Of a DNA stretch of 64,000 bases, positions 1 through 64,000 are shown one piece after another. Position 1 is the first letter of the stretch. Every line of letters begins with the position of its first letter. Origin of the DNA: Alphaproteobacteria bacterium (GTDB lineage Bacteria; Pseudomonadota; Alphaproteobacteria; Caulobacterales; Maricaulaceae); assembly GCA_024278855.1 (NCBI GenBank), contig JAJRSJ010000007.1, positions 1 through 64,000 of the forward strand, written 5' to 3'. Made by a program: the position numbers and the translations under genes. The notes beneath the pieces are model-generated. The model made no database searches and was not told the origin of the DNA. It saw only the letters and a list, made by a program, of their open reading frames with translations.

Positions 1-581
1 ATAACCTCGATCAATGTCATATCCATGCCGCGCCCATGGGCCCACTCGACCATGTCCGGGATGTGATCTGCATTGTCATTTTTCAAGGCCACCGTGTTGA
101 TCTTTAATTGAAGCCCGGCAGACAGCCCCGCCTCAATGCCTCCCAGTACACGGGTGAGATTGCCGCCTCTGGTGATGCGGTTAAAGGCAAGCGGGTCGAG
201 ACTATCTAAAGAAATATTGATGCGGTTAACACCGAGGGATGTGAGCTTTGCCGCGAAACGGTGCAGTTGAGTCGCATTGGTGGTGAGGGTGATTTCATCA
301 AGGCGTCCGGCGGATAAATGGGCGGATAAATGTTCAACCAGTGTCAAGAAATCTTTACGCACTAAAGGCTCGCCGCCCGTAAGGCGGATTTTGCGTACAC
401 CGCGTTTTATAAATGCGTCCGCCACCTGGCCCAGTTCTTCAAGGCTCAGCAAGTCCTTGCGCGGCAAAAACACCATATGTTCCGCCATGCAGTAAAAACA
501 GCGCAAATCACATCTGTCCGTCAAAGACAGGCGCAAATAATTTACCGTGCGACCAAAACTGTCTGTCAATGCTACGTTCAT
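1..581 (-). CDS. moaA: GTP 3',8-cyclase MoaA, partial (C-terminus lies beyond left window edge)
   Basis: Reverse-strand translation begins [50 protein letters not shown]...; radical SAM CxxxCxxC motif and MoaA-typical [12 protein letters not shown]. Confidence 0.93.
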
Positions 582-615
582 ACCCTGCCTATAGCGCGGT
601 TTTTCACACTATACC

Positions 616-632
616 TGACTTAAATCAAGTCA
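616..632. promoter_or_regulatory. 17-bp dyad TGACTT-AAATC-AAGTCA in the moaA/DUF2147 divergent intergenic region; FNR/FixK-like box on minus strand (TTGAT-TTAA-GTCAg)
   Basis: Perfect 6-bp inverted arms; resembles TTGAY-N4-RTCAA with one mismatch. Confidence 0.35.
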
Positions 633-739
633 TGTAAAAAAAATGTATATTAACACATTATAATATGCTAATGTATGGCTCTATCCAAACTTCGAAAAAC
701 GGAGTGATAAAATAAAACAAAAAATATAAAGGGGACATT

Positions 740-1180
740 ATGTCAATTTTCAATAAAACTATTCTCGGTGTCATGGCGTTTAGCATGGCAGGTTTCGGGA
801 TTTCATCAATCGCCTATGCAGATAAGGCGGATGAGGCTCTTGGCATATGGTTACGGCCAAAGTTCGATTGGCATGTGGAATTTGCCATGTGCAAGGATAA
901 TCCAGAAAAACTTTGCGGCGAGGTTATTTCCGGCGACGGCGTTGACAAAACAACCGGTGGGCCGGTTGTCGGCGTTAAAATGCTGTTTGATATGGACAAA
1001 AATGATGAAGGCACCAAATGGATTGGCAAAATGTATGATCCCAAAGGCGGCGGCACATATTACGGCAAGGTGAAAATATTAAAAGACGGGCGGGTGAAAA
1101 TGTCAGGCTGCATGATGCGAATCATGTGTAAGTCGGAGAACTGGACGCGAGTCTTGCCTAATAACCAGCCAAAACGTTAA
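740..1180 (+). CDS. DUF2147-like secreted protein
   Basis: Signal peptide, then GIWLRPKFDWHVEF..CGEVISG....KWIGKMYDPKGGGTYYGKV pattern typical of DUF2147. Confidence 0.75.
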   Translation: MSIFNKTILGVMAFSMAGFGISSIAYADKADEALGIWLRPKFDWHVEFAMCKDNPEKLCGEVISGDGVDKTTGGPVVGVKMLFDMDKNDEGTKWIGKMYDPKGGGTYYGKVKILKDGRVKMSGCMMRIMCKSENWTRVLPNNQPKR

Positions 1181-1327
1181 AAAACAGACAGGCCGGGGCT
1201 TTGCTCCGGTGTTTATGCAGTAAAATAGCAGTTGAAACCTTTCCACTTGGCCTTTGATGTGTATTAGGGGCGTCGGATACCGTGGGGTAATCTAACATTT
1301 TGTGTTAAGTTTAATTGTGAGGTCTGC

Positions 1328-2320
1328 ATGCCTGTCTATAAATGGGGTGAGAAAGCCGTGAGAAGCCGCAAGGTTTGTATCTTGGCCTATGATAATTTAT
1401 GTGTATTTGAATATGCAATGGCGCTTGAGGTATTTGCCTTGGCGCGAAAGTTCGATCCTTGGTATAAATTCAGCATAGTCAACGCCAGTGATAAAGAGGT
1501 CACGGGCCTGGGACAAGTGAGGGTGCAATCCGAATACGGATTTTCTGAATTTGACGGTGCTGATCTGATCGTCATTCCCGGCTGGACAAGCACAAACACA
1601 CCAATTCCCGCAAGCTTGAAGCAGGCCATCATAAGCGCCCATGCAAATGGCACCCGTATCGTGTCTATTTGTTCCGGTGTATTCGTCTTGGCCCAGTGCG
1701 GCTTGCTTGATGGTCGCAAGGCAACGACACATTGGCGGTATGTCGAGACATTGGCGGCGCAATTTCCGAACATAAATATTGACCAAAATGTTTTATATGT
1801 GGACGAGGGGGATGTTTTAACATCTGCCGGGTCAACTTCCGGGATTGATTTGTGCTTGCATATTGTGCGTCAGGATTACGGGGTAGACCGGGCCAATGAA
1901 GTGGCCAAGCGTTTGGTATTGCCGGCCTTTAGGCATGGTGGACAATCGCGATTTATCTCGCGGCCTATGGGCCATGAATATAAGGGCAATATCGCCATAT
2001 TGCTCGATTATATTCGCGAAAACCTAGGCCAGGACTGGAGCATTGGCAAGATGGCTGATCAATCCAGAACCTCCAGCCGCACATTACAACGCCGTATTAG
2101 GAATATTACCGGGCTTAGCCCTCATGCTTGGCTGACCATGGAGCGTATAGAATTGGTGAAAAATTTGCTAGAGACAACAAATCTCAATATCCAGAAAATT
2201 GCTGAAATCACCGGGCTTAAAACCCCCGAAACATTGCGGCATCATTTCAAACGGTTATTAGGCACAAGTCCCAGCCAATACCGCGCTAATTTCAACCCAG
2301 TGGGCGCGATCGGCCTGTAA
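1328..2320 (+). CDS. GlxA/FtrA-type transcriptional regulator (DJ-1/PfpI-like domain + AraC HTH)
   Basis: N-terminal class-I GATase-like domain (SICSGVFVLAQCGLLDGRKATTHW) and C-terminal AraC HTH (SSRTLQRRIRNITGLSPHAW). Confidence 0.88.
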   Translation: MPVYKWGEKAVRSRKVCILAYDNLCVFEYAMALEVFALARKFDPWYKFSIVNASDKEVTGLGQVRVQSEYGFSEFDGADLIVIPGWTSTNTPIPASLKQAIISAHANGTRIVSICSGVFVLAQCGLLDGRKATTHWRYVETLAAQFPNINIDQNVLYVDEGDVLTSAGSTSGIDLCLHIVRQDYGVDRANEVAKRLVLPAFRHGGQSRFISRPMGHEYKGNIAILLDYIRENLGQDWSIGKMADQSRTSSRTLQRRIRNITGLSPHAWLTMERIELVKNLLETTNLNIQKIAEITGLKTPETLRHHFKRLLGTSPSQYRANFNPVGAIGL

Positions 2321-2333
2321 ATCAGCCAGTTTT

Positions 2334-2765
2334 TCAACCAGTCGCTATATAATCGCGCAAAGCCGCTGCTTCATTTTCTGCATCTGCGATCTTGCGTTTA
2401 ACCACGTCTCCAATGGAAACAAGGCCTTTTATTTCAGTACCGTCCATAACCGGGACGTGGCGAATGCGTGAATTGGTCATGATCTCCATAACATCGTCAA
2501 TGCTAGTATTTAAATCGACGGTGAAAACTTTTTTGGTCATGGTTTTCGTCACGGGTTCATCGCGAAAGCCGGTTTCTTGGGCTAATGCTCTGCGGATAAT
2601 GTCGCGCTCCGACAAAATGCCCTTCATCTGGCCATTGGTATCCGTGACCAAAACAACGCCGATATTTTTTGCGTTGAGCATTTCGATGGCTTCACGTAAA
2701 TTGGCGGTCTCGTCCACCGCGTAAATAGCATGTCCTTTATTGCCTAAAAGTTCGTTTACACTCAT
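2334..2765 (-). CDS. CBS domain-containing protein
   Basis: Two CBS repeats (NIGVVLVTDTNGQMKGILSERDIIRR; RIRHVPVMDGTEIKGLVSIGDVVK). Confidence 0.9.
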   Translation of the reverse strand: MSVNELLGNKGHAIYAVDETANLREAIEMLNAKNIGVVLVTDTNGQMKGILSERDIIRRALAQETGFRDEPVTKTMTKKVFTVDLNTSIDDVMEIMTNSRIRHVPVMDGTEIKGLVSIGDVVKRKIADAENEAAALRDYIATG

Positions 2766-2919
2766 ATCAACCTCCTACTTGAAGACTATAGCTTAAAATT
2801 GTGCATTTGTCCAATTTCCCGTTAAAACCGTAAATCCAGCCTCGATATTTTACCGTTTTCTTAAGGCTCTCCGTCTATTTTTGCCCGTAAGGGGTCGAAC
2901 ATCTATAGGGACGTGGGAT

Positions 2920-3534
2920 ATGAAGCTATTATTTGGCATTCGGGAATTATCAACATTATCTGTATTGGTGGTTCTGGTTTTGGGGAATACGGCATTGGCA
3001 CAGATGGATGATGTGGCCAATCAACCAACAAAATCATCTATTGTACGGTCTGTTGGAGCGAAGATCGATGCGTTTGATTTTGTTCTGCAAGCGGCGCAAC
3101 GTGCGACTCACCCAGAAAACATTCCCGGGTCCGGGCAAATAGGCAAGGCTTCCCGTTTTACGGTTGTGCAAAAAACACCCGATGCTTTACAGTACAACAA
3201 AAAGTTCACCACAACGCCAGAGCAAGCAAAAATGCTCTATAACACATTAGTGCAAAAGTACGGGACGCCTAAATCAGTGCGTGGCAAAGACCATATTTGG
3301 TATATTAACAGCCCCAATTCTACTCGCCATGTCCAATCAGATATTATGACTATAATCTTGAGTATGGAGAAAAATGGTCATGTTGAACTGCTCATGGACC
3401 GTGACCGCGGCGAAGATGGTCGTGCGACCTGGGCCTTGCCAAGGCGTAAAACTGATAACAATTTGTCCGCCAAAACTGTTGGAAAACCACCGATGAAATC
3501 AAAAGCTCGCCCGCTTTTGGTAAACCCAGATTAG
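2920..3534 (+). CDS. Hypothetical secreted protein
   Basis: ORF with signal peptide from ATG at 2920 (ORF track extends to TTG 2881); no recognised domain. Confidence 0.6.
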   Translation: MKLLFGIRELSTLSVLVVLVLGNTALAQMDDVANQPTKSSIVRSVGAKIDAFDFVLQAAQRATHPENIPGSGQIGKASRFTVVQKTPDALQYNKKFTTTPEQAKMLYNTLVQKYGTPKSVRGKDHIWYINSPNSTRHVQSDIMTIILSMEKNGHVELLMDRDRGEDGRATWALPRRKTDNNLSAKTVGKPPMKSKARPLLVNPD

Positions 3535-3537
3535 GCC

Positions 3538-5556
3538 GTGCATTTACAGGTGACATTCTTGCGAATATTGGCTGTTGTAACGGGCTTTATAGGCGCACTT
3601 GCGGGCCACCCTGTATTTGCGCAGGTTGTTGGCCCTTATCAAAACACATCACTTGCAACGATTAACGGGTCTACGAATTGCGGTGGTGGAGAATTTACCA
3701 GAGTTATAAATGTGCCGGGTGCGGATGTGTTTATCATCGCTGATTTAGACGTGGGGTTTTTGGCAAGTCACTCCTGGCGCGGTGATATTCGGCTTGATTT
3801 ACAATCGCCGGCAGGGACAATTGTGCGCCTGATCAATGATGATACGAGTAACGCAGGTAATCCGAACAATGTCAATGTGCGTATGGACGACGCAGCCGCG
3901 ACAGTTATTTACACGGCTCCCCATAACACCAATGATGGGCTCACCGCGCCGCCCTATGAAAATCTGGTCAGGCCGCATAACCCATTGTCGGCCTTTAACG
4001 GGGAGTTTGGGGCTGGAAACTGGACATTGACCATATGTGATAATTACCCAAGTGCTGATAGTGGGCAGTTCAGACGGGCCAATTTGTATTTCACGGCGGC
4101 GACAGGTACGGATTTGTCCTTGGCGTTAGGGGCAAGTGACACCACGCCCAATATAGGCACGAATGTCGTGCTTACGGTAACGGTAGCACATGCCGGGCCA
4201 GTGGCGGGCTCCGGGATTACGGCTGATATCACCTTGCCGACGGGATTGAGTTATGTGTCTGATAATGGCGGCGGTGCGTTTAATTCAGGCACCGGTGTGT
4301 GGAGCATTCCGGGCTCGCTTTTAAATACATCCACAAATTTGCAAATCACCGCCTATGTGAATGCGAGCGGGGCTTACGATATAGGGTCCGAAATAGCGAC
4401 GGCGAGCGGCACTGACCCGGATTCTACACCTGGCAACGGCGTAACCAGTGAAGATGATTATGGTGCTTTACTTTTGGTTCCTGTTACGCCCGCAGTTCCG
4501 GTGTTATCTTGCCCCGGGGCGCCGTCAGTGCTGGATTGGGATAGTGTCGTATGGGGGGAAGGGGATATGAGCAATAGCTATATCGTGGCAGGCGAAACCA
4601 TTGATATAACTATTTCTGACCCAAATAACGGTTTGCAACCCTATGCGCCATTTGGCGGGGATACACCGATTGAAAGTACAGCCAATACGGGCGGGTTATC
4701 ACCGGCGGAATCTAGCCTGCATTTCTTGGCAAACCAAGCAAACCAGTCCAATACAGTAGATATGACGATTACATTGGGGGATGCGGGTGTTGGTGTGGAA
4801 AAATTTCAGGCCAGTATATGGGACGTGGATTTTGGCTCGGGGCAATTTGAGGATCAAATTACCGTTACGGGTACGTTAAGCGGCACACCTGTGCCGGTTA
4901 CTTTGTTCACCAACTCTGCCAATGGCGCATCAGGCAGTGTGGTTACGGGTGTGTCCGGAGCTGGGTCTACCTCAAGCGTAGGCAATATGACCATAGAGTT
5001 TAACGCCCCCATTGATACTTTGGTGATCAATTACGGTAACGGCTCAAATGCACCGGCCAATCCGGGTAACCAGGGGATCGCCTTACATGATTTGAGTTTT
5101 TGTCCACCTCTTTTCGCCGTGCTGAATGCCCAAAAGTCAACGGCCTTGTACGACCCATTATCAGAAGGCTTGTATATGGTTCCGGGCAATGATGTGATCT
5201 ATACCATCACATTTACCAATGCTGGCGACGGGGCTACTGATAATGACAGCGTTGTCATCATTGACGCTATACCGTCAGAAATAGAGTTTTATAATGGTGA
5301 TATTGACGACGGCGGGCCGGAGACTACAGCCGTAACGGGTACGGACAATGCGAGCGGGCTTACGTTTAACTATGCATTGGATGTCAGATATTCAAATTCC
5401 GGCTCGCCGCCAGCCAACTTTGCCGCTTGCGGATATACACCTAGCGCCGGCTATGATGCCAATGTTACCTATATTTGTGTGAACCCGTCCGGTGTTATGG
5501 CGGCGGGAAGCCCGGACCCAAGCTTTGATATTAAATTTCGCGCCCGAATTAAGTAA
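3538..5556 (+). CDS. Secreted protein with proprotein-convertase P-like domain and DUF11-like repeats
   Basis: Signal peptide; ...HSWRGDIRLDLQSPAGTIVRLI..NWTLTICDNYPSADSGQF (P domain), DLSLALGASDTTPNIGTNVVLTVTVAHAGPVAGSGITADITLPTGLSYVS (DUF11); GTG start. Confidence 0.75.
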   Translation: MHLQVTFLRILAVVTGFIGALAGHPVFAQVVGPYQNTSLATINGSTNCGGGEFTRVINVPGADVFIIADLDVGFLASHSWRGDIRLDLQSPAGTIVRLINDDTSNAGNPNNVNVRMDDAAATVIYTAPHNTNDGLTAPPYENLVRPHNPLSAFNGEFGAGNWTLTICDNYPSADSGQFRRANLYFTAATGTDLSLALGASDTTPNIGTNVVLTVTVAHAGPVAGSGITADITLPTGLSYVSDNGGGAFNSGTGVWSIPGSLLNTSTNLQITAYVNASGAYDIGSEIATASGTDPDSTPGNGVTSEDDYGALLLVPVTPAVPVLSCPGAPSVLDWDSVVWGEGDMSNSYIVAGETIDITISDPNNGLQPYAPFGGDTPIESTANTGGLSPAESSLHFLANQANQSNTVDMTITLGDAGVGVEKFQASIWDVDFGSGQFEDQITVTGTLSGTPVPVTLFTNSANGASGSVVTGVSGAGSTSSVGNMTIEFNAPIDTLVINYGNGSNAPANPGNQGIALHDLSFCPPLFAVLNAQKSTALYDPLSEGLYMVPGNDVIYTITFTNAGDGATDNDSVVIIDAIPSEIEFYNGDIDDGGPETTAVTGTDNASGLTFNYALDVRYSNSGSPPANFAACGYTPSAGYDANVTYICVNPSGVMAAGSPDPSFDIKFRARIK

Positions 5557-5676
5557 TGCATAAAATAATGCATAAAAAAGTTGCGAAAAAATTATTTTAT
5601 TGTTTATCCTGTGCCCGCTAACATGTAATTACAAATTGTATTAACGTTATTGGTTCACATCTTTTCGGATTGAGTT

Positions 5677-8600
5677 ATGGCTGGATTAAAATTCACAAAA
5701 ACCGCATTCATCAAAGCTGCTATGGGCGATAGTTCATGGTATAATAAGGACGGATTTGAGCCTGGTGCGGAGAAGTTTTTAAAAACTTACTATGATGATA
5801 CTGAGCAAAATGATGCATTAGCCCTGCCAATAGAGGATATATTGACACTCGCGCGCGGGTTTTGGATGTCTGGTGATCGCCGTAAAGTCGGCTCTTCGAT
5901 TATTCGTGTCGAGCCCGTAACCCATGTAAGCGCTCTGGCTGACCGTTATGATGTTGTGGAAATTGTGACGGATGACCGGACGTTTTTGGTTGATTCTGTC
6001 ATCGGCGAGATTTCCAGTCACGGTATCGATATTATGGCGCTTTACCATCCGCTTGTTGAGGGGTTTCGCAATGCAGAAGGCTTGTGGCGTAAAAAGGCGA
6101 AAAAGTCCGCGAATCCATGATGCAGGTGCTGATTTCCCGCCAAAGCCAACAAGAGCGCAAAGCGATTAAGGCGGGAATTGAAAAAACCTTGAGCGACTTG
6201 GACGCCATTAACACTGATTTCAAGCCGATGTTGGCCTTGGTGGAGGACAATATAGCCAAGCTCTCACAACAGCACGGCGATGTGCCAAAGGATGTGCTGG
6301 ACGAGGCTTGTGAATTCCTTGAATGGATAGTGGAGGGCAATTTCGTTTTGTTGGGAACGCGGACATTTATTTATGAAAGCGGCACCGCAAAAAGCAAAGG
6401 CGGGCAAGGGCGAAGCTATGATTATGCCCGCCCGGCCTTGGTCAGGAAAAACAGTTTGGGTGTGTTGCGCGATGACAGCCAGATGATATTGCGCCAAAGC
6501 AGTGAACCTGCCAGAATTTCGTCGAGCGTTGAAGCGTCTTTATTGGAAAAAGACCCCGTGACGGTCGCAAAATCGAATTTGTTTTCTAGGGTACACAGGC
6601 GTGTGCGCATGGATTATATCTCAATCAAGCATTATAATGAGCAAGGTAAAGTCAACGGCGAAACCCGTATTGTTGGCTTGTTTACTGTGGACGCTTATGC
6701 GCGTTCACCCAAATATGTGCCCCTCATTCGCCGTAAAGTAGAGCAAGTCTTGCATCGGTACGGGGCTAGCCCCAATTCCCACAATGCCAAGCGGCTGGAA
6801 TATGTGTTGTCCTCTTATCCACGCGACGAATTGTTTCAAAGTTCCGATGATGATTTGTTTCGTATTGCCACGGGGGTGGCCAAAGCATTTGATCGTCCGC
6901 GCACCCGGTTATTTGTTCGTTATGACCCGTTTAACCGCTTTGTTTCCGCTCTGGTTTATGTGCCGCGCGAAAACTATAATACCACCGTGCGCCAACGCAT
7001 TGGGAAATGTTTGAAAAAGGCCTGGAATGGCCGGGTATCCGCATTTTATCCGCAATATAGCGATTCGCCCTTGGCGCGGGTGCATTTTATTATTGGCCTG
7101 GATCCGGACAACCACGAAATACCGGATGTGAAAACCTTGGAAGCCGAAATAGCCGTCCTCAGCCAACCTTGGTCGGCAGGCTTGCAAACCCATGCGGAAA
7201 ACGATCAAAACCCGTCGCTGATCAATAAACTTCCCGCTTACAAACATGCTTTTTCCCAGACCTATCAGGCTAGCTTTGATGCAAAGGAAGCCGTAAGGGA
7301 CATTGCCGTTATTGAAAATATCACCGAAGACAAACCTACCGCCGTGCGTGTCAGCGCCCGTGATGGTGATGGGGCGACCGTATTTCGGGCAAAATTTTAC
7401 AGTTTGGATACCCGGCTTGAGTTGTCAGATGTCATGCCAATATTCAACAATATGGGGCTTTTCGTGGCCCAGGAAACCGGATTTAAAATCACACCAAACT
7501 TGGCAGAGCAGTCAAAAGCCGTGTGGGTTCATGATTATGAAATGCGCCTGAATAATGCGCCAAAAGACCGCGCCGGGCTTGAAGGGGTATTCCAAAGTGC
7601 ATTCTTGTCTATCTGGAACGGCCAAAATGAAGACGACGGGTTTAACGCCCTGATCTTGCCCCAGGCGATAGAATGGCGGCGGGTGGCGGTATTGCGTCTA
7701 CTGGCCCGTTACCGCAAACAATCAGGCCTCGACCCCTCCGAGCAAGTGCAAATCGAGGCTTTGGCGGGCTATCCAAAAATTACCAGCTTGATGCTCGAAT
7801 TATGTGATGTCAAATTTGACCCGGATTTAAAAATCTCAATGGCGGCGCGAAAGCAAGAATGTGACCGCATTGAAGAGGTGTTATTTGCACAAATGGACGA
7901 GGTCGCCTCTTTGGATCATGACCGGGCTTTACGCCGTATGGCGCTCGTCTTGGGCGCGGCTTTGCGCACGAATTTCTATGTTAAGGACAAACACGGCAAC
8001 CCGCAGCCCTATATTTCACTCAAGATCAACTCACAGATTATAGAGGCTTTGCCGGCGCCAAAGCCTTACCGGGAGATTTTCGTCTGGTCGCCTCGGGTTG
8101 AGGGTGTGCATATCCGCTTTGGCCCGGTTGCGCGCGGCGGCTTGCGTTGGTCTGACAGGCGCGATGATTTTCGCACGGAAGTGCTTGGACTGGTCAAAGC
8201 CCAACAGGTTAAAAATGCGGTCATTGTTCCGGTTGGTTCTAAAGGCGGGTTTTTCCCGAAACAATTGCCGACAGGGGCGAGCCGAGACGATGTGTTGGCC
8301 GAGGGCATTGCCGCCTATACCCAATTTATCAGCGGGTTATTGGATATAACCGATACTTATAAGGGCAAAAACACAGTGGCGCCGCGAGATGTTGTCTGTT
8401 GGGACGACCCTGATCCATATTTGGTCGTGGCGGCGGATAAAGGCACGGCGACATTCTCCGATATAGCCAACGGTATTGCGGCGAGGTACGGATTTTGGCT
8501 AGACGACGGCTTTGCCTCTGGTGGTTCGGTGGGCTATGACCACAAGGCTATGGGCATTACGGCCAAAGGCGGCTGGGAAGCGGTCAAGCGGCATTTTCGC

Positions 8601-10538
8601 GAAATGGGCAAGGATATCCAAACTGAAGAATTTGACGTCATCGGCATTGGGGACATGTCCGGGGATGTGTTTGGCAATGGCATGTTATTGTCCAAGAAAA
8701 TCCGGCTTTTAGCGGCGTTTGATCACCGCGATATTTTTATTGACCCAGATCCTGAGGTGGCAAAAAGTTTTAAAGAGCGCAAAAGGCTATTTGAAAAACC
8801 TCGCTCCAGTTGGCAAGACTATAACACAAAGCTGATTTCCAAAGGCGGCGGTGTGTTTTCCCGCAGCGAAAAATCAATCAAATTAAGCCCGCAAATTCAA
8901 CAACTAACCGGGCTTTCCGCTGCGCAAGTCACACCTAATCAGCTCATGCAGGCCTTGCTGAAATCACAGTGCGAACTCTTGTGGTTTGGCGGTATCGGAA
9001 CCTATATTAAGTCTGCGAGCGAAACCGATGAACATGCCCATGATAAAGCTAATAATGCTATAAGAATAAATGGCTTAGATTTAAAAGCTAAAGTAATAGG
9101 CGAGGGGGCAAATTTGGGTGTTACCCAAGCAGGCCGTATAGAATTTGCCAAGAACGGTGGGCGGGTTAACACGGATGCCATCGACAATTCAGCCGGGGTT
9201 GATTGCTCTGATAATGAGGTCAATATCAAGATTTTGCTGTCCGGCGCTATTGAAAGCGGCGAGCTTCAGAAAAGCGAACGTGTCAAATTGCTAGAAACCA
9301 TGACCGAAGATGTATCTGCCCTGGTTTTGCAGCATAATTATGACCAGACGGGCGCGCTGTCTCTGGCGCATATGTATGCCCGGGAAGACCATCATGCCTA
9401 TGAACGGTTTATGGAGAGTGTGGAAGCGCAAGACCGGTTGGACCGTGATATAGAAGGGTTGCCGTCCCCGTCTGACATGCAAATGATTGCCGAAAACGGC
9501 GGGCGTTTGACCCGGCCTGAATTGGCGGTGTTGAATGCCTATGCCAAGATTGTTCTCTTTGATGATTTAATTGAGACGGATGTTGCTGATGACCCGTTTT
9601 TCGGCACAATGTTGCGCGAATATTTCCCAACTGCGGTTCAAAGTTTTGGTACGGCACTGAAAAGGCACCGTTTGCGCCGCGAAATTATAATTTCGCGGCT
9701 GTGCAACAGGATGGTCGATGTTGGCGGCCCGGTATTTATGTCAACTCTAAGCGAGCCAACCAATGGCAGTCCGGGCGAGATCGCCAAAGCTTTCACAATT
9801 GCTTATGAGGTTTTGCAAATCGGTGCAATTCGCACTGCCATTAACGATCTTGACAATAAAATTAGTGCTGAAGCACAGTTAAGCCTGCAAGCCGAAATTT
9901 CCACCGTTTTGCAGCGGGTGATCGGCTGGTTGGTGCGGCGCGGGGAAAGTGGCTCAATAGATATGCGCATAGCCCGGCGTACCGACGGCCTGGCCCATGT
10001 GGACGAGGGGTGGATCGATGTGCTGTCCAGCTATGATAGCAGGCGGGTCGCGGCGCGGATCGGGCGGTTTATCCGCTCAGGCATCCCGGAAGCTTTGGCG
10101 GCAGATGTTTCGCTCTTGCGCGCGCGTGCATCCGGGTTTGATGTTGTGGAGTTGACCGAGAAAACGGGGTGGCCCATCCGCAAAGCCGCCGAGTTGTTCT
10201 ATGATATGGGCGGGCGGTTTAAAATTGACCGTTTGCGCTCTATGTCCATGAAAACCCAACCTAAAACCCACTGGGAAGGCCTCGCGCAACAACGTATCGA
10301 GGAAGATTATTACGCGGCACAAGCCAGTTTGGCCCTGGAGGCAGCCCGGATCCATATTGATAACGGAGGTACGGCCAAGGCCGATACTAAAACCATGATT
10401 GCCACATATGTGGAGGTGAAAAGCCATGCGGTACAGGCTTATGATGCGGTATATAGTAAAATCAATGCATCCGGGGGTTGGACTTTGGCAAAATTCGCCA
10501 TAGTCAATGGGCAAATTCGGGAGTTGTTAGGCACATAG
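5677..10538 (+). CDS. NAD-specific glutamate dehydrogenase (large ~1600-aa type), interrupted by an apparent -1 frameshift near 6091-6105
   Basis: ORF 5677-6120 (N-terminal part) and ORF 6117-10538 (...GPVARGGLRWSDRRDDFRTEVLGLVKAQQVKNAVIVPVGSKGGF...) together give the expected NAD-GDH length; upstream in-frame codons of ORF2 read KGEKVRESMMQVLISRQ. Confidence 0.9.
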
Positions 10539-10613
10539 ACCCACTTTACATTCCAGTTTTTTTGGGTATTAAGGCAAATCCGTGACATAGAGAGTGTTAC
10601 AAAGGGGAGTTAA

Positions 10614-12371
10614 ATGATTTCACCGACGAGTTCAGATCGTGGCCAACCATTGGTGCGTGGCCATTTTGAGACATTAACCGACGCTCTGGAATATGCGGCA
10701 AGTTGTGACACCGGGTTTAATTTCTTTTGCGGGCGCGGCAAGCTAAAAACGCGGCTTTCCTTTGCCGAGTTGCGCGATCAAGCGGTTGAGACGGCCAAGC
10801 GGCTTGTTGGCATTACGGATCCGGGTGACCGGATCGGAATATGTGCCGTGACCAGCCCTGAATTCGTTATTTTGTTCTTTGCCTGTCAATATGCAGGGCT
10901 AGTCCCCGCACCCCTGCCATTACCCGTAACTTTGGGTGGGCGCGGCAGTTATGAGCGCCAATTGCAACGCATGACCGATACGGGTGATTTTGCAGCCCTC
11001 TTGACCCCTGCCAGCATGGAGAAAATTGTCAGCTCCGCTCTTAATGACCATGATGTCCCTGTCATAAGCTTCACGGATTTGGCTAATTTGCCTATGGTCG
11101 ATAAACTGCGACCCCATGATGCAGATGGCCCTTGTTATATCCAATATTCCTCAGGCAGCTCCAGTTCTCCAAAAGGCATTATCGGAACCCAAAAAACCGT
11201 CACCTCTAATTGTATGGCGATGGTGAGTTCGGGCGGTATGGATTTGCGCGAGGGTGACCGCAGCACATCTTGGCTGCCTATGTATCATGATATGGGTCTG
11301 GTCGGGTTTATGATTGCCCCTATGATGAGCCAAATGACGGTGGATTATCTGGATCCGCAAGATTTCACCCGCCGTCCCATAACCTGGTTGCAATTGATCA
11401 GCGATCATAAAAGCACATTTTCTTTTAGTACGACATTTGGCTATGAACTTTGTGTGCGTCGTTGGCGGCAAGACCGCGAGCTGGATTTATCCACATGGCG
11501 TGCGGCTGGCATTGGCGGTGATATGGTGCAGGCGGAACCTTTGAGGGAATTTGCCAAAACATTTGCGCCGTCCAGTTTTAAAGCCAATGCCTTTACGCCG
11601 AGTTATGGTTTGGCAGAAATTACGCTCGGGGTTTCGTTTTCACCGTCCGGGCAGGGCTTATTGGAAGATACTATCGACATAGACCGGTTGGAACGTACTG
11701 GCGAGGCCGTACCTGTGACCGATATAACCCCGGCCGAACACCAAAGAACATTCGTCGCGTGCGGCCCGGTGATACCGGGACATAAACTTGAAATCCGTAA
11801 TTTGGAAGGTCAGGCATTGGGCCAGCGTAAAGTCGGGCGTATCTGTTTGCTTGGCCCCAGTATTACGCCGGGTTATTATCACAATGCTTTGGCAACCCAG
11901 GCCGCCTTTACCGAAGATGGTTGGTTGGATACGGGCGATCTGGGCTATTGGCTAGATGACCAAGTGGTGGTCACGGGCCGGTTTAAAGATTTGATTTTGT
12001 GGCACGGCCGCAATATCTGGCCCCAGGATATCGAATGGGCGGCGCAAGCTTCGGCGCCAAGTCGGTGTGGGCGGGCCTGTGCCTTTGCGGTCGGGGGCAG
12101 TGGTGACGACAAAGAAATCATTTTACTGTTGGAATGCCGCACCCGCGATGAGGCTTTGCTGTCAGAAATACACACAACGGTTAGCGGTGCCATTCGGTTG
12201 GAAATCGGTGCGCCGGTCACGCTTATTTTAGTGCCGCGCGGCTCTATGATTGTCACATCATCTGGCAAGTTAAGCCGGGCGCGTGTCCGTAAAAAATTCC
12301 TAGGTGGGGCTATTATTGATTTGCAAGATGATGCGACACTTAGAGTCCTCGACGAACATCGCGGTGCCTAA
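10614..12371 (+). CDS. AMP-dependent synthetase/ligase, FAAL-like; probable acyl-ACP synthetase for sphingolipid synthesis (AasR-like)
   Basis: Adenylation motifs YIQYSSGSSSSPKGI, PSYGLAEI, WLDTGDLGYW; directly upstream of reductase, ACP and Spt. Confidence 0.8.
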   Translation: MISPTSSDRGQPLVRGHFETLTDALEYAASCDTGFNFFCGRGKLKTRLSFAELRDQAVETAKRLVGITDPGDRIGICAVTSPEFVILFFACQYAGLVPAPLPLPVTLGGRGSYERQLQRMTDTGDFAALLTPASMEKIVSSALNDHDVPVISFTDLANLPMVDKLRPHDADGPCYIQYSSGSSSSPKGIIGTQKTVTSNCMAMVSSGGMDLREGDRSTSWLPMYHDMGLVGFMIAPMMSQMTVDYLDPQDFTRRPITWLQLISDHKSTFSFSTTFGYELCVRRWRQDRELDLSTWRAAGIGGDMVQAEPLREFAKTFAPSSFKANAFTPSYGLAEITLGVSFSPSGQGLLEDTIDIDRLERTGEAVPVTDITPAEHQRTFVACGPVIPGHKLEIRNLEGQALGQRKVGRICLLGPSITPGYYHNALATQAAFTEDGWLDTGDLGYWLDDQVVVTGRFKDLILWHGRNIWPQDIEWAAQASAPSRCGRACAFAVGGSGDDKEIILLLECRTRDEALLSEIHTTVSGAIRLEIGAPVTLILVPRGSMIVTSSGKLSRARVRKKFLGGAIIDLQDDATLRVLDEHRGA

Positions 12372-13269
12372 ACTCGTCGCTCTAACGGGCGCGACCGGAT
12401 TTGTTGGCCGGATTGTGGTTCTGGATTTGCTTGAGCGCGGATACCGTATCAAGGCATTGGTGCGCCTAGGGTCTTTGGACAAGACACTTCAGCACGCAAA
12501 TATCAATGGGATAGAAGGCGAACTTGGCAATCCTGCTAGCGAAAAAAGCTTGTGCGCCGGTGCGGATATTGTGATCCATATGGCCGGACTGGTTACGGCT
12601 CGCACCAAACATGCATATTATAAAATTAATGCCGAAGCCGTCGGCACATTGACACAGGCCGCCAGTGCAGCCGGGGTCGTGCGGTTCATTTATTTATCCT
12701 CTTTGGCGGCAAAAATGCCAAAATTATCTGACTATGCCGGATCAAAGCGGGCCGGCGAGGGGGCGTTGGCGCGCCGTCTCGGTTCTATGCAGGCCGTGGT
12801 CGTGCGCGCCCCGGCCGTGTTTGGGGCGAGCGACAAGGCAACGGCCCCTTTTTATGCTTTAATCCAAAAGGGTTGGCTGCCGGCCCCGGGCGGACGGAAA
12901 TGGCGGGCGCGGAAACTTGGTCTAGTTTACGTGGATGATTTGGCCGCGTTTATCACCGGGGCGTGTTTGGACGGGATTTGTGATGGGCGTACCGTGGCCC
13001 CTGCGACCACTGCCAGTCTAACATGGCCTGAATTTGGCCATATATGTAGCGCGGCAATGGGGAAACGGGTTAAGGTCTTTCCCGTTCCCTTGTCGGTGCT
13101 TTACCCGGTTGCGGCAATAAATAGTGTGACGAAACGCCTGTTTGGCAAGGGGCATTTGACCCTTGGCAAGCTTCGGGAGTTTTTACATGATGACTGGAGT
13201 ACCCCGGATGAATTTGTGTCAGAAACACCGTTGCAATTGGCCTTGAAAAAGACAATACTAGACGGCTAA
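12328..13269 (+). CDS. NAD(P)-dependent epimerase/dehydratase-type SDR, CerR-like (oxidised-ceramide reductase candidate)
   Basis: Rossmann GATGFVGR at N-terminus, extended-SDR features; position next to acp and spt. Start uncertain (ORF track 12304). Confidence 0.7.
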   Translation: MMRHLESSTNIAVPKLVALTGATGFVGRIVVLDLLERGYRIKALVRLGSLDKTLQHANINGIEGELGNPASEKSLCAGADIVIHMAGLVTARTKHAYYKINAEAVGTLTQAASAAGVVRFIYLSSLAAKMPKLSDYAGSKRAGEGALARRLGSMQAVVVRAPAVFGASDKATAPFYALIQKGWLPAPGGRKWRARKLGLVYVDDLAAFITGACLDGICDGRTVAPATTASLTWPEFGHICSAAMGKRVKVFPVPLSVLYPVAAINSVTKRLFGKGHLTLGKLREFLHDDWSTPDEFVSETPLQLALKKTILDG

Positions 13270-13297
13270 TTTTGTAAAAAAACAAGAAGAGCCTTAC

Positions 13298-13561
13298 ATG
13301 CCCGACCCAATTCTTATGCCGACGCCTGAACAAATATTCGATAAAATTTGCGAGCTTCTGGTGCCTTACAATCCGAAAAACCATGTGATTAACCGCCAAA
13401 GCGGCATTGTCACGGATTTGGAGGTGGATTCCACCGCCGTATTTGATTTAATAATGGGGCTTGAGGATTTTTATGATATATCCATTCCCATGGAAATGGT
13501 CAGCGATATCAAAACCGTAGGCGAGTTGGTCAATGCCGTGCGCCAATTAACGGCGGCGTAA
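13298..13561 (+). CDS. Acyl carrier protein, specialised (AcpR-like)
   Basis: 87 aa, LEVDSTAVFDLIMGLEDFYDISIP with DS(T) phosphopantetheine site; immediately upstream of spt. Confidence 0.85.
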   Translation: MPDPILMPTPEQIFDKICELLVPYNPKNHVINRQSGIVTDLEVDSTAVFDLIMGLEDFYDISIPMEMVSDIKTVGELVNAVRQLTAA

Positions 13562-13567
13562 GCGGGC

Positions 13568-14797
13568 ATGGATATATTTGATAAATTCGCGCCCCTTAAA
13601 GCCCGTTCCGATATGGTCAAAAAGCTTGGCCCGGACCCATTTGGTGTCAAATTCGACGAAATTGAACACGCGACGCGCGGGCGTGTTGGTAATCGGTCCA
13701 TTGTCCTTGCCGGGACCAATAACTATCTTGGTTTGACCTTTGACCCTGACTGTATGGATGCCTCCATCAATGCCATCAAAAAACACGGCACGGGGACGAC
13801 AGGCTCGCGAATTGCCAATGGATCTTACGCTGAGCATTTGGATTTGGAAGAGGCTCTGGCCAAACATGCGGGGCTAGCGAGCGCCGTTGTGTTTTCTACC
13901 GGATACCAGACTAACTTAGCGGCAATCGCCACACTGGCCGGGCCAAAAGATGTGTTGTTTATCGACGCAGACAGCCATGCCTGTATTATTGACGGTTGCC
14001 GCCTCAGTGCCGCACCGACCATCCGTTTTAGACACAATTCTCCGGCTGATCTGGACAAGCGTCTGACCCGCCACGGCGCGATCAAAGACGGTATCGCATT
14101 GGTGGTTATCGAAGGCTTGTATTCCATGTTCGGCGACCGGGCACCCATTGCGGAGTTTGTTGATGTCTGCCAAAAACACGGGGCCTATCTCTATATTGAC
14201 GAAGCCCATTCATTTGGCGTGTTTGGCCCGACCGGATGCGGCTTGGCCGAAGAAGAGGGGGTTTTGGACAAAGTTGATTTCATTTCGGGCACATTTTCCA
14301 AAAGCTTAGCTTCCATTGGCGGGTTTTGTTTGTCCAAACACAAAGGTTTTGAAATCACCCGCAAAGCCATGCGCGCCTATATGTTCACGGCCTCTCCGAC
14401 CCCGTCCAATATAGCATCGGCCCGGGCAGCCTTGGACAAAATCGCCGAAAAACCGGAACTGCGCGACAATTTGCACGCCCGCGCCGCACAACTCCATAGC
14501 GGTTTGTCCGAAATGGGCTATGATTTATGCGCGAGCGCTAGCCCGATCATCGCCGTGCGCCGCCCCAATGAACTCGTGGCGGCAACGGAATGGAATTGGT
14601 TGTTAGAAGAAGGCGTCTACGTCAACTTGGCCGTTCCGCCCGGCACCCCCCAGTCCAGTTCACTCCTGCGTATAAGTCTTTCAGCAGCCCATACCGAGGC
14701 CGAAATTAACACCATCCTCAAAGCATTTAAAGATATGCAAGGGCAGGGTGATGCGCTGATGGCACGGGTGCAAGAGGTTATGGCAGCAGCGCAGTAA
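13568..14797 (+). CDS. spt: Serine palmitoyltransferase (alpha-oxoamine synthase family)
   Basis: GTGTTGSRIANGSYAEHLDLEEALAKHAG, IDEAHSFGVFGPTGCGLAEE, PLP-lysine motif GTFSKSLASIGGF; genomic context with ACP. Confidence 0.9.
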   Translation: MDIFDKFAPLKARSDMVKKLGPDPFGVKFDEIEHATRGRVGNRSIVLAGTNNYLGLTFDPDCMDASINAIKKHGTGTTGSRIANGSYAEHLDLEEALAKHAGLASAVVFSTGYQTNLAAIATLAGPKDVLFIDADSHACIIDGCRLSAAPTIRFRHNSPADLDKRLTRHGAIKDGIALVVIEGLYSMFGDRAPIAEFVDVCQKHGAYLYIDEAHSFGVFGPTGCGLAEEEGVLDKVDFISGTFSKSLASIGGFCLSKHKGFEITRKAMRAYMFTASPTPSNIASARAALDKIAEKPELRDNLHARAAQLHSGLSEMGYDLCASASPIIAVRRPNELVAATEWNWLLEEGVYVNLAVPPGTPQSSSLLRISLSAAHTEAEINTILKAFKDMQGQGDALMARVQEVMAAAQ

Positions 14798-14809
14798 TCA
14801 GGTATATCC

Positions 14810-15784
14810 CTACCGAAAAGCACCGCGTTTGTAGAGTTTCCAGGCTAGGACTGGTGACCATAGTACCGGGTGTTTGCGTTGGCTTTTTGTAACTTCGATG
14901 GTGACGCCGGAGTGGGATTTTAGTTTGTGCAGGGCGTAGTCGAGGCCGCCGTCGAATGTGGCGGCGGAGTTCAGGATACGGATGGCCGCAACAATCTTGC
15001 CAAAGAAGCGCCGCCAAAACCATTTCCATTTACACACGAGACGGGAAAAACCTGATGCGGCGGGTAATGAATATGTGTCGGTGTCGGTGTCTGCGGCTGC
15101 CATTTTAGCGAAAAAAATGTCCATCAACGCATCATAACGGTCTTGATAACGGCTGACGATTTCTTCTGAGCGGGCGCTGGAGCTTTCCGGGCGTAGCTCG
15201 GTTTTGTAGCTTTCCAAAAACCCGCGCCCCCAGAATGTACGCGCACTTAGGGGGCTTTGGAGCAGGGGGGATATTTGGCGCGATAAATGGGCAATGGCTT
15301 GGCTGCGGGCAGTTTGAATGCGGGCATATATGTCCGGACTATTGGGGAATAACAAGACGCACGGCTGGGAAAAACGACCCCAAACTTGGGACAGGAAAGC
15401 TTGTCTCCTACATTTTTTTTCAAATGAAGCTAAGGAAATAATTGAATATTTACAGGTAGATAAAGAGCCATCTTCATTTATCTTTTCAAGATAATAAACG
15501 GCCGGCGGGATCAGCCAGTTCAGAAAAGCCCGCACTAGGTTTTTATGGGTTCTCCGGTAGCTGTCCACCAACACATAAAAATCTAGCATTTTATCCGGGT
15601 CATTCATAGCCCGCAAAGAAGAGCCATAATACAAAAATGCTTGTACCCTGTCCCCATTTGAGCCGCTGTGACGGGCTTTGATTCTAGCGCACATGGCAGT
15701 AACATTTGCGGTCGGGGCCAATTGCTCCGCGTCCAGTATTTTTATGATTGCCTTTGTGTCGTGCATTTGGGTGTCCATGCTCAT
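14810..15784 (-). CDS. Uncharacterised protein, possible Tam41/phosphatidate-cytidylyltransferase-like nucleotidyltransferase
   Basis: YYGSSLRAMNDPDKMLDFYVLVDSYRRTHKNLVRAFLNWLIPPAVYYLE resembles the GS...D/LDF nucleotidyltransferase core of Tam41-type enzymes; overlaps kinase gene start (translational coupling). Confidence 0.5.
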   Translation of the reverse strand: MSMDTQMHDTKAIIKILDAEQLAPTANVTAMCARIKARHSGSNGDRVQAFLYYGSSLRAMNDPDKMLDFYVLVDSYRRTHKNLVRAFLNWLIPPAVYYLEKINEDGSLSTCKYSIISLASFEKKCRRQAFLSQVWGRFSQPCVLLFPNSPDIYARIQTARSQAIAHLSRQISPLLQSPLSARTFWGRGFLESYKTELRPESSSARSEEIVSRYQDRYDALMDIFFAKMAAADTDTDTYSLPAASGFSRLVCKWKWFWRRFFGKIVAAIRILNSAATFDGGLDYALHKLKSHSGVTIEVTKSQRKHPVLWSPVLAWKLYKRGAFR

Positions 15785-16725
15785 TTGATAAACCGTAACG
15801 GCTTTGTCGCATAGAGGGAAATTGGCGCATTGGTCCGGGGCAAAAATTCGCCGTCCAACACCATTTCGCCGTCGAGCCGCACCTTCGCATGTTCAATATT
15901 CCAGCTTTGAAATCCGTCGCGTTTAAGGGCGCGGTGGGCGCGACTAGACTGCCCCGGCAACAACATGCGTGCGATATTTCGTTTAAGATGCTTGGCGTTT
16001 TTACGAACATGGGTGATCATTAACGGGCCGTCGCCTTTGCCCCAAAACGGCTTTAAACCGATCATGAGCCGGGGCAGGGGCGTGGTGATGGTGACAATAT
16101 GATCACCGTCAAGCTGCTTTTCTCCCAAATCAAGATAGAGCGGCGTCGGGGTCAAGATAGCTTCACGTTCCCGTTTGCGCCCAAGCATGACTTTAAGCAA
16201 GGTTGAACGCACCGCAGCCGAGCCACCAATTCCCTTGGTGTGGACATGATCCAGACAATAGCGGGTTGCGGCGGGAAGCGCGCCTGTGGACAATAAAAAC
16301 CCGTAATGGGTTTTATCTGCCCCCGCCGCCTTGACGGCTAGCATGGAAAGGTCAACACGGTTAGGGGTTCGGACGCCGTCCATAAGTCCAGTCAGTTTTT
16401 TTACCGACGGGCGTTTTAATCCCACATGGGCGGCAACGAGATTAGTCATGCCGCCGGGGAGTAATGTGAATTCAGGGAGTTTGTCTATATGGGGCTGGTG
16501 GTTCATAAAGGCGGATAAAACGCCGTGAATAGTGCCGTCACCCCCTTCGATAAACACATGGTCATTGCCTGTCTTCAGGATGTTTGCGACAGCGGAATTA
16601 AGGGTTTCAAAAGACTGCAAGACGGTGCAATTTTCCCGGTTGGTGCGCCCGGTTTTTTGCAATACTGACCCGCTTTTGGCGACGCTGTGGCTGAGTGGGT
16701 TGATGATGAAAGCGGGATTTTTCAT
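15781..16725 (-). CDS. Diacylglycerol kinase-catalytic-domain protein; ceramide kinase (CpgB-like) candidate
   Basis: FIINPLSH..., FIEGGDGTIHGVLSAF, LLPGGMTNLVAAHVG typical of DAGK/LCB-kinase family; embedded in sphingolipid locus. Confidence 0.75.
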   Translation of the reverse strand: MKNPAFIINPLSHSVAKSGSVLQKTGRTNRENCTVLQSFETLNSAVANILKTGNDHVFIEGGDGTIHGVLSAFMNHQPHIDKLPEFTLLPGGMTNLVAAHVGLKRPSVKKLTGLMDGVRTPNRVDLSMLAVKAAGADKTHYGFLLSTGALPAATRYCLDHVHTKGIGGSAAVRSTLLKVMLGRKREREAILTPTPLYLDLGEKQLDGDHIVTITTPLPRLMIGLKPFWGKGDGPLMITHVRKNAKHLKRNIARMLLPGQSSRAHRALKRDGFQSWNIEHAKVRLDGEMVLDGEFLPRTNAPISLYATKPLRFIK

Positions 16726-16729
16726 GAGG

Positions 16730-17800
16730 TTATAGGGATAAATCTTCGGTTTTTAAGGTGAGGTAGCCGCCGACCAGAGTGAAAATAATCAAGGGCATAG
16801 CCACGGCCCATCCGGGCGATACACCGCCGGATACGGCAAATGTCGAAAGGGCGCCGTCGAGTATCAGATAAACAACCCCGGCAGCAATTCCAACAAACAA
16901 GGCTTTGTCGCCAGTATCTTCGCGCCCGGTTTTTTGCATGATTGGCACGGCGCAAATCAATAAAACCAAGGCCGCGAGCGGGCGCGTGATCCGGTGCAGA
17001 TACCAATAACCGTAGGCGAAACCGGGCTTGGATCCGGAATTGCCCTCGGTTCGAAAATGCCGCATGTCTGCGAGAGATAAATCGCGCGGGTCGGCCGCAA
17101 GCTTGGCGATACTGGTTGGTGTTTGTTCGCTTGTCCAAATTGTAAATGGTGCAGGTGTGAACATTTCTCTGGGGGTTATCCGGTCGCTATGGGTCAGCAC
17201 CCAATGTTTATTTTCATAATCATAACTTGCTTTATCGGCCCAACTGACAATGGATATTTCGCCGTTGTCTTCAAGGTCGAAAAACTGTAAATCTGTCAAA
17301 GTCTCCATATCTGTCCGCCCCGCAGCCCGAACAATGCGCGTGCCGTCTTGGAGCCATAAGGGCTTGTCTTCACTGATTGCTGTGCGCTTGTACTCACCCA
17401 CCCCCCAAGCTTGTAAGGCCCGCACGGACGGCGGCATGGCAATATTGATAAAAATCACGCAAAGCATGGTTAGTCCTATCACTGCCGGAGCGAGCATGGC
17501 CACTTGTTTGGGGACTGAAAATCCAAATCCCATCATGGCCACCAATTCATGTTGACGGATCAGTTTTACATAGCTGAGCAACATGGCCACGATGATCGTG
17601 AACAATAAAACCCGGTCAAAAATTACCGGAGCGCGGTAGAGCATATATTCAAAACTTGCCGTAAACCCGCGCCCATCGGCGAGGATTGCCGCACTATTGG
17701 CCAGCGAGTCTAATAACCCGATCATGAGCAAAAGCCCGAAGGTTACAACAAGCCAGTTAAAGACAAAAATTCTGGAAATATATATGGCTAAACGGATCAT
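16730..17800 (-). CDS. LptG-family permease (YjgP/YjgQ)
   Basis: IYISRIFVFNWLVVTFGLLLMIGLLDSLANSAAI..., six-TM YjgP/YjgQ layout; 4-bp overlap with upstream LptF-like gene. Confidence 0.85.
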   Translation of the reverse strand: MIRLAIYISRIFVFNWLVVTFGLLLMIGLLDSLANSAAILADGRGFTASFEYMLYRAPVIFDRVLLFTIIVAMLLSYVKLIRQHELVAMMGFGFSVPKQVAMLAPAVIGLTMLCVIFINIAMPPSVRALQAWGVGEYKRTAISEDKPLWLQDGTRIVRAAGRTDMETLTDLQFFDLEDNGEISIVSWADKASYDYENKHWVLTHSDRITPREMFTPAPFTIWTSEQTPTSIAKLAADPRDLSLADMRHFRTEGNSGSKPGFAYGYWYLHRITRPLAALVLLICAVPIMQKTGREDTGDKALFVGIAAGVVYLILDGALSTFAVSGGVSPGWAVAMPLIIFTLVGGYLTLKTEDLSL

Positions 17801-18984
17801 TGTGGGGTTACACCGCCTTTCACAAATGGGAACAGGGCGCGACTGGCTTTGCGGATATCCTTAAGTACATCACCAATGAAAATTGATAATGTTGCCAAGG
17901 GTGGTTGGCCCATTTTTACGGCGCTATTGCGGAAAATATAATAGGCCGAAATTGTTACCACACCCATAAGCGGCCAAATGCCCAACCAAGGCGGTATGAT
18001 GCCCTGCGCGCCAAGGCTCTGGCCAAATTCCAGAGATTTTTGCAAAATGACAATAGATATAATTCCGACGGCAATGCCTGCGGAAGACGGATTGCGACCA
18101 TAGTTTATACCGAAGGGTACGGCAATAAACGGTATAACCAGTAACAGATAAGCCTTGGCTAGTCGAAGATGTAATGCAGCATTATTGGCACTGACGGACA
18201 GGTTGGGAAACAAGATGCCTGTCCGGTTTTTATACAGCTCCATCGAGGTCAATTCCCGTTCATCACTGCCGCGCGCCCGAAATTGGTTTGCTGTAACCGT
18301 ACCGGCGATTGCGCTTAGGCCAAAGGCGAGACGCTCCTTAACGGTTTTGTCTTGGGTGATGCGAAAACTGTCCCCATTTTCAAGCTGTAAACCCGGTTGC
18401 CCGGTTTTGCCGCGTATGACTAAATTTCCCTTGGCCGCCGTGGTTAAACGTATACCGCCGCCCTTGGTTTTTTCGTAAATAAAAATAGGCCCACCACCAG
18501 GCCCCACGTAAAAAGTCGTACCGCCGACCTTGGTAAATTTACCCTCGCGCAAGATGGCTGCAAAAGATTTTTGGGTCACAGAATGCTCAACTTCCCGGTA
18601 ACCGTACCGGCCCACGGGCTGCATATATCCCTCAAGAACCAATGTAAAACCAGCCAGGACAATAGAGATCAAAATAAACGGTTTGGTCATGTGAAACAAA
18701 GAAATACCAGCCCCGAATGCCGAGGTGAGTTCGGAGGTACGCGATAAACGGTCAATGGTGATCAATGTCCCCAGCATCAAAGCCATAGGGATTGCGATCC
18801 CCAGATAGTGGGGCAAGAGGCTGACCACCATTTGTGTCGCATCGCCTGCCGGACGTGTTGACGACGCCACAACTTCAAAAATACGCAGCAGGCGTTCCAA
18901 CAGCAAAACCGCAAGCGCAAACAAGACAAGTCCGCCAATGACCCTAAGTGCGCCGCGCAGTATATATTGATTTAATTGTCCCAA
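17797..18984 (-). CDS. LptF-family permease (YjgP/YjgQ)
   Basis: LNQYILRGALRVIGGLVLFALAVLLLERLLRIFEVVASS...LLPHYLGIAIPMALMLGTLITIDRLSRTSELTSAFGAGIS; TTG start in ORF track. Confidence 0.85.
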   Translation of the reverse strand: MGQLNQYILRGALRVIGGLVLFALAVLLLERLLRIFEVVASSTRPAGDATQMVVSLLPHYLGIAIPMALMLGTLITIDRLSRTSELTSAFGAGISLFHMTKPFILISIVLAGFTLVLEGYMQPVGRYGYREVEHSVTQKSFAAILREGKFTKVGGTTFYVGPGGGPIFIYEKTKGGGIRLTTAAKGNLVIRGKTGQPGLQLENGDSFRITQDKTVKERLAFGLSAIAGTVTANQFRARGSDERELTSMELYKNRTGILFPNLSVSANNAALHLRLAKAYLLLVIPFIAVPFGINYGRNPSSAGIAVGIISIVILQKSLEFGQSLGAQGIIPPWLGIWPLMGVVTISAYYIFRNSAVKMGQPPLATLSIFIGDVLKDIRKASRALFPFVKGGVTPQ

Positions 18985-19234
18985 AACTGTCCTAAACCTT
19001 TACAGCGATTGACCCTTACCATCTGGCTTATATATCATAATTTTTATAGCCGTGGTTTGGTTAGATTTAACTGTATTTGTTTTATATGAGGAACACAAAA
19101 TTTCGCAACACATTCCTGTCAGATAATGAAATGCTTCAGGCCTAATATTAGTCTTGAATTTGTTGGTTTAAAACCGCAAAAGAAATCTATAAAACGATGA
19201 AATAATATAAAAAGCGCAAACTAGCGAGGCAATA

Positions 19235-20386
19235 GTGCAAGCACAAAAAATTTCTATTGTTCCTGTAATGGATAAAGCCGGGCGCAAACAATTTTTAAAT
19301 TTTCCATATGAGTTGTACCGGGGAGAGCCACATTGGCGGGCACCTTTGCGCTTTGAGCGTGCGGTGCAAATCAATCCCAAAAAAAACCCGGCTCTGGACG
19401 GTCTTGAAACACAATTGTTTTTAGCGGTGAGCGGCGGGGAAATTGTTGGCCGCATCGCGGCAATTATCAACCCCCATCATCTGGAAATTCATAAGGATGC
19501 GACGGGGCATTTCGGATTTTTGGATAGCCGTGATGACCCCAAAATCATCAAAGCCTTGATCGCCGCGGCGCGGCGTTGGCTAAAAGAACGCGGCATGGGC
19601 CGCATTGTTGGCCCGTTGAGCTTTAGCATCAATGAGGAGGTTGGGTTGCTCATCAACGGCTTTGATACACCGCCCGTATTGATGATGCCTTATGGCCGTC
19701 CTGATTACCAATCCAGCATCGAAGCTTTAGGTTTTACCAAGGCCGTAGATATGCACGCCTATTGGACCGATATGCACGCCGGCTATCCGCGTCCAAAAAT
19801 TGTCACGACCATGGTGAATTATGTAGAGAAAGACCCAAATATCACCGTGCGGCCAATGGATAAATCCAATTTTTTGCAAGAAGTACAAATGGCCATGGGC
19901 ATCTTTAATGATGCCTGGTCGGACAATTGGGGGTTTGTGCCGTTTTCAGATGTGCAGATTAAACATATGGCAAATGAGCTTAAACCTTTGTTATTCCCGG
20001 ATTTTTTCTGGGTTTGTGAATATAAAGGCGAACCGGCGGCGTTTATTTTGATGATTCCTAACCTTAATGAGGCACTGGCGGGGCTTGACGGAAAGCTTTT
20101 GCCTTTTGGTTGGGCTAAATTGCTGTACCGTTTGAAGATAAAAGGTTTAAAAACTGCCCGTATTCCGCTCATGGGGGTGCGCAGAGAGTTTCAACGCAAG
20201 CGTAGCGGGCTGGCAATGGCGGCATATCTAAGCGAAAAAGTGTTCGAAAAGGCCCGTAATCGCGGCTTTACCCATGTAGAAATGGGCTGGATTTTAGAGG
20301 ATAATAAAAGCATGATCCGCATTATCGAGCAGGCGCAAGGGACGGCCTATAAAACCTACCGCATGTACGAAAAGCCGATCTCGTGA
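19235..20386 (+). CDS. GNAT-like acyltransferase family protein; bacterial ceramide synthase (bCerS)-like candidate
   Basis: FLNFPYELYRGEPHWRAPLRFERAVQINPKKNP...GPLSFSINEEVGLLINGFDTPPVLMMPYGRPDYQSSIEALGFTKAVDMHAYW; family and spt-linked position match the Caulobacter bCerS family as I recall it. Confidence 0.65.
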   Translation: MQAQKISIVPVMDKAGRKQFLNFPYELYRGEPHWRAPLRFERAVQINPKKNPALDGLETQLFLAVSGGEIVGRIAAIINPHHLEIHKDATGHFGFLDSRDDPKIIKALIAAARRWLKERGMGRIVGPLSFSINEEVGLLINGFDTPPVLMMPYGRPDYQSSIEALGFTKAVDMHAYWTDMHAGYPRPKIVTTMVNYVEKDPNITVRPMDKSNFLQEVQMAMGIFNDAWSDNWGFVPFSDVQIKHMANELKPLLFPDFFWVCEYKGEPAAFILMIPNLNEALAGLDGKLLPFGWAKLLYRLKIKGLKTARIPLMGVRREFQRKRSGLAMAAYLSEKVFEKARNRGFTHVEMGWILEDNKSMIRIIEQAQGTAYKTYRMYEKPIS

Positions 20387-21159
20387 GCGAGAATGTATGT
20401 GTCCTGATTTTGGCTGGTCAGCGCGCCAATAAAAACGGGGAAAGAGTTGTAGACCCGTTGCTCGCCGGCACAGGGGTTTCCTGGAAAGCTTTGCTGCCTA
20501 TTCGCGGCAAACCCATGGTCGGTTATGTTTTGGCAGCACTGGATGCCAGCAAAACTGTTTCGCGGCCCTATTGGATTAGCGGTCTTGATAAAGACCTGAT
20601 TGACCAAAGCCTTAATCAGTCCCCATCTGAAGGTGGGCCGGCCAGTAGTGTTGTTGTTGCCGCCAAAGCGGGGCTGCCCTATCCGTTCATGGTGACCACG
20701 TGTGATCATCCTTTGTTAAGTTCGGATATGGTCGAGTATTTTTTGCAAGAAAGCCAAGCTAGCGGCGCAGATTTTACCTTAGGCTTGGCGACGAAAGACA
20801 TCATCCACCCCGCTTATCCCAATGTCAAACGGACTTATTTGAAGTTTAAAAATCAACATGTGTCGGGATGTAATTTATTTTATGTGCGCAATGAAAAAGG
20901 GCTGGAAGCGATCAAGTTTTGGCGCGCCGCTCAACATGATCGTAAACGCCCGCTCAGATTGGCCCGCCGGCTCGGCTTTGGCATGTTGCTTAAATATTTA
21001 TCGGGTGGTTTAACGTTGGAAAAAGCTTTCGAACATGCTTCTAAATCATTGAGAATAGACGCTAAAGCTATACTTTTGCCTTTTGCTGAAGCTGCCATAG
21101 ACGTGGATAAACCGTCCGATCTTGTACTGGTAAAAGAGATTTTGAACGGTCATAAATGA
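20383..21159 (+). CDS. MobA-like NTP transferase domain protein
   Basis: VLILAGQR...ISWKALLPIRGKPMVGYVLAAL...TTCDHPLL; ATGA-type overlap with upstream gene. Confidence 0.75.
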   Translation: MSENVCVLILAGQRANKNGERVVDPLLAGTGVSWKALLPIRGKPMVGYVLAALDASKTVSRPYWISGLDKDLIDQSLNQSPSEGGPASSVVVAAKAGLPYPFMVTTCDHPLLSSDMVEYFLQESQASGADFTLGLATKDIIHPAYPNVKRTYLKFKNQHVSGCNLFYVRNEKGLEAIKFWRAAQHDRKRPLRLARRLGFGMLLKYLSGGLTLEKAFEHASKSLRIDAKAILLPFAEAAIDVDKPSDLVLVKEILNGHK

Positions 21160-22514
21160 GCCAGGATTTGCGCATTGCTGAAAAGGGTACGGTCGGGCGA
21201 CGGGTCGCCGCAAATACCGGCTTGATGGTTGGGGCAAAGGCGTTGGCTGCTTTAATCGGTCTGGCGTCCCTGATTATAGCAACGCAAACTTTGCCAATAG
21301 CGTCCGTCGGCATTATTTTATTCTTACACGCTTATATGCTGTTTTTTGCGGAAGTTGCGACATTCCAGTCCTGGCAAGCGGTCATAAAGTTCGGCGCCCA
21401 GGATGTAGAAGCCGGCAACAAAACCGCTTTATGCCGGCTCTTGCGGTTTTGTATTGCTTTGGATTTTGTCGGGGCAATGGTCGCATTTGTCCTGGCCGTC
21501 GCCGGATTATATGCTCTCCATATGCTCTTGCCCTTATTGCCATCATTTACGGGGCAAAATGATTTGCTAAATGCACATCAGATCACACAATACGGCATTG
21601 CCTATTGCTTGTTGGTGCTTGTGCACCAAGGGGGGGCATCGACAGGTCTATTTCGCTTGTTTGACAAATTCAAGCCTCTAGCTTTGCAAATTTTAGTTAT
21701 GCCGGTCGCAAGATTGATAGGTGTGGTCGTGGCTGCGGTTTACGGGGCAGGGCTCGAAGGTTTTTTGGTGGCGTGGTTTGTTGGCTCGTTTTTTGGGTAT
21801 TTGGCTCTGCCTGTATTTGCGGTGTTTGAGCTTAAATCCCGCAATTTACTTCACACCGTATTTAGCCAATGGCCCAGACTTAAAACCCGACATAAAGGCA
21901 TGTGGCCATTTGTCTGGAAAGCTAATATTGATGCATCTTTGGCCACGGGAACCACCCATTTACCGCTATTGTTGGTAATGCCCATTTTCGGGCCTGCATT
22001 TGTAGGTGTCTTCAAAGTGGCTGAGGAAATCGCCCGCTTGCTGTCCGAAGCCGTTTTGTTGTTAGACAGGGTGATTTACCCGGAATATGCCCGCATGATG
22101 GTGCGCGGGCAAGGCGGGCATATTTGGCGGATCGTCCTGAAAACCGGTGTCATCATGCTTGCATTTGGATTGGCATTATCGGCGCTTGTTTTGCTGGTTG
22201 GGCCTTATTTGATACCTTTGGTTTTTGGCCCAGACTATTTGGACGCCGTAGCCTTGTCGGTTCTTCTGGTGTTGGCGGCGACTTTAATGGGGGTTTCGGC
22301 CCCGCTTTACCCCGTTTTTTTCGCCGCAGGACATCCAGGGCGGGCCATATTTGCCAGGCTCGGCGGTTTGGTTTTATATGTGGTTTTAGTGTTTACTTTA
22401 AGCCAGTGGCTTGGCAAAACCGGGCCAGGTTGGGCGGCTATCGGGGGTAATTTATTGGCGGTCATCTTGGCGGTCTGGTTGGCAAAAAAAACCTTGGAAG
22501 CAAAACATGACTAA
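21156..22514 (+). CDS. Polysaccharide/lipid flippase-like membrane protein (Wzx/MATE-like)
   Basis: ~12 hydrophobic segments, VGRRVAANTGLMVGAKALAALIGLASLIIATQTLP; ATGA overlap with preceding gene. Confidence 0.75.
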   Translation: MSQDLRIAEKGTVGRRVAANTGLMVGAKALAALIGLASLIIATQTLPIASVGIILFLHAYMLFFAEVATFQSWQAVIKFGAQDVEAGNKTALCRLLRFCIALDFVGAMVAFVLAVAGLYALHMLLPLLPSFTGQNDLLNAHQITQYGIAYCLLVLVHQGGASTGLFRLFDKFKPLALQILVMPVARLIGVVVAAVYGAGLEGFLVAWFVGSFFGYLALPVFAVFELKSRNLLHTVFSQWPRLKTRHKGMWPFVWKANIDASLATGTTHLPLLLVMPIFGPAFVGVFKVAEEIARLLSEAVLLLDRVIYPEYARMMVRGQGGHIWRIVLKTGVIMLAFGLALSALVLLVGPYLIPLVFGPDYLDAVALSVLLVLAATLMGVSAPLYPVFFAAGHPGRAIFARLGGLVLYVVLVFTLSQWLGKTGPGWAAIGGNLLAVILAVWLAKKTLEAKHD

Positions 22515-23226
22515 ACAACGCATAGCCATATTCGATCTGGACGAGACCTTGACTAAAAAGGGGACATGGGGACGATTTGTTACTGGCACTTTACGGGGCA
22601 AACCTTTGAAATGGATACCGTTTCTAACATCGAGCCTGTTCTCGCAAGCCCGCTATATGTTGCGTTTTGGTCCCCGTGAACATGTGAAAGAAAACATGAT
22701 GCGCTGGACTTTGTCCGGTAAAACGCGTAGCGAACTGGAAGCTCTTGCGGCAGATTTTGCTGACAGGGAGGTTAATGAGGGGCTGCGTTTGCGCGCAAAA
22801 ACCATGATTGAGCAACACCGGGCCAATGGTGACCGTATCATAATTGCCAGCGCCGCCGTTGATTTGGTCGTCGGTCCGATTGCGCACAGGCTTGATATTA
22901 GCGAGATTGTCTGTACGAAAATGGCATATCTTGCAGATGATAGATTGTCTGGGAAATTAGGCGGCATGAATTGTTACGGGGCCAATAAATTACTTATGGT
23001 GAGGGCGTATTTGGAGCAGGAGGCGAAATTTAAACGCGGGCAAGCCCATATCACAATGTATTCAGACAGTCGTTCTGACCTTGATATAATGCGTTGGGCT
23101 GATGTAGGTATAGCGGTAAACCCGAGCCCGCGCCTTGCGGCGGTAACGGAAAAATATGGGTTTGAGGTTCAGGACTGGAACCAAGAAACAGACCAAGAAG
23201 CAGGCCAAGAAGCAAATAAGGACTAA
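22507..23226 (+). CDS. HAD-IB (SerB-like) phosphatase
   Basis: MTKQRIAIFDLDETLTKKGTW; ASAAVDLVVGPIA; YSDSRSDLDIMRWADVGIAVNP. ORF-track start 22411 is too far upstream. Confidence 0.85.
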   Translation: MTKQRIAIFDLDETLTKKGTWGRFVTGTLRGKPLKWIPFLTSSLFSQARYMLRFGPREHVKENMMRWTLSGKTRSELEALAADFADREVNEGLRLRAKTMIEQHRANGDRIIIASAAVDLVVGPIAHRLDISEIVCTKMAYLADDRLSGKLGGMNCYGANKLLMVRAYLEQEAKFKRGQAHITMYSDSRSDLDIMRWADVGIAVNPSPRLAAVTEKYGFEVQDWNQETDQEAGQEANKD

Positions 23227-23228
23227 TT

Positions 23229-24449
23229 ATGCGCATGTTAAAAACCATGATGAAGCGCTTTGTCAAAATCGGCAAATTGACAATAATAGACCTAGACGGT
23301 GAGGCCCATGAATTTGGCCCCGGCGGCGTGCCGACGGTTTGTATTAAATTACACGAGAAAAAACTTTACATGGATCTGTTCCTCAACCCCGAACTTAGAG
23401 CCGGCGAGGCCTATATGGACGGCAGTTTGACGGTTGAACAAGGCACAATCCGGGATTTCCTGACGCTGTTTGCGATCAATGCAGACAATTTGCGCGCCCA
23501 CCCTTTGCAAAAATCCATCCGGAAATATTACAAGCGGGTCAAACGTTTTCACCAGAGAAATTTTAAAAAAGCCGCCAAGTCCAATGTGCAGCACCATTAT
23601 GATTTGTCCAACGGTTTTTATAAACTGTTCCTGGACGACGATATGCAATATTCTTGCGCCTATTTTGAGCGTGAAGATATGACACTTGCAGAAGCGCAAT
23701 TGGCCAAAAAACGCCATATTGCCGCCAAGCTCGATTTAAAGCCGGGCCAAAAAGTGCTTGATATTGGCTGTGGCTGGGGCGGAATGGCTATATATCTGGC
23801 GCAAAATTTTGATGTCCATGTCACGGGTGTCACCCTGTCTACCCAACAACACAAATTGGCTATTGAGCGAGTTGTCAAAGCGGGGTTGACGGGCAAGGTC
23901 GATATTTTGCTGCAAGATTACCGCGATTTGCCCGGGCCGTTTGACCGGATTGTTTCGGTCGGCATGTTCGAACATGTTGGCACGCCGCAATTTAGCGAGT
24001 TTTTTAATAAAGTGCATGATCTGCTCACGGATGACGGGGCTATGTTGCTGCATTCTATCGGGCGCAGGGGCGGGCCTGGGTCTACGGCGCGCTGGATCCG
24101 AAAATATATATTCCCCGGCGGTTACTCTCCGGCCTTGTCCGAAACCATAGCCGTGGTCGAGCAGTCCGGGCTTTGGATTACGGATATGGAAATTTTGCGC
24201 CTGCATTATGCCAAAACCCTCCGGCAATGGGATAGGAATTTCCAAGCCAACCGCGACAAAGTGTCCTCTATGATGGACGAGAAGTTTTGTCGTATGTGGG
24301 AGTTCTATTTAATCATCAGCGAGCTTTCCTTTATTTACGGCAAAAACATGAATTTTCAAATGCAATTGACCAAGGATCGAAACGCATTGCCCATAACCAG
24401 AGATTATATGGGCAAGGTGGAAGCGAAGCTGAGACGCAGGAAAAATTGA
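23229..24449 (+). CDS. Cyclopropane-fatty-acyl-phospholipid synthase family SAM methyltransferase
   Basis: NVQHHYDLSNGFYKLFLDDDMQYSCAYF, VLDIGCGWGGMAIYLAQ, VSVGMFEHVG. Confidence 0.9.
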   Translation: MRMLKTMMKRFVKIGKLTIIDLDGEAHEFGPGGVPTVCIKLHEKKLYMDLFLNPELRAGEAYMDGSLTVEQGTIRDFLTLFAINADNLRAHPLQKSIRKYYKRVKRFHQRNFKKAAKSNVQHHYDLSNGFYKLFLDDDMQYSCAYFEREDMTLAEAQLAKKRHIAAKLDLKPGQKVLDIGCGWGGMAIYLAQNFDVHVTGVTLSTQQHKLAIERVVKAGLTGKVDILLQDYRDLPGPFDRIVSVGMFEHVGTPQFSEFFNKVHDLLTDDGAMLLHSIGRRGGPGSTARWIRKYIFPGGYSPALSETIAVVEQSGLWITDMEILRLHYAKTLRQWDRNFQANRDKVSSMMDEKFCRMWEFYLIISELSFIYGKNMNFQMQLTKDRNALPITRDYMGKVEAKLRRRKN

Positions 24450-24456
24450 GGGTAAT

Positions 24457-25287
24457 ATGGCTAATGTTGAAAATATTCAAGCGAACGAAATTCCTGCACC
24501 TGAGCGCCCGAAATCCATTTCCAGCCCGCGCCGCCGTTTCATCAAAAAGCTTGGCAAGAAACTCCTGCAAACGGTTTCGCGCATCCAAACCAAACAATCT
24601 CTGGTGCCAACCACACCGTTTATTGATATTGAGCATTTTGAATTTCTGCCCCAGTTCGCCGACAATTGGGAGATTGTTCGAGATGAAGCCCTTGAGGTTT
24701 TGAAATACCGGGACGACATTCCCGGTTTTGAAGATGTTTCGCCGGACCAATACCGGATCGCCAAGAAAAACCAGTGGAAAACCTTTGTCTTGCACGGTTT
24801 TGGCACCCGGCTTGAGAAAAATGCCAAATTGGCTCCCTTTACGACTAAAATGCTGGAAACCATTCCGAATTTGCAAACATCATGGTTCTCTATTTTAGCC
24901 CCCGGCTACCATATTCCGGCCCATAAAGGTGTAACCAAAGGCATTGTGCGTGGCCACCTCGGGCTGATTATTCCGAAAGATAATGAAAAATGCCGCATCC
25001 GTGTCCATGACCAGATAAAACCTTGGCATGAGGGTAGTTTGTTTGTCCTAGACGATACTTATGAACACGAGGTTTGGAATGATACGGACGAAGAGCGGGT
25101 CATTCTTTTGTTTGATTGGGACCGACCCATGAAATTTTGGGGACGTTTTCTCAACGGGCTGATGATGCGTTTGATGAAAATGACCGCCTATTACCAAGAC
25201 CCCAAGAAAAACCTGGAAAACGCCGAAGCCCGCATGGAGGCGGCTATTAAACGTGCCGATGCCAATTTGGAGAAAATGTCGGATTAA
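24457..25287 (+). CDS. Aspartyl/asparaginyl beta-hydroxylase-family dioxygenase (LpxO-like)
   Basis: YHIPAHKGVTKGIVRGHLGLIIPKDNEKCRIRVHDQIKPWHEGSLFVLDDTYEHEVWNDTDEERVILLFDWDRP. Confidence 0.85.
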   Translation: MANVENIQANEIPAPERPKSISSPRRRFIKKLGKKLLQTVSRIQTKQSLVPTTPFIDIEHFEFLPQFADNWEIVRDEALEVLKYRDDIPGFEDVSPDQYRIAKKNQWKTFVLHGFGTRLEKNAKLAPFTTKMLETIPNLQTSWFSILAPGYHIPAHKGVTKGIVRGHLGLIIPKDNEKCRIRVHDQIKPWHEGSLFVLDDTYEHEVWNDTDEERVILLFDWDRPMKFWGRFLNGLMMRLMKMTAYYQDPKKNLENAEARMEAAIKRADANLEKMSD

Positions 25288-25365
25288 AAGCCTTCACAGA
25301 TTTGTGTGTTGCAAGTGATGGCGAAATCGCCAGTCTAAATCGCAGTTGGTAAAATGGAGGTTTAA

Positions 25366-25911
25366 ATGGTTGGCATGGTTTCAAGGTTTAGGTCTGGGTT
25401 GGCCGCAATAGTGTTGGTCAGTGCATTTATTACGCCCGGAGTAGTTTTAACCGCAAATGCAGGGCAGCCAATGCATAATCTTTCAGGATATCCTGTTTAT
25501 GACACTGGACGATTTATAAATACCGAATATCATTATAAGCGCGGCGTAAAGCATTTTGAAGCGCGTGATTATACCAAAGCTTACAAATCGTTTTATCAGG
25601 TTTTATTGGAAAAACCCCAAGACGCGAACACGAATTATTATATGGCGCGTGTAATGGCTATGCGCGGCAATCATAGGGGGGCCATAAGTAAGTATAAACA
25701 GGCTCTGAGATACTATACAAACTCACCTATCTTGCTTGCAGGCCTTGGCAATTCTTATGTAAAATCAAACCAACAACTTAAAGCTCGCAACATTATGGCA
25801 AAATTGGACAACATGTCGAATGATTGCAATAATACATGCGAAGATGCCCCGCAAATTGCAGTGTCGCTACATATTGTTGCATTGTCATTGTTTCCTGAGC
25901 CCACTACCTAG
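25366..25911 (+). CDS. Secreted TPR-containing hypothetical protein
   Basis: Signal peptide; YHYKRGVKHFEARDYTKAYKSFYQVLLEKPQDANTNYYMARV tandem TPR-like helices. Confidence 0.7.
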   Translation: MVGMVSRFRSGLAAIVLVSAFITPGVVLTANAGQPMHNLSGYPVYDTGRFINTEYHYKRGVKHFEARDYTKAYKSFYQVLLEKPQDANTNYYMARVMAMRGNHRGAISKYKQALRYYTNSPILLAGLGNSYVKSNQQLKARNIMAKLDNMSNDCNNTCEDAPQIAVSLHIVALSLFPEPTT

Positions 25912-25944
25912 TTGGGTGAAAACGCAAACACAGTAAATCGCAAC

Positions 25945-26568
25945 TTAATGCCGTCTTAGTGACATGACCGCTTTGGCTAATGGTATTGGCGTTTCGGTTA
26001 CGAATTTCGCGTCTACTGCGGAATGGTTGGGCAGGGCCTCAAGTCGGGTTGGTTCTGATTGCCAGCGGCGCAGGATGATTTTACCGTCTAGCTCAAATAA
26101 GTAACATTTACCGTCCTCCAACTCGCCAAAACCATTATCAAATATAATGGCAGCGCCTATGGGGAAATAAGCTGCCATATTTGGATCATTGGCAATGAGG
26201 GCAAATGGTTGATGGGCATTGAGAGACAAGGCGACATAATCCCGTGCGCCGGAAAGCGTCAGAACGCCACCTTTAATATTTTGCTTGCTCGGCCAAGGTG
26301 AAAGCGGAATATGGTGTATTTGTCTCGCCAAGTAGGTCTTGGGCGTATGTTCGCTGTTCACCTGCATATCCTCGCCGACCCTGATCCAGTTGGAAGATTT
26401 GCTCAGAATGCCGGCAAGGCGATCTAGGGCATTTTGGCGCGGGACATGGGAATCGTTTTCCCAATTGGCGACAGTCGGTTGGCTGACTTTGGCGGCTTGT
26501 GCCAGTTCAACTTGAGAAAACCCTTGTCCAAGCCTAGCTTGCCTGATGCGTTCACCGATAGAATCCAT
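25945..26568 (-). CDS. XRE-family HTH regulator with S24/LexA-like C-terminal domain (catalytic residues apparently lost)
   Basis: IGERIRQARLGQGFSQVELAQAAKVSQPTVANWENDSHVPR HTH; C-terminal NDPNMAAYFPIGAAIIFDN...CYLFELDGKIILRRW. Confidence 0.8.
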   Translation of the reverse strand: MDSIGERIRQARLGQGFSQVELAQAAKVSQPTVANWENDSHVPRQNALDRLAGILSKSSNWIRVGEDMQVNSEHTPKTYLARQIHHIPLSPWPSKQNIKGGVLTLSGARDYVALSLNAHQPFALIANDPNMAAYFPIGAAIIFDNGFGELEDGKCYLFELDGKIILRRWQSEPTRLEALPNHSAVDAKFVTETPIPLAKAVMSLRRH

Positions 26569-26819
26569 GCCTTGCTCCTGTTGTTTGAATATGCATATAA
26601 GATAAACAAATAAAAAGTCCACATATATTTAATGAAAGCAAATAGTCGTGCTGCCGAAAAAGTGCAGTAAAGCGCACGACTTTCTAAAAAATAGGTAATG
26701 TTAGTGTGGAAAATTTATATCTGAACCTAAGGTGAACAATATCAGGCATTAGAGTCTTACAAAAAAGATATAATTATTACTAATAAATACCTTGCATAAC
26801 TAATAATCGTTAACTATAT

Positions 26820-26851
26820 GGTGGGTGTCGAGGGACACGAACCCCCATGCT
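26820..26851 (-). other. Degraded tRNA 3'-end-like sequence (T-arm-like stem, acceptor 3' strand, CCA)
   Basis: Reverse strand reads ...GGGGG-TTCGTGT-CCCTC-GACACCC-A-CCA; no matching GGGTGTC 5' acceptor found nearby; T-loop position 58 not A. Confidence 0.35.
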
Positions 26852-26884
26852 TCAGGGACGGAGCATCAAGACTATGAGGATTTT

Positions 26885-27085
26885 ATGACTGGTGATTATT
26901 GTACACGCGAAGGTGCCGAGCGCATCAAACAGCAAATTGAAGACTATTGGGCTGACCGTGGTCGCAAAGTATCGATCAATTTGATCAAAGGCGGATTTTT
27001 GGCATCCATGCGCTCAGCGCGCACGGATGTACGCTCCAACATGGTCAACGGTATCCCAACCAATAACCATGAGAATTTTGCTTAA
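26885..27085 (+). CDS. Small conserved-looking hypothetical protein
   Basis: MTGDYCTREGAERIKQQIEDYWADRGRKVSINLIKGGFLASMRSARTDVRSNMVNGIP; start at ATG 26885 favoured over GTG 26825, which lies inside the tRNA-like sequence. Confidence 0.65.
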   Translation: MTGDYCTREGAERIKQQIEDYWADRGRKVSINLIKGGFLASMRSARTDVRSNMVNGIPTNNHENFA

Positions 27086-27086
27086 A

Positions 27087-27764
27087 TTATTGTAGAACAT
27101 CATTGAGGGCGGATGGTAGGTCGCGAAAACTTCGCAGGACGGCATCCGCTCCAAATGTGTGTACAGATATAGGCGAATAGCCATAGCTCATCAATATCAC
27201 CGGGACTTTAGCCGCCCGTGCCGCCAAGACATCCGGGGCACCATCACCAATCATAACGATATTGCTTACTCCGCGATGCCCGACTGCCGTGAATATATGC
27301 TCCGGCGACGGTTTGCTGGCGGGTGTATCGCCCGCGCCAATAATCCTGTCAAAAAACTGCGATAACCCAAGCTGCTCAAGCAATGGTCTGGCCATGACAC
27401 CGGGCTTGTTTGTACAGACACTAAGCTGCGCACCATTTCTTTTAAGCTGGGCCAATGTTTCGGGGACGCCGGGATAGGCGCGTGAGACTTGCGTCAGGTC
27501 TTGTGCGTATAATGCCAGGAATTTTTGTTGTACGGATAAGGCGTGATTTTCTGACAAATCTCTGCCGCTATTGTCGTAAGCTTGGCGAATCATAGCCATG
27601 GAGCCAAAACCGATCAATGAGCGGGCATCTTCAACGGCGACTGGGTCTAGTCCGTCTGGGGCAATCACTTGGTTCAGTACCCGCACCAAATCAGGTGCCG
27701 TATCCACCAAAGTCCCGTCCAAATCAAAAGTAATTGATGGGTTTTTAAACATCGTTGTGGGCAT
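27087..27764 (-). CDS. gph: HAD hydrolase, phosphoglycolate phosphatase-like
   Basis: ITFDLDGTLVDTAPDLVRVLNQV, SVCTNKPGVMARPLLEQLGL, MIGDGAPDVLAARAAKVP. Confidence 0.85.
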   Translation of the reverse strand: MPTTMFKNPSITFDLDGTLVDTAPDLVRVLNQVIAPDGLDPVAVEDARSLIGFGSMAMIRQAYDNSGRDLSENHALSVQQKFLALYAQDLTQVSRAYPGVPETLAQLKRNGAQLSVCTNKPGVMARPLLEQLGLSQFFDRIIGAGDTPASKPSPEHIFTAVGHRGVSNIVMIGDGAPDVLAARAAKVPVILMSYGYSPISVHTFGADAVLRSFRDLPSALNDVLQ

Positions 27765-27821
27765 ATGTTCTCATATTGTATACTAAGCCTTATAAGCAAA
27801 AATAATGTGTAAGGTATAATA

Positions 27822-29192
27822 ATGTCAAAAACCACCAAGAGAATTGAAGCGAGGCGGGCAGCGATTATTCTGGCGGCGGGTAAAAGCACGCGGATGAAAT
27901 CCGGTAAATCCAAAGTCTTGCACGAAGTTGGCGGTTTGCCCATGCTGGCTTGGGTGACGAAACTGGCCCGTTCGGCGGGCGTAGAGAAAATAATTTGCGT
28001 GGTCGGTGAGGTCAATAAAGATGTGCGCACGGCGGCGGAAAATTTGGGACTTGAGATTGCTTTGCAAGAACCGCAATTGGGAACGGGCCATGCGGTTGGG
28101 TGCGCCCAAAAACATATGGACGGATTTAGCGGCGACGTGGCCGTGTTGTATGCGGACACCCCGCTCATCCGCGCTGAAACTCTGGCCCGTGTCTTTACGG
28201 CACTGGAACAAGATTGCCATGTAGCCGTTATGGGATTTGAAACGAAAAAACCGGCCGCTTATGGTCGTTTGATCGAGCAAGACGGCAAACTGGTTAAAAT
28301 CGTCGAAGCCAAAGACGCAAGCCCCGAAGAATTACAGGTCAATTTGTGCAATAGCGGCGTCATGGCCAGCTCTGCTGCGGATATGTTTATGGCCGTGTCC
28401 AAGCTTGGCAATGACAATGCCAATCGTGAATATTATTTAACCGATATCGTAGAAATTCTGCGAAATTCAGGCAAAACGGCAATGGCGGTGCATGCGGATG
28501 AGGCCGAGATATTGGGGGTGAATTCCCGCCGTGATCTGGCCCAGGCCGAGCAAGGTTTTCAGGCGTTTATGCGGGCCGGGTTTATGGATGCAGGCGTGAC
28601 CTTGCGTGATCCTGACAGTATTTATTTTTCCTGGGATACCGACATAGAGCCTGAAGCCGAAATTGGCGCAAATGTTGTGTTTGGCCCCGGATGTTTCGTG
28701 GCGAGCGGGGCTGTCATCCACCCGTTTTGTCACCTTGAAGGGGCGACAATAGGCAAAAACACGCAAATTGGCCCCTTTGCCCGGCTGCGCCCCGGCACCC
28801 ATATGGGGGAGAATTCCAAGGCCGGAAATTTTGTTGAAGTTAAAAAATCGGTCATCGGCAAGGGCAGCAAAATCAATCATCTAAGTTATATTGGCGATGC
28901 GCAGATCGGCGAGGGGGTCAATGTAGGAGCCGGTACTATAACCTGTAATTATGATGGCTATAACAAACACAAGACGGTTATTGGCGACGGCGCATTTATC
29001 GGTACTAATTCATCCTTAGTGGCGCCGCTGAACATTGGGGCAGGGGCCTATCTGGGCAGCGGCGGTGTTATCACTGACGATGTACCGGATGATGCCTTGG
29101 CATTGGGGCGCGCTAAACAAGCCAATAAACAAGGCTGGGCCAAACGCTACCGCGCCGCTCAGGAAAAGCGTTCGAAAAAAAAGCGAAGTTGA
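27822..29192 (+). CDS. glmU: Bifunctional UDP-GlcNAc diphosphorylase/glucosamine-1-phosphate N-acetyltransferase
   Basis: AAIILAAGKSTRMKSGKSKVLHEVGG; C-terminal left-handed beta helix hexapeptides, GAGTITCNYDGYNKHKTVIGDGAFIGTNSSLVAPL. Confidence 0.97.
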   Translation: MSKTTKRIEARRAAIILAAGKSTRMKSGKSKVLHEVGGLPMLAWVTKLARSAGVEKIICVVGEVNKDVRTAAENLGLEIALQEPQLGTGHAVGCAQKHMDGFSGDVAVLYADTPLIRAETLARVFTALEQDCHVAVMGFETKKPAAYGRLIEQDGKLVKIVEAKDASPEELQVNLCNSGVMASSAADMFMAVSKLGNDNANREYYLTDIVEILRNSGKTAMAVHADEAEILGVNSRRDLAQAEQGFQAFMRAGFMDAGVTLRDPDSIYFSWDTDIEPEAEIGANVVFGPGCFVASGAVIHPFCHLEGATIGKNTQIGPFARLRPGTHMGENSKAGNFVEVKKSVIGKGSKINHLSYIGDAQIGEGVNVGAGTITCNYDGYNKHKTVIGDGAFIGTNSSLVAPLNIGAGAYLGSGGVITDDVPDDALALGRAKQANKQGWAKRYRAAQEKRSKKKRS

Positions 29193-29220
29193 CAAGAACA
29201 AAACTGACAAGAGGAAAATC

Positions 29221-29925
29221 GTGAGTATTGCCAAGAAAAACGCCGCTATTGCGGCCCTGGAAATGGTTGAAGACGGGATGGTTTTGGGGCTTGGCTCCGG
29301 GTCAACGGCGGAAATTTTTGTTGAACTTTTGGGCGAACAAGTCCGCCAAGGCATGAAAATTACGGGTGTACCCACATCTGCCGCAACGGCTCAATGCGCC
29401 AAGGAGCATAAGGTGCCTTTGGTGGATCCGGACAAAGTTGACCGCATACATTTGACCATTGACGGCGCGGACGAAATTGACGAAAATTTCCAAATGATCA
29501 AGGGCGGCGGCGCTTGTTTGCTGCGCGAAAAGATCATTGCCGACATTTCAGAACATATGGTCGTCATTGTTGACGCTGCTAAAATGGTGAAAACCCTCGG
29601 TAAATTCCCGTTGCCAGTCGAGGTTGAACCGTTCGCTATGGGCTTGACGGTCGAGCGTATTTACGATGCTCTGGCTCAGGCTGATATCAAGAATGTTGAA
29701 ACCGTATTGCGACCAATCAAGCGCGGTAAAAGACCAATGTTGACGGACGGCGGCAATTACATAATTGATTGTTCTTGCAAAAAAATCCCGGATCCGATTT
29801 TACTGTCCGGCCTGCTTAACTCTATTCCCGGCGTTATGGAACATGGTCTTTTTATCAATTTGGCCGATACCATCATCATCGGGGAGCGAGACCATGCCAA
29901 AGTAATGGAGATTGTCCGTGAGTAA
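29221..29925 (+). CDS. rpiA: Ribose-5-phosphate isomerase A
   Basis: VLGLGSGSTAEIFVELL, IDGADEIDENFQMIKGGGACLLREKI; GTG start at 29221 fits better than ORF-track 29035. Confidence 0.95.
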   Translation: MSIAKKNAAIAALEMVEDGMVLGLGSGSTAEIFVELLGEQVRQGMKITGVPTSAATAQCAKEHKVPLVDPDKVDRIHLTIDGADEIDENFQMIKGGGACLLREKIIADISEHMVVIVDAAKMVKTLGKFPLPVEVEPFAMGLTVERIYDALAQADIKNVETVLRPIKRGKRPMLTDGGNYIIDCSCKKIPDPILLSGLLNSIPGVMEHGLFINLADTIIIGERDHAKVMEIVRE

Positions 29926-31261
29926 ATATGATTATGATTTGTTTGTTATCGGGGCTGGGTCTGGCGGGGTAAGAGCGGCGCGGTTGGCGGCGGCACTTGG
30001 TAAAAAAGTGGGTGTGGCCGAAGAACACCGGCCCGGCGGTACATGTGTCATTCGCGGCTGTGTACCCAAGAAATATCTGGTCTACGGCGCGGAGTTCGGC
30101 AAGGCAATCAAGGAAGCATCCGGTTATGGTTGGACTGTCAAAAGCGCCAGTTTTAACTGGGCCGTACTTCGCGACGAAATCCAAAACGAGGTTTCGCGCT
30201 TGTCGAAAATATATGAAAATGTTTTGGCAAAAAACGGGGCTGAATTGTTTAAAGAACGGGCCGAATTTACCGGGCCCCATCGTTTACGCCTGACATCCTC
30301 CGGGCGGGAAATTTCCGCCAAGCATATACTGGTTGCCACAGGCGGTCAGCCCTGGTCACCAAATATTGCGGGTATTTCCCATGCTATTACCTCCAATGAA
30401 GCTTTCACTATGGACGATCTACCCAAACGCATTATGGTGATTGGCGGCGGGTATATTGCTTGTGAATTTGCCGGAATTTTTGCCGGGCTAGGGGCCAAAA
30501 CAACGCAAGTCTACCGGGGGGATAAATTACTTCGCGGCTTTGATGAAGATATACGCTTGGCCGTTGATAAGGGGCAGGTACTGAACGGTATAGATGTTCG
30601 GTACGGCCAAAGTCCCACATCTATCAAGAAAATAGGTGGTGGTCTTAAAGTAAGTTTTGAAGACGGCACGCAGATTGCCACGGATTTGGTGATGATGGCA
30701 ACGGGGCGCGTCCCCAACACATTCGGACTTGGTTTGGAAAACGCCGGGGTCAAGCTAGCCGACAATGGCGCCATTATTGTAGATGATTATTCCAAGACCA
30801 ATAAAGCCCATATCTATGCCGTTGGCGATGTTACCGACCGGGTTAATTTGACCCCGGTGGCAATCCGCGAAGGCATGGCTTTTGTAGAGACGGTGTTTAA
30901 AAATAACAAACAAGCCTATGACCGCACGGATATTGCCAGCGCCGTGTTCACCCAACCGCCGGTTGGCTCAGTTGGGTTGTCGGAGGCGGATGCGCGGGCA
31001 AAACACAGGGGCGTTCAAATTTTCACTACAGATTTCCGTCCCATGAAAAACATCCTGTCCGGCTCTCAGCACAGATGCTTTATGAAGATGATAACGGCAG
31101 GCAAAAAACAGCGGGTCGTCGGCCTGCACATAGTTGGTGACTACGCAGGCGAAATCATCCAGGCCGCCGCCATAGCGGTGAAAGCCGGACTAACAAAAGC
31201 AGATTTCGACGCCACATGTGCAGTGCATCCGACATTAGCGGAAGAATTGGTGACGCTTTAA
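29918..31261 (+). CDS. gor: Glutathione-disulfide reductase
   Basis: GAGSGGVRAARLAAALGKKVGVAEEHRPGGTCVIRGCVPKKYLVYGAEF; C-terminal CAVHPTLAEELVTL. Confidence 0.95.
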   Translation: MSKYDYDLFVIGAGSGGVRAARLAAALGKKVGVAEEHRPGGTCVIRGCVPKKYLVYGAEFGKAIKEASGYGWTVKSASFNWAVLRDEIQNEVSRLSKIYENVLAKNGAELFKERAEFTGPHRLRLTSSGREISAKHILVATGGQPWSPNIAGISHAITSNEAFTMDDLPKRIMVIGGGYIACEFAGIFAGLGAKTTQVYRGDKLLRGFDEDIRLAVDKGQVLNGIDVRYGQSPTSIKKIGGGLKVSFEDGTQIATDLVMMATGRVPNTFGLGLENAGVKLADNGAIIVDDYSKTNKAHIYAVGDVTDRVNLTPVAIREGMAFVETVFKNNKQAYDRTDIASAVFTQPPVGSVGLSEADARAKHRGVQIFTTDFRPMKNILSGSQHRCFMKMITAGKKQRVVGLHIVGDYAGEIIQAAAIAVKAGLTKADFDATCAVHPTLAEELVTL

Positions 31262-32004
31262 ACCAATGAACCAACAACCCCGATAGCCAACAATATCTGG
31301 CCGCTGGCGTAGAGCGTCCAATTGATCTGTTTATCCAACGGGAATTTGAATTTGAAACGCTCGACAGCCAGCACTACGTCCGACGCTATAAACAATATTG
31401 CGCCGATAGGCACGAGCAGTGAGGGCAGGGTGGTGGTCAGGGCGGTGATACCCATGATGGTGATGACAGCTGAATAGGCGGCCACCGGGATTTTCATGTC
31501 GCCGGGCAATCCGGATTTTAGCCAAAGATAAAATCCTATGGTCAAAGCAATCATCACGGCGGATATACCCCACTCTACCGGGGTGAACATGGACAGCGGC
31601 ACCATATGCCCAAATAGATAGGCGGCAAAAGCTACATGGGCAGCAAAAAATGCGATCAGGCCGGGTAGGAAAAATTTATCGCCGTGCGCACTTTTGGAAA
31701 TGCTCTTGGGTTGCAGATCTAAGGGGTGCAGATCCAAAAAATAATCTCCCAGTGCCGACAAACCAAAACCCGCCGCCATGAGCAATAGCGGCGGTTCTGC
31801 TTGCAAGCAATACACAGCCAACAAAACTGCCATTGCGGCTTTAATAAATGGTCTAGCGCCAAAAAACGGACGCCGGCGTAGGACAAGAAAAACGACGGCA
31901 AAAAGTACTGCCAGTAAAAGTGTTGCCAATAAAACTATGGATGGGTTTGTCAAATCAAGCCTTGTTTTTCCAGTTTTCCGTCTTGATGATTTTATAGCCG
32001 ACAT
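31258..32004 (-). CDS. YhhN/TMEM86-family lysoplasmalogenase-like membrane protein
   Basis: LLLMAAGFGLSALGDYFLDL, GAILFIASDVVLAVERFKF; start may be TTG ~31953. Confidence 0.7.
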   Translation of the reverse strand: MSAIKSSRRKTGKTRLDLTNPSIVLLATLLLAVLFAVVFLVLRRRPFFGARPFIKAAMAVLLAVYCLQAEPPLLLMAAGFGLSALGDYFLDLHPLDLQPKSISKSAHGDKFFLPGLIAFFAAHVAFAAYLFGHMVPLSMFTPVEWGISAVMIALTIGFYLWLKSGLPGDMKIPVAAYSAVITIMGITALTTTLPSLLVPIGAILFIASDVVLAVERFKFKFPLDKQINWTLYASGQILLAIGVVGSLV

Positions 32005-32641
32005 AGATCAGGGCCAGCCCGACCAGTTCGGTGACATAAAGCACATTGACATGGCCCATACGGGTGAATGTACCGCCGATGCCGGGCAGTAATCCGCCGA
32101 TAGCAATGAAGATATTACCTTTGAACCTGGCCTGATGATCCGACTTAGCATAATAGCGCACGGCGGAGTATATCGCGCCGCCAACCAGGAATATCATGGC
32201 GTAGATATTGATCGGTATGGAGAACATCCGCACCCATTGCCAGCCCAATACTTTGCCCGTGAGCTTGCCCGTAAACCCGTCCGGTATTACAATGGGCGAC
32301 AGCATGACGCAAATCCCTGCCGCGATAATAATCGATACAATCAAGATGGTAGTAGCGTGGGCAAATTTGCGGTTCATCAACAAATAGACCGAGCCTTGGG
32401 CTAGAGGAAAGCCGCCCAAAAGCGCGCCGACAATATACCAGGCCTTGGTATTAAACTCGCTCCAACCAAACAATACATTGATGCTTTCCGTCAATGTGCC
32501 AAAGCCAAAGGTCGCAACCCCAATCGTCCACCACATAAGATATGTGGTACGGGTGCGTCGGTAATGAGCAAAAATTTCCCGGAAAAAATACAAGGAGAAA
32601 ATCGTTGTGATGATGGGGATGTATTCAATATAATGGGTCAT
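31955..32641 (-). CDS. Conserved integral membrane protein of unknown function
   Basis: Seven hydrophobic segments; same operon orientation as YhhN-like gene. Confidence 0.65.
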   Translation of the reverse strand: MTHYIEYIPIITTIFSLYFFREIFAHYRRTRTTYLMWWTIGVATFGFGTLTESINVLFGWSEFNTKAWYIVGALLGGFPLAQGSVYLLMNRKFAHATTILIVSIIIAAGICVMLSPIVIPDGFTGKLTGKVLGWQWVRMFSIPINIYAMIFLVGGAIYSAVRYYAKSDHQARFKGNIFIAIGGLLPGIGGTFTRMGHVNVLYVTELVGLALIYVGYKIIKTENWKNKA

Positions 32642-32643
32642 AA

Positions 32644-34302
32644 TTATCTCTCAAATTTCATAAATTTTAGTTTTCGCGGAATATCTGCATCATCGCCTAG
32701 GCGGCGTTTTTTGTCTTCTATGTAGTCTGAAAACCCGCCTTCGAACCATTCCACATGGCTATTGCCTTCAAAGGCCAAAATATGGGTACAGATACGGTCG
32801 AGGAAAAATCTGTCATGGGAAATGATGACGGCGCAGCCTGCGAAATGTTCCAGAGCATCTTCGAGGGCTGACAGGGTTTCCATATCCAGATCATTGGTCG
32901 GCTCATCAAGCAAGAGCAGATTGGACGGTTTGGTCAGCATTTTGGCTAAATGCACGCGGTTGCGTTCCCCGCCCGACAGCTTGCCAACATTTTTTTGCTG
33001 ATCGGTGCCTTTGAAATTAAATGCACCCACATAGGCTCTAGAGTTCATTTCGCGCTGGCCCAGATCAAGCACATCAACACCGCCGGTGATTTCTTCCCAG
33101 ACATTTTTAGTCGCATCAAGGGCGTCGCGGCTTTGGTCAACATAGCCAAGCACCACGGTTTCGCCGACCTTGAACGTACCTTCGTCCGGTTGTTCTGCAC
33201 CCGTAATCATCTTGAACAATGTGGTTTTACCGGCACCATTGGGGCCGATGACCCCGACAATACCGCCCGGCGGCAGGCGGAATGACAAATCTTTGATCAG
33301 GAGCTTGTCCCCGAAACCTTTGGCGATTTTATCGGCCTCAACCACAACATTGCCGAGCCTTGGACCGAGCGGAATACGAATTTCTGCCGTCGTCACTTTT
33401 TCGTTTTCGGCGGCGTCGCGCAGTTTTTCATAGGCCGAAATACGGGCTTTGGATTTGGCTTGGCGAGCTTTCGGGTTGGAGCGGATCCAGTCCAGCTCGC
33501 GCCTTAAGGCCCGTTCCTTGGCATCGCCCTCGCGGCCTTCTTGCTTCATACGTTTGTGTTTGGCGCCAGCCCATGAGGAATAATTGCCTTCGTGCGGAAG
33601 ACCGCGCCCACGGTCTAACTCCAAAGTCCATGAAGTGATATTGTCGAGGAAATATCGGTCATGGGTAATGAGGATAATCGCGCCTTTATAGTTCTTGAGA
33701 TAATTCTCAAGCCAGGCCACGGTCTCTGCGTCCAAATGGTTGGTCGGCTCGTCCATGAGCAGCATATCCGGGTTGGACAACAAAAGCTGACAAATAGCCA
33801 CGCGGCGCGCTTCCCCGCCCGAAAGATTATCCACGGACCAGTCTTTGGGCGGGCAACCAAGGGCTTGCATGGCCATGTCGATTTTGCTGTCTATATCCCA
33901 GGCATCGCGGTTATCGACTTTCTCTTGAAGCTCGGTCATTTCCTCCATGAGTTCGTCGGTATAATCTTCGGCCATTTTCATGGCGACGGCATTATAAGCG
34001 TCGAAAATCTGCTTGTCCTCACAGCCCATAATCACATTGCCCCAAACGTCTTTGCTTTCGTCGAGACGTGGTTCTTGGGCCAGATAACCGATTTTGGCAC
34101 CCTCGGAGGCCCAATGCTCGCCCGATACCTCGTCGTCCACTCCGGCCATGATTTTCAGCAAGGTTGATTTACCCGAGCCGTTAATGCCCACGACACCGAT
34201 TTTGGCGTCCGGGTAAAATGACAAATGGATATTGTCGAGAATGGTTTTATTGCCAAATTTTTTGGTTAAACCCTGCATATGATAAATAAACTGACGTGCC
34301 AC
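32644..34302 (-). CDS. ettA: Energy-dependent translational throttle protein EttA (ABC-F)
   Basis: Tandem ABC cassettes GVVGINGSGKSTLLKIMAGVD / GVIGPNGAGKTTLFKMITGAEQPDEG with LSGGEARR and LSGGERNR; GTG start at 34302. Confidence 0.95.
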   Translation of the reverse strand: MARQFIYHMQGLTKKFGNKTILDNIHLSFYPDAKIGVVGINGSGKSTLLKIMAGVDDEVSGEHWASEGAKIGYLAQEPRLDESKDVWGNVIMGCEDKQIFDAYNAVAMKMAEDYTDELMEEMTELQEKVDNRDAWDIDSKIDMAMQALGCPPKDWSVDNLSGGEARRVAICQLLLSNPDMLLMDEPTNHLDAETVAWLENYLKNYKGAIILITHDRYFLDNITSWTLELDRGRGLPHEGNYSSWAGAKHKRMKQEGREGDAKERALRRELDWIRSNPKARQAKSKARISAYEKLRDAAENEKVTTAEIRIPLGPRLGNVVVEADKIAKGFGDKLLIKDLSFRLPPGGIVGVIGPNGAGKTTLFKMITGAEQPDEGTFKVGETVVLGYVDQSRDALDATKNVWEEITGGVDVLDLGQREMNSRAYVGAFNFKGTDQQKNVGKLSGGERNRVHLAKMLTKPSNLLLLDEPTNDLDMETLSALEDALEHFAGCAVIISHDRFFLDRICTHILAFEGNSHVEWFEGGFSDYIEDKKRRLGDDADIPRKLKFMKFER

Positions 34303-34424
34303 GAACGGCTCCTGTTTCAATTGTAAATACAACGGTGAAAATTTGCGTCTATATGGCGCGAGACGCACGACTTTGCAAGGGCGAAAACCGTAAGTCAATT
34401 ACGTGAAAACTGCTTTTAGGGTGC

Positions 34425-35669
34425 TTATTGTTTAGCGGGTAACTTAACCGGGCTGTCCTCAACTTCAACTGTACCTGTTTCCAAAAGCGGTGCGCGTCTG
34501 GGCAGTATATTTGCATCCAACAAATTTTGCACCCGCCGCCGGGCGTCAACACGTAAATCTTCATAAAAAAGATTGAACGGGAGAGTTCTGTATTTACCGC
34601 CAAAGCGGTTGGGCCTGCGAAAGCTTTTCTGTTTTGGTTTGTCCAGCAATAATATACCGCCTTGGCATTGCGCCCCAGTTTGTTGGGGCATAGGTGCGGG
34701 GGCTACATCTTCGCCCAGACCTTCCGCCGCCACCCCCCCGAGATGCAAACGCGCCGGGGCGTAATCCGTACCGTCCGTCCATAACAGTGGGTTTATACAT
34801 AGAAGTGGCCGCCCACGCACTGAATCGAGGCGGCCAGCATCGTCCCATACCATGGTTTTTTGGACAAACATCCGCGCCCGTTTTTTCTCTGATGGTTCAA
34901 AAGCCCCAAAAGCAATAACGCAATTGATATCCTGTTTGCCAAGGCAAGGCTTAAGCTTGGGAAACTTGCGCTCAAAACTGTCCAGGGTCAAAGGATGATC
35001 TATAATATAGGCGGCGGCGAGTTTTTGGGCACGTTCACCACCAAAAAACTCCTGTAATAATCTTTGAACATGCAACCCGCCTTGGCCGTAGCCGACCAGA
35101 ACGATTGGCCGATCGGGCGGGTTTTCGGCTATGAATACTTGAAAAGCGCGCCGCACATCGCCGTAAGCAAAAATCTGTGCATCCATAGAATCGTCGCGGT
35201 TGGTCATAAATGTATACAGCGCCGCTTGGCGATAAACCGGCGCATAGACACGGCCAGAATTTCTGTAAGGCAGAATATAATTGGGGAGAGCAATGCGTGT
35301 AAGTCTACGTTGTAGCTTTTCAGAATTGACCGGTGCATTCCAGTGCACGCCGCCAAGATAAAATGTAGGTATGACGACGAAAATGTCGCCGCCGGGTATG
35401 TTTATAGGATCAATGTCTGGTACGGGGTGGTGTAACCATGCATTGCTTTGGCTATAATCTGGCGCGGGCGGGGGGACATAAGTTTGAAACGGTTGGCCGG
35501 GGTCGTTTAAGGACTGAAATACATCATCCCGGTAATACCAAAACGCCATGACAATTATAACTGCAAGTAAGCCAATACAAATGCCAAAAAATATGCGTAT
35601 ATGTTCAAGGCCCAATTTTGAAAAAAAAAGGTTTGGAAAAGTTTGACTTGGTAAAGCTTGTTTGGGCAA
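34425..35669 (-). CDS. DUF3089-family alpha/beta-hydrolase-like protein
   Basis: DIFVVIPTFYLGGVHWNAPV...NYILPYRNSGRVYAPVYRQAALYTF...FIAENPPDRPIVLVGYGQGGLHVQRLL. Confidence 0.75.
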   Translation of the reverse strand: MPKQALPSQTFPNLFFSKLGLEHIRIFFGICIGLLAVIIVMAFWYYRDDVFQSLNDPGQPFQTYVPPPAPDYSQSNAWLHHPVPDIDPINIPGGDIFVVIPTFYLGGVHWNAPVNSEKLQRRLTRIALPNYILPYRNSGRVYAPVYRQAALYTFMTNRDDSMDAQIFAYGDVRRAFQVFIAENPPDRPIVLVGYGQGGLHVQRLLQEFFGGERAQKLAAAYIIDHPLTLDSFERKFPKLKPCLGKQDINCVIAFGAFEPSEKKRARMFVQKTMVWDDAGRLDSVRGRPLLCINPLLWTDGTDYAPARLHLGGVAAEGLGEDVAPAPMPQQTGAQCQGGILLLDKPKQKSFRRPNRFGGKYRTLPFNLFYEDLRVDARRRVQNLLDANILPRRAPLLETGTVEVEDSPVKLPAKQ

Positions 35670-35755
35670 AATTTATCTCCAGAATACAATAATTCTATTT
35701 ACTGTAACAGATTGATAAGCGTACAACACCTAGCAACAATAGGAAAGCCAACAAA

Positions 35756-36448
35756 ATGACAAAACCGCCACCTGTACACCAGCCTTTAGAGACCGGGCCA
35801 AAAAAACACAGGTTCTTTACCTCCCTGCGCAATAGTTTTTTCACTGGCATCATAGTCGCTCTGCCGATTGGATTGACGGTTTGGTTGATTGCCTGGTTCG
35901 TCAATATAGTCGATACCAAGGTCAAGCCCCTCATTCCGGCAGAATTTGTGCCTGGGTGGGTGTTTGCAATTCCTGGCCTTGGTATTATGATTTCCATTGT
36001 CGCCCTTTGGCTTTTAGGAGCTTTGGCCACCAATTTTTTGGGCAGTCGTCTGTTGCGGTTTGGGGAAAACCTAGTGTCGCGGGTTCCCTTGGTGCGCAAT
36101 ATTTACAAAACGCTCAAGCAAATTGTTGTGACTATGGCCCAGCAAAAAGATCAGGCCTTCAAGGAGGTGTGCTTGTTGGAATACCCGCGCAAAGGTTTGT
36201 GGGCGGTCGGGTTTATCACATCGGATCTTAAAGGTGCGCCGTCCCAACACCTCCAGGATGATTATGTATGTGTATTTGTACCGACGACACCCAATCCGAC
36301 CTCGGGGTTTTTGCTGTTTGTCAAACGTAAAGACTTGAAAATTCTTGATATGACCCCCGAAGAAGGGGCAAAAATGATTATTTCAGGCGGCATGGTTGCT
36401 TCTGATAAAGATTTGCAAAAACTGGAAGACCCGACGCCGTCTCTTTAG
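35756..36448 (+). CDS. DUF502 membrane protein
   Basis: GIIVALPIGLTVWLIAWFVNIVDTKVKPLIP...PLVRNIYKTLKQIVVTM...VFVPTTPNPTSGFLLFV. Confidence 0.9.
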   Translation: MTKPPPVHQPLETGPKKHRFFTSLRNSFFTGIIVALPIGLTVWLIAWFVNIVDTKVKPLIPAEFVPGWVFAIPGLGIMISIVALWLLGALATNFLGSRLLRFGENLVSRVPLVRNIYKTLKQIVVTMAQQKDQAFKEVCLLEYPRKGLWAVGFITSDLKGAPSQHLQDDYVCVFVPTTPNPTSGFLLFVKRKDLKILDMTPEEGAKMIISGGMVASDKDLQKLEDPTPSL

Positions 36449-36469
36449 GCTCTTTTGGCGTTTGAAACT

Positions 36470-38551
36470 TTAACCGGACTTCATCAGCTTGATTCCCAGG
36501 TCTTGCTCAAACAGATATAGCAATATTCGGGCCGCCTGACCGCGCCCAGTTTGCAAATTGCGGTCAGTGCTTGCCAGCAGTCTTGCGTCGGTCACAGCGG
36601 TTTCCAACAGGTTTTTGTGCTTGTCAAGATTGGCGAGCTTATAGGCCGGTAGCCCGCTTTGGCGCGCCCCTAAAAGATCACCGCTACCGCGCAATGTCCA
36701 ATCTTGCTCGGCGATTAAAAATCCGTCTTCGGTTTCGCGCATGATGTTCAGCCGGGCTTTGCTGCTGACCCCAAGCGGGCCTTTGTAGAGCAAAATACAG
36801 GATGATTGTTTGTCATTTCGCCCGACCCGGCCCCGCAGTTGATGCAGTTGCGCCAGACCGAACCGTTCGGCATGTTCAATGACCATGACCGTAGCCCCGG
36901 GCGCATCCACCCCGACTTCAATGACGGTGGTTGCCACCAAAATATCATATTGCCCGCGTTTGAAACCTGTTGATATTGCCTCTTTTTCTTTGGCTTTCAT
37001 GCGCCCGTGCAACAGGCCAACCCGGTCGCCGAACCGGGCCGACAGGTACGAAAAACGCTCTTCCACCGAGGCCAAATCAATCAGGTCGGACTCCTCAACC
37101 AAGGGGCAGACCCAATAAACTTGCTCGCCCTTTTCCAAAACCCGCTCCAAGCCGTCAATGACCGCTTGCATTTTATCTACGGGAACAATGCGGGTGTCTA
37201 TGGGTAGGCGGCCTGCCGGTTTTTCGTCCAACCTTGAAATATCCATATCCCCATAAGAAGTCAGGGCCAGGGTGCGCGGGATCGGGGTGGCGGTCATCAC
37301 CAAAATATCCGGGCTCACGCCCTTTTGGCTTAGGCGTAATCTATCGCGCACGCCGAAACGGTGTTGTTCGTCGATTATGGCGAGGCCGAGATTGTTAAGC
37401 TCCACATGTTCCTGGAACAAAGCATGGGTTCCGCACAAGACATCAATATGCCCGTCCACCAGCCCGCTTAATATGGCTTGTCTTTGCTTGCCTTTATCGC
37501 GCCCGGTCAAGGCTTCGACCACCAGATTGGCCGGGGCCAGAAATGCGTCTAATGAGGCTTTATGTTGGCGGGCCAGAATTTCGGTCGGCGCCATAATCGC
37601 CACTTGCGCGCCCGCCTCGCAAATATGAGCGGCGGCCAGTGCTGCGACAAAGGCTTTTCCCGCCCCCACATCACCTTGGAGCAAGCGTGCCATACGGGTA
37701 TCGGCGCTGAGGTCTGCCTGAATTTCTGCAAATGTCCGGGATTGCGCCCCCGTAGGCTTGAACGGTGCGCCGTCCAAAACCTCTTTGACATATTCACCGG
37801 ACGCTTTGAAACTGCGTCCGCTTTGCCGTCTCGAATGTTCCCGCGACAAAGCCAAGGCAAGTTGGCGGGCTAGTAATTCATCATAAGCGAGCCGGCGGCG
37901 GTGCAAGGTGTCCTCACCGGCCTCGACTTTGCTGGTGGGCGCGTGCAGGGCTTGCAAGGCCGTGCGCCAACTGGGCCAATCATATTTAGCCAACATGGCT
38001 TTGTCTTGCCATTCCGGTAAATCCGGGCAGTTTTCCAAGGCACCCGCCACGGCCTTGCGGGCCATTTTTTGTGACAGGCCTGCGGTGAGCGGATACAGGG
38101 TTTCAAATTCCGGTATACCTCCTGCGTCTTTGAGCGGCACCATATAATCCGGGTGGGTCATTTGGGCTTGGCCCCGGAAATGCTCTATTTTACCCGAGAT
38201 TACCACAATACCGCCGGGCGGTAATATCCGCAGTAAATAATCCGGGCGGGCATGAAAAAATGTCAATTCAAGCTCGCCGCTGTCATCAGAGACGAAAACC
38301 CGGTAGGGAAGCCGTCTGGTGGCACCGGGGCTGTGTTTATCGACAATTACCGTGAGAACAACCAGATCGCCGTCAACGGCACTGGTGATAGCAGGTAATT
38401 TTATGCGTTCCACCAAGCCGCTCGGCGGGGTTAACACCACATCACGAATGCGCCGCCCCATGGATTTTTCGAGCAATTCAGCGGAGCGCGGGCCAATACC
38501 AGAAATGGTGCTGATATCAGCGAATAACGGGAAAAGTATATCAGGTCTCAT
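36470..38551 (-). CDS. recG: ATP-dependent DNA helicase RecG
   Basis: RLLQGDVGAGKAFVAALAA, IIDEQHRFGVRDRL, MTATPIPRTLALTSYGDMDISRLDE, QLRGRVGR. Confidence 0.97.
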   Translation of the reverse strand: MRPDILFPLFADISTISGIGPRSAELLEKSMGRRIRDVVLTPPSGLVERIKLPAITSAVDGDLVVLTVIVDKHSPGATRRLPYRVFVSDDSGELELTFFHARPDYLLRILPPGGIVVISGKIEHFRGQAQMTHPDYMVPLKDAGGIPEFETLYPLTAGLSQKMARKAVAGALENCPDLPEWQDKAMLAKYDWPSWRTALQALHAPTSKVEAGEDTLHRRRLAYDELLARQLALALSREHSRRQSGRSFKASGEYVKEVLDGAPFKPTGAQSRTFAEIQADLSADTRMARLLQGDVGAGKAFVAALAAAHICEAGAQVAIMAPTEILARQHKASLDAFLAPANLVVEALTGRDKGKQRQAILSGLVDGHIDVLCGTHALFQEHVELNNLGLAIIDEQHRFGVRDRLRLSQKGVSPDILVMTATPIPRTLALTSYGDMDISRLDEKPAGRLPIDTRIVPVDKMQAVIDGLERVLEKGEQVYWVCPLVEESDLIDLASVEERFSYLSARFGDRVGLLHGRMKAKEKEAISTGFKRGQYDILVATTVIEVGVDAPGATVMVIEHAERFGLAQLHQLRGRVGRNDKQSSCILLYKGPLGVSSKARLNIMRETEDGFLIAEQDWTLRGSGDLLGARQSGLPAYKLANLDKHKNLLETAVTDARLLASTDRNLQTGRGQAARILLYLFEQDLGIKLMKSG

Positions 38552-38624
38552 TTTTGCATTTTGCGCCTAGTTTCCCATGACTGCAAGGAAATCATGGACT
38601 ATAGAAGCCATCTTGGAGATTCGT

Positions 38625-38906
38625 ATGAGCACATTACCAAAATTTCAAAATGAGAAACGCATAAAAAAACTGATACACCGCTCTGGTTATCGGGGCTTCA
38701 AAGAGGTGGATTTAATCCTCGGCGGTTTCGCAAAGACCCATGCCCGCGCGTTGAACCAAGAAGAATTTGTCCAATTTGAAACCCTGCTCGAACAAAAAGA
38801 CCATGATATTTACGATTGGATTACAGGCACCCAGGCGCTGCCAAAAGAATTTGATACCCCCTTGTTCACCAAGCTATGTAATTTTATGCCTGATATAGTG
38901 AAATAA
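38625..38906 (+). CDS. sdhE: Succinate dehydrogenase assembly factor (SdhE/SDHAF2 family)
   Basis: RIKKLIHRSGYRGFKEVDLILGGFAKTHARALNQEEFVQFETLLEQKDHDIYDWITG; RG motif replaced-like SGYRGFKE. Confidence 0.85.
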   Translation: MSTLPKFQNEKRIKKLIHRSGYRGFKEVDLILGGFAKTHARALNQEEFVQFETLLEQKDHDIYDWITGTQALPKEFDTPLFTKLCNFMPDIVK

Positions 38907-41900
38907 ATGCAAGCAATCCAGACATATGCGGATGCCAAAGGGGTTTGGCAGGTCGGGGAATTAACCGAGGGGGCTGATGCTTATGTTTTTGCCAAAGCGG
39001 CCCATTTGCGCTGGAAGACGGGGCGCGGCGGGTTTTGTGTATTCGTGGCCCGCGACGAAGCCCGCGCCGGGGCGTTTCGCGCCGCCGTAGAGTTTTTTGC
39101 CCAAAAGAACGACCAGAAGAACAATATGGATATAGAGGTGCTGTATTTCCCGGCCTGGGACTGCTTGCCCTATGACCGGATTTCGCCGAGCCGCACAATC
39201 GCATCAAGGCGGGCAGGGTGCTTGCATCATTTGTGTCATCTGGACGAGGCTAAACCCACAATCCTTGTGACCACCATCAATGCTCTGTGCCAAAAAGTAC
39301 CGCCGCGCACCCTTATGGGCAAGGCTGGTTTGCGTTTGGTCAAGGGCGCGCAGGTTAAGCGCGAGACATTGGAGCAATATTTCACCATGAACGGCTATAC
39401 CCGCGCCTCTATGGTGATCGAGCCGGGCGATTATGCCATTAGAGGCTCGTTGGTTGATGTGTTTCCGCCCGGATTTGACGAGCCCGTGCGTCTGGATTTT
39501 TTTGGTGATGAGCTGGAAAGCCTGCGCTCATTTGATGTGGATAGTCAGCGTTCAACCAATCGTCATGACAGGCTCGGTCTAGCGCCCGTGAGCGAGGTAT
39601 TCCTTAACCCCGAGAGCATTGCCAAGTTTCGCACATCTTACATTGCCGCATTTGGCGGCGGACTCAGCAATGATCCGGTCTATGCCGCCGTAAGCCAAGG
39701 CATTCGCTATCAGGGTTTGGAACATTGGCTACCTTTGTTCACGGACAAGCTCGAAACAGTGTTTGATTATGTGCCGGATACGTCTTTGTGGGCGTTTGAT
39801 GCCCAGTGTATAGAGGCGCGTAATGAGCGCGGTAAATTGATCGCCGACTATTATCAGGCCCGGCAAGAACATGTTGGGAAAAAAGGTCATATTGAGGAGA
39901 CATCCGCCTATAGGGCCTTGCCGCCCGAGCGGTTATATGTAGAGAATACGGATTTTGAAGATAAGGTAAATTCTTTAACCGCAAGAAATCATTCACCTTT
40001 TTCACTAGCGTTATCAAAAAACACTATGAATATGGCGGCTGTAGCGGCCCGTAATTTCTCCAAGGAACGCCAAAGCGAAGGCGTCAATGTTTTCGGAATT
40101 GCGGCAGATTATATGCGCCAGCTATCCCGCTCTGGCCAAAAAGTCTTGCTAGCGTCATGGACGGACGGGTCTAGCGAGCGCATGGGCGGGGTGTTCGCAG
40201 ACCATGACCTGGTTATAGGTTCGGTCAGCACGGCCGCAGAGATGTCAAACTTGGCCGCAGGCAGTATTAAACGCATTGTCCTGCCGGTCGAGAACGGATT
40301 TACCTACGGCGATATAAGCGTTTTAAGCGAACAGGATATACTGGGCGACCGTTTGGTGCGCCGGGGACGTCGTAACAAAGGCAAGAATTTTATCGCCGAG
40401 GTGTCCGCCTTGTCCGAGGGTGATTTGGTCATTCATATTGACCACGGGCTTGGGCGCTATTTGGGACTTGAAACCTTGCCCGTTGCGGACGCCCCCCATG
40501 ATTGTCTCAAGCTTGAATATGCCGGCGGCAGTACGCTTTACCTTCCGGTGGAAAATATTGAACTGTTGTCGCGCTACGGGGCAGGGGGGGACCATCCGGT
40601 GCTTGACCGGCTCGGCGGGGCCGCGTGGCAATCACGCAAGGCCAAAGCCAAGCAACGCCTGAAGGACATGGCCGAGCGGCTGATAAAAATTGCCGCCGCC
40701 CGCGCCCTTAAAACCTGCGAGCCGGTTCAGGTGGTGGACGGAGAATTCGCCGAGTTTTGCGCCCGCTTTCCCTATGTGGAGACCGAAGACCAGATGGGGG
40801 CCATTGAGGACGTGGTTGACGATCTCACAAGTGGCCGTCCTATGGACAGGTTGGTGTGCGGTGATGTGGGCTTTGGCAAGACCGAAATTGCCTTACGTGC
40901 CGCCTATCTTGCGGCGATGAACGGGCAACAGGTCGCCGTGGTCACGCCGACCACAATCTTGTGCCGCCAGCATTTTGCGACATTTACCCAGCGGTTTAAA
41001 GGCTTGCCCATAAAAATCAGGCAATTGTCACGGCTCGTGTCTGCCAAAGACGCCAAAGCGGCCCGGGCGGAACTGGCGAGCGGACAATGTGACATCATTA
41101 TCGGCACCCACGCTTTGTTGGCAAAATCGGTGAAATTCTCCGACCTTGGTTTGCTGATAGTTGATGAGGAACAACGTTTCGGAGTTGGTCACAAAGAACG
41201 CCTCAAAGCCATGCGGGCCAATGTGCATGTATTGACTTTGACCGCCACACCCATACCGCGCACCTTGCAAATGGCCGTGTCGGGCATACGGGATTTATCC
41301 TTAATCGCCACCCCGCCCGTCGACCGTCTGGCCGTGCGCACCTATATCACGCCTTGGGATACGGTTATTTTGCGCGAGGCATTATTGCGCGAACGTTACC
41401 GGGGCGGGCAGAGCTTTTTCGTGGTGCCGCGCATTGCGGATTTGCGCAGATGCGAGGAGTTTTTGCGCGAACATGTACCGGAAGTTAGCTATGTCATGGC
41501 CCACGGCCAGATGAAGCCTGCGGCCCTTGAAGATGTGATGACGGCCTTTTACGACCGTAAATATGATGTGCTCTTATCCACCTCCATCATTGAGAGCGGC
41601 ATCGATATTCCGTCTGCCAATACCATGATTATTTACCGGGCTGATAGATTTGGGTTGGCGCAGCTCTACCAGATGCGCGGACGGGTTGGCCGCTCGAAAG
41701 TCCGTGCCTATGCCTATATGACCACACCGGAGCAACGGGTGATGACCAAGGGCGCATTGCAGCGCCTCAAGATATTGCAGTCCCTGGACACGCTCGGCGC
41801 AGGGTTCTCCTTGGCCAGTCATGATTTGGATATGCGCGGCGGCGGCAACCCTCTGGGCGAGGAACAATCAGGCCATATCAAGGACTTAGGCGTAGAACTT

Positions 41901-42404
41901 TACCAACACATGCTCGAAGAAGCCGTGGCGGAACTGCGCGAAGACGACAGTGTGACGAGCCGCTCATGGTCACCCCAGGTCAATATTGGCGTCCCGATTT
42001 TAATCCCCGAAAGCTATGTGGAGGATTTACATGTCCGCATGTCGCTGTACCGCCGATTGTCGGAATTACAAGACGGGACTGCGAGCAATGCATTTGCGGC
42101 CGAGCTGATAGACCGGTTTGGGCCTTTGCCCCGTGAAGTGGATTATCTCTTGCAGGTTATGTCCATTAAGCGGTTGGCCCGTGCGGCCATGGTCGCCAAG
42201 ATTGATGCTGGCCCCAAGGGCGCGGTATTTACATTCCGCCACCAAGACATTAAAGACCCGGCAGCAATTCTGGGCGCTATGCAAACCCATCCCAATTGGC
42301 GTTTGCGCCCAGACCAGACAATACTCGTACCTGCCAAATTGACCGATCCGGCCATGCGTCTTAATAGTGTCGAGCAAACATTAAAGAGCTTGGTGAAAGG
42401 CTAA
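38907..42404 (+). CDS. mfd: Transcription-repair coupling factor Mfd
   Basis: 1165 aa; LVIHIDHGLGRYLGLE, LVCGDVGFGKTEIALRAA, IVDEEQRFGVGHKERLKAM, QMRGRVGRSKVRAYAY. Confidence 0.98.
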   Translation: MQAIQTYADAKGVWQVGELTEGADAYVFAKAAHLRWKTGRGGFCVFVARDEARAGAFRAAVEFFAQKNDQKNNMDIEVLYFPAWDCLPYDRISPSRTIASRRAGCLHHLCHLDEAKPTILVTTINALCQKVPPRTLMGKAGLRLVKGAQVKRETLEQYFTMNGYTRASMVIEPGDYAIRGSLVDVFPPGFDEPVRLDFFGDELESLRSFDVDSQRSTNRHDRLGLAPVSEVFLNPESIAKFRTSYIAAFGGGLSNDPVYAAVSQGIRYQGLEHWLPLFTDKLETVFDYVPDTSLWAFDAQCIEARNERGKLIADYYQARQEHVGKKGHIEETSAYRALPPERLYVENTDFEDKVNSLTARNHSPFSLALSKNTMNMAAVAARNFSKERQSEGVNVFGIAADYMRQLSRSGQKVLLASWTDGSSERMGGVFADHDLVIGSVSTAAEMSNLAAGSIKRIVLPVENGFTYGDISVLSEQDILGDRLVRRGRRNKGKNFIAEVSALSEGDLVIHIDHGLGRYLGLETLPVADAPHDCLKLEYAGGSTLYLPVENIELLSRYGAGGDHPVLDRLGGAAWQSRKAKAKQRLKDMAERLIKIAAARALKTCEPVQVVDGEFAEFCARFPYVETEDQMGAIEDVVDDLTSGRPMDRLVCGDVGFGKTEIALRAAYLAAMNGQQVAVVTPTTILCRQHFATFTQRFKGLPIKIRQLSRLVSAKDAKAARAELASGQCDIIIGTHALLAKSVKFSDLGLLIVDEEQRFGVGHKERLKAMRANVHVLTLTATPIPRTLQMAVSGIRDLSLIATPPVDRLAVRTYITPWDTVILREALLRERYRGGQSFFVVPRIADLRRCEEFLREHVPEVSYVMAHGQMKPAALEDVMTAFYDRKYDVLLSTSIIESGIDIPSANTMIIYRADRFGLAQLYQMRGRVGRSKVRAYAYMTTPEQRVMTKGALQRLKILQSLDTLGAGFSLASHDLDMRGGGNPLGEEQSGHIKDLGVELYQHMLEEAVAELREDDSVTSRSWSPQVNIGVPILIPESYVEDLHVRMSLYRRLSELQDGTASNAFAAELIDRFGPLPREVDYLLQVMSIKRLARAAMVAKIDAGPKGAVFTFRHQDIKDPAAILGAMQTHPNWRLRPDQTILVPAKLTDPAMRLNSVEQTLKSLVKG

Positions 42405-42445
42405 TTCTTCCCTACAGCTTAGAAAAATATAAGAAAAAATTTAAA

Positions 42446-43732
42446 TTAGGCTGCGCTAGTCGTTACCGCATTTGTTTCTAGCGTGGTCATGGTCAGCTCC
42501 AACTTTATATTGAGTGCTTCGCCGGTATCAGGTGCGCTTAATGTTGCGCATTTCAAGATTGTGTCTAGTCGTTCAGAAACCGGTTCAAGCTGGGCGGCGG
42601 TTTGGCCCGGGAAAGCTATGGCAAATACATTGGTTTTTATACGCGCCGTAATGTCTTGCAAGCGCACTAGGTTTTTTATCATAACGCCGATCTGTCCGTA
42701 AGACGCCCCTATGGCTATTTCGGGATCGAAATTATCGGCCGGAGAAATACGGATAAGGCACAAGCTGACCGGCATGTTTTGATCGTGGTAGAACTTTACA
42801 ACCCGGGACAAGTGGGCATTAAAGAAAGATTCGTTGAACAATTGTGTAGAAGTATCCGTACATAAATCTCCGCCGAGCACGCTAAATTCGTCTTTTAGCG
42901 TTGTGTGCATGCGGTGGAAATTTGCTTGTTCCAGTACCCGCGCACTAATATCAACCAAGGTGGCGCTGGCCTCCAAGACATCATTCATGCCCGCTTCGTA
43001 AACGGATTTCAGGTCTCTGGGGGCGATGTTTTTCGCCAATAAAAGCGCGGGGACATGGTATAATTTTGCGTTCTTGCGCATGGTTTGCGTGACGGAGAGA
43101 GCCGAGTCTATTGAGTTTAAACCGTTCATAACCACGGCATCAAAGGTTTGTTCGTATAAATAATCAAAGGCGGTAAATGAGGTAAAGGCAGCAACAACCC
43201 TGACGTTCTTGCGCTGCAAGGCATTGATGACGATCATAAATTCAGGGGAAGCCTTACCGACAAACAAAATGTTAAACGGATCGTGCTTTTGGGTCTGTGG
43301 CCGTTGGTGGCTAATCCCGAAATCTTGCTCCAGGGTTTGCAGGCGTAATTTTATTTCCTGTTCCATGCTCGCCAACCGGGTTAAACCAATAGTGCGCAAG
43401 ACAATTTGGGCCGGGTGGTATGGTTCTATCAACACGGAATCAAAGGCTTCATTGTGCAAAACCGGGGTGGATTTCATCAATGCCAATACCGGAATGCTCA
43501 AACCCCCATACATGGCTTTGATATTTGCCAAAAATTCCTGAGTTTGGTCGGAAAAACCATTGGTCATTACAACAATAGCTACGGGGGCGTTAGCCGTGAG
43601 CTTGCTATGATCAAAATCATTATTATCGAAGCACACAGGCAAAAACCCGCGCCTTTCAAATGCACCCTTAAGGTCATCAATTGCTGTTGTGGCATCCGTT
43701 AGGATCAATACCGTTTTTACCAGTTCAGTCAT
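42446..43732 (-). CDS. Double pseudo-receiver plus degenerate GGDEF protein
   Basis: Two REC-like folds lacking the phosphoacceptor Asp (VAIVVMTNGFSD; FDAVVMNGLNSID), then LFNESFFNAHLSRVVKFYHDQNMPVSLCLI with no GGDEF signature. Confidence 0.65.
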   Translation of the reverse strand: MTELVKTVLILTDATTAIDDLKGAFERRGFLPVCFDNNDFDHSKLTANAPVAIVVMTNGFSDQTQEFLANIKAMYGGLSIPVLALMKSTPVLHNEAFDSVLIEPYHPAQIVLRTIGLTRLASMEQEIKLRLQTLEQDFGISHQRPQTQKHDPFNILFVGKASPEFMIVINALQRKNVRVVAAFTSFTAFDYLYEQTFDAVVMNGLNSIDSALSVTQTMRKNAKLYHVPALLLAKNIAPRDLKSVYEAGMNDVLEASATLVDISARVLEQANFHRMHTTLKDEFSVLGGDLCTDTSTQLFNESFFNAHLSRVVKFYHDQNMPVSLCLIRISPADNFDPEIAIGASYGQIGVMIKNLVRLQDITARIKTNVFAIAFPGQTAAQLEPVSERLDTILKCATLSAPDTGEALNIKLELTMTTLETNAVTTSAA

Positions 43733-43874
43733 GAATTACGCCCAATTCGAATCGTTTCATCCTAAATATACAAAGGCGAGCGTTACCCAGACGTAAATAT
43801 TCAGGACATTTATAATTTACACATGCCGAAACACATGAAAACGCTGTAACTGGAAGCAAATGAACTCCGCACCC

Positions 43875-46472
43875 CTATCCAAATGGGTTGCGTTTTTGCC
43901 ACCAGCCGGTTTTTTTAGGCCCATTGTCTTTAGAGGTTTTGGGGTCTTTAGAGGTTTTGGGGTCTTTAGAGGCTTTGGCGTCTTTCGTGTCTTTGCTTTT
44001 TGACTTTTTGCTGTCCTTAACTGGCTTAGGTTTTGCTTTGGCCTTTGCTTTGGGTTTGGGGTCGTCCTTAGTCACTATGTCCGCCTTTGTTGCTTTTACC
44101 GGTTTGGTCGTTTTCACAGTTGTTTTTTTCTCAGTTTCAGGCTTTTTGCGGCGCGAGGTTTTCTTGGCCTCCGGTTTGTCATCACCAAGCTTATCCGCCT
44201 TTTTGGCTGCAGGTTTACGTTTGCGCACCGGTTTTTTCTCGCCGGGGTTTTGCGGTTCTGGTTTCGCACTTTCAGGTTTTTTGCCTGTTGATTTTGCGCG
44301 AGCAGGTTTCTGTGTGGGTTTTTCACCAACAGATGCTTTCTTCACGTCTCCGCCAGCGGGTTTCTCGGCGTGGCCATGCTTGGCTTTGCCCTCAGTTTTT
44401 TGATCCGAATTTTCCGGTGTCTGGTTAGATACATTGCCGTCGCGGTTCTGGTTGCCGCGCCGCCTGCGTCCGCCGCGCCTGCCACGCCGTCTTTTGCTTT
44501 TTGACGGCTTGTTGTTATCATCAGTTTCAGAATGGGCTGCTTGGTCTTGTTCGCCGTCATTTGGTTGGTTTTGCCCTTTATTGCGGGGCTTTGAGCGTCT
44601 GGCGTTGTTGGATTTACGATTTTCCTTGGCGATTTTCTCAAGCGGGTCCGCACCTGCATCCGCTTTTTTGCCAAGCCGTTCAATCTCAAAGTCTGGCCGG
44701 ATTAAACTTGGGTCTGCAACAATTTCAGCAAACATGTCGTTTTGGGCTTCAATTTCGTTGAGCAGATCGCGCTTTTCATTGAAAAGATACTGGGCCACAT
44801 CCGGGGTGACTTTAATTCGGATCCGTTTGCTTGCCCCGCGAATACCTTCTTCTTCGATGGCGCGAAGGGCTTTAAGGGCACTGGAATCAATCGAGCGTTT
44901 GCGCCCGACACCATTACAATGTTCACAGGAAGCCGAGGAGCCTTCAAGCAGGCTACGTCTGCGCCGCTGTCTGGACAATTCCATCAGGCCGAACTGGGAA
45001 ATTTTGCTCATTTGTACGCGCGCCCGATCATCCGCAAGGGCTGAGCGCATTCTCTGTTCGACGGCACGGTTATTGCGGTTTTGGTCCATATCAATAAAGT
45101 CGATGACCACAAGCCCGGCCAAATCACGCAAGCGCATTTGACGGGCCACTTCGTCGGCCGCTTCCAAATTGGTTTTAAGGGCCGTGCGCTCCACATTGCG
45201 CTCTTTGGTCGAACGACCGGAATTGACATCAACGGACACCAGAGCTTCGGTCGGGTGAATGACCAGATACCCGCCGGAACGCAATTGCGCCACGGGTTCA
45301 AGGCAGTTTTCAATTTGGCTCTCGACCTGATAGCGCAAAAACAAGGGGATATCGTCCTTATAGGGTTGCACATTTTTCGCATGACTTGGCATGAGCAACT
45401 TCATAAAATCTTTTGCCAAACGATAAGCATCATCACCTTGCACATAGACTTTTTCTATGTCCTTGCCGTACAGGTCGCGAATGGAGCGTTTAACCAAATT
45501 GGCTTCCTCGTGGATCAGGGCAGGGGCAACGCTCGTCAGCGTGGTTTTGCGAATAGTGTCCCACAATTTGGATAAATATACATAATCCCGCTTGATCTCG
45601 GTCTTGGTGCGTTTGGCCCCGGCCGTGCGGACAATTAGGCCCATGCCTTGGGGGACTGATAATTCGCTCATAACCGATTTCAAGCGCTTGCGGTCTGAAC
45701 CATTGGCGATTTTGCGCGAAATGCCGCCGCCGCGCGGGGTGTTTGGCATAAGCACGCAATAGCGACCAGCAAGGGATAAATAAGTCGTCAAGGCCGCGCC
45801 TTTATTGCCGCGTTCTTCTTTGACCGCTTGTATCAACAAAATTTGGCCGCGTTTGACCACTTCCTGGATTTTATAGCGGCGTCTGGCCATGCGTTTGCGG
45901 CGCGCACCGTGCATTTTTGCTTGCTCGGCTTCAAGCTCTGCGTCTACGGCGTCAACAACATCTTCTTCCCCGCCGTCATCATCATCTGTATCATCACTGG
46001 CACCGTCTTTGTCATCATCATCATCGTTATCGGTAGCCTCATCTTCGTCTTTATCTTCCTCTTCAGCATTTTTTTGATCATCATCATCGGCTTTACCGGC
46101 AGATTTGTTTCTACCCCCCTTCTTTGCGGACGGTTTTTGCTTCTTTTCTAAATTTTCTTCTTCATCTTCCTCGTCCTGCAAACTTTCAGCTTGTTCTGCA
46201 GCCAGCAAGACTGCGCGGTCTTCATGGGGGATTTGGTAATAATCAGGATGGATTTCCGAAAACGCCAAAAAGCCGTGGCGATTGCCGCCATATTCGACAA
46301 AAGCAGCCTGCAAGGATGGTTCTACCCGTGTAACGCGGGCTAGATAGACATTTCCGCGAATTTGCCGTTTGGCGGCGCTTTCAAAATCAAGATCTTCGAG
46401 GCGGGTTCCGTCGACCACTGCCACCCGGGTTTCTTCGGGGTGGGAGGCGTCGATTAACATTGTTCGTGACAT
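43875..46472 (-). CDS. rne: Ribonuclease E/G
   Basis: MSRTMLIDASHPEETRVAVVDGTRLEDLDFES, S1 domain with large acidic insertion, LVVIDFIDMDQNRNNRAVE, zinc-link CEHCNGVGR; lysine-rich C-terminal tail ending GWWQKRNPFG. Confidence 0.96.
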   Translation of the reverse strand: MSRTMLIDASHPEETRVAVVDGTRLEDLDFESAAKRQIRGNVYLARVTRVEPSLQAAFVEYGGNRHGFLAFSEIHPDYYQIPHEDRAVLLAAEQAESLQDEEDEEENLEKKQKPSAKKGGRNKSAGKADDDDQKNAEEEDKDEDEATDNDDDDDKDGASDDTDDDDGGEEDVVDAVDAELEAEQAKMHGARRKRMARRRYKIQEVVKRGQILLIQAVKEERGNKGAALTTYLSLAGRYCVLMPNTPRGGGISRKIANGSDRKRLKSVMSELSVPQGMGLIVRTAGAKRTKTEIKRDYVYLSKLWDTIRKTTLTSVAPALIHEEANLVKRSIRDLYGKDIEKVYVQGDDAYRLAKDFMKLLMPSHAKNVQPYKDDIPLFLRYQVESQIENCLEPVAQLRSGGYLVIHPTEALVSVDVNSGRSTKERNVERTALKTNLEAADEVARQMRLRDLAGLVVIDFIDMDQNRNNRAVEQRMRSALADDRARVQMSKISQFGLMELSRQRRRRSLLEGSSASCEHCNGVGRKRSIDSSALKALRAIEEEGIRGASKRIRIKVTPDVAQYLFNEKRDLLNEIEAQNDMFAEIVADPSLIRPDFEIERLGKKADAGADPLEKIAKENRKSNNARRSKPRNKGQNQPNDGEQDQAAHSETDDNNKPSKSKRRRGRRGGRRRRGNQNRDGNVSNQTPENSDQKTEGKAKHGHAEKPAGGDVKKASVGEKPTQKPARAKSTGKKPESAKPEPQNPGEKKPVRKRKPAAKKADKLGDDKPEAKKTSRRKKPETEKKTTVKTTKPVKATKADIVTKDDPKPKAKAKAKPKPVKDSKKSKSKDTKDAKASKDPKTSKDPKTSKDNGPKKTGWWQKRNPFG

Positions 46473-46655
46473 AATATTCTCCGAAGCGGCTCAATCTCGG
46501 ATGATTAGACGGATTTGGGGCGCGATCTGTTTGTATCGGGATCGGCGCCAGCCGTGTATCAAGGTAAAATATGTTGAGTGTGAGCCGCTTAATTTGTGTT
46601 AAAATTTGTACGTTAAGTACGTGTAAGAGTGCATAAACCCGTACCAATACGACCA

Positions 46656-46776
46656 CCGCAGGTTTGCCTGCGGGGTTTTTAGTGCCGAATGTGTGTGGGT
46701 TTTGCATAAATTTCCAAGTTAAAGCTCCGTAAACGGAGCGTTATTTACTGAGTTTGGCGTTACGCGCCTAAACTCA
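46656..46776. promoter_or_regulatory. Three tandem stem-loops in the divergent rne / amidase intergenic region
   Basis: CCGCAGG-TTTG-CCTGCGG (46656-46673) followed by GGTTTTT; GCTCCGT-AA-ACGGAGC (46724-46739); TGAGTTTGGCG-TTACG-CGCC-T-AAACTCA (46749-46776). Confidence 0.6.
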
Positions 46777-46926
46777 TAGTCTGTATGTGGCACATAAACT
46801 CCAAAATTGCCAAGAGGAAATGTGTTTAATGTGTAAAAGCTTATATCTTGAGCTTAAGTGCAGAGCCTAAGCGCCGATTTTTTCAAATCGTAACCTTTCA
46901 TCAAATATCTATAGGCAATAGGGGGT

Positions 46927-48261
46927 ATGATGATAAATTTATTGGCATTTCGCATAAACCTATGGGCAAAATTGCCGGGTTTTTATGGTTTGCCTATGCT
47001 ATATATTTTATTCATGGGGCAGGTGTTTTTAGGCCAACAGGCTTACGGGGCAGAGATATCCGTCATTTCAGCCTATAAAAACGGTCTCTATGTAGACGAA
47101 TCAGAGCATACACGGCTTCGCTTGCAGGTAAGGTTGGAAAAACCGCCAAATGTATTTTTCATGGCCGGCGACAAGCCCCGCATTGTCATTGATTTTAAAA
47201 ATGCGAAATTAAGCCGAGGTTTACAGGACATGGCTCTAGATAATATAGCCAATGGCAAGTCGTATTTTACCGGAGAGGGGGGGATCACCAAACTTCGCTT
47301 TGCTCGGCGCGGTCAGCAAGGTTTGCGGTTTGTGGCTGATCTGAAGCAAAGTGCCAGTTATGTGTCACACTCATATGTTGACGGCGTGTTTGAAGTGCTT
47401 GTTGGCTATCAAGCCGGGGGGAAGACTAAAAACACCCCAAACCATAAAGTGCATACCGTGCCTGTTCCTGTTGTGCCTGTACCAAGGTTAAAACCGAGTT
47501 TGCGGGTGCAAATACATGACGGTATCCCTGTGCCGAGGTTGAAAGCCTCCCGGCGTCAACACTTGGCTAAACGTCTAGCTACCAAAAAACCAACACCCAA
47601 AAAACCGGTTATTGTCATCGATCCTGGCCACGGCGGCAAAGACCCTGGCGCCGTCGGGCGCGCACGGGTTATGGAAGAGCATATTACCTTAAAAGCGGCC
47701 ATAGAATTGCGCAGACAATTACAAGCCAGTGGTAAATACAAGGTGGTGTTGACCCGTGCTAGCGACATATATGTTGACCATGATAAACGGGTTTTAATCG
47801 CCCGTAAGGCGGGGGCGGATTTGTTTATCTCCTTGCATGCAGACTCCCTTAAAACGTCCAGCGCACGCGGCGCCTCGGTTTATACGCTTTCCAACCGGGC
47901 AGAAGCCAGAACCCATAAGGTCGTGCGGGCGCAAAATTGGGTTTTAGACGTTGACCTCGCCACTACATCGGACCCGGTTGGCAATATATTGGTTGACTTG
48001 GCTCAAAGAAAAACTTTAACAAAATCAGAGCGTTTTTCTAATATCCTGATCCCGGAATTAAAGCGAAGCTCAAAACTTTTGAACAATACCCATCGTCGGG
48101 CCGGGTTTTATGTGCTCCTGGCACCAGATGTGCCGGCCGTTTTGTTGGAAATGGGTTTCCTGTCCAATGCCCAGGATGAAAAACTGCTTAACACCGCCGC
48201 ACACCGTAAAAAATTGATGAAAAGTGTAGCTCGGGCCATTGATAAATATTTTAAGCCGTAA
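46927..48261 (+). CDS. amiC: N-acetylmuramoyl-L-alanine amidase (AMIN + Amidase_3)
   Basis: VIVIDPGHGGKDPGAVGRARVMEEHITLKAA, DLFISLHADSL, VPAVLLEMGFLSNAQDEKLL. Confidence 0.93.
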   Translation: MMINLLAFRINLWAKLPGFYGLPMLYILFMGQVFLGQQAYGAEISVISAYKNGLYVDESEHTRLRLQVRLEKPPNVFFMAGDKPRIVIDFKNAKLSRGLQDMALDNIANGKSYFTGEGGITKLRFARRGQQGLRFVADLKQSASYVSHSYVDGVFEVLVGYQAGGKTKNTPNHKVHTVPVPVVPVPRLKPSLRVQIHDGIPVPRLKASRRQHLAKRLATKKPTPKKPVIVIDPGHGGKDPGAVGRARVMEEHITLKAAIELRRQLQASGKYKVVLTRASDIYVDHDKRVLIARKAGADLFISLHADSLKTSSARGASVYTLSNRAEARTHKVVRAQNWVLDVDLATTSDPVGNILVDLAQRKTLTKSERFSNILIPELKRSSKLLNNTHRRAGFYVLLAPDVPAVLLEMGFLSNAQDEKLLNTAAHRKKLMKSVARAIDKYFKP

Positions 48262-48392
48262 ATTTTATACACAAATACGGTTACAAATCGGGGTTTGAGG
48301 CTTATACTGGACGGGATTCGTCGTCTGCCTCCGTGCCAAACTTAATCAAACTAGGCCTTATTTATGCCCAAGTTTAAACTTTAAAGACCAAT

Positions 48393-51236
48393 ATGAGCAG
48401 TAAAGACCCTAAAATAGTTGAACACGCCGATCAGGCAGATCAGGCCAAGCCGTCTAGGTGGCCTCTATATTGGAAAATCACCAAATATGTATTTGCTGGC
48501 GGCTCGGTGCTTGGGGTGTTTAGCTTGATTTTTACAGGCGTATTTATTGTTCGCGCCGTTCGGGATTTGCCGACATTGGAGGCCGTACAACAATATGCGC
48601 CTGCCGTGATGTCGCGGGTACATGCCGGGGACGGTAAACTTATCGCTGAATACGGTATTGAAAAACGGGTTTTTGTGCCCATAAATGCCATTCCCATACA
48701 AATACAACATGCATTGATCGCTTCGGAAGATCAGCGTTTTTATACCCATGACGGCTTTGACCCCAGAGGGTTTGTACGGGCCATGCGGGCCAATATCGGC
48801 CATAAACTTAAAGGCAGGCGTCTTGAGGGTGGTTCAACCTTGACCCAGCAAGTCGCCAAACATTTCTTGGTCGGCGATGAGCGCAATGTCGCCCGGAAAA
48901 TTCGTGATATTTTCATTGCCAAGCGTATTGAGAAAGCCATTAGCAAGGACGAAATCCTCGAGCTTTACTTAAATGACGTGTATTTTGGCCGCAGAGCTTA
49001 CGGTATTGCTGGCGCGTCGCTGAATTATTTTAACAAGCCTTTGGACAAGCTTAGCCTTGGGGAGATGGCCTATTTGGCGGGCTTGGTTAAAGGGCCAAGC
49101 AATTATCAATTGGACAAAAACCAAGACCGGGCCATCAATCGGCGCAATTATGTTTTAAACCGAATGGCGGCGGACGGTTATATTACGCCTGAACAAAACG
49201 CTGCGGCAAAACTTGAAGACTTGAGCGTATCAGAACGCTTGCGCGGTGATGAATATCTGGCTGCGGAATATTTCGTGGCTGAGGTTCGCAAGCAAATCAA
49301 TACGATGTACGGCGAGGCGCAGCTCAATGAAGGCGGGCTTTCTATCCGGACCACCCTGGATACCAAAATGCAACTCATGGCCCGCAAGGCGCTGCGGCGC
49401 GGGCTGGAAATGTATGATCGCCGCCACGGGTTTCGCGGGCCCATAGCCCGTGTGGAGACGGGTCAGGATTGGCGCGATTTTTTGAACGAATTTACCCCGC
49501 CGAAAGATATTTCCCCCTGGCAGGTAGCCGTGGTGCTAAAAGCCGAGGGCGAAATTGCGGAAATCGGTTTTGCGGACGGCGAAAACGGCTCTATCCACAT
49601 CAAGGATATAGATTGGGCCAAGCAAGTCGCCGCCGATTTTAAGCTAGGGCCGGCCCCCAAATCTGTCACGGAAGTCTTCGCTAAAAATGATGTTATTTTG
49701 GTGGAGCGTAAACCAGATACCGAAGCTGATAATAGCTATAATCTCCGCCAGATACCAATCGCCAATGGCGGGATTATTGCTATGGATCCGCACACTGGCC
49801 GGGTTTTGGCCCTTGTGGGTGGCTATAGTTTTTCTCAAAGCCAGTTTAACCGCGCTACCCAAGCCTATCGTCAGCCCGGATCGTCCTTCAAGCCCTTTGT
49901 CTATATGGCGGCACTGGATAGCGGGCTTACCCCGTCGAGCCAGATATTGGACGCGCCTTTTGTCATCGAACATAATGACCGCGATGAAAGCTGTATGGAG
50001 CAGTTGCGAGAGGGGCAAAGCAGGTTGGTTTTCGGGCCGCAAGACCCTGAGCCAGACATACAGCCAGAAACCCCGGATGCTGTGCCACAAGAAGTATTAT
50101 CACGCGGCCAGTTGGGGGAAGACGGTGAAAAAATCGAATGCGGCCCGGTGTTTTATAAGCCGGCAAATTTCAACGCTGGGCAATGGTACGGGCTATCAAC
50201 ACTTAGGCTCGGGATTGAAAAATCCCGTAACGCCATGACGGTGCGCCTCGCTAGCGATATTGGCATGGCCGCCATTAACCGATATGGCCGCAGTTTTGGC
50301 ATTTATGATGAGACCAAACACGAACTGGCCTGGGCTTTGGGGGCCGGGGAGACGACTTTGCTGCGCATGGCTTCGGCCTATGCCGCCATTGTTAACGGCG
50401 GCAAGAAAGTGACGCCAACAATGCTTGACCGGGTGCAAGACAGTACGGGCAAGACCGTCTATTCCCATGACAACAGGGCCTGTCCTGAATGTGGTATGGA
50501 TGAATGGGCTGAGGGCATGATGCCGTCAGAACTCCCCGATGAGCGCGATGTGGTGGTTAGCCCTGTGACCGCTTACCAAATGACTTCCATGTTGGAAGGG
50601 GTGGTCAAGCGCGGTACGGGTCGGCAAATGCTACGGTTAGGGCGGCCGATTGCGGGCAAAACCGGAACAACCAATGATTACAAAGATGCCTGGTTTATGG
50701 GTTTTTCACCGGATTTGGTGGTGGGGGTTTATGTGGGCTATGATACGCCGCGCTCGCTAGGCACGGAGACAGGCTCTCAGGCGGCTGGCCCGATCTTTAG
50801 GTTTTTCATGGCGGACGCGCTCAAAGACAAGCCAAAACTGGCATTTCGGATCCCCGACGGTGTGTTGCTGGCTCCGGTGGATCAGGGTAGCGGTGAGCCG
50901 TCCTATATTGGTGCGCCTAATTTTATTTTTGAGGCCTTTAAGCCCGGTACGGAACCACGCATCGGCGGTAACCGCAACAAGATTAGTGTCGGCGGCAGCG
51001 GCAGCTATGACGGTTTTGATTTTGGCTTTGGCAATCAAGGCGGGCAAGAGAGCCGGGCGGGTGAACCAATAGAGCAACCCGCTCAAGGTGCGCAAGATGC
51101 CCAAACGCAAAATGATGCAAATTTACCAATTTCGCCGGATGCGGAAGCTCGGTCGCGGCCCCCAAAACCCGAGCCCAAGCCAGAAGATGCTGAAGATGCT
51201 GAAGATGAGGTAGACCTGGACGACGGCTTGTACTAG
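48393..51236 (+). CDS. mrcA: Penicillin-binding protein 1A
   Basis: GT51 motifs (ASEDQRFYTHDGFDPRGFVRA, GGSTLTQQVAKHFL), transpeptidase (RQPGSSFKPFVYMAAL, GKTGTTNDYKDAWFMGF). Confidence 0.96.
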   Translation: MSSKDPKIVEHADQADQAKPSRWPLYWKITKYVFAGGSVLGVFSLIFTGVFIVRAVRDLPTLEAVQQYAPAVMSRVHAGDGKLIAEYGIEKRVFVPINAIPIQIQHALIASEDQRFYTHDGFDPRGFVRAMRANIGHKLKGRRLEGGSTLTQQVAKHFLVGDERNVARKIRDIFIAKRIEKAISKDEILELYLNDVYFGRRAYGIAGASLNYFNKPLDKLSLGEMAYLAGLVKGPSNYQLDKNQDRAINRRNYVLNRMAADGYITPEQNAAAKLEDLSVSERLRGDEYLAAEYFVAEVRKQINTMYGEAQLNEGGLSIRTTLDTKMQLMARKALRRGLEMYDRRHGFRGPIARVETGQDWRDFLNEFTPPKDISPWQVAVVLKAEGEIAEIGFADGENGSIHIKDIDWAKQVAADFKLGPAPKSVTEVFAKNDVILVERKPDTEADNSYNLRQIPIANGGIIAMDPHTGRVLALVGGYSFSQSQFNRATQAYRQPGSSFKPFVYMAALDSGLTPSSQILDAPFVIEHNDRDESCMEQLREGQSRLVFGPQDPEPDIQPETPDAVPQEVLSRGQLGEDGEKIECGPVFYKPANFNAGQWYGLSTLRLGIEKSRNAMTVRLASDIGMAAINRYGRSFGIYDETKHELAWALGAGETTLLRMASAYAAIVNGGKKVTPTMLDRVQDSTGKTVYSHDNRACPECGMDEWAEGMMPSELPDERDVVVSPVTAYQMTSMLEGVVKRGTGRQMLRLGRPIAGKTGTTNDYKDAWFMGFSPDLVVGVYVGYDTPRSLGTETGSQAAGPIFRFFMADALKDKPKLAFRIPDGVLLAPVDQGSGEPSYIGAPNFIFEAFKPGTEPRIGGNRNKISVGGSGSYDGFDFGFGNQGGQESRAGEPIEQPAQGAQDAQTQNDANLPISPDAEARSRPPKPEPKPEDAEDAEDEVDLDDGLY

Positions 51237-51270
51237 AAGCCTTCAACACGAAAATTTAAAGGTCTAAGAA

Positions 51271-52402
51271 ATGGCGGCAGAACACGATCAGTTAAGCGCG
51301 CAAATCAAGCAGTCTATTGCACTGCTGAGGAGGCGTCTTTGACCCTGAAGAATCTGAACGGCGCCTTGCCGAAATAAATGCCCTGATTGAGAGCCCTGAT
51401 TTTTGGAATGGCGCCGCCAAAGCCCAAGCCATGATGCGTGAGCGCGGGCGCTTGGAAACGGCGTTTGAGCAAATATCCAATTTGGAAAGTGAACTGGCTG
51501 ATACGCTGGAGCTTATTGAAATGGCCGAAGCTGAAAACGATGTTGATATATTGGAAGAAGCCTCGGACACATTGGTTTCATTAGAAAAACAAGCCGGAAA
51601 AGCCGAGATAGAAGCGCTCTTGTCCGGGGAGGTTGACGCCAATAATGCTTTTGTAGAAATTCATCCCGGGGCAGGCGGTACCGAGGCTCAGGACTGGGCT
51701 CAAATGCTGTTGCGCATGTATGTGCGCTGGGCTAATAAGCGCGGCATGAAGGTCGAAATATTGGAAGAACAGGCCGGCGATGAAGCGGGGCTTAAATCCG
51801 CGACAATTCTGGTCAAAGGCCATAATGCATTTGGCTGGCTCAAAACCGAAAGCGGCGTACACAGGCTAGTGCGGATCTCCCCATTTGATAGTTCGGCGCG
51901 GCGCCATACCAGTTTTGCCAGTGCTTGGGTATATCCTGAAATTGACGATACAATCGATATAGAAATTGACGAGAGCGAGTGCCGGGTGGATACCTACCGG
52001 GCATCAGGTGCGGGTGGTCAGCACATCAACAAAACCGACAGTGCGGTGCGCATTACCCACGAGCCTAGCGGTATAGTCGTGCAGTGCCAAAGTGACCGTT
52101 CCCAACATAAGAACCGGGCGCGTGCCTGGGATATGTTACGGGCGCGTTTGTACGAGCGTGAGATGCAAAAGCGCGAAGCTGAAGCCCAGGCCCAGGCTGC
52201 CAATAAATCGGAAATCGGCTGGGGACGCCAAATCCGCTCCTATGTTCTACAGCCTTACCAGATGATCAAAGACCTAAGAACCGGCGTGGAAACCTCAGAT
52301 GTCAACGGTGTTTTGGACGGAGACCTAGACGGGTTTATGGCCGCCAGTCTGGCTGCAGCCATTGGCGAAGATAAAGCTGAGAACGAAGGTGAGGGCAGTT
52401 AA
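51271..52402 (+). CDS. prfB: Peptide chain release factor 2, expressed via programmed +1 frameshift at 51337-51343
   Basis: Zero-frame [26 protein letters not shown] with AGGAGG-CGT-CTT-TGA-C site; +1 frame continues [23 protein letters not shown]...[16 protein letters not shown]. Confidence 0.97.
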
Positions 52403-52523
52403 TAATCCCACGCTAAAAGTATAATCCCTTAGCAAAAAAAACCTTGCGGATTAACCTTTGGTTCACCATGCTCCTAAACTTGGCGTTTACCATAACTGGC
52501 TAGAAATATGGTTGGAGACTTAT

Positions 52524-53632
52524 ATGGTTGCGCAGTTAAAAATCAGCTCGACAGACGTAAAACGTCTGGTTTCACATCCTGACAGGGATGTGCGCGCCGG
52601 GCTAGCGCAAAAAGTTTGTCGCCAAGTCAGAGCGCTAGAGCTTTCGGAGCAAGAGCGCGAAACCGTCAAACAAATCCTGTGGTTTATTGCCCGCGATACG
52701 GCAGCAATGGTGCGGCGGGCTTTGGCCGTTACGTTGAAAAACTCGCCTAATTACCCAAAGAAATAGCCCAAAAGCTCATCCGCGATGTGGATACGATTGC
52801 GGTACCAATCTTGGCGCATTCGCCGGTACTTGACGACGGCGATTTAATCGAGATATTAAAATCCAAGGCGGCGGCAAAACTGATGGCCGTCAGCAAACGA
52901 AGCCATTTGGGCGGCGATTTGGTCAAAGCAATCATTCGTTATGGGGATAGCCGCGTGGTGGCGTCTGTGGCGGCCAATGACGGGGCGCAAATAGGCGCGA
53001 AGCTTGGCGTAAAAATGTTGGACATCTACCGCGACGATGATCTGATCAAGGAAAGTTTTATTGCACGGCGTGATTTGCCACCGTTGATTATTGAAAAATT
53101 ATTAACTCTGGTCAGCGCAGAGGCGGCGCGGCGGCTTTACGAAAACCACGAAATTCCATTGGAAAGCGCCGTGGATTTGGCCCGACAAACCCGCGAGCGG
53201 GCCAGTGTGGATTTTATCGCCCAAAGCTGGGTGAGCCGGGATTTGAAATCACTTATCGTGCGTCTCGACGCCGAGGACAGGCTGACCAATTCTCTTATTG
53301 TGCGGGCGGCCTGTTGTGGGCAAATGCGGTTTTGCGAACAGGCTTTGGCGCAAAAATCTGGAGTTAGTCTGGGCAAAGCGGCCTTGATGATCCATGATAG
53401 CGGCCCATTTGGCTTAAAGGCCTTATGTACACAAGCCGGTCTTGAGGACAGGGACGCGGCTATTTTAAGGGCCGGGATTGCCATTTATAGGGATTTGGAA
53501 GCCGCAGGCAACTTGCGCAACAAACCGGCATTTCAAGCCGCTATGCTAGAGCGCGTTTTGACTTTGCCGATTACATTTTCTCGGGTCGATACGGATTATT
53601 TAATGGATAAATTGGACGCGCTTGCGGCCTAA
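52524..53632 (+). pseudogene. DUF2336-like protein split by an apparent single-base frameshift near 52749-52753
   Basis: ORF 52458-52766 and ORF 52787-53632; fusing frames gives ...VTLKNSPN|LPKEIAQKLIRDVDTIAVPILAHSPVLDDGDLIEI..., a continuous DUF2336-type sequence. Confidence 0.7.
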
Positions 53633-53641
53633 ATTATGGGG

Positions 53642-54583
53642 CTATTCCTGCGGGCAATATGGAGCAGCGGCTGAGGATATTGGTGCGCAATCATCATTGA
53701 CAAAATCATCCTCTATAGGCCAGTCAAAAATCGTACCGGGATCATCAGTTATAACCGGATCATCTACAAGACCGGAATCCCAAGGCCCGACCGGATCAGC
53801 AGGTGAAAACAAATCTTGCTCAAAAGGTCTAAATGAAACATTGCTTGTAGGGGTTGTGCGCAGTTTTTCATTAAAGAGGTTAAGAATATTGCCGTCCAAG
53901 AGAAATGGCCCGATCGGCGCGCTATTGGCACTGGGTACGAAAATTGCGAAGCCGCTACGCTTGGTGTTAACTGTTACGCCGCCTGAAGTAACACTGATTT
54001 CCCCTTTTGTATTACGGGCCTTACTTCGTCTGCCCGGGCCGCGCAGGACAAACAAGCTTGCGCCTGCCAGATCAATATTGGTGCCTTGAGGGATCAGTCC
54101 GGCCTGTCTGGCATATTCAACCGCTTCAACACCGACCAAACCTTCGACGATTGTGCCGCGCACGCCCATGCTTGCCACGGGGGGGTCTATTGAAACAGTT
54201 TGCGGGTTGGATTTGGAAATATTGCCCGACATAAACCGGAACATGCCTTTGCGCACCGAGGCAGATAAGCCATTATTGTTGCTGCTTGGGTCATAGACAA
54301 ATTTATCTATGGTCAAGGCGCAATCAGGCCCGACCGTAAACACGGTTTGATCTTTAAGCAAAACTTGCAAGCTGCTGAGGCGGGACGAATTAACTTCATC
54401 GCCCAAAAAGATAGGAGCTTTTACCAGAGCTTGCTTGGCGGCCTGTGTGCCTGAACGTATGGTGACATCACCTTTTACGGCGGAATTTATGCCAATTTCG
54501 CCCTCGGCGGCAAAAACGTTTGGTGCCAATAATACCAGCCATATGAGAGCTGTGCCGGTTACAAATGTGCTCATTTTCATCAT
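53642..54583 (-). CDS. FecR domain-containing secreted protein
   Basis: Signal peptide; FLGDEVNSSRLSSLQVLLKDQTVFTVGPDCALTIDKFVYDP...VASMGVRGTIVEG. Confidence 0.85.
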   Translation of the reverse strand: MMKMSTFVTGTALIWLVLLAPNVFAAEGEIGINSAVKGDVTIRSGTQAAKQALVKAPIFLGDEVNSSRLSSLQVLLKDQTVFTVGPDCALTIDKFVYDPSSNNNGLSASVRKGMFRFMSGNISKSNPQTVSIDPPVASMGVRGTIVEGLVGVEAVEYARQAGLIPQGTNIDLAGASLFVLRGPGRRSKARNTKGEISVTSGGVTVNTKRSGFAIFVPSANSAPIGPFLLDGNILNLFNEKLRTTPTSNVSFRPFEQDLFSPADPVGPWDSGLVDDPVITDDPGTIFDWPIEDDFVNDDCAPISSAAAPYCPQE

Positions 54584-54618
54584 AATATATCCACGTTTAG
54601 CCTGAGTTTAAATCTAAG

Positions 54619-55947
54619 TTAAAAATCAAATACCAGTTTCATTTCCGCCCCAAGATTTTCATAATCCAACACTGAATTATTGGAATTCCGGTTGGTGTAA
54701 TTAAGCCCGGTTTCGAAATAGACATTGTCCAATCCGGGGTTGTCGGTCATATTTATCAAAGCGCCAATAGCATTAAAAGAAGCGCCTAGTCCCAGACGGC
54801 CAAACATTTGGTCATCTTCGCGCCGGGTCGGGGTCGGATTATTAAAGCTTGGCCCGTCATATTTAAGACTACGGTAGGTGGCACGCCCATTAAAGTAAAA
54901 GCCGTTGTTAAATTCACTTTTAAACCGTCCCGACACGCGAAAACCGTCATAGGCAAAAATAGCATTAGATGCGTTTTTGTCTTCATATCCCACGGACGCG
55001 CTTAGAAACGAATTGCGGTTTATTCTTTTGATCACCCCTGTACTGACAGTCATTTTATCACCACTTCGTAGGGTCTCAATCGTGGTAAAGCTTAGATTAT
55101 CATAGTCTTGGTCATGCCAGCTACCGCGCAGCCAAATACCCGCCGTTTCACCAATAGCTTTTCTAAGGGTGAGCCTGCCGCCATATTCGCGCAAATATTT
55201 TTCGCCGCTGATATTAATTTGTGATACCTGGCCATCTGCGGCCCAGGCAAACCCGTTGCCAAAATCACCGGATAATCCGCCAAACCCGCCAAACCCGTCA
55301 TAATCAGCCCGTGAGAAAGACGCGTGCCGCCGCATTTGCCCTTCAACGCCCGCGCTGAATTTAAGGCCGCTATCCCCTATAGGACTTGAATATTTTATGG
55401 CCGCTTGCGCAAATGCGGATTGGTCGTCACGATCTGCGAATGTCAACAAGGGGTCTGATAACGCATTGCCGGCATTGTTATCAAACCTGACACCCACGGC
55501 GACACGAGCCGATAAGCCACTAGAAACACCGCTGGCCGTAGTATTGCTGTCCGTGTTACCAACAATATTGTCTCTGTAAGATTGAACCATTGCCCGCTGC
55601 TTGGGTGTAAGTGGTCGGTTTTCCAACAAATTTAACTCGCGAAGGGCCGCTTGGCGGTCATCAAGCCGAAACAAGACAAGCGCATACAAAAGGCGCGCCG
55701 AATCCCAATTGGGAGATGCAAATAACATGCGCTCCAAAGCGGCGGTGGCCGAAAGTAGATCACCCGCAGCTATTTGTTGGCGGGCATAGTTGAGATTAAG
55801 GTCATGGTTGTCAGGGTTGGCATAGATTTGTTCGAAACTGATCTTGGGGCCATTATATTCGGCGCCTAAAGCCGCCTCGGGTATCACCAAAAAAGCACCC
55901 AGAGCAATCGAGGTGGATATTGTTAAAAAACTGGTTTTTCGATCCAT
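54619..55947 (-). CDS. TPR plus outer-membrane beta-barrel protein (DUF560/Slam-like architecture)
   Basis: Signal peptide, TPR region (NYARQQIAAGDLLSATAALERMLFASPNWDSARLLYALVLFRL), alternating beta-strand C-terminus ending in Phe (KLVFDF). Confidence 0.7.
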   Translation of the reverse strand: MDRKTSFLTISTSIALGAFLVIPEAALGAEYNGPKISFEQIYANPDNHDLNLNYARQQIAAGDLLSATAALERMLFASPNWDSARLLYALVLFRLDDRQAALRELNLLENRPLTPKQRAMVQSYRDNIVGNTDSNTTASGVSSGLSARVAVGVRFDNNAGNALSDPLLTFADRDDQSAFAQAAIKYSSPIGDSGLKFSAGVEGQMRRHASFSRADYDGFGGFGGLSGDFGNGFAWAADGQVSQINISGEKYLREYGGRLTLRKAIGETAGIWLRGSWHDQDYDNLSFTTIETLRSGDKMTVSTGVIKRINRNSFLSASVGYEDKNASNAIFAYDGFRVSGRFKSEFNNGFYFNGRATYRSLKYDGPSFNNPTPTRREDDQMFGRLGLGASFNAIGALINMTDNPGLDNVYFETGLNYTNRNSNNSVLDYENLGAEMKLVFDF

Positions 55948-56086
55948 AAAATAGCCCCATTTCTACACAAAAATATATCGCCTGAACAGCAACGGATTTT
56001 GTATTATTCCTTAAACTAGCCTCAATCCATCATTCTATCAATGGCTTATTTGTAGGGGAGATATTGAGGTTTTGACTTAATAAACA

Positions 56087-58420
56087 ATGGGTTCTAGATT
56101 GCATAAAACAATACTGGGACAATTTATGCAGTTTCGTTGGCTTCTTCGTTGGCTTGTATGGCTGCGGTTTTTAACCAAACGCCGCAAAATAATGATTCCG
56201 ACAGTTTTGGGACTGCTAGTCACACTTGGGTTTTATCTTGCCTATGTGTCCAAGCCAGCCAGTATTGAACAATTGGGCAATTTGGTATTTGATTCTTACC
56301 AAAAGTGGAAGCCCAGGGAATACGCCGCCAATACGCCCGTTAGAATAATTGACATTGATGATGAAAGTATTGCCCGTGTTGGCCAATGGCCTTGGCCAAG
56401 ATCAACAATGGCCAAGCTAAATGACCGTTTGGCTAATGCGGGGGCGGGGGTCATTGCCTATGATATAATTTTTTCAGAACCAGACAGGACTTCACCTAAA
56501 AATATTGTAAATGTTCTGCGCGCCAACCCTTTGGCTAATGGGGCTTTGGATGATTTCGCAAATATGGAGACCCTTAAAGACCATGATGAAATGTTCGCGG
56601 AATCATTTGCGCGAATTCCCGTCATTGCCGGGTTTTTTCTTGTTCAAAAAGAAACGGACAAGCGTCCCGCTTTTAGACACGGATTTGCCTGGAAAGGCAC
56701 TAAACCGTCTCTCATTATTAGCCAATATGCTGGCGCGATAACACCGCTTGGGGTATTGGAAGAACAACTCGCTGGCGAGGGCTTTGTCAGCTTTAAACCC
56801 GAAGGCGACGGCATTGTACGGGCGGCACCGCTGCTGTCTGGGATTGGGGACCGGATGTATCCGGCATTATCGGTCGAAGCGCTCAGGGTCGCGAGCGGCG
56901 CAAGCACCTATATTTTGTCTTCATCAGACGGAACGGACGGCATGGCGGCGCGGGACACCAAAAACCCGGAAATGGTAAAAATGCGTGTCGGCAATTTTGA
57001 AATCCCCACCAATAAGGACGGAGAATTTACCGTCTATTTTTCCAAACCCCATCCGGAACGGTTTATCCCCGCTTGGAAAATTTTGTCAGACGAAATCCCG
57101 CAAAACACATGGTCGGATAAAATCCTGGGTCATATTGTTTTTATTGGCACGGGGGCGGAAGGGCTAAAAGATATTGTCGCTACACCAATACGGGCTGGGG
57201 AGCCTGGTGTGCTAGTGCATGCGCAAGTCGTCGAGCAAATCATTGAGGGGCAGTTTTTGCAAAGGCCCTATTGGGTCGGGATGATTGAATTATTAGTCCT
57301 TGTTTTCACCGGCGTTATATTGGCCTTGGCTTTACCAAGATTAGGGGCGGCCAAAGGGGCTGTGATCGCAGTGTGTTTCGCGGTTTTGATCGCTTACGGC
57401 TCTTGGTACAGTTTTAAAGTTGAGCAAATATTGATCAATCCCATATATCCGCTCTTGGCGATTTTAGTGTCGTATTTACTGATAACCCTGACGTCATTTT
57501 ATATTACCGAATCTGAACGTTCGCAAATTCGTAGTGCGTTTTCCATGTATTTGTCGCCGACAATGGTCAAGAAAGTCTCGGAAGACCCCAGCTTGCTTAA
57601 ATTGGGCGGGGTGGAGCGGGAATTGACGGTTTTGTTTTTGGACATTCGCAGTTTTTCCAAAATATCCGAGGGCTTGGAGGCGGAAGAAATTACTACATTT
57701 CTCAATATTTTCCTAAGCCCCATGACTACAATTTTGCAAGATAATGGTGCGACGATTGATAAATATATGGGCGATGCCATTGTGGCGTTTTGGAATGCGC
57801 CCCTTGATGATGGGAACCATGAAAGAAATGCAGCGCGGGCCGTGCTTGAAATGATGCGTAGATTAAGCGCGCTTAATAAAAAATATGCCGTGCAGACTGA
57901 GGTTAAATGGCCAGGTGAAGTCCGTGTTGGTATTGGCCTGAATACCGGCATATGCTGTGTAGGGAACCTTGGCTCGGAGCAACGCTTTTCCTATTCCATG
58001 ATCGGGGACGCGGCGAATTTAGCGTCCCGCATCGAAGGCCTGACCAAGCAATATAAAGTGTCGGTTCTAATTGGAAACTCTACGGCGGGGAAACTTGAAA
58101 GCTTTGCTGTTGTCGAGGCTGATCTCATTCAGGTCATTGGCCGACAAACCCCTGAACGTATTTTTATATTGGCAGGCGACGCGGAGATGACGGCCACAGA
58201 TGCATACAAAACTTTAATGCCGTTACACGCAAAGTTTCTGGACGCCTACCGCGCCCAAAAATGGGCCGTAGCGCAAAAATATATCGCGAAATTACGCACG
58301 TTGGCCGAACCATTGGATTTTGCAGGTTATTATGATGTTATGTCCGAGCGCATCAACATATATAAAACCAACCCGCCGCCAAAAAAATGGGGCGGGGTGT
58401 TTGTGGCGACCCGTAAATAA
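56087..58420 (+). CDS. CHASE2 domain adenylate/guanylate cyclase
   Basis: Periplasmic CHASE2 (VRIIDIDDESIARVGQWPWPRSTMAKL), TM helices, class III cyclase (VLFLDIRSFSKISEGLEAEE, KYMGDAIVAFWNAP). Confidence 0.92.
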   Translation: MGSRLHKTILGQFMQFRWLLRWLVWLRFLTKRRKIMIPTVLGLLVTLGFYLAYVSKPASIEQLGNLVFDSYQKWKPREYAANTPVRIIDIDDESIARVGQWPWPRSTMAKLNDRLANAGAGVIAYDIIFSEPDRTSPKNIVNVLRANPLANGALDDFANMETLKDHDEMFAESFARIPVIAGFFLVQKETDKRPAFRHGFAWKGTKPSLIISQYAGAITPLGVLEEQLAGEGFVSFKPEGDGIVRAAPLLSGIGDRMYPALSVEALRVASGASTYILSSSDGTDGMAARDTKNPEMVKMRVGNFEIPTNKDGEFTVYFSKPHPERFIPAWKILSDEIPQNTWSDKILGHIVFIGTGAEGLKDIVATPIRAGEPGVLVHAQVVEQIIEGQFLQRPYWVGMIELLVLVFTGVILALALPRLGAAKGAVIAVCFAVLIAYGSWYSFKVEQILINPIYPLLAILVSYLLITLTSFYITESERSQIRSAFSMYLSPTMVKKVSEDPSLLKLGGVERELTVLFLDIRSFSKISEGLEAEEITTFLNIFLSPMTTILQDNGATIDKYMGDAIVAFWNAPLDDGNHERNAARAVLEMMRRLSALNKKYAVQTEVKWPGEVRVGIGLNTGICCVGNLGSEQRFSYSMIGDAANLASRIEGLTKQYKVSVLIGNSTAGKLESFAVVEADLIQVIGRQTPERIFILAGDAEMTATDAYKTLMPLHAKFLDAYRAQKWAVAQKYIAKLRTLAEPLDFAGYYDVMSERINIYKTNPPPKKWGGVFVATRK

Positions 58421-58436
58421 ATATGATAAAACCCGG

Positions 58437-59054
58437 TTAAAATTGCTCCAGTTTACGGCTGATTTGAATTTCGCCTTTGGCGGGCGGATTTTTCCATTGG
58501 GACTGGATTAGGGCCAGTGCCGCTTTTGGAGATTTTTCGTATAACAAATGCTGTTCGACCCAGGCCGGGCTGAAATTGGTTTTAATGGTATGGTGGAGCA
58601 GTTGCATGAGCGGCGCCCAATACCCGTCCGTATCCACAAACACCATAGGCTTGGTGTGGAGATGCAAGCGCATCCAGGACAGAATTTCTATGGCTTCTTC
58701 CAAAGTACCCACCCCGCCGGGCAAAACAATAAAGGCATCGGATTCTTCATACATTAATTGCTTGCGGGTCCGCATGTCTGGCACTATCCGGTGTTCGATC
58801 ATGTCCAGAACCTCTTCAATTTCTGTCAGAAATTCCGGGATAATGCCAAGTACAGCCCCACCTGCGCCGTGAGCGGCCAAAGCAGCACTGCCCATTAACC
58901 CGACACCGCCGCCGCCGTAGACCATACGGTAGCCTTGCTCGGCAATTGCCGTACCGGTAGCCACTGAAAGTTCGAAATATTTTGGGGCGACGAATTGTGA
59001 CGCACCGCAAAATACGCAAACGCTTTTTGAATAGGGGGGTGTTGTTTTATTCAA
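58437..59054 (-). CDS. LOG family protein (cytokinin riboside 5'-monophosphate phosphoribohydrolase-like)
   Basis: YGGGGVGLMGSAALAAHGAGG, RTRKQLMYEESDAFIVLPGGVGTLEEAIEILSW. Confidence 0.93.
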   Translation of the reverse strand: MNKTTPPYSKSVCVFCGASQFVAPKYFELSVATGTAIAEQGYRMVYGGGGVGLMGSAALAAHGAGGAVLGIIPEFLTEIEEVLDMIEHRIVPDMRTRKQLMYEESDAFIVLPGGVGTLEEAIEILSWMRLHLHTKPMVFVDTDGYWAPLMQLLHHTIKTNFSPAWVEQHLLYEKSPKAALALIQSQWKNPPAKGEIQISRKLEQF

Positions 59055-59174
59055 TTCGACCTCTTTTTATTGTAAACCATAACTGTGAAAAACTCTCATT
59101 TGACGGTTGTCAACTTGCAATATGGGGCGTAGTTTGTTTAATCGGTAACATGATTGGGGGGCAATAGGTAATCA

Positions 59175-60182
59175 ATGTTTAAAAACAAAACACTTTATAT
59201 GATTTTGACAGGCTTGGCGCTAGCTTTTTTGTTGTGGCTCATTTTATCGGTATTGCAAACACCCAAATCAGATGCAAATTCTTCAGATGTAAATATTTCA
59301 GGCATTAACCCTGACGATATAGCCGAAACACCCAACGCCAATTCAGCACTGCCCCCATCTGTTTTGGGTCAATTCGACCATTCACCGGCAGGTATATTGT
59401 CGGTTACTCAATCTGGTTCACAATTTTCTCTCATGGGCACGGGTGTTTCCGGTGCCGGAATTAGTCTGCTGACACGCACAATAGAACTGGCGCGGACCAG
59501 GGTTGATGCCAATGGCAATTGGCAGCTTAATTTCAGTTATGATTTTAATAGTGGGCCAAGTTCGTTGGATATATTGATGATGACACCGGACGGACACCAA
59601 ATCAGATCTGACCAGTCATTGCTAATCATTCCCGATCCTCTTGGCGGTTTAAACCAAAAAGAAAGTACATTTGCCCCTGATACCACTCCTGAAACAGACG
59701 ATGAAATCATTGGCAGCGCTTTATTGTTACTGACGGCACCGGGCGCAAATTCCCGTGTGTTGCAAACGCCATACGGCGCCTTGCCACAAGAAAACGGGTT
59801 TGCCCTTGAAGTCATAGATTATGATAATTCCGGCGGGGTCATTTTTTCGGGCAGCGCCAACAGGCCCGGCAAGGTCAGGATTTTTGCCAGTGATAACCTG
59901 GTCGGTGAAAGTCATGTTGATAGTGTCGGGCGGTGGAGTTTGATTTTTGGGAATATCATGCCACTTGGTGCCTACGAAATAAGTGCAGAACTGGTCATTG
60001 ACGATAAACCTGCGGTTCGCCTGACTTTGCCATTTGCCCGAATGCAGCCCATGTTTGAGGCAGAAGCCAGTCCGAAAATATTGGTGCAGCACTTGGATGA
60101 CCGGATACAAATTGGCCGGTTGTTATTTGGCGGCGGCTATCAATATTCAGTTATATATGCCCCCGAAGCCTTGCAGCCATAA
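59175..60182 (+). CDS. Membrane-anchored Ig-like protein with degenerate C-terminal LysM-like tail
   Basis: N-terminal TM; Ig-like modules (GISLLTRTIELARTRVDANGNWQLNF; NRPGKVRIFASDNLVGESHVDSVGRWSL); C-terminus KILVQHLDDRIQIGRLLFGGGYQYSVIYAPEALQP. Confidence 0.6.
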   Translation: MFKNKTLYMILTGLALAFLLWLILSVLQTPKSDANSSDVNISGINPDDIAETPNANSALPPSVLGQFDHSPAGILSVTQSGSQFSLMGTGVSGAGISLLTRTIELARTRVDANGNWQLNFSYDFNSGPSSLDILMMTPDGHQIRSDQSLLIIPDPLGGLNQKESTFAPDTTPETDDEIIGSALLLLTAPGANSRVLQTPYGALPQENGFALEVIDYDNSGGVIFSGSANRPGKVRIFASDNLVGESHVDSVGRWSLIFGNIMPLGAYEISAELVIDDKPAVRLTLPFARMQPMFEAEASPKILVQHLDDRIQIGRLLFGGGYQYSVIYAPEALQP

Positions 60183-60184
60183 CA

Positions 60185-63100
60185 TCAGACAAGCGCCGGT
60201 TTGTCTTCTGCTTCCCAATCTTCATCTTGTGTATCGTATGTGGGTTTGTTGTGGGAATACCGCGCCATAATTTTTTTCACATTTGACCACCATATGCCTG
60301 GGCCAGCCAAAAGCACGGGGGTCAGAATTAAAGTCAATATAGTAGAAAACGCCAGCCCGCAAACCAACACATAGGAAATCGGGGCCCATATGGCTGATGT
60401 GGCCGTGCCTTTGGTGGAAAACTCCCCGGTAAATAAATCCGCCTGCACGGCTAGCACCATAGGCATTAGCCCGACAATCGTGGTGATGGTAGTCAGCAGA
60501 ACTGGCCGCAAACGTTGGGCCGATGTGCGCACCACGGCCTCATGGGTGCTATAGCCCTCACGTTTGAGATATTGGAAGGTGTCAATCAGCACAATATTAT
60601 TATTGACCACAATGCCGGCCAAAGCCAGCACCCCCGTACCGCCTAGCAAAATACTGACATAGGGGTAGAATATCAATCCGAGAACAACACCTGCAACCGA
60701 AAACACGACCGCCGAAAGCGTTAAAATCACATGCCAGAAACTATTGAATTGCCACAGTAAAATTACCCCCATCATAAACAAGGTGGCAATACCGGCCAGT
60801 GTAAAAAACTCTTGGGCGGCTTTATTTTCCTCGTCTTGGCCAAGGAATCTATAGGCAACATCGCCGTCAAAATTGGCTTCGTTCTCTATCCATTCTTTGG
60901 TTTCCGAAACGGTTTGGTTGGTGGTAAAGCCCTTGGCCGTATTGCCCTTGACCTCGTAAACACGTAATTGGTTGCGCCGGTTGATACTGTCTTGGCGCGG
61001 TTTTGCGGTGCGGGTGACAACTGATGACAAGGGCAATGCACCTTGGCTGGTCTGGATGCGCAAATTGTCCAGCTCGGATAAATCCCTTGAGGTTTTGGGA
61101 AAACGGATGCGGATATCCACTTCCTCATCACTGTCAATGGGGCGGAAGAAACCGACCAATGAACCTTCGGTGACAAATTGCACCGCCGCACCGATTGTAC
61201 TGACATCCAAGCCTAGCCGCCCGGCTTCTTCGCGGTCAATATCCAACTGCCATTCAATGCCGGGCAGGGGCATGGTGTTTTCAATTTCGATCAGGGCTTT
61301 GTGGTTTTCCATATAGTGCGTAAGGCTTTGGGCCGCTGCATTGAGGTGGTCAAGATTATCCGAGGTGAGTTCAATGCTGACATCTTTGCCGGTCGGCGGG
61401 CCTTCGGATAGAATTTCTATTTCAACCACTAGTCCAGGCATGTTTTTTACTGCCGCACGGACATCTTGCTCAATCTCTTGGGTGCTGCGCCGCTCCGCAA
61501 AAGGCTTAAGCTCTAAAAAAGTCCGCGACACCGTGTCTATTGGTACTGAATTTGGCCCGTTAAACCCAGTGCTCGCTGCACCGGCACCGGCAATTGTGAA
61601 CATTGAGCGGACGCCGTCAATGCCTTGCAGGCGGGCTTCCATTGCCTTGGCGATAGCAAATTCATCAATGGTTGCCGTATTGCCACGGGCGCGGGCATAG
61701 ACATAAATCTCTTGGCCGCCGTCTGCCGTGAAGAACTCAATCCGCCTGCCTTCACCGGTTGCGCTAAAGGCAAAAAATATGGACACGACCAGAGCAAAAA
61801 TCACCAGAAAAACTTTAAGCGGATGGCGGGCCAGGCGGTCAATGGTGCGGGCATAGCTGCCCGTAAAGCCTTCAATAGACAATGGATCACCCTCCGCACC
61901 TGATAAAGCCTTTAAACTTTTGCGGGCGCCTGTGCGTTTCTTTGGCCCGAAAAGCGCGCCCAATGTTGGTAAAAACACCAAGGCCATCAACATGGAAGCC
62001 CCTAAAATATAGATCAGTGTTTTGGGGAAATAGGACATGAATTGCCCCGGTATAGTGTTCCAAAACAGCAAAGGTAAAAAGGCGGCCAATGTGGTCGCCG
62101 TACTGGAAATAATCGGCCAAAACATGCGTTTACCCGCCAAAGCATAGGCGTCTCTACGGTCCAACCCTTCGGCCAGTTTACGGTCAGCATATTCAATAAT
62201 AACAATGGCGCTGTCCACCAAAATCCCCACCGACAGGATCATGCCAAACATCACCATCATATTGACACTGGCCCCTTGAATTTTAAACAACAGCAAGGTC
62301 ATCAAAAAACTGGCAGGAATAGCAAACCCGACCATAAGCGCCGAGCGCAGGCCCAGAGCTGCAATACAGACAATGATCACTAAAACCACCGCATTGATAA
62401 TACTGGAGACCAGGGATTTAATCATATCCATAATCTGTATGGTTTGGTCTTGGGAAAGCTCTACACTAACAGTTTCGGGCCAGGTCTTTGATATATTGTC
62501 AACAATTTCCTGAACGGTTTCTATGGTATCTATGATGTTTTCACCATTACGTTTAGAAATTTCCAGTGAAACGGACGGTCTGCCTTGAAACAAAGCATAG
62601 CTTTCGCGGTCTTTGAAATTGCGGCGCACTTCGGCAATGTCGCGAATGCGAACAATGGAACCATCCCCAGATGTACGAATAACAATATCGGCCAAATCAG
62701 AAGCTTTTTCGATAAGTCCGGGCAGTTTGACTGCAAATTTTCCGCTATTGGTTTCAAGCGCCCCTGTGGTTACCAATGTGTTGTTTTGCGCAATAGCCGC
62801 CGCCAGTTCGTTAAAGGTAAGGCCGTAACTTTCCATAAGTGCCGGGTCTATGACGGCTTCCAACAGTGCTTCGCGCTCGCCTTGAATAACGGCTTCGAGT
62901 ATTTTGGAATTGGCCTCTAGGGCCGATTGTAAATCTTTCGCCAGTTTTTGTAATTTCCGGTCAGGGGCATCGCCGAACAAATTGACCACAATAATCGGCA
63001 TGGTTTGCGTGTTAATCTCTTCGACTACGGGTTCTTTGGCTTCATCAGGTAATTCGCCTCTGGCTTTATTGACGGCTTCGATCACATCATCCAGAGCAGA

Positions 63101-63412
63101 ATCTTGGTCAAAATTGGGGTTGAACTCCAATACAACCATGCCGGTTGAGTTGAGGCCAATGCCGTCCATCTGCTTGACACCGTCCAGTGATTTAAGCTCT
63201 GTCTCCAACGGCTTGACCAGTAATCTTTCACTGTCCTCCGGCGAAACCCCCGGCAACACCACCTGCACGGTCACAAACGGGATGGCCACATCCGGTTCCG
63301 CGTCCAGAGGAATTGTCAGCATGGAAAAAACCCCGCCCACAATAGAGAAAAACAAGATTGCCAGTGTCATGCGCCATTGGCGAATGGCAAAATCAACAAT
63401 TCCGGTCATCAA
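60185..63412 (-). CDS. RND-family efflux permease (AcrB/MexF-like)
   Basis: 1075 aa; IRQWRMTLAILFFSIVGGVFSM..., PDVAIPFVTVQVVLPGVSPEDSERLLVKPLE; 12-TM RND layout. Confidence 0.95.
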   Translation of the reverse strand: MMTGIVDFAIRQWRMTLAILFFSIVGGVFSMLTIPLDAEPDVAIPFVTVQVVLPGVSPEDSERLLVKPLETELKSLDGVKQMDGIGLNSTGMVVLEFNPNFDQDSALDDVIEAVNKARGELPDEAKEPVVEEINTQTMPIIVVNLFGDAPDRKLQKLAKDLQSALEANSKILEAVIQGEREALLEAVIDPALMESYGLTFNELAAAIAQNNTLVTTGALETNSGKFAVKLPGLIEKASDLADIVIRTSGDGSIVRIRDIAEVRRNFKDRESYALFQGRPSVSLEISKRNGENIIDTIETVQEIVDNISKTWPETVSVELSQDQTIQIMDMIKSLVSSIINAVVLVIIVCIAALGLRSALMVGFAIPASFLMTLLLFKIQGASVNMMVMFGMILSVGILVDSAIVIIEYADRKLAEGLDRRDAYALAGKRMFWPIISSTATTLAAFLPLLFWNTIPGQFMSYFPKTLIYILGASMLMALVFLPTLGALFGPKKRTGARKSLKALSGAEGDPLSIEGFTGSYARTIDRLARHPLKVFLVIFALVVSIFFAFSATGEGRRIEFFTADGGQEIYVYARARGNTATIDEFAIAKAMEARLQGIDGVRSMFTIAGAGAASTGFNGPNSVPIDTVSRTFLELKPFAERRSTQEIEQDVRAAVKNMPGLVVEIEILSEGPPTGKDVSIELTSDNLDHLNAAAQSLTHYMENHKALIEIENTMPLPGIEWQLDIDREEAGRLGLDVSTIGAAVQFVTEGSLVGFFRPIDSDEEVDIRIRFPKTSRDLSELDNLRIQTSQGALPLSSVVTRTAKPRQDSINRRNQLRVYEVKGNTAKGFTTNQTVSETKEWIENEANFDGDVAYRFLGQDEENKAAQEFFTLAGIATLFMMGVILLWQFNSFWHVILTLSAVVFSVAGVVLGLIFYPYVSILLGGTGVLALAGIVVNNNIVLIDTFQYLKREGYSTHEAVVRTSAQRLRPVLLTTITTIVGLMPMVLAVQADLFTGEFSTKGTATSAIWAPISYVLVCGLAFSTILTLILTPVLLAGPGIWWSNVKKIMARYSHNKPTYDTQDEDWEAEDKPALV

Positions 63413-64000
63413 TCAGTCCCGTTTATGAAATCTTTGTTTTCATTGTCAAATTGGGTTTTGACTTCAACACCTTCAGAAACATAATCCTGCCCGCGTATGA
63501 TTAAGTCTACCGGGTCGGGTAGGCCCGTTACCCAGATACCGTCCGGGGTTTCGTCAATGGTTGTGACTGTGGTAAAACGAACTTTTTTGCCAAAATCCAA
63601 ATAACGAACACCCATATCGCCGCCGTCGTCCAGGGTTAGGACGCTAGCGGGGATCAGGTGGGCATTGGTTTGTCCGGCCGACAATTTGATGGTTGCAGTC
63701 ACGCCGGCCTTAAGCTTGCCGTCCTTGTTGGGTGTGGCAATTTCTATGCGAAATGTGCGGGTAGCCGGGTTTGCCCGGGTTTCAATAAAGCGGATTTCTC
63801 CGGAGACGGTTTCCCCGGTAGCCAATTTAATCGTCGCCTTTTTGCCGACGCCGAGCAGGCTAATTTGCGTTTCTGTCACCTCGCCAGTTATCACCATTGG
63901 GTCAAGATCAACCAACAGCCCGCATGGTTGACCGGGGGCCAGATAATCACCGATTTCGGCGATTTGTTGTTCGAATATACCGCTAAAAGGGGCGCGCATT
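63409..64000 (-). CDS. RND efflux periplasmic adaptor subunit, partial (N-terminus beyond right window edge)
   Basis: RAPFSGIFEQQIAEIGDYLAPGQPCGLLVDLDPMVITGEVTE; overlaps the start of the RND permease by 4 bp. Confidence 0.9.
   Translation of the reverse strand, partial: MRAPFSGIFEQQIAEIGDYLAPGQPCGLLVDLDPMVITGEVTETQISLLGVGKKATIKLATGETVSGEIRFIETRANPATRTFRIEIATPNKDGKLKAGVTATIKLSAGQTNAHLIPASVLTLDDGGDMGVRYLDFGKKVRFTTVTTIDETPDGIWVTGLPDPVDLIIRGQDYVSEGVEVKTQFDNENKDFINGTD

Follow-up and report, generated by a model that had tools for sequence, protein, structure and literature searches.

The gene island at 10614–25287 of the window (the whole stretch of DNA analyzed here, 64,000 nucleotides) is confirmed, on the basis of its genes and their conservation, as a genuine, conserved sphingolipid island of a Robiginitomaculum-like alphaproteobacterium, a marine relative of Caulobacter. 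Two aspects appear to be new: the protein at the position of Caulobacter CpgC has a predicted Tam41-like fold, i.e., that of a peripheral CDP-DAG synthase, and the gene pair proposed for the second head-group unit (CPG2) is absent from the genome, with a putative Cfa enzyme and hydroxylase encoded in its place. This fold suggests how the head group may become attached, namely through a reaction of ceramide-1-phosphate with CTP that we propose would yield CDP-ceramide. Overall, we consider it reasonably probable that the island serves to make a phosphorylated ceramide lipid via CDP-ceramide, with one head group and modified chains, which would be exported to the outer membrane.

Organization and conservation of the island

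ORF and profile searches of the window identified the following genes, along with one gene remnant:

10614–12371, + strand: AasR, fatty acyl-AMP ligase/acyl-AcpR synthetase (NF006624, 649.1; cut-off 600)
12304–13269, + strand: CerR, SDR-type 3-keto reductase (Epimerase/SDR, 6e-18)
13298–13561, + strand: AcpR, dedicated ACP of 87 aa (PP-binding, 7.5e-6)
13568–14797, + strand: Spt, serine palmitoyltransferase (NF047599, 563.7; cut-off 500)
14810–15784, − strand: CpgC orthologue by position, Tam41-like nucleotidyltransferase (AlphaFold and Foldseek)
15781–16725, − strand: CpgB-type ceramide kinase, DAGK_cat (PF00781, 2.2e-10; GGDG at residue 61)
16730–17800, − strand: LptG2, second-copy LptG-type permease (PF03739, 4.4e-44)
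17797–18984, − strand: LptF2, LptF-type permease, second copy, with an uncertain start codon (PF03739, 4.9e-54)
19056–19188, + strand: gene remnant, DUF2141 secreted protein (blastn, gap vs relatives)
19235–20386, + strand: CerS/bCerS, GNAT-type N-acyltransferase proposed to form (dihydro)ceramide (Acetyltransf_1, 1.2e-7)
20383–21159, + strand: MobA-like NTP transferase at the CC_1153 position (NTP_transf_3, 1.1e-12)
21156–22514, + strand: MOP-superfamily flippase, 452 aa (AlphaFold pLDDT 86.6)
22507–23226, + strand: HAD-IB phosphatase (PF12710, 7.4e-25; TIGR01490, 119.9; cut-off 98.3)
23229–24449, + strand: cyclopropane fatty acid synthase family enzyme, Cfa (CMAS, 1.7e-98)
24457–25287, + strand: AspH, OlsC/LpxO-type Fe/2OG dioxygenase, putative fatty-acyl 2-hydroxylase (PF05118, 8.8e-47)

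The island thus contains 14 intact ORFs with the expected domains, where the initial annotation had counted thirteen genes; the domains expected for the genes it had named (FAAL-type enzyme, SDR, ACP, Spt, kinase, LptG/LptF, GNAT, MobA-like, flippase, HAD-IB, CMAS/Cfa, and Asp_Arg_Hydrox) were all recovered. Coordinates and strands place the genes in three blocks rather than one operon: AasR–CerR–AcpR–Spt (+), CpgC–kinase–LptG2–LptF2 (−), and CerS–NTase–flippase–HAD–Cfa–AspH (+). Several neighboring genes overlap by 4–8 bases, as operons would have, and the HAD start was corrected from 22411 to near 22507. The source genome (2.72 Mb, 79 contigs) was rated 100% complete, with 0.11% contamination.

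In a synteny comparison of relatives, the gene order was retained across both genus and family, as is the adjacency of the CpgC and kinase genes, which are same-strand neighbors throughout (64 of 64 loci); together, these findings rule out a chance gathering of genes. The Spt of one congener, a Robiginitomaculum sp. (L104), is 94% identical to that of the window. Conservation is not uniform within the genus: only the AasR–Spt block, beside a glutamate dehydrogenase gene, is kept in some congeners (loci L028, L033, L034, and L043), and in G012 this locus is without LptF2/LptG2, the flippase, and Cfa. Relatives also keep a DUF2141 gene between LptF2 and CerS, of which the window retains both the 5′ and 3′ ends with the middle deleted (intact copy at L026:10067-10666).

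The ceramide core

The aasR, cerR, acpR, spt, and cerS genes that define the rhodobacterial ceramide pathway all occur together in the island, and the reading of this region as a ceramide synthesis locus holds. Spt scored above the cut-off of its own curated model and below those of BioF (303.6, cut-off 426), KBL (271.5, cut-off 460), and ALAS (234.3, cut-off 338.55), so that a misassigned KBL, ALAS, or BioF, which the initial annotation had named among the risks to this reading, is not what was found. Its nearest solved structures are Sphingomonas-type Spt (E 6e-106), and it carries the PLP lysine motif TFSKS. AasR heads the AasR–CerR–AcpR–Spt block in relatives as well, and is 50% identical to its Hyphomonas johnsonii counterpart. 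CerR, for which the true start is probably 12328 or later, reached no NCBIfam equivalog cut-off and is 36% identical to the H. johnsonii protein at the equivalent place, while AcpR has its phosphopantetheine site in the motif VDSTA (DS at 44–45, S45). Finally, the GNAT protein assigned as CerS falls in a cluster of 93 loci and shares 50.5% identity with an H. johnsonii protein located beside Spt at the equivalent place; the Caulobacter bCerS is CC_1154.

A predicted Tam41-like fold at the CpgC position

The Caulobacter crescentus cluster (CC_1168–CC_1152, CCNA_01210 region) comprises five ceramide genes, six head-group genes, a flippase, and a second LptC/LptF/LptG, and mutants have shown that 11 of its genes are required to produce ceramide phosphoglycerate (CPG) and CPG2. 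Specifically, CPG requires the ceramide kinase CpgB along with CpgC, and CPG2 requires CpgA and CpgD. Window genes were matched to this cluster by gene order, using H. johnsonii (L151) as a bridge, and CpgC, CpgA, and CC_1153 were assigned in this way. As in the Caulobacter CPG pathway, a GGDG kinase at the CpgB position lies beside CpgC in the window, both being assigned by position, with the CpgC gene located between Spt and the kinase.

The window CpgC protein matched no Pfam or NCBIfam model, PF09139 (Tam41) included. Across the family, 8 of 72 members matched PF09139 (best 1.4e-8, with the next-best family at 0.06), and a search for PF09139 across the phylum returned one weak match in 399 genomes. 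The AlphaFold model of the window protein (pLDDT 93.3, pTM 0.90) was compared to the PDB with Foldseek, and ranks 1–5 were all Tam41 (best E 1.1e-7, TM 0.51/0.59), these entries being the Firmicutes enzyme with CTP-Mg, which gave the best E, and the mitochondrial CDP-DAG synthase of S. pombe. These TM-scores are moderate (0.44–0.59 for CpgC against Tam41), and two sequence profiles of CpgC searched against the PDB did not reach Tam41, which was found by the fold search only.

Residues invariant in the 72 aligned sequences are Y52 G53 S54, D67, P92 P93, K111, W134, R136, Q139 P140, E195, R197, and E199, including the conserved motifs YGS, PP92-93, and WxRxxQP. All of these sequences (72 of 72) have the first acid of the YGS..DFY motif, D67, and all have Tyr or Phe at the +2 position, where most nucleotidyltransferases carry a second acid. 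According to a review, Tam41 likewise retains only one of the fold's three acids. Tam41 associates with membranes peripherally and uses CTP to place a CMP group on phosphatidate; no membrane-spanning stretch was found in the window CpgC sequence.

Because CpgC is locked to the ceramide kinase at all 64 loci, ceramide-1-phosphate would be its simplest substrate, and CDP-ceramide the product. Papers from 2025 and 2026 describe CpgC as acting by an unidentified mechanism, and the step from ceramide-1-phosphate to CPG as likewise unidentified; "CDP-ceramide" was named in no paper of the open-licence literature searched, although papers outside that set could differ. A scan of GTDB species genomes with the CpgC alignment identified 550 relatives, the best 80 of which are mostly from alphaproteobacteria, with others from Nitrospirales and gammaproteobacteria, and none from Caulobacter. 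Whether bacterial phosphosphingolipids are made more generally, in several hundred species, via CDP-ceramide, an apparently unreported liponucleotide, by a soluble Tam41-type CpgC is in our view an evenly balanced question.

Absence of the proposed CPG2 pair

CpgD makes CDP-glycerate from CTP and phosphoglycerate. A CpgD-like cytidylyltransferase family of sphingolipid clusters keeps the R16-K26 spacing of CpgD, and a CDP-alcohol phosphotransferase of these clusters is a candidate for CpgA. Since fusions join the latter to the flippase family, the two families were separated by motif. Across 65 long loci, 32 had both proposed CPG2 genes, 31 had neither, and two had the CDP-alcohol phosphotransferase alone, with no case of the CpgD-like gene alone. 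Neither family had a match in the whole window genome, rated complete as noted above. Elsewhere, a congener (G005) has both as neighboring genes on a different contig, which also encodes a second flippase, a TagF-like glycerophosphotransferase occupies the place of the pair in Algimonas, and Hellea and Litorimonas encode the CDP-alcohol phosphotransferase fused to the flippase as one protein of ~834 aa, a fusion that ties the flippase to head-group chemistry. In the window, with the CPG2 pair absent and Cfa and an OlsC/LpxO-like hydroxylase there instead, a chain-modified lipid with one head group is predicted.

The MobA-like NTase (nearest solved structure 2dpw, TTHA0179, 4.8e-25) was considered as a CpgD and rejected, as its key R/K spacing differs and the CpgD-like family adjoins it in other genomes. 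Its retention despite the absence of the CPG2 pair is a point against our model, as the gene at the CC_1153 position is needed for CPG2 in Caulobacter.

Transport and chain-modifying genes

LptF2 and LptG2 both match PF03739 but score too low for the LptF and LptG equivalog models of NCBIfam, LptF2 being ~24% identical to the canonical Lpt region. A canonical LptF/LptG pair is encoded elsewhere in the genome (C46), and LpxC and LPS genes are also present in the genome, making the island pair a second copy; for the same reason, we rejected a role as the LPS exporter. One clear LptC and two weak LptC-like matches are found at C19. The island contains no ATPase gene, hence our assumption of a shared LptB. 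A transport role for the Lpt2 genes has been proposed in the literature. The flippase model matched MATE, WzxE, and MurJ (E 1e-7 to 1e-6), which assigns it a MOP/MATE fold.

Downstream, the HAD-IB phosphatase carries the motifs DLDET and YSDSRSD. Cfa scored slightly below the NF053839 cut-off (570.5 vs 600), and AspH well under those of OlsC (204.1 vs 450) and LpxO (129.3 vs 500). Since both resemble enzymes acting on other lipids and are absent from many related clusters, Cfa and AspH may instead modify ordinary phospholipids or lipid A and lie at the island end by coincidence, a reading we regard as possible but somewhat doubtful. Their link to sphingolipid genes indeed recurs in differing arrangements, as the pair is found at the opposite cluster end in Henriciella (L157, L159) and AspH beside AasR in another locus (L088), while relatives without AspH often have a fatty acid hydroxylase beside CerS.

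Proposed pathway and alternatives

The reactions and transport steps that we infer from these genes would proceed as follows. AasR would charge AcpR, and Spt would couple the acyl group with serine, after which CerS would attach the second chain and CerR reduce the keto group to give dihydroceramide, the order of these last two steps being debated. The kinase would then form ceramide-1-phosphate, onto which the Tam41-like CpgC would move CMP from CTP, and a CDP-alcohol phosphotransferase encoded elsewhere may exchange the CMP of CDP-ceramide for a small alcohol or acid, e.g., glycerate, yielding a ceramide phosphoglycerate-type lipid. With neither the CpgA candidate nor a CpgD-like protein encoded in the genome, the head group would end at one unit. 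A chain may be 2-hydroxylated by AspH and cyclopropanated by Cfa; the MOP flippase would flip the lipid, and LptF2/LptG2 with the shared LptB ATPase would extract it for transport.

Domain searches found no CDP-alcohol phosphotransferase within the island, and the nucleotidyltransferase fold also includes the aminoglycoside nucleotidyltransferases, which rank next after Tam41 in the Foldseek search. CpgC could thus nucleotidylate a water-soluble phosphate such as phosphoglycerate, or modify ceramide-1-phosphate directly, with no liponucleotide involved. We consider this unlikely: Tam41, for which the known substrate is a lipid phosphate, clearly ranks first, the CpgC gene is locked to that of a lipid kinase, and the proven phosphoglycerate cytidylyltransferase is CpgD rather than CpgC. 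The final lipid, in turn, may be other than CPG, either ceramide phosphoglycerol, through a PgsA-type enzyme and the HAD phosphatase (weakly similar to PgpC), or ceramide phosphoinositol, through a separate inositol module. The genome does encode two PgsA-type proteins, one of them canonical, as well as an inositol-type enzyme, and one locus (C30) combines genes for inositol-phosphate synthase, a flippase, a CDP-alcohol phosphotransferase, and a DUF2141 protein akin to that found in sphingolipid clusters. However, these loci are physically unlinked to the island, and in Caulobacter the kinase and CpgC form the pair that serves CPG, which makes a different final lipid rather less probable than a CPG-type one.

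A Tam41 fold for CpgC would reduce the problem of how ceramide-1-phosphate becomes CPG to one assay, with CTP and ceramide-1-phosphate. If correct, the CDP-ceramide route would parallel, for sphingolipids, the route through CDP-diacylglycerol, and mitochondrial cardiolipin chemistry would be linked to a bacterial lipid able to replace LPS. Moreover, the variable cluster end (CpgA candidate and CpgD, TagF-like, or Cfa and AspH) may make head-group and chain chemistry predictable from genomes.

Comparison with known systems

Most of the island corresponds to the published Caulobacter CPG cluster, second LptF/LptG and flippase included, and therefore does not represent a new kind of system. By gene order, the two share aasR, cerR, acpR, spt, the kinase, CpgC, lptF2, lptG2, cerS, the CC_1153-position gene, and the flippase. 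The initial annotation had taken its extra genes as the mark of a system larger than that of Caulobacter; the Caulobacter cluster, however, already has LptF2/LptG2, the flippase, the kinase, and CpgC along with further head-group genes, and only HAD, Cfa, and AspH look added. Conversely, the window genome lacks CpgD and the CpgA-candidate CDP-alcohol phosphotransferase, the island has no LptC2, and its flippase follows the NTase, whereas that of Caulobacter lies beside AasR.

Among other relatives, H. neptunium is reported to have orthologues of 16 of 17 Caulobacter cluster genes. The H. johnsonii (L151) and Hellea/Litorimonas (L126, L129) clusters share the core genes in matching relative order, with identities of 32–61% between the window and H. 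johnsonii for Spt, CpgC, kinase, LptF2, LptG2, CerS, and NTase. Of the island genes in the window, all but Cfa and AspH have a relative in H. johnsonii; unlike the window genome, all of these clusters have CpgD and the CDP-alcohol phosphotransferase. Cfa and AspH are closest, by domain and best NCBIfam models, to Brucella-type Cfa and the OlsC/LpxO acyl hydroxylases, but fall below all curated equivalog cut-offs. Finally, CpgC differs from Tam41/TAMM41 (6ig2, 6ig4, and the bacterial 7ecd) in its ~13% identity, in a ceramide rather than phosphatidate gene context, and in lying, for the window protein, below Pfam detection, while resembling these enzymes in its predicted fold, its YGS..D motif with one acid, and its probable peripheral nature.

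Possible sphingolipid transport genes

Between the second-copy permease LptF2 and the N-acyltransferase CerS, 43 of 55 loci carry an intact gene for a secreted DUF2141 protein, which may thus serve sphingolipid transport as a partner in the periplasm. The window retains a leftover of this gene (19056-19188), whose 5' and 3' ends align with the relatives' gene and whose central part is deleted. In L126 (1622-4126) and other Hellea/Litorimonas loci, the MOP flippase and a CDP-alcohol phosphotransferase are fused into a single protein of ~834 aa.

Inositol-type module and broken frames

Contig C30 of the window's genome (G000:C30, locus L202) encodes an inositol-lipid-like module, separate from the sphingolipid island:
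L202:5876-14437, DUF2141 protein, inositol-phosphate synthase, CDP-alcohol phosphotransferase, flippase, MMPL/HpnN-like exporter, and an inositol-phosphate cytidylyltransferase-like domain fused to GDPD
L202:8931-12851, flippase and MMPL protein, each broken into two frames

The large glutamate dehydrogenase at 5677-10538 in the window consists of two overlapping frames, whereas relatives L203 and L204 encode a single 1617-aa frame, which points to a frameshift or assembly error near 6100. The split frames on G000:C30 are perhaps further frameshift errors of assembly.

Head-group clusters outside Caulobacterales

Sphingolipid head-group clusters with CpgC, the kinase and CDP-alcohol phosphotransferases also occur beyond Caulobacterales, with no Spt within the stretch examined at each locus, in Nitrospirales (L168, L174, L183) and Roseovarius (L155, L156), possibly through horizontal transfer.
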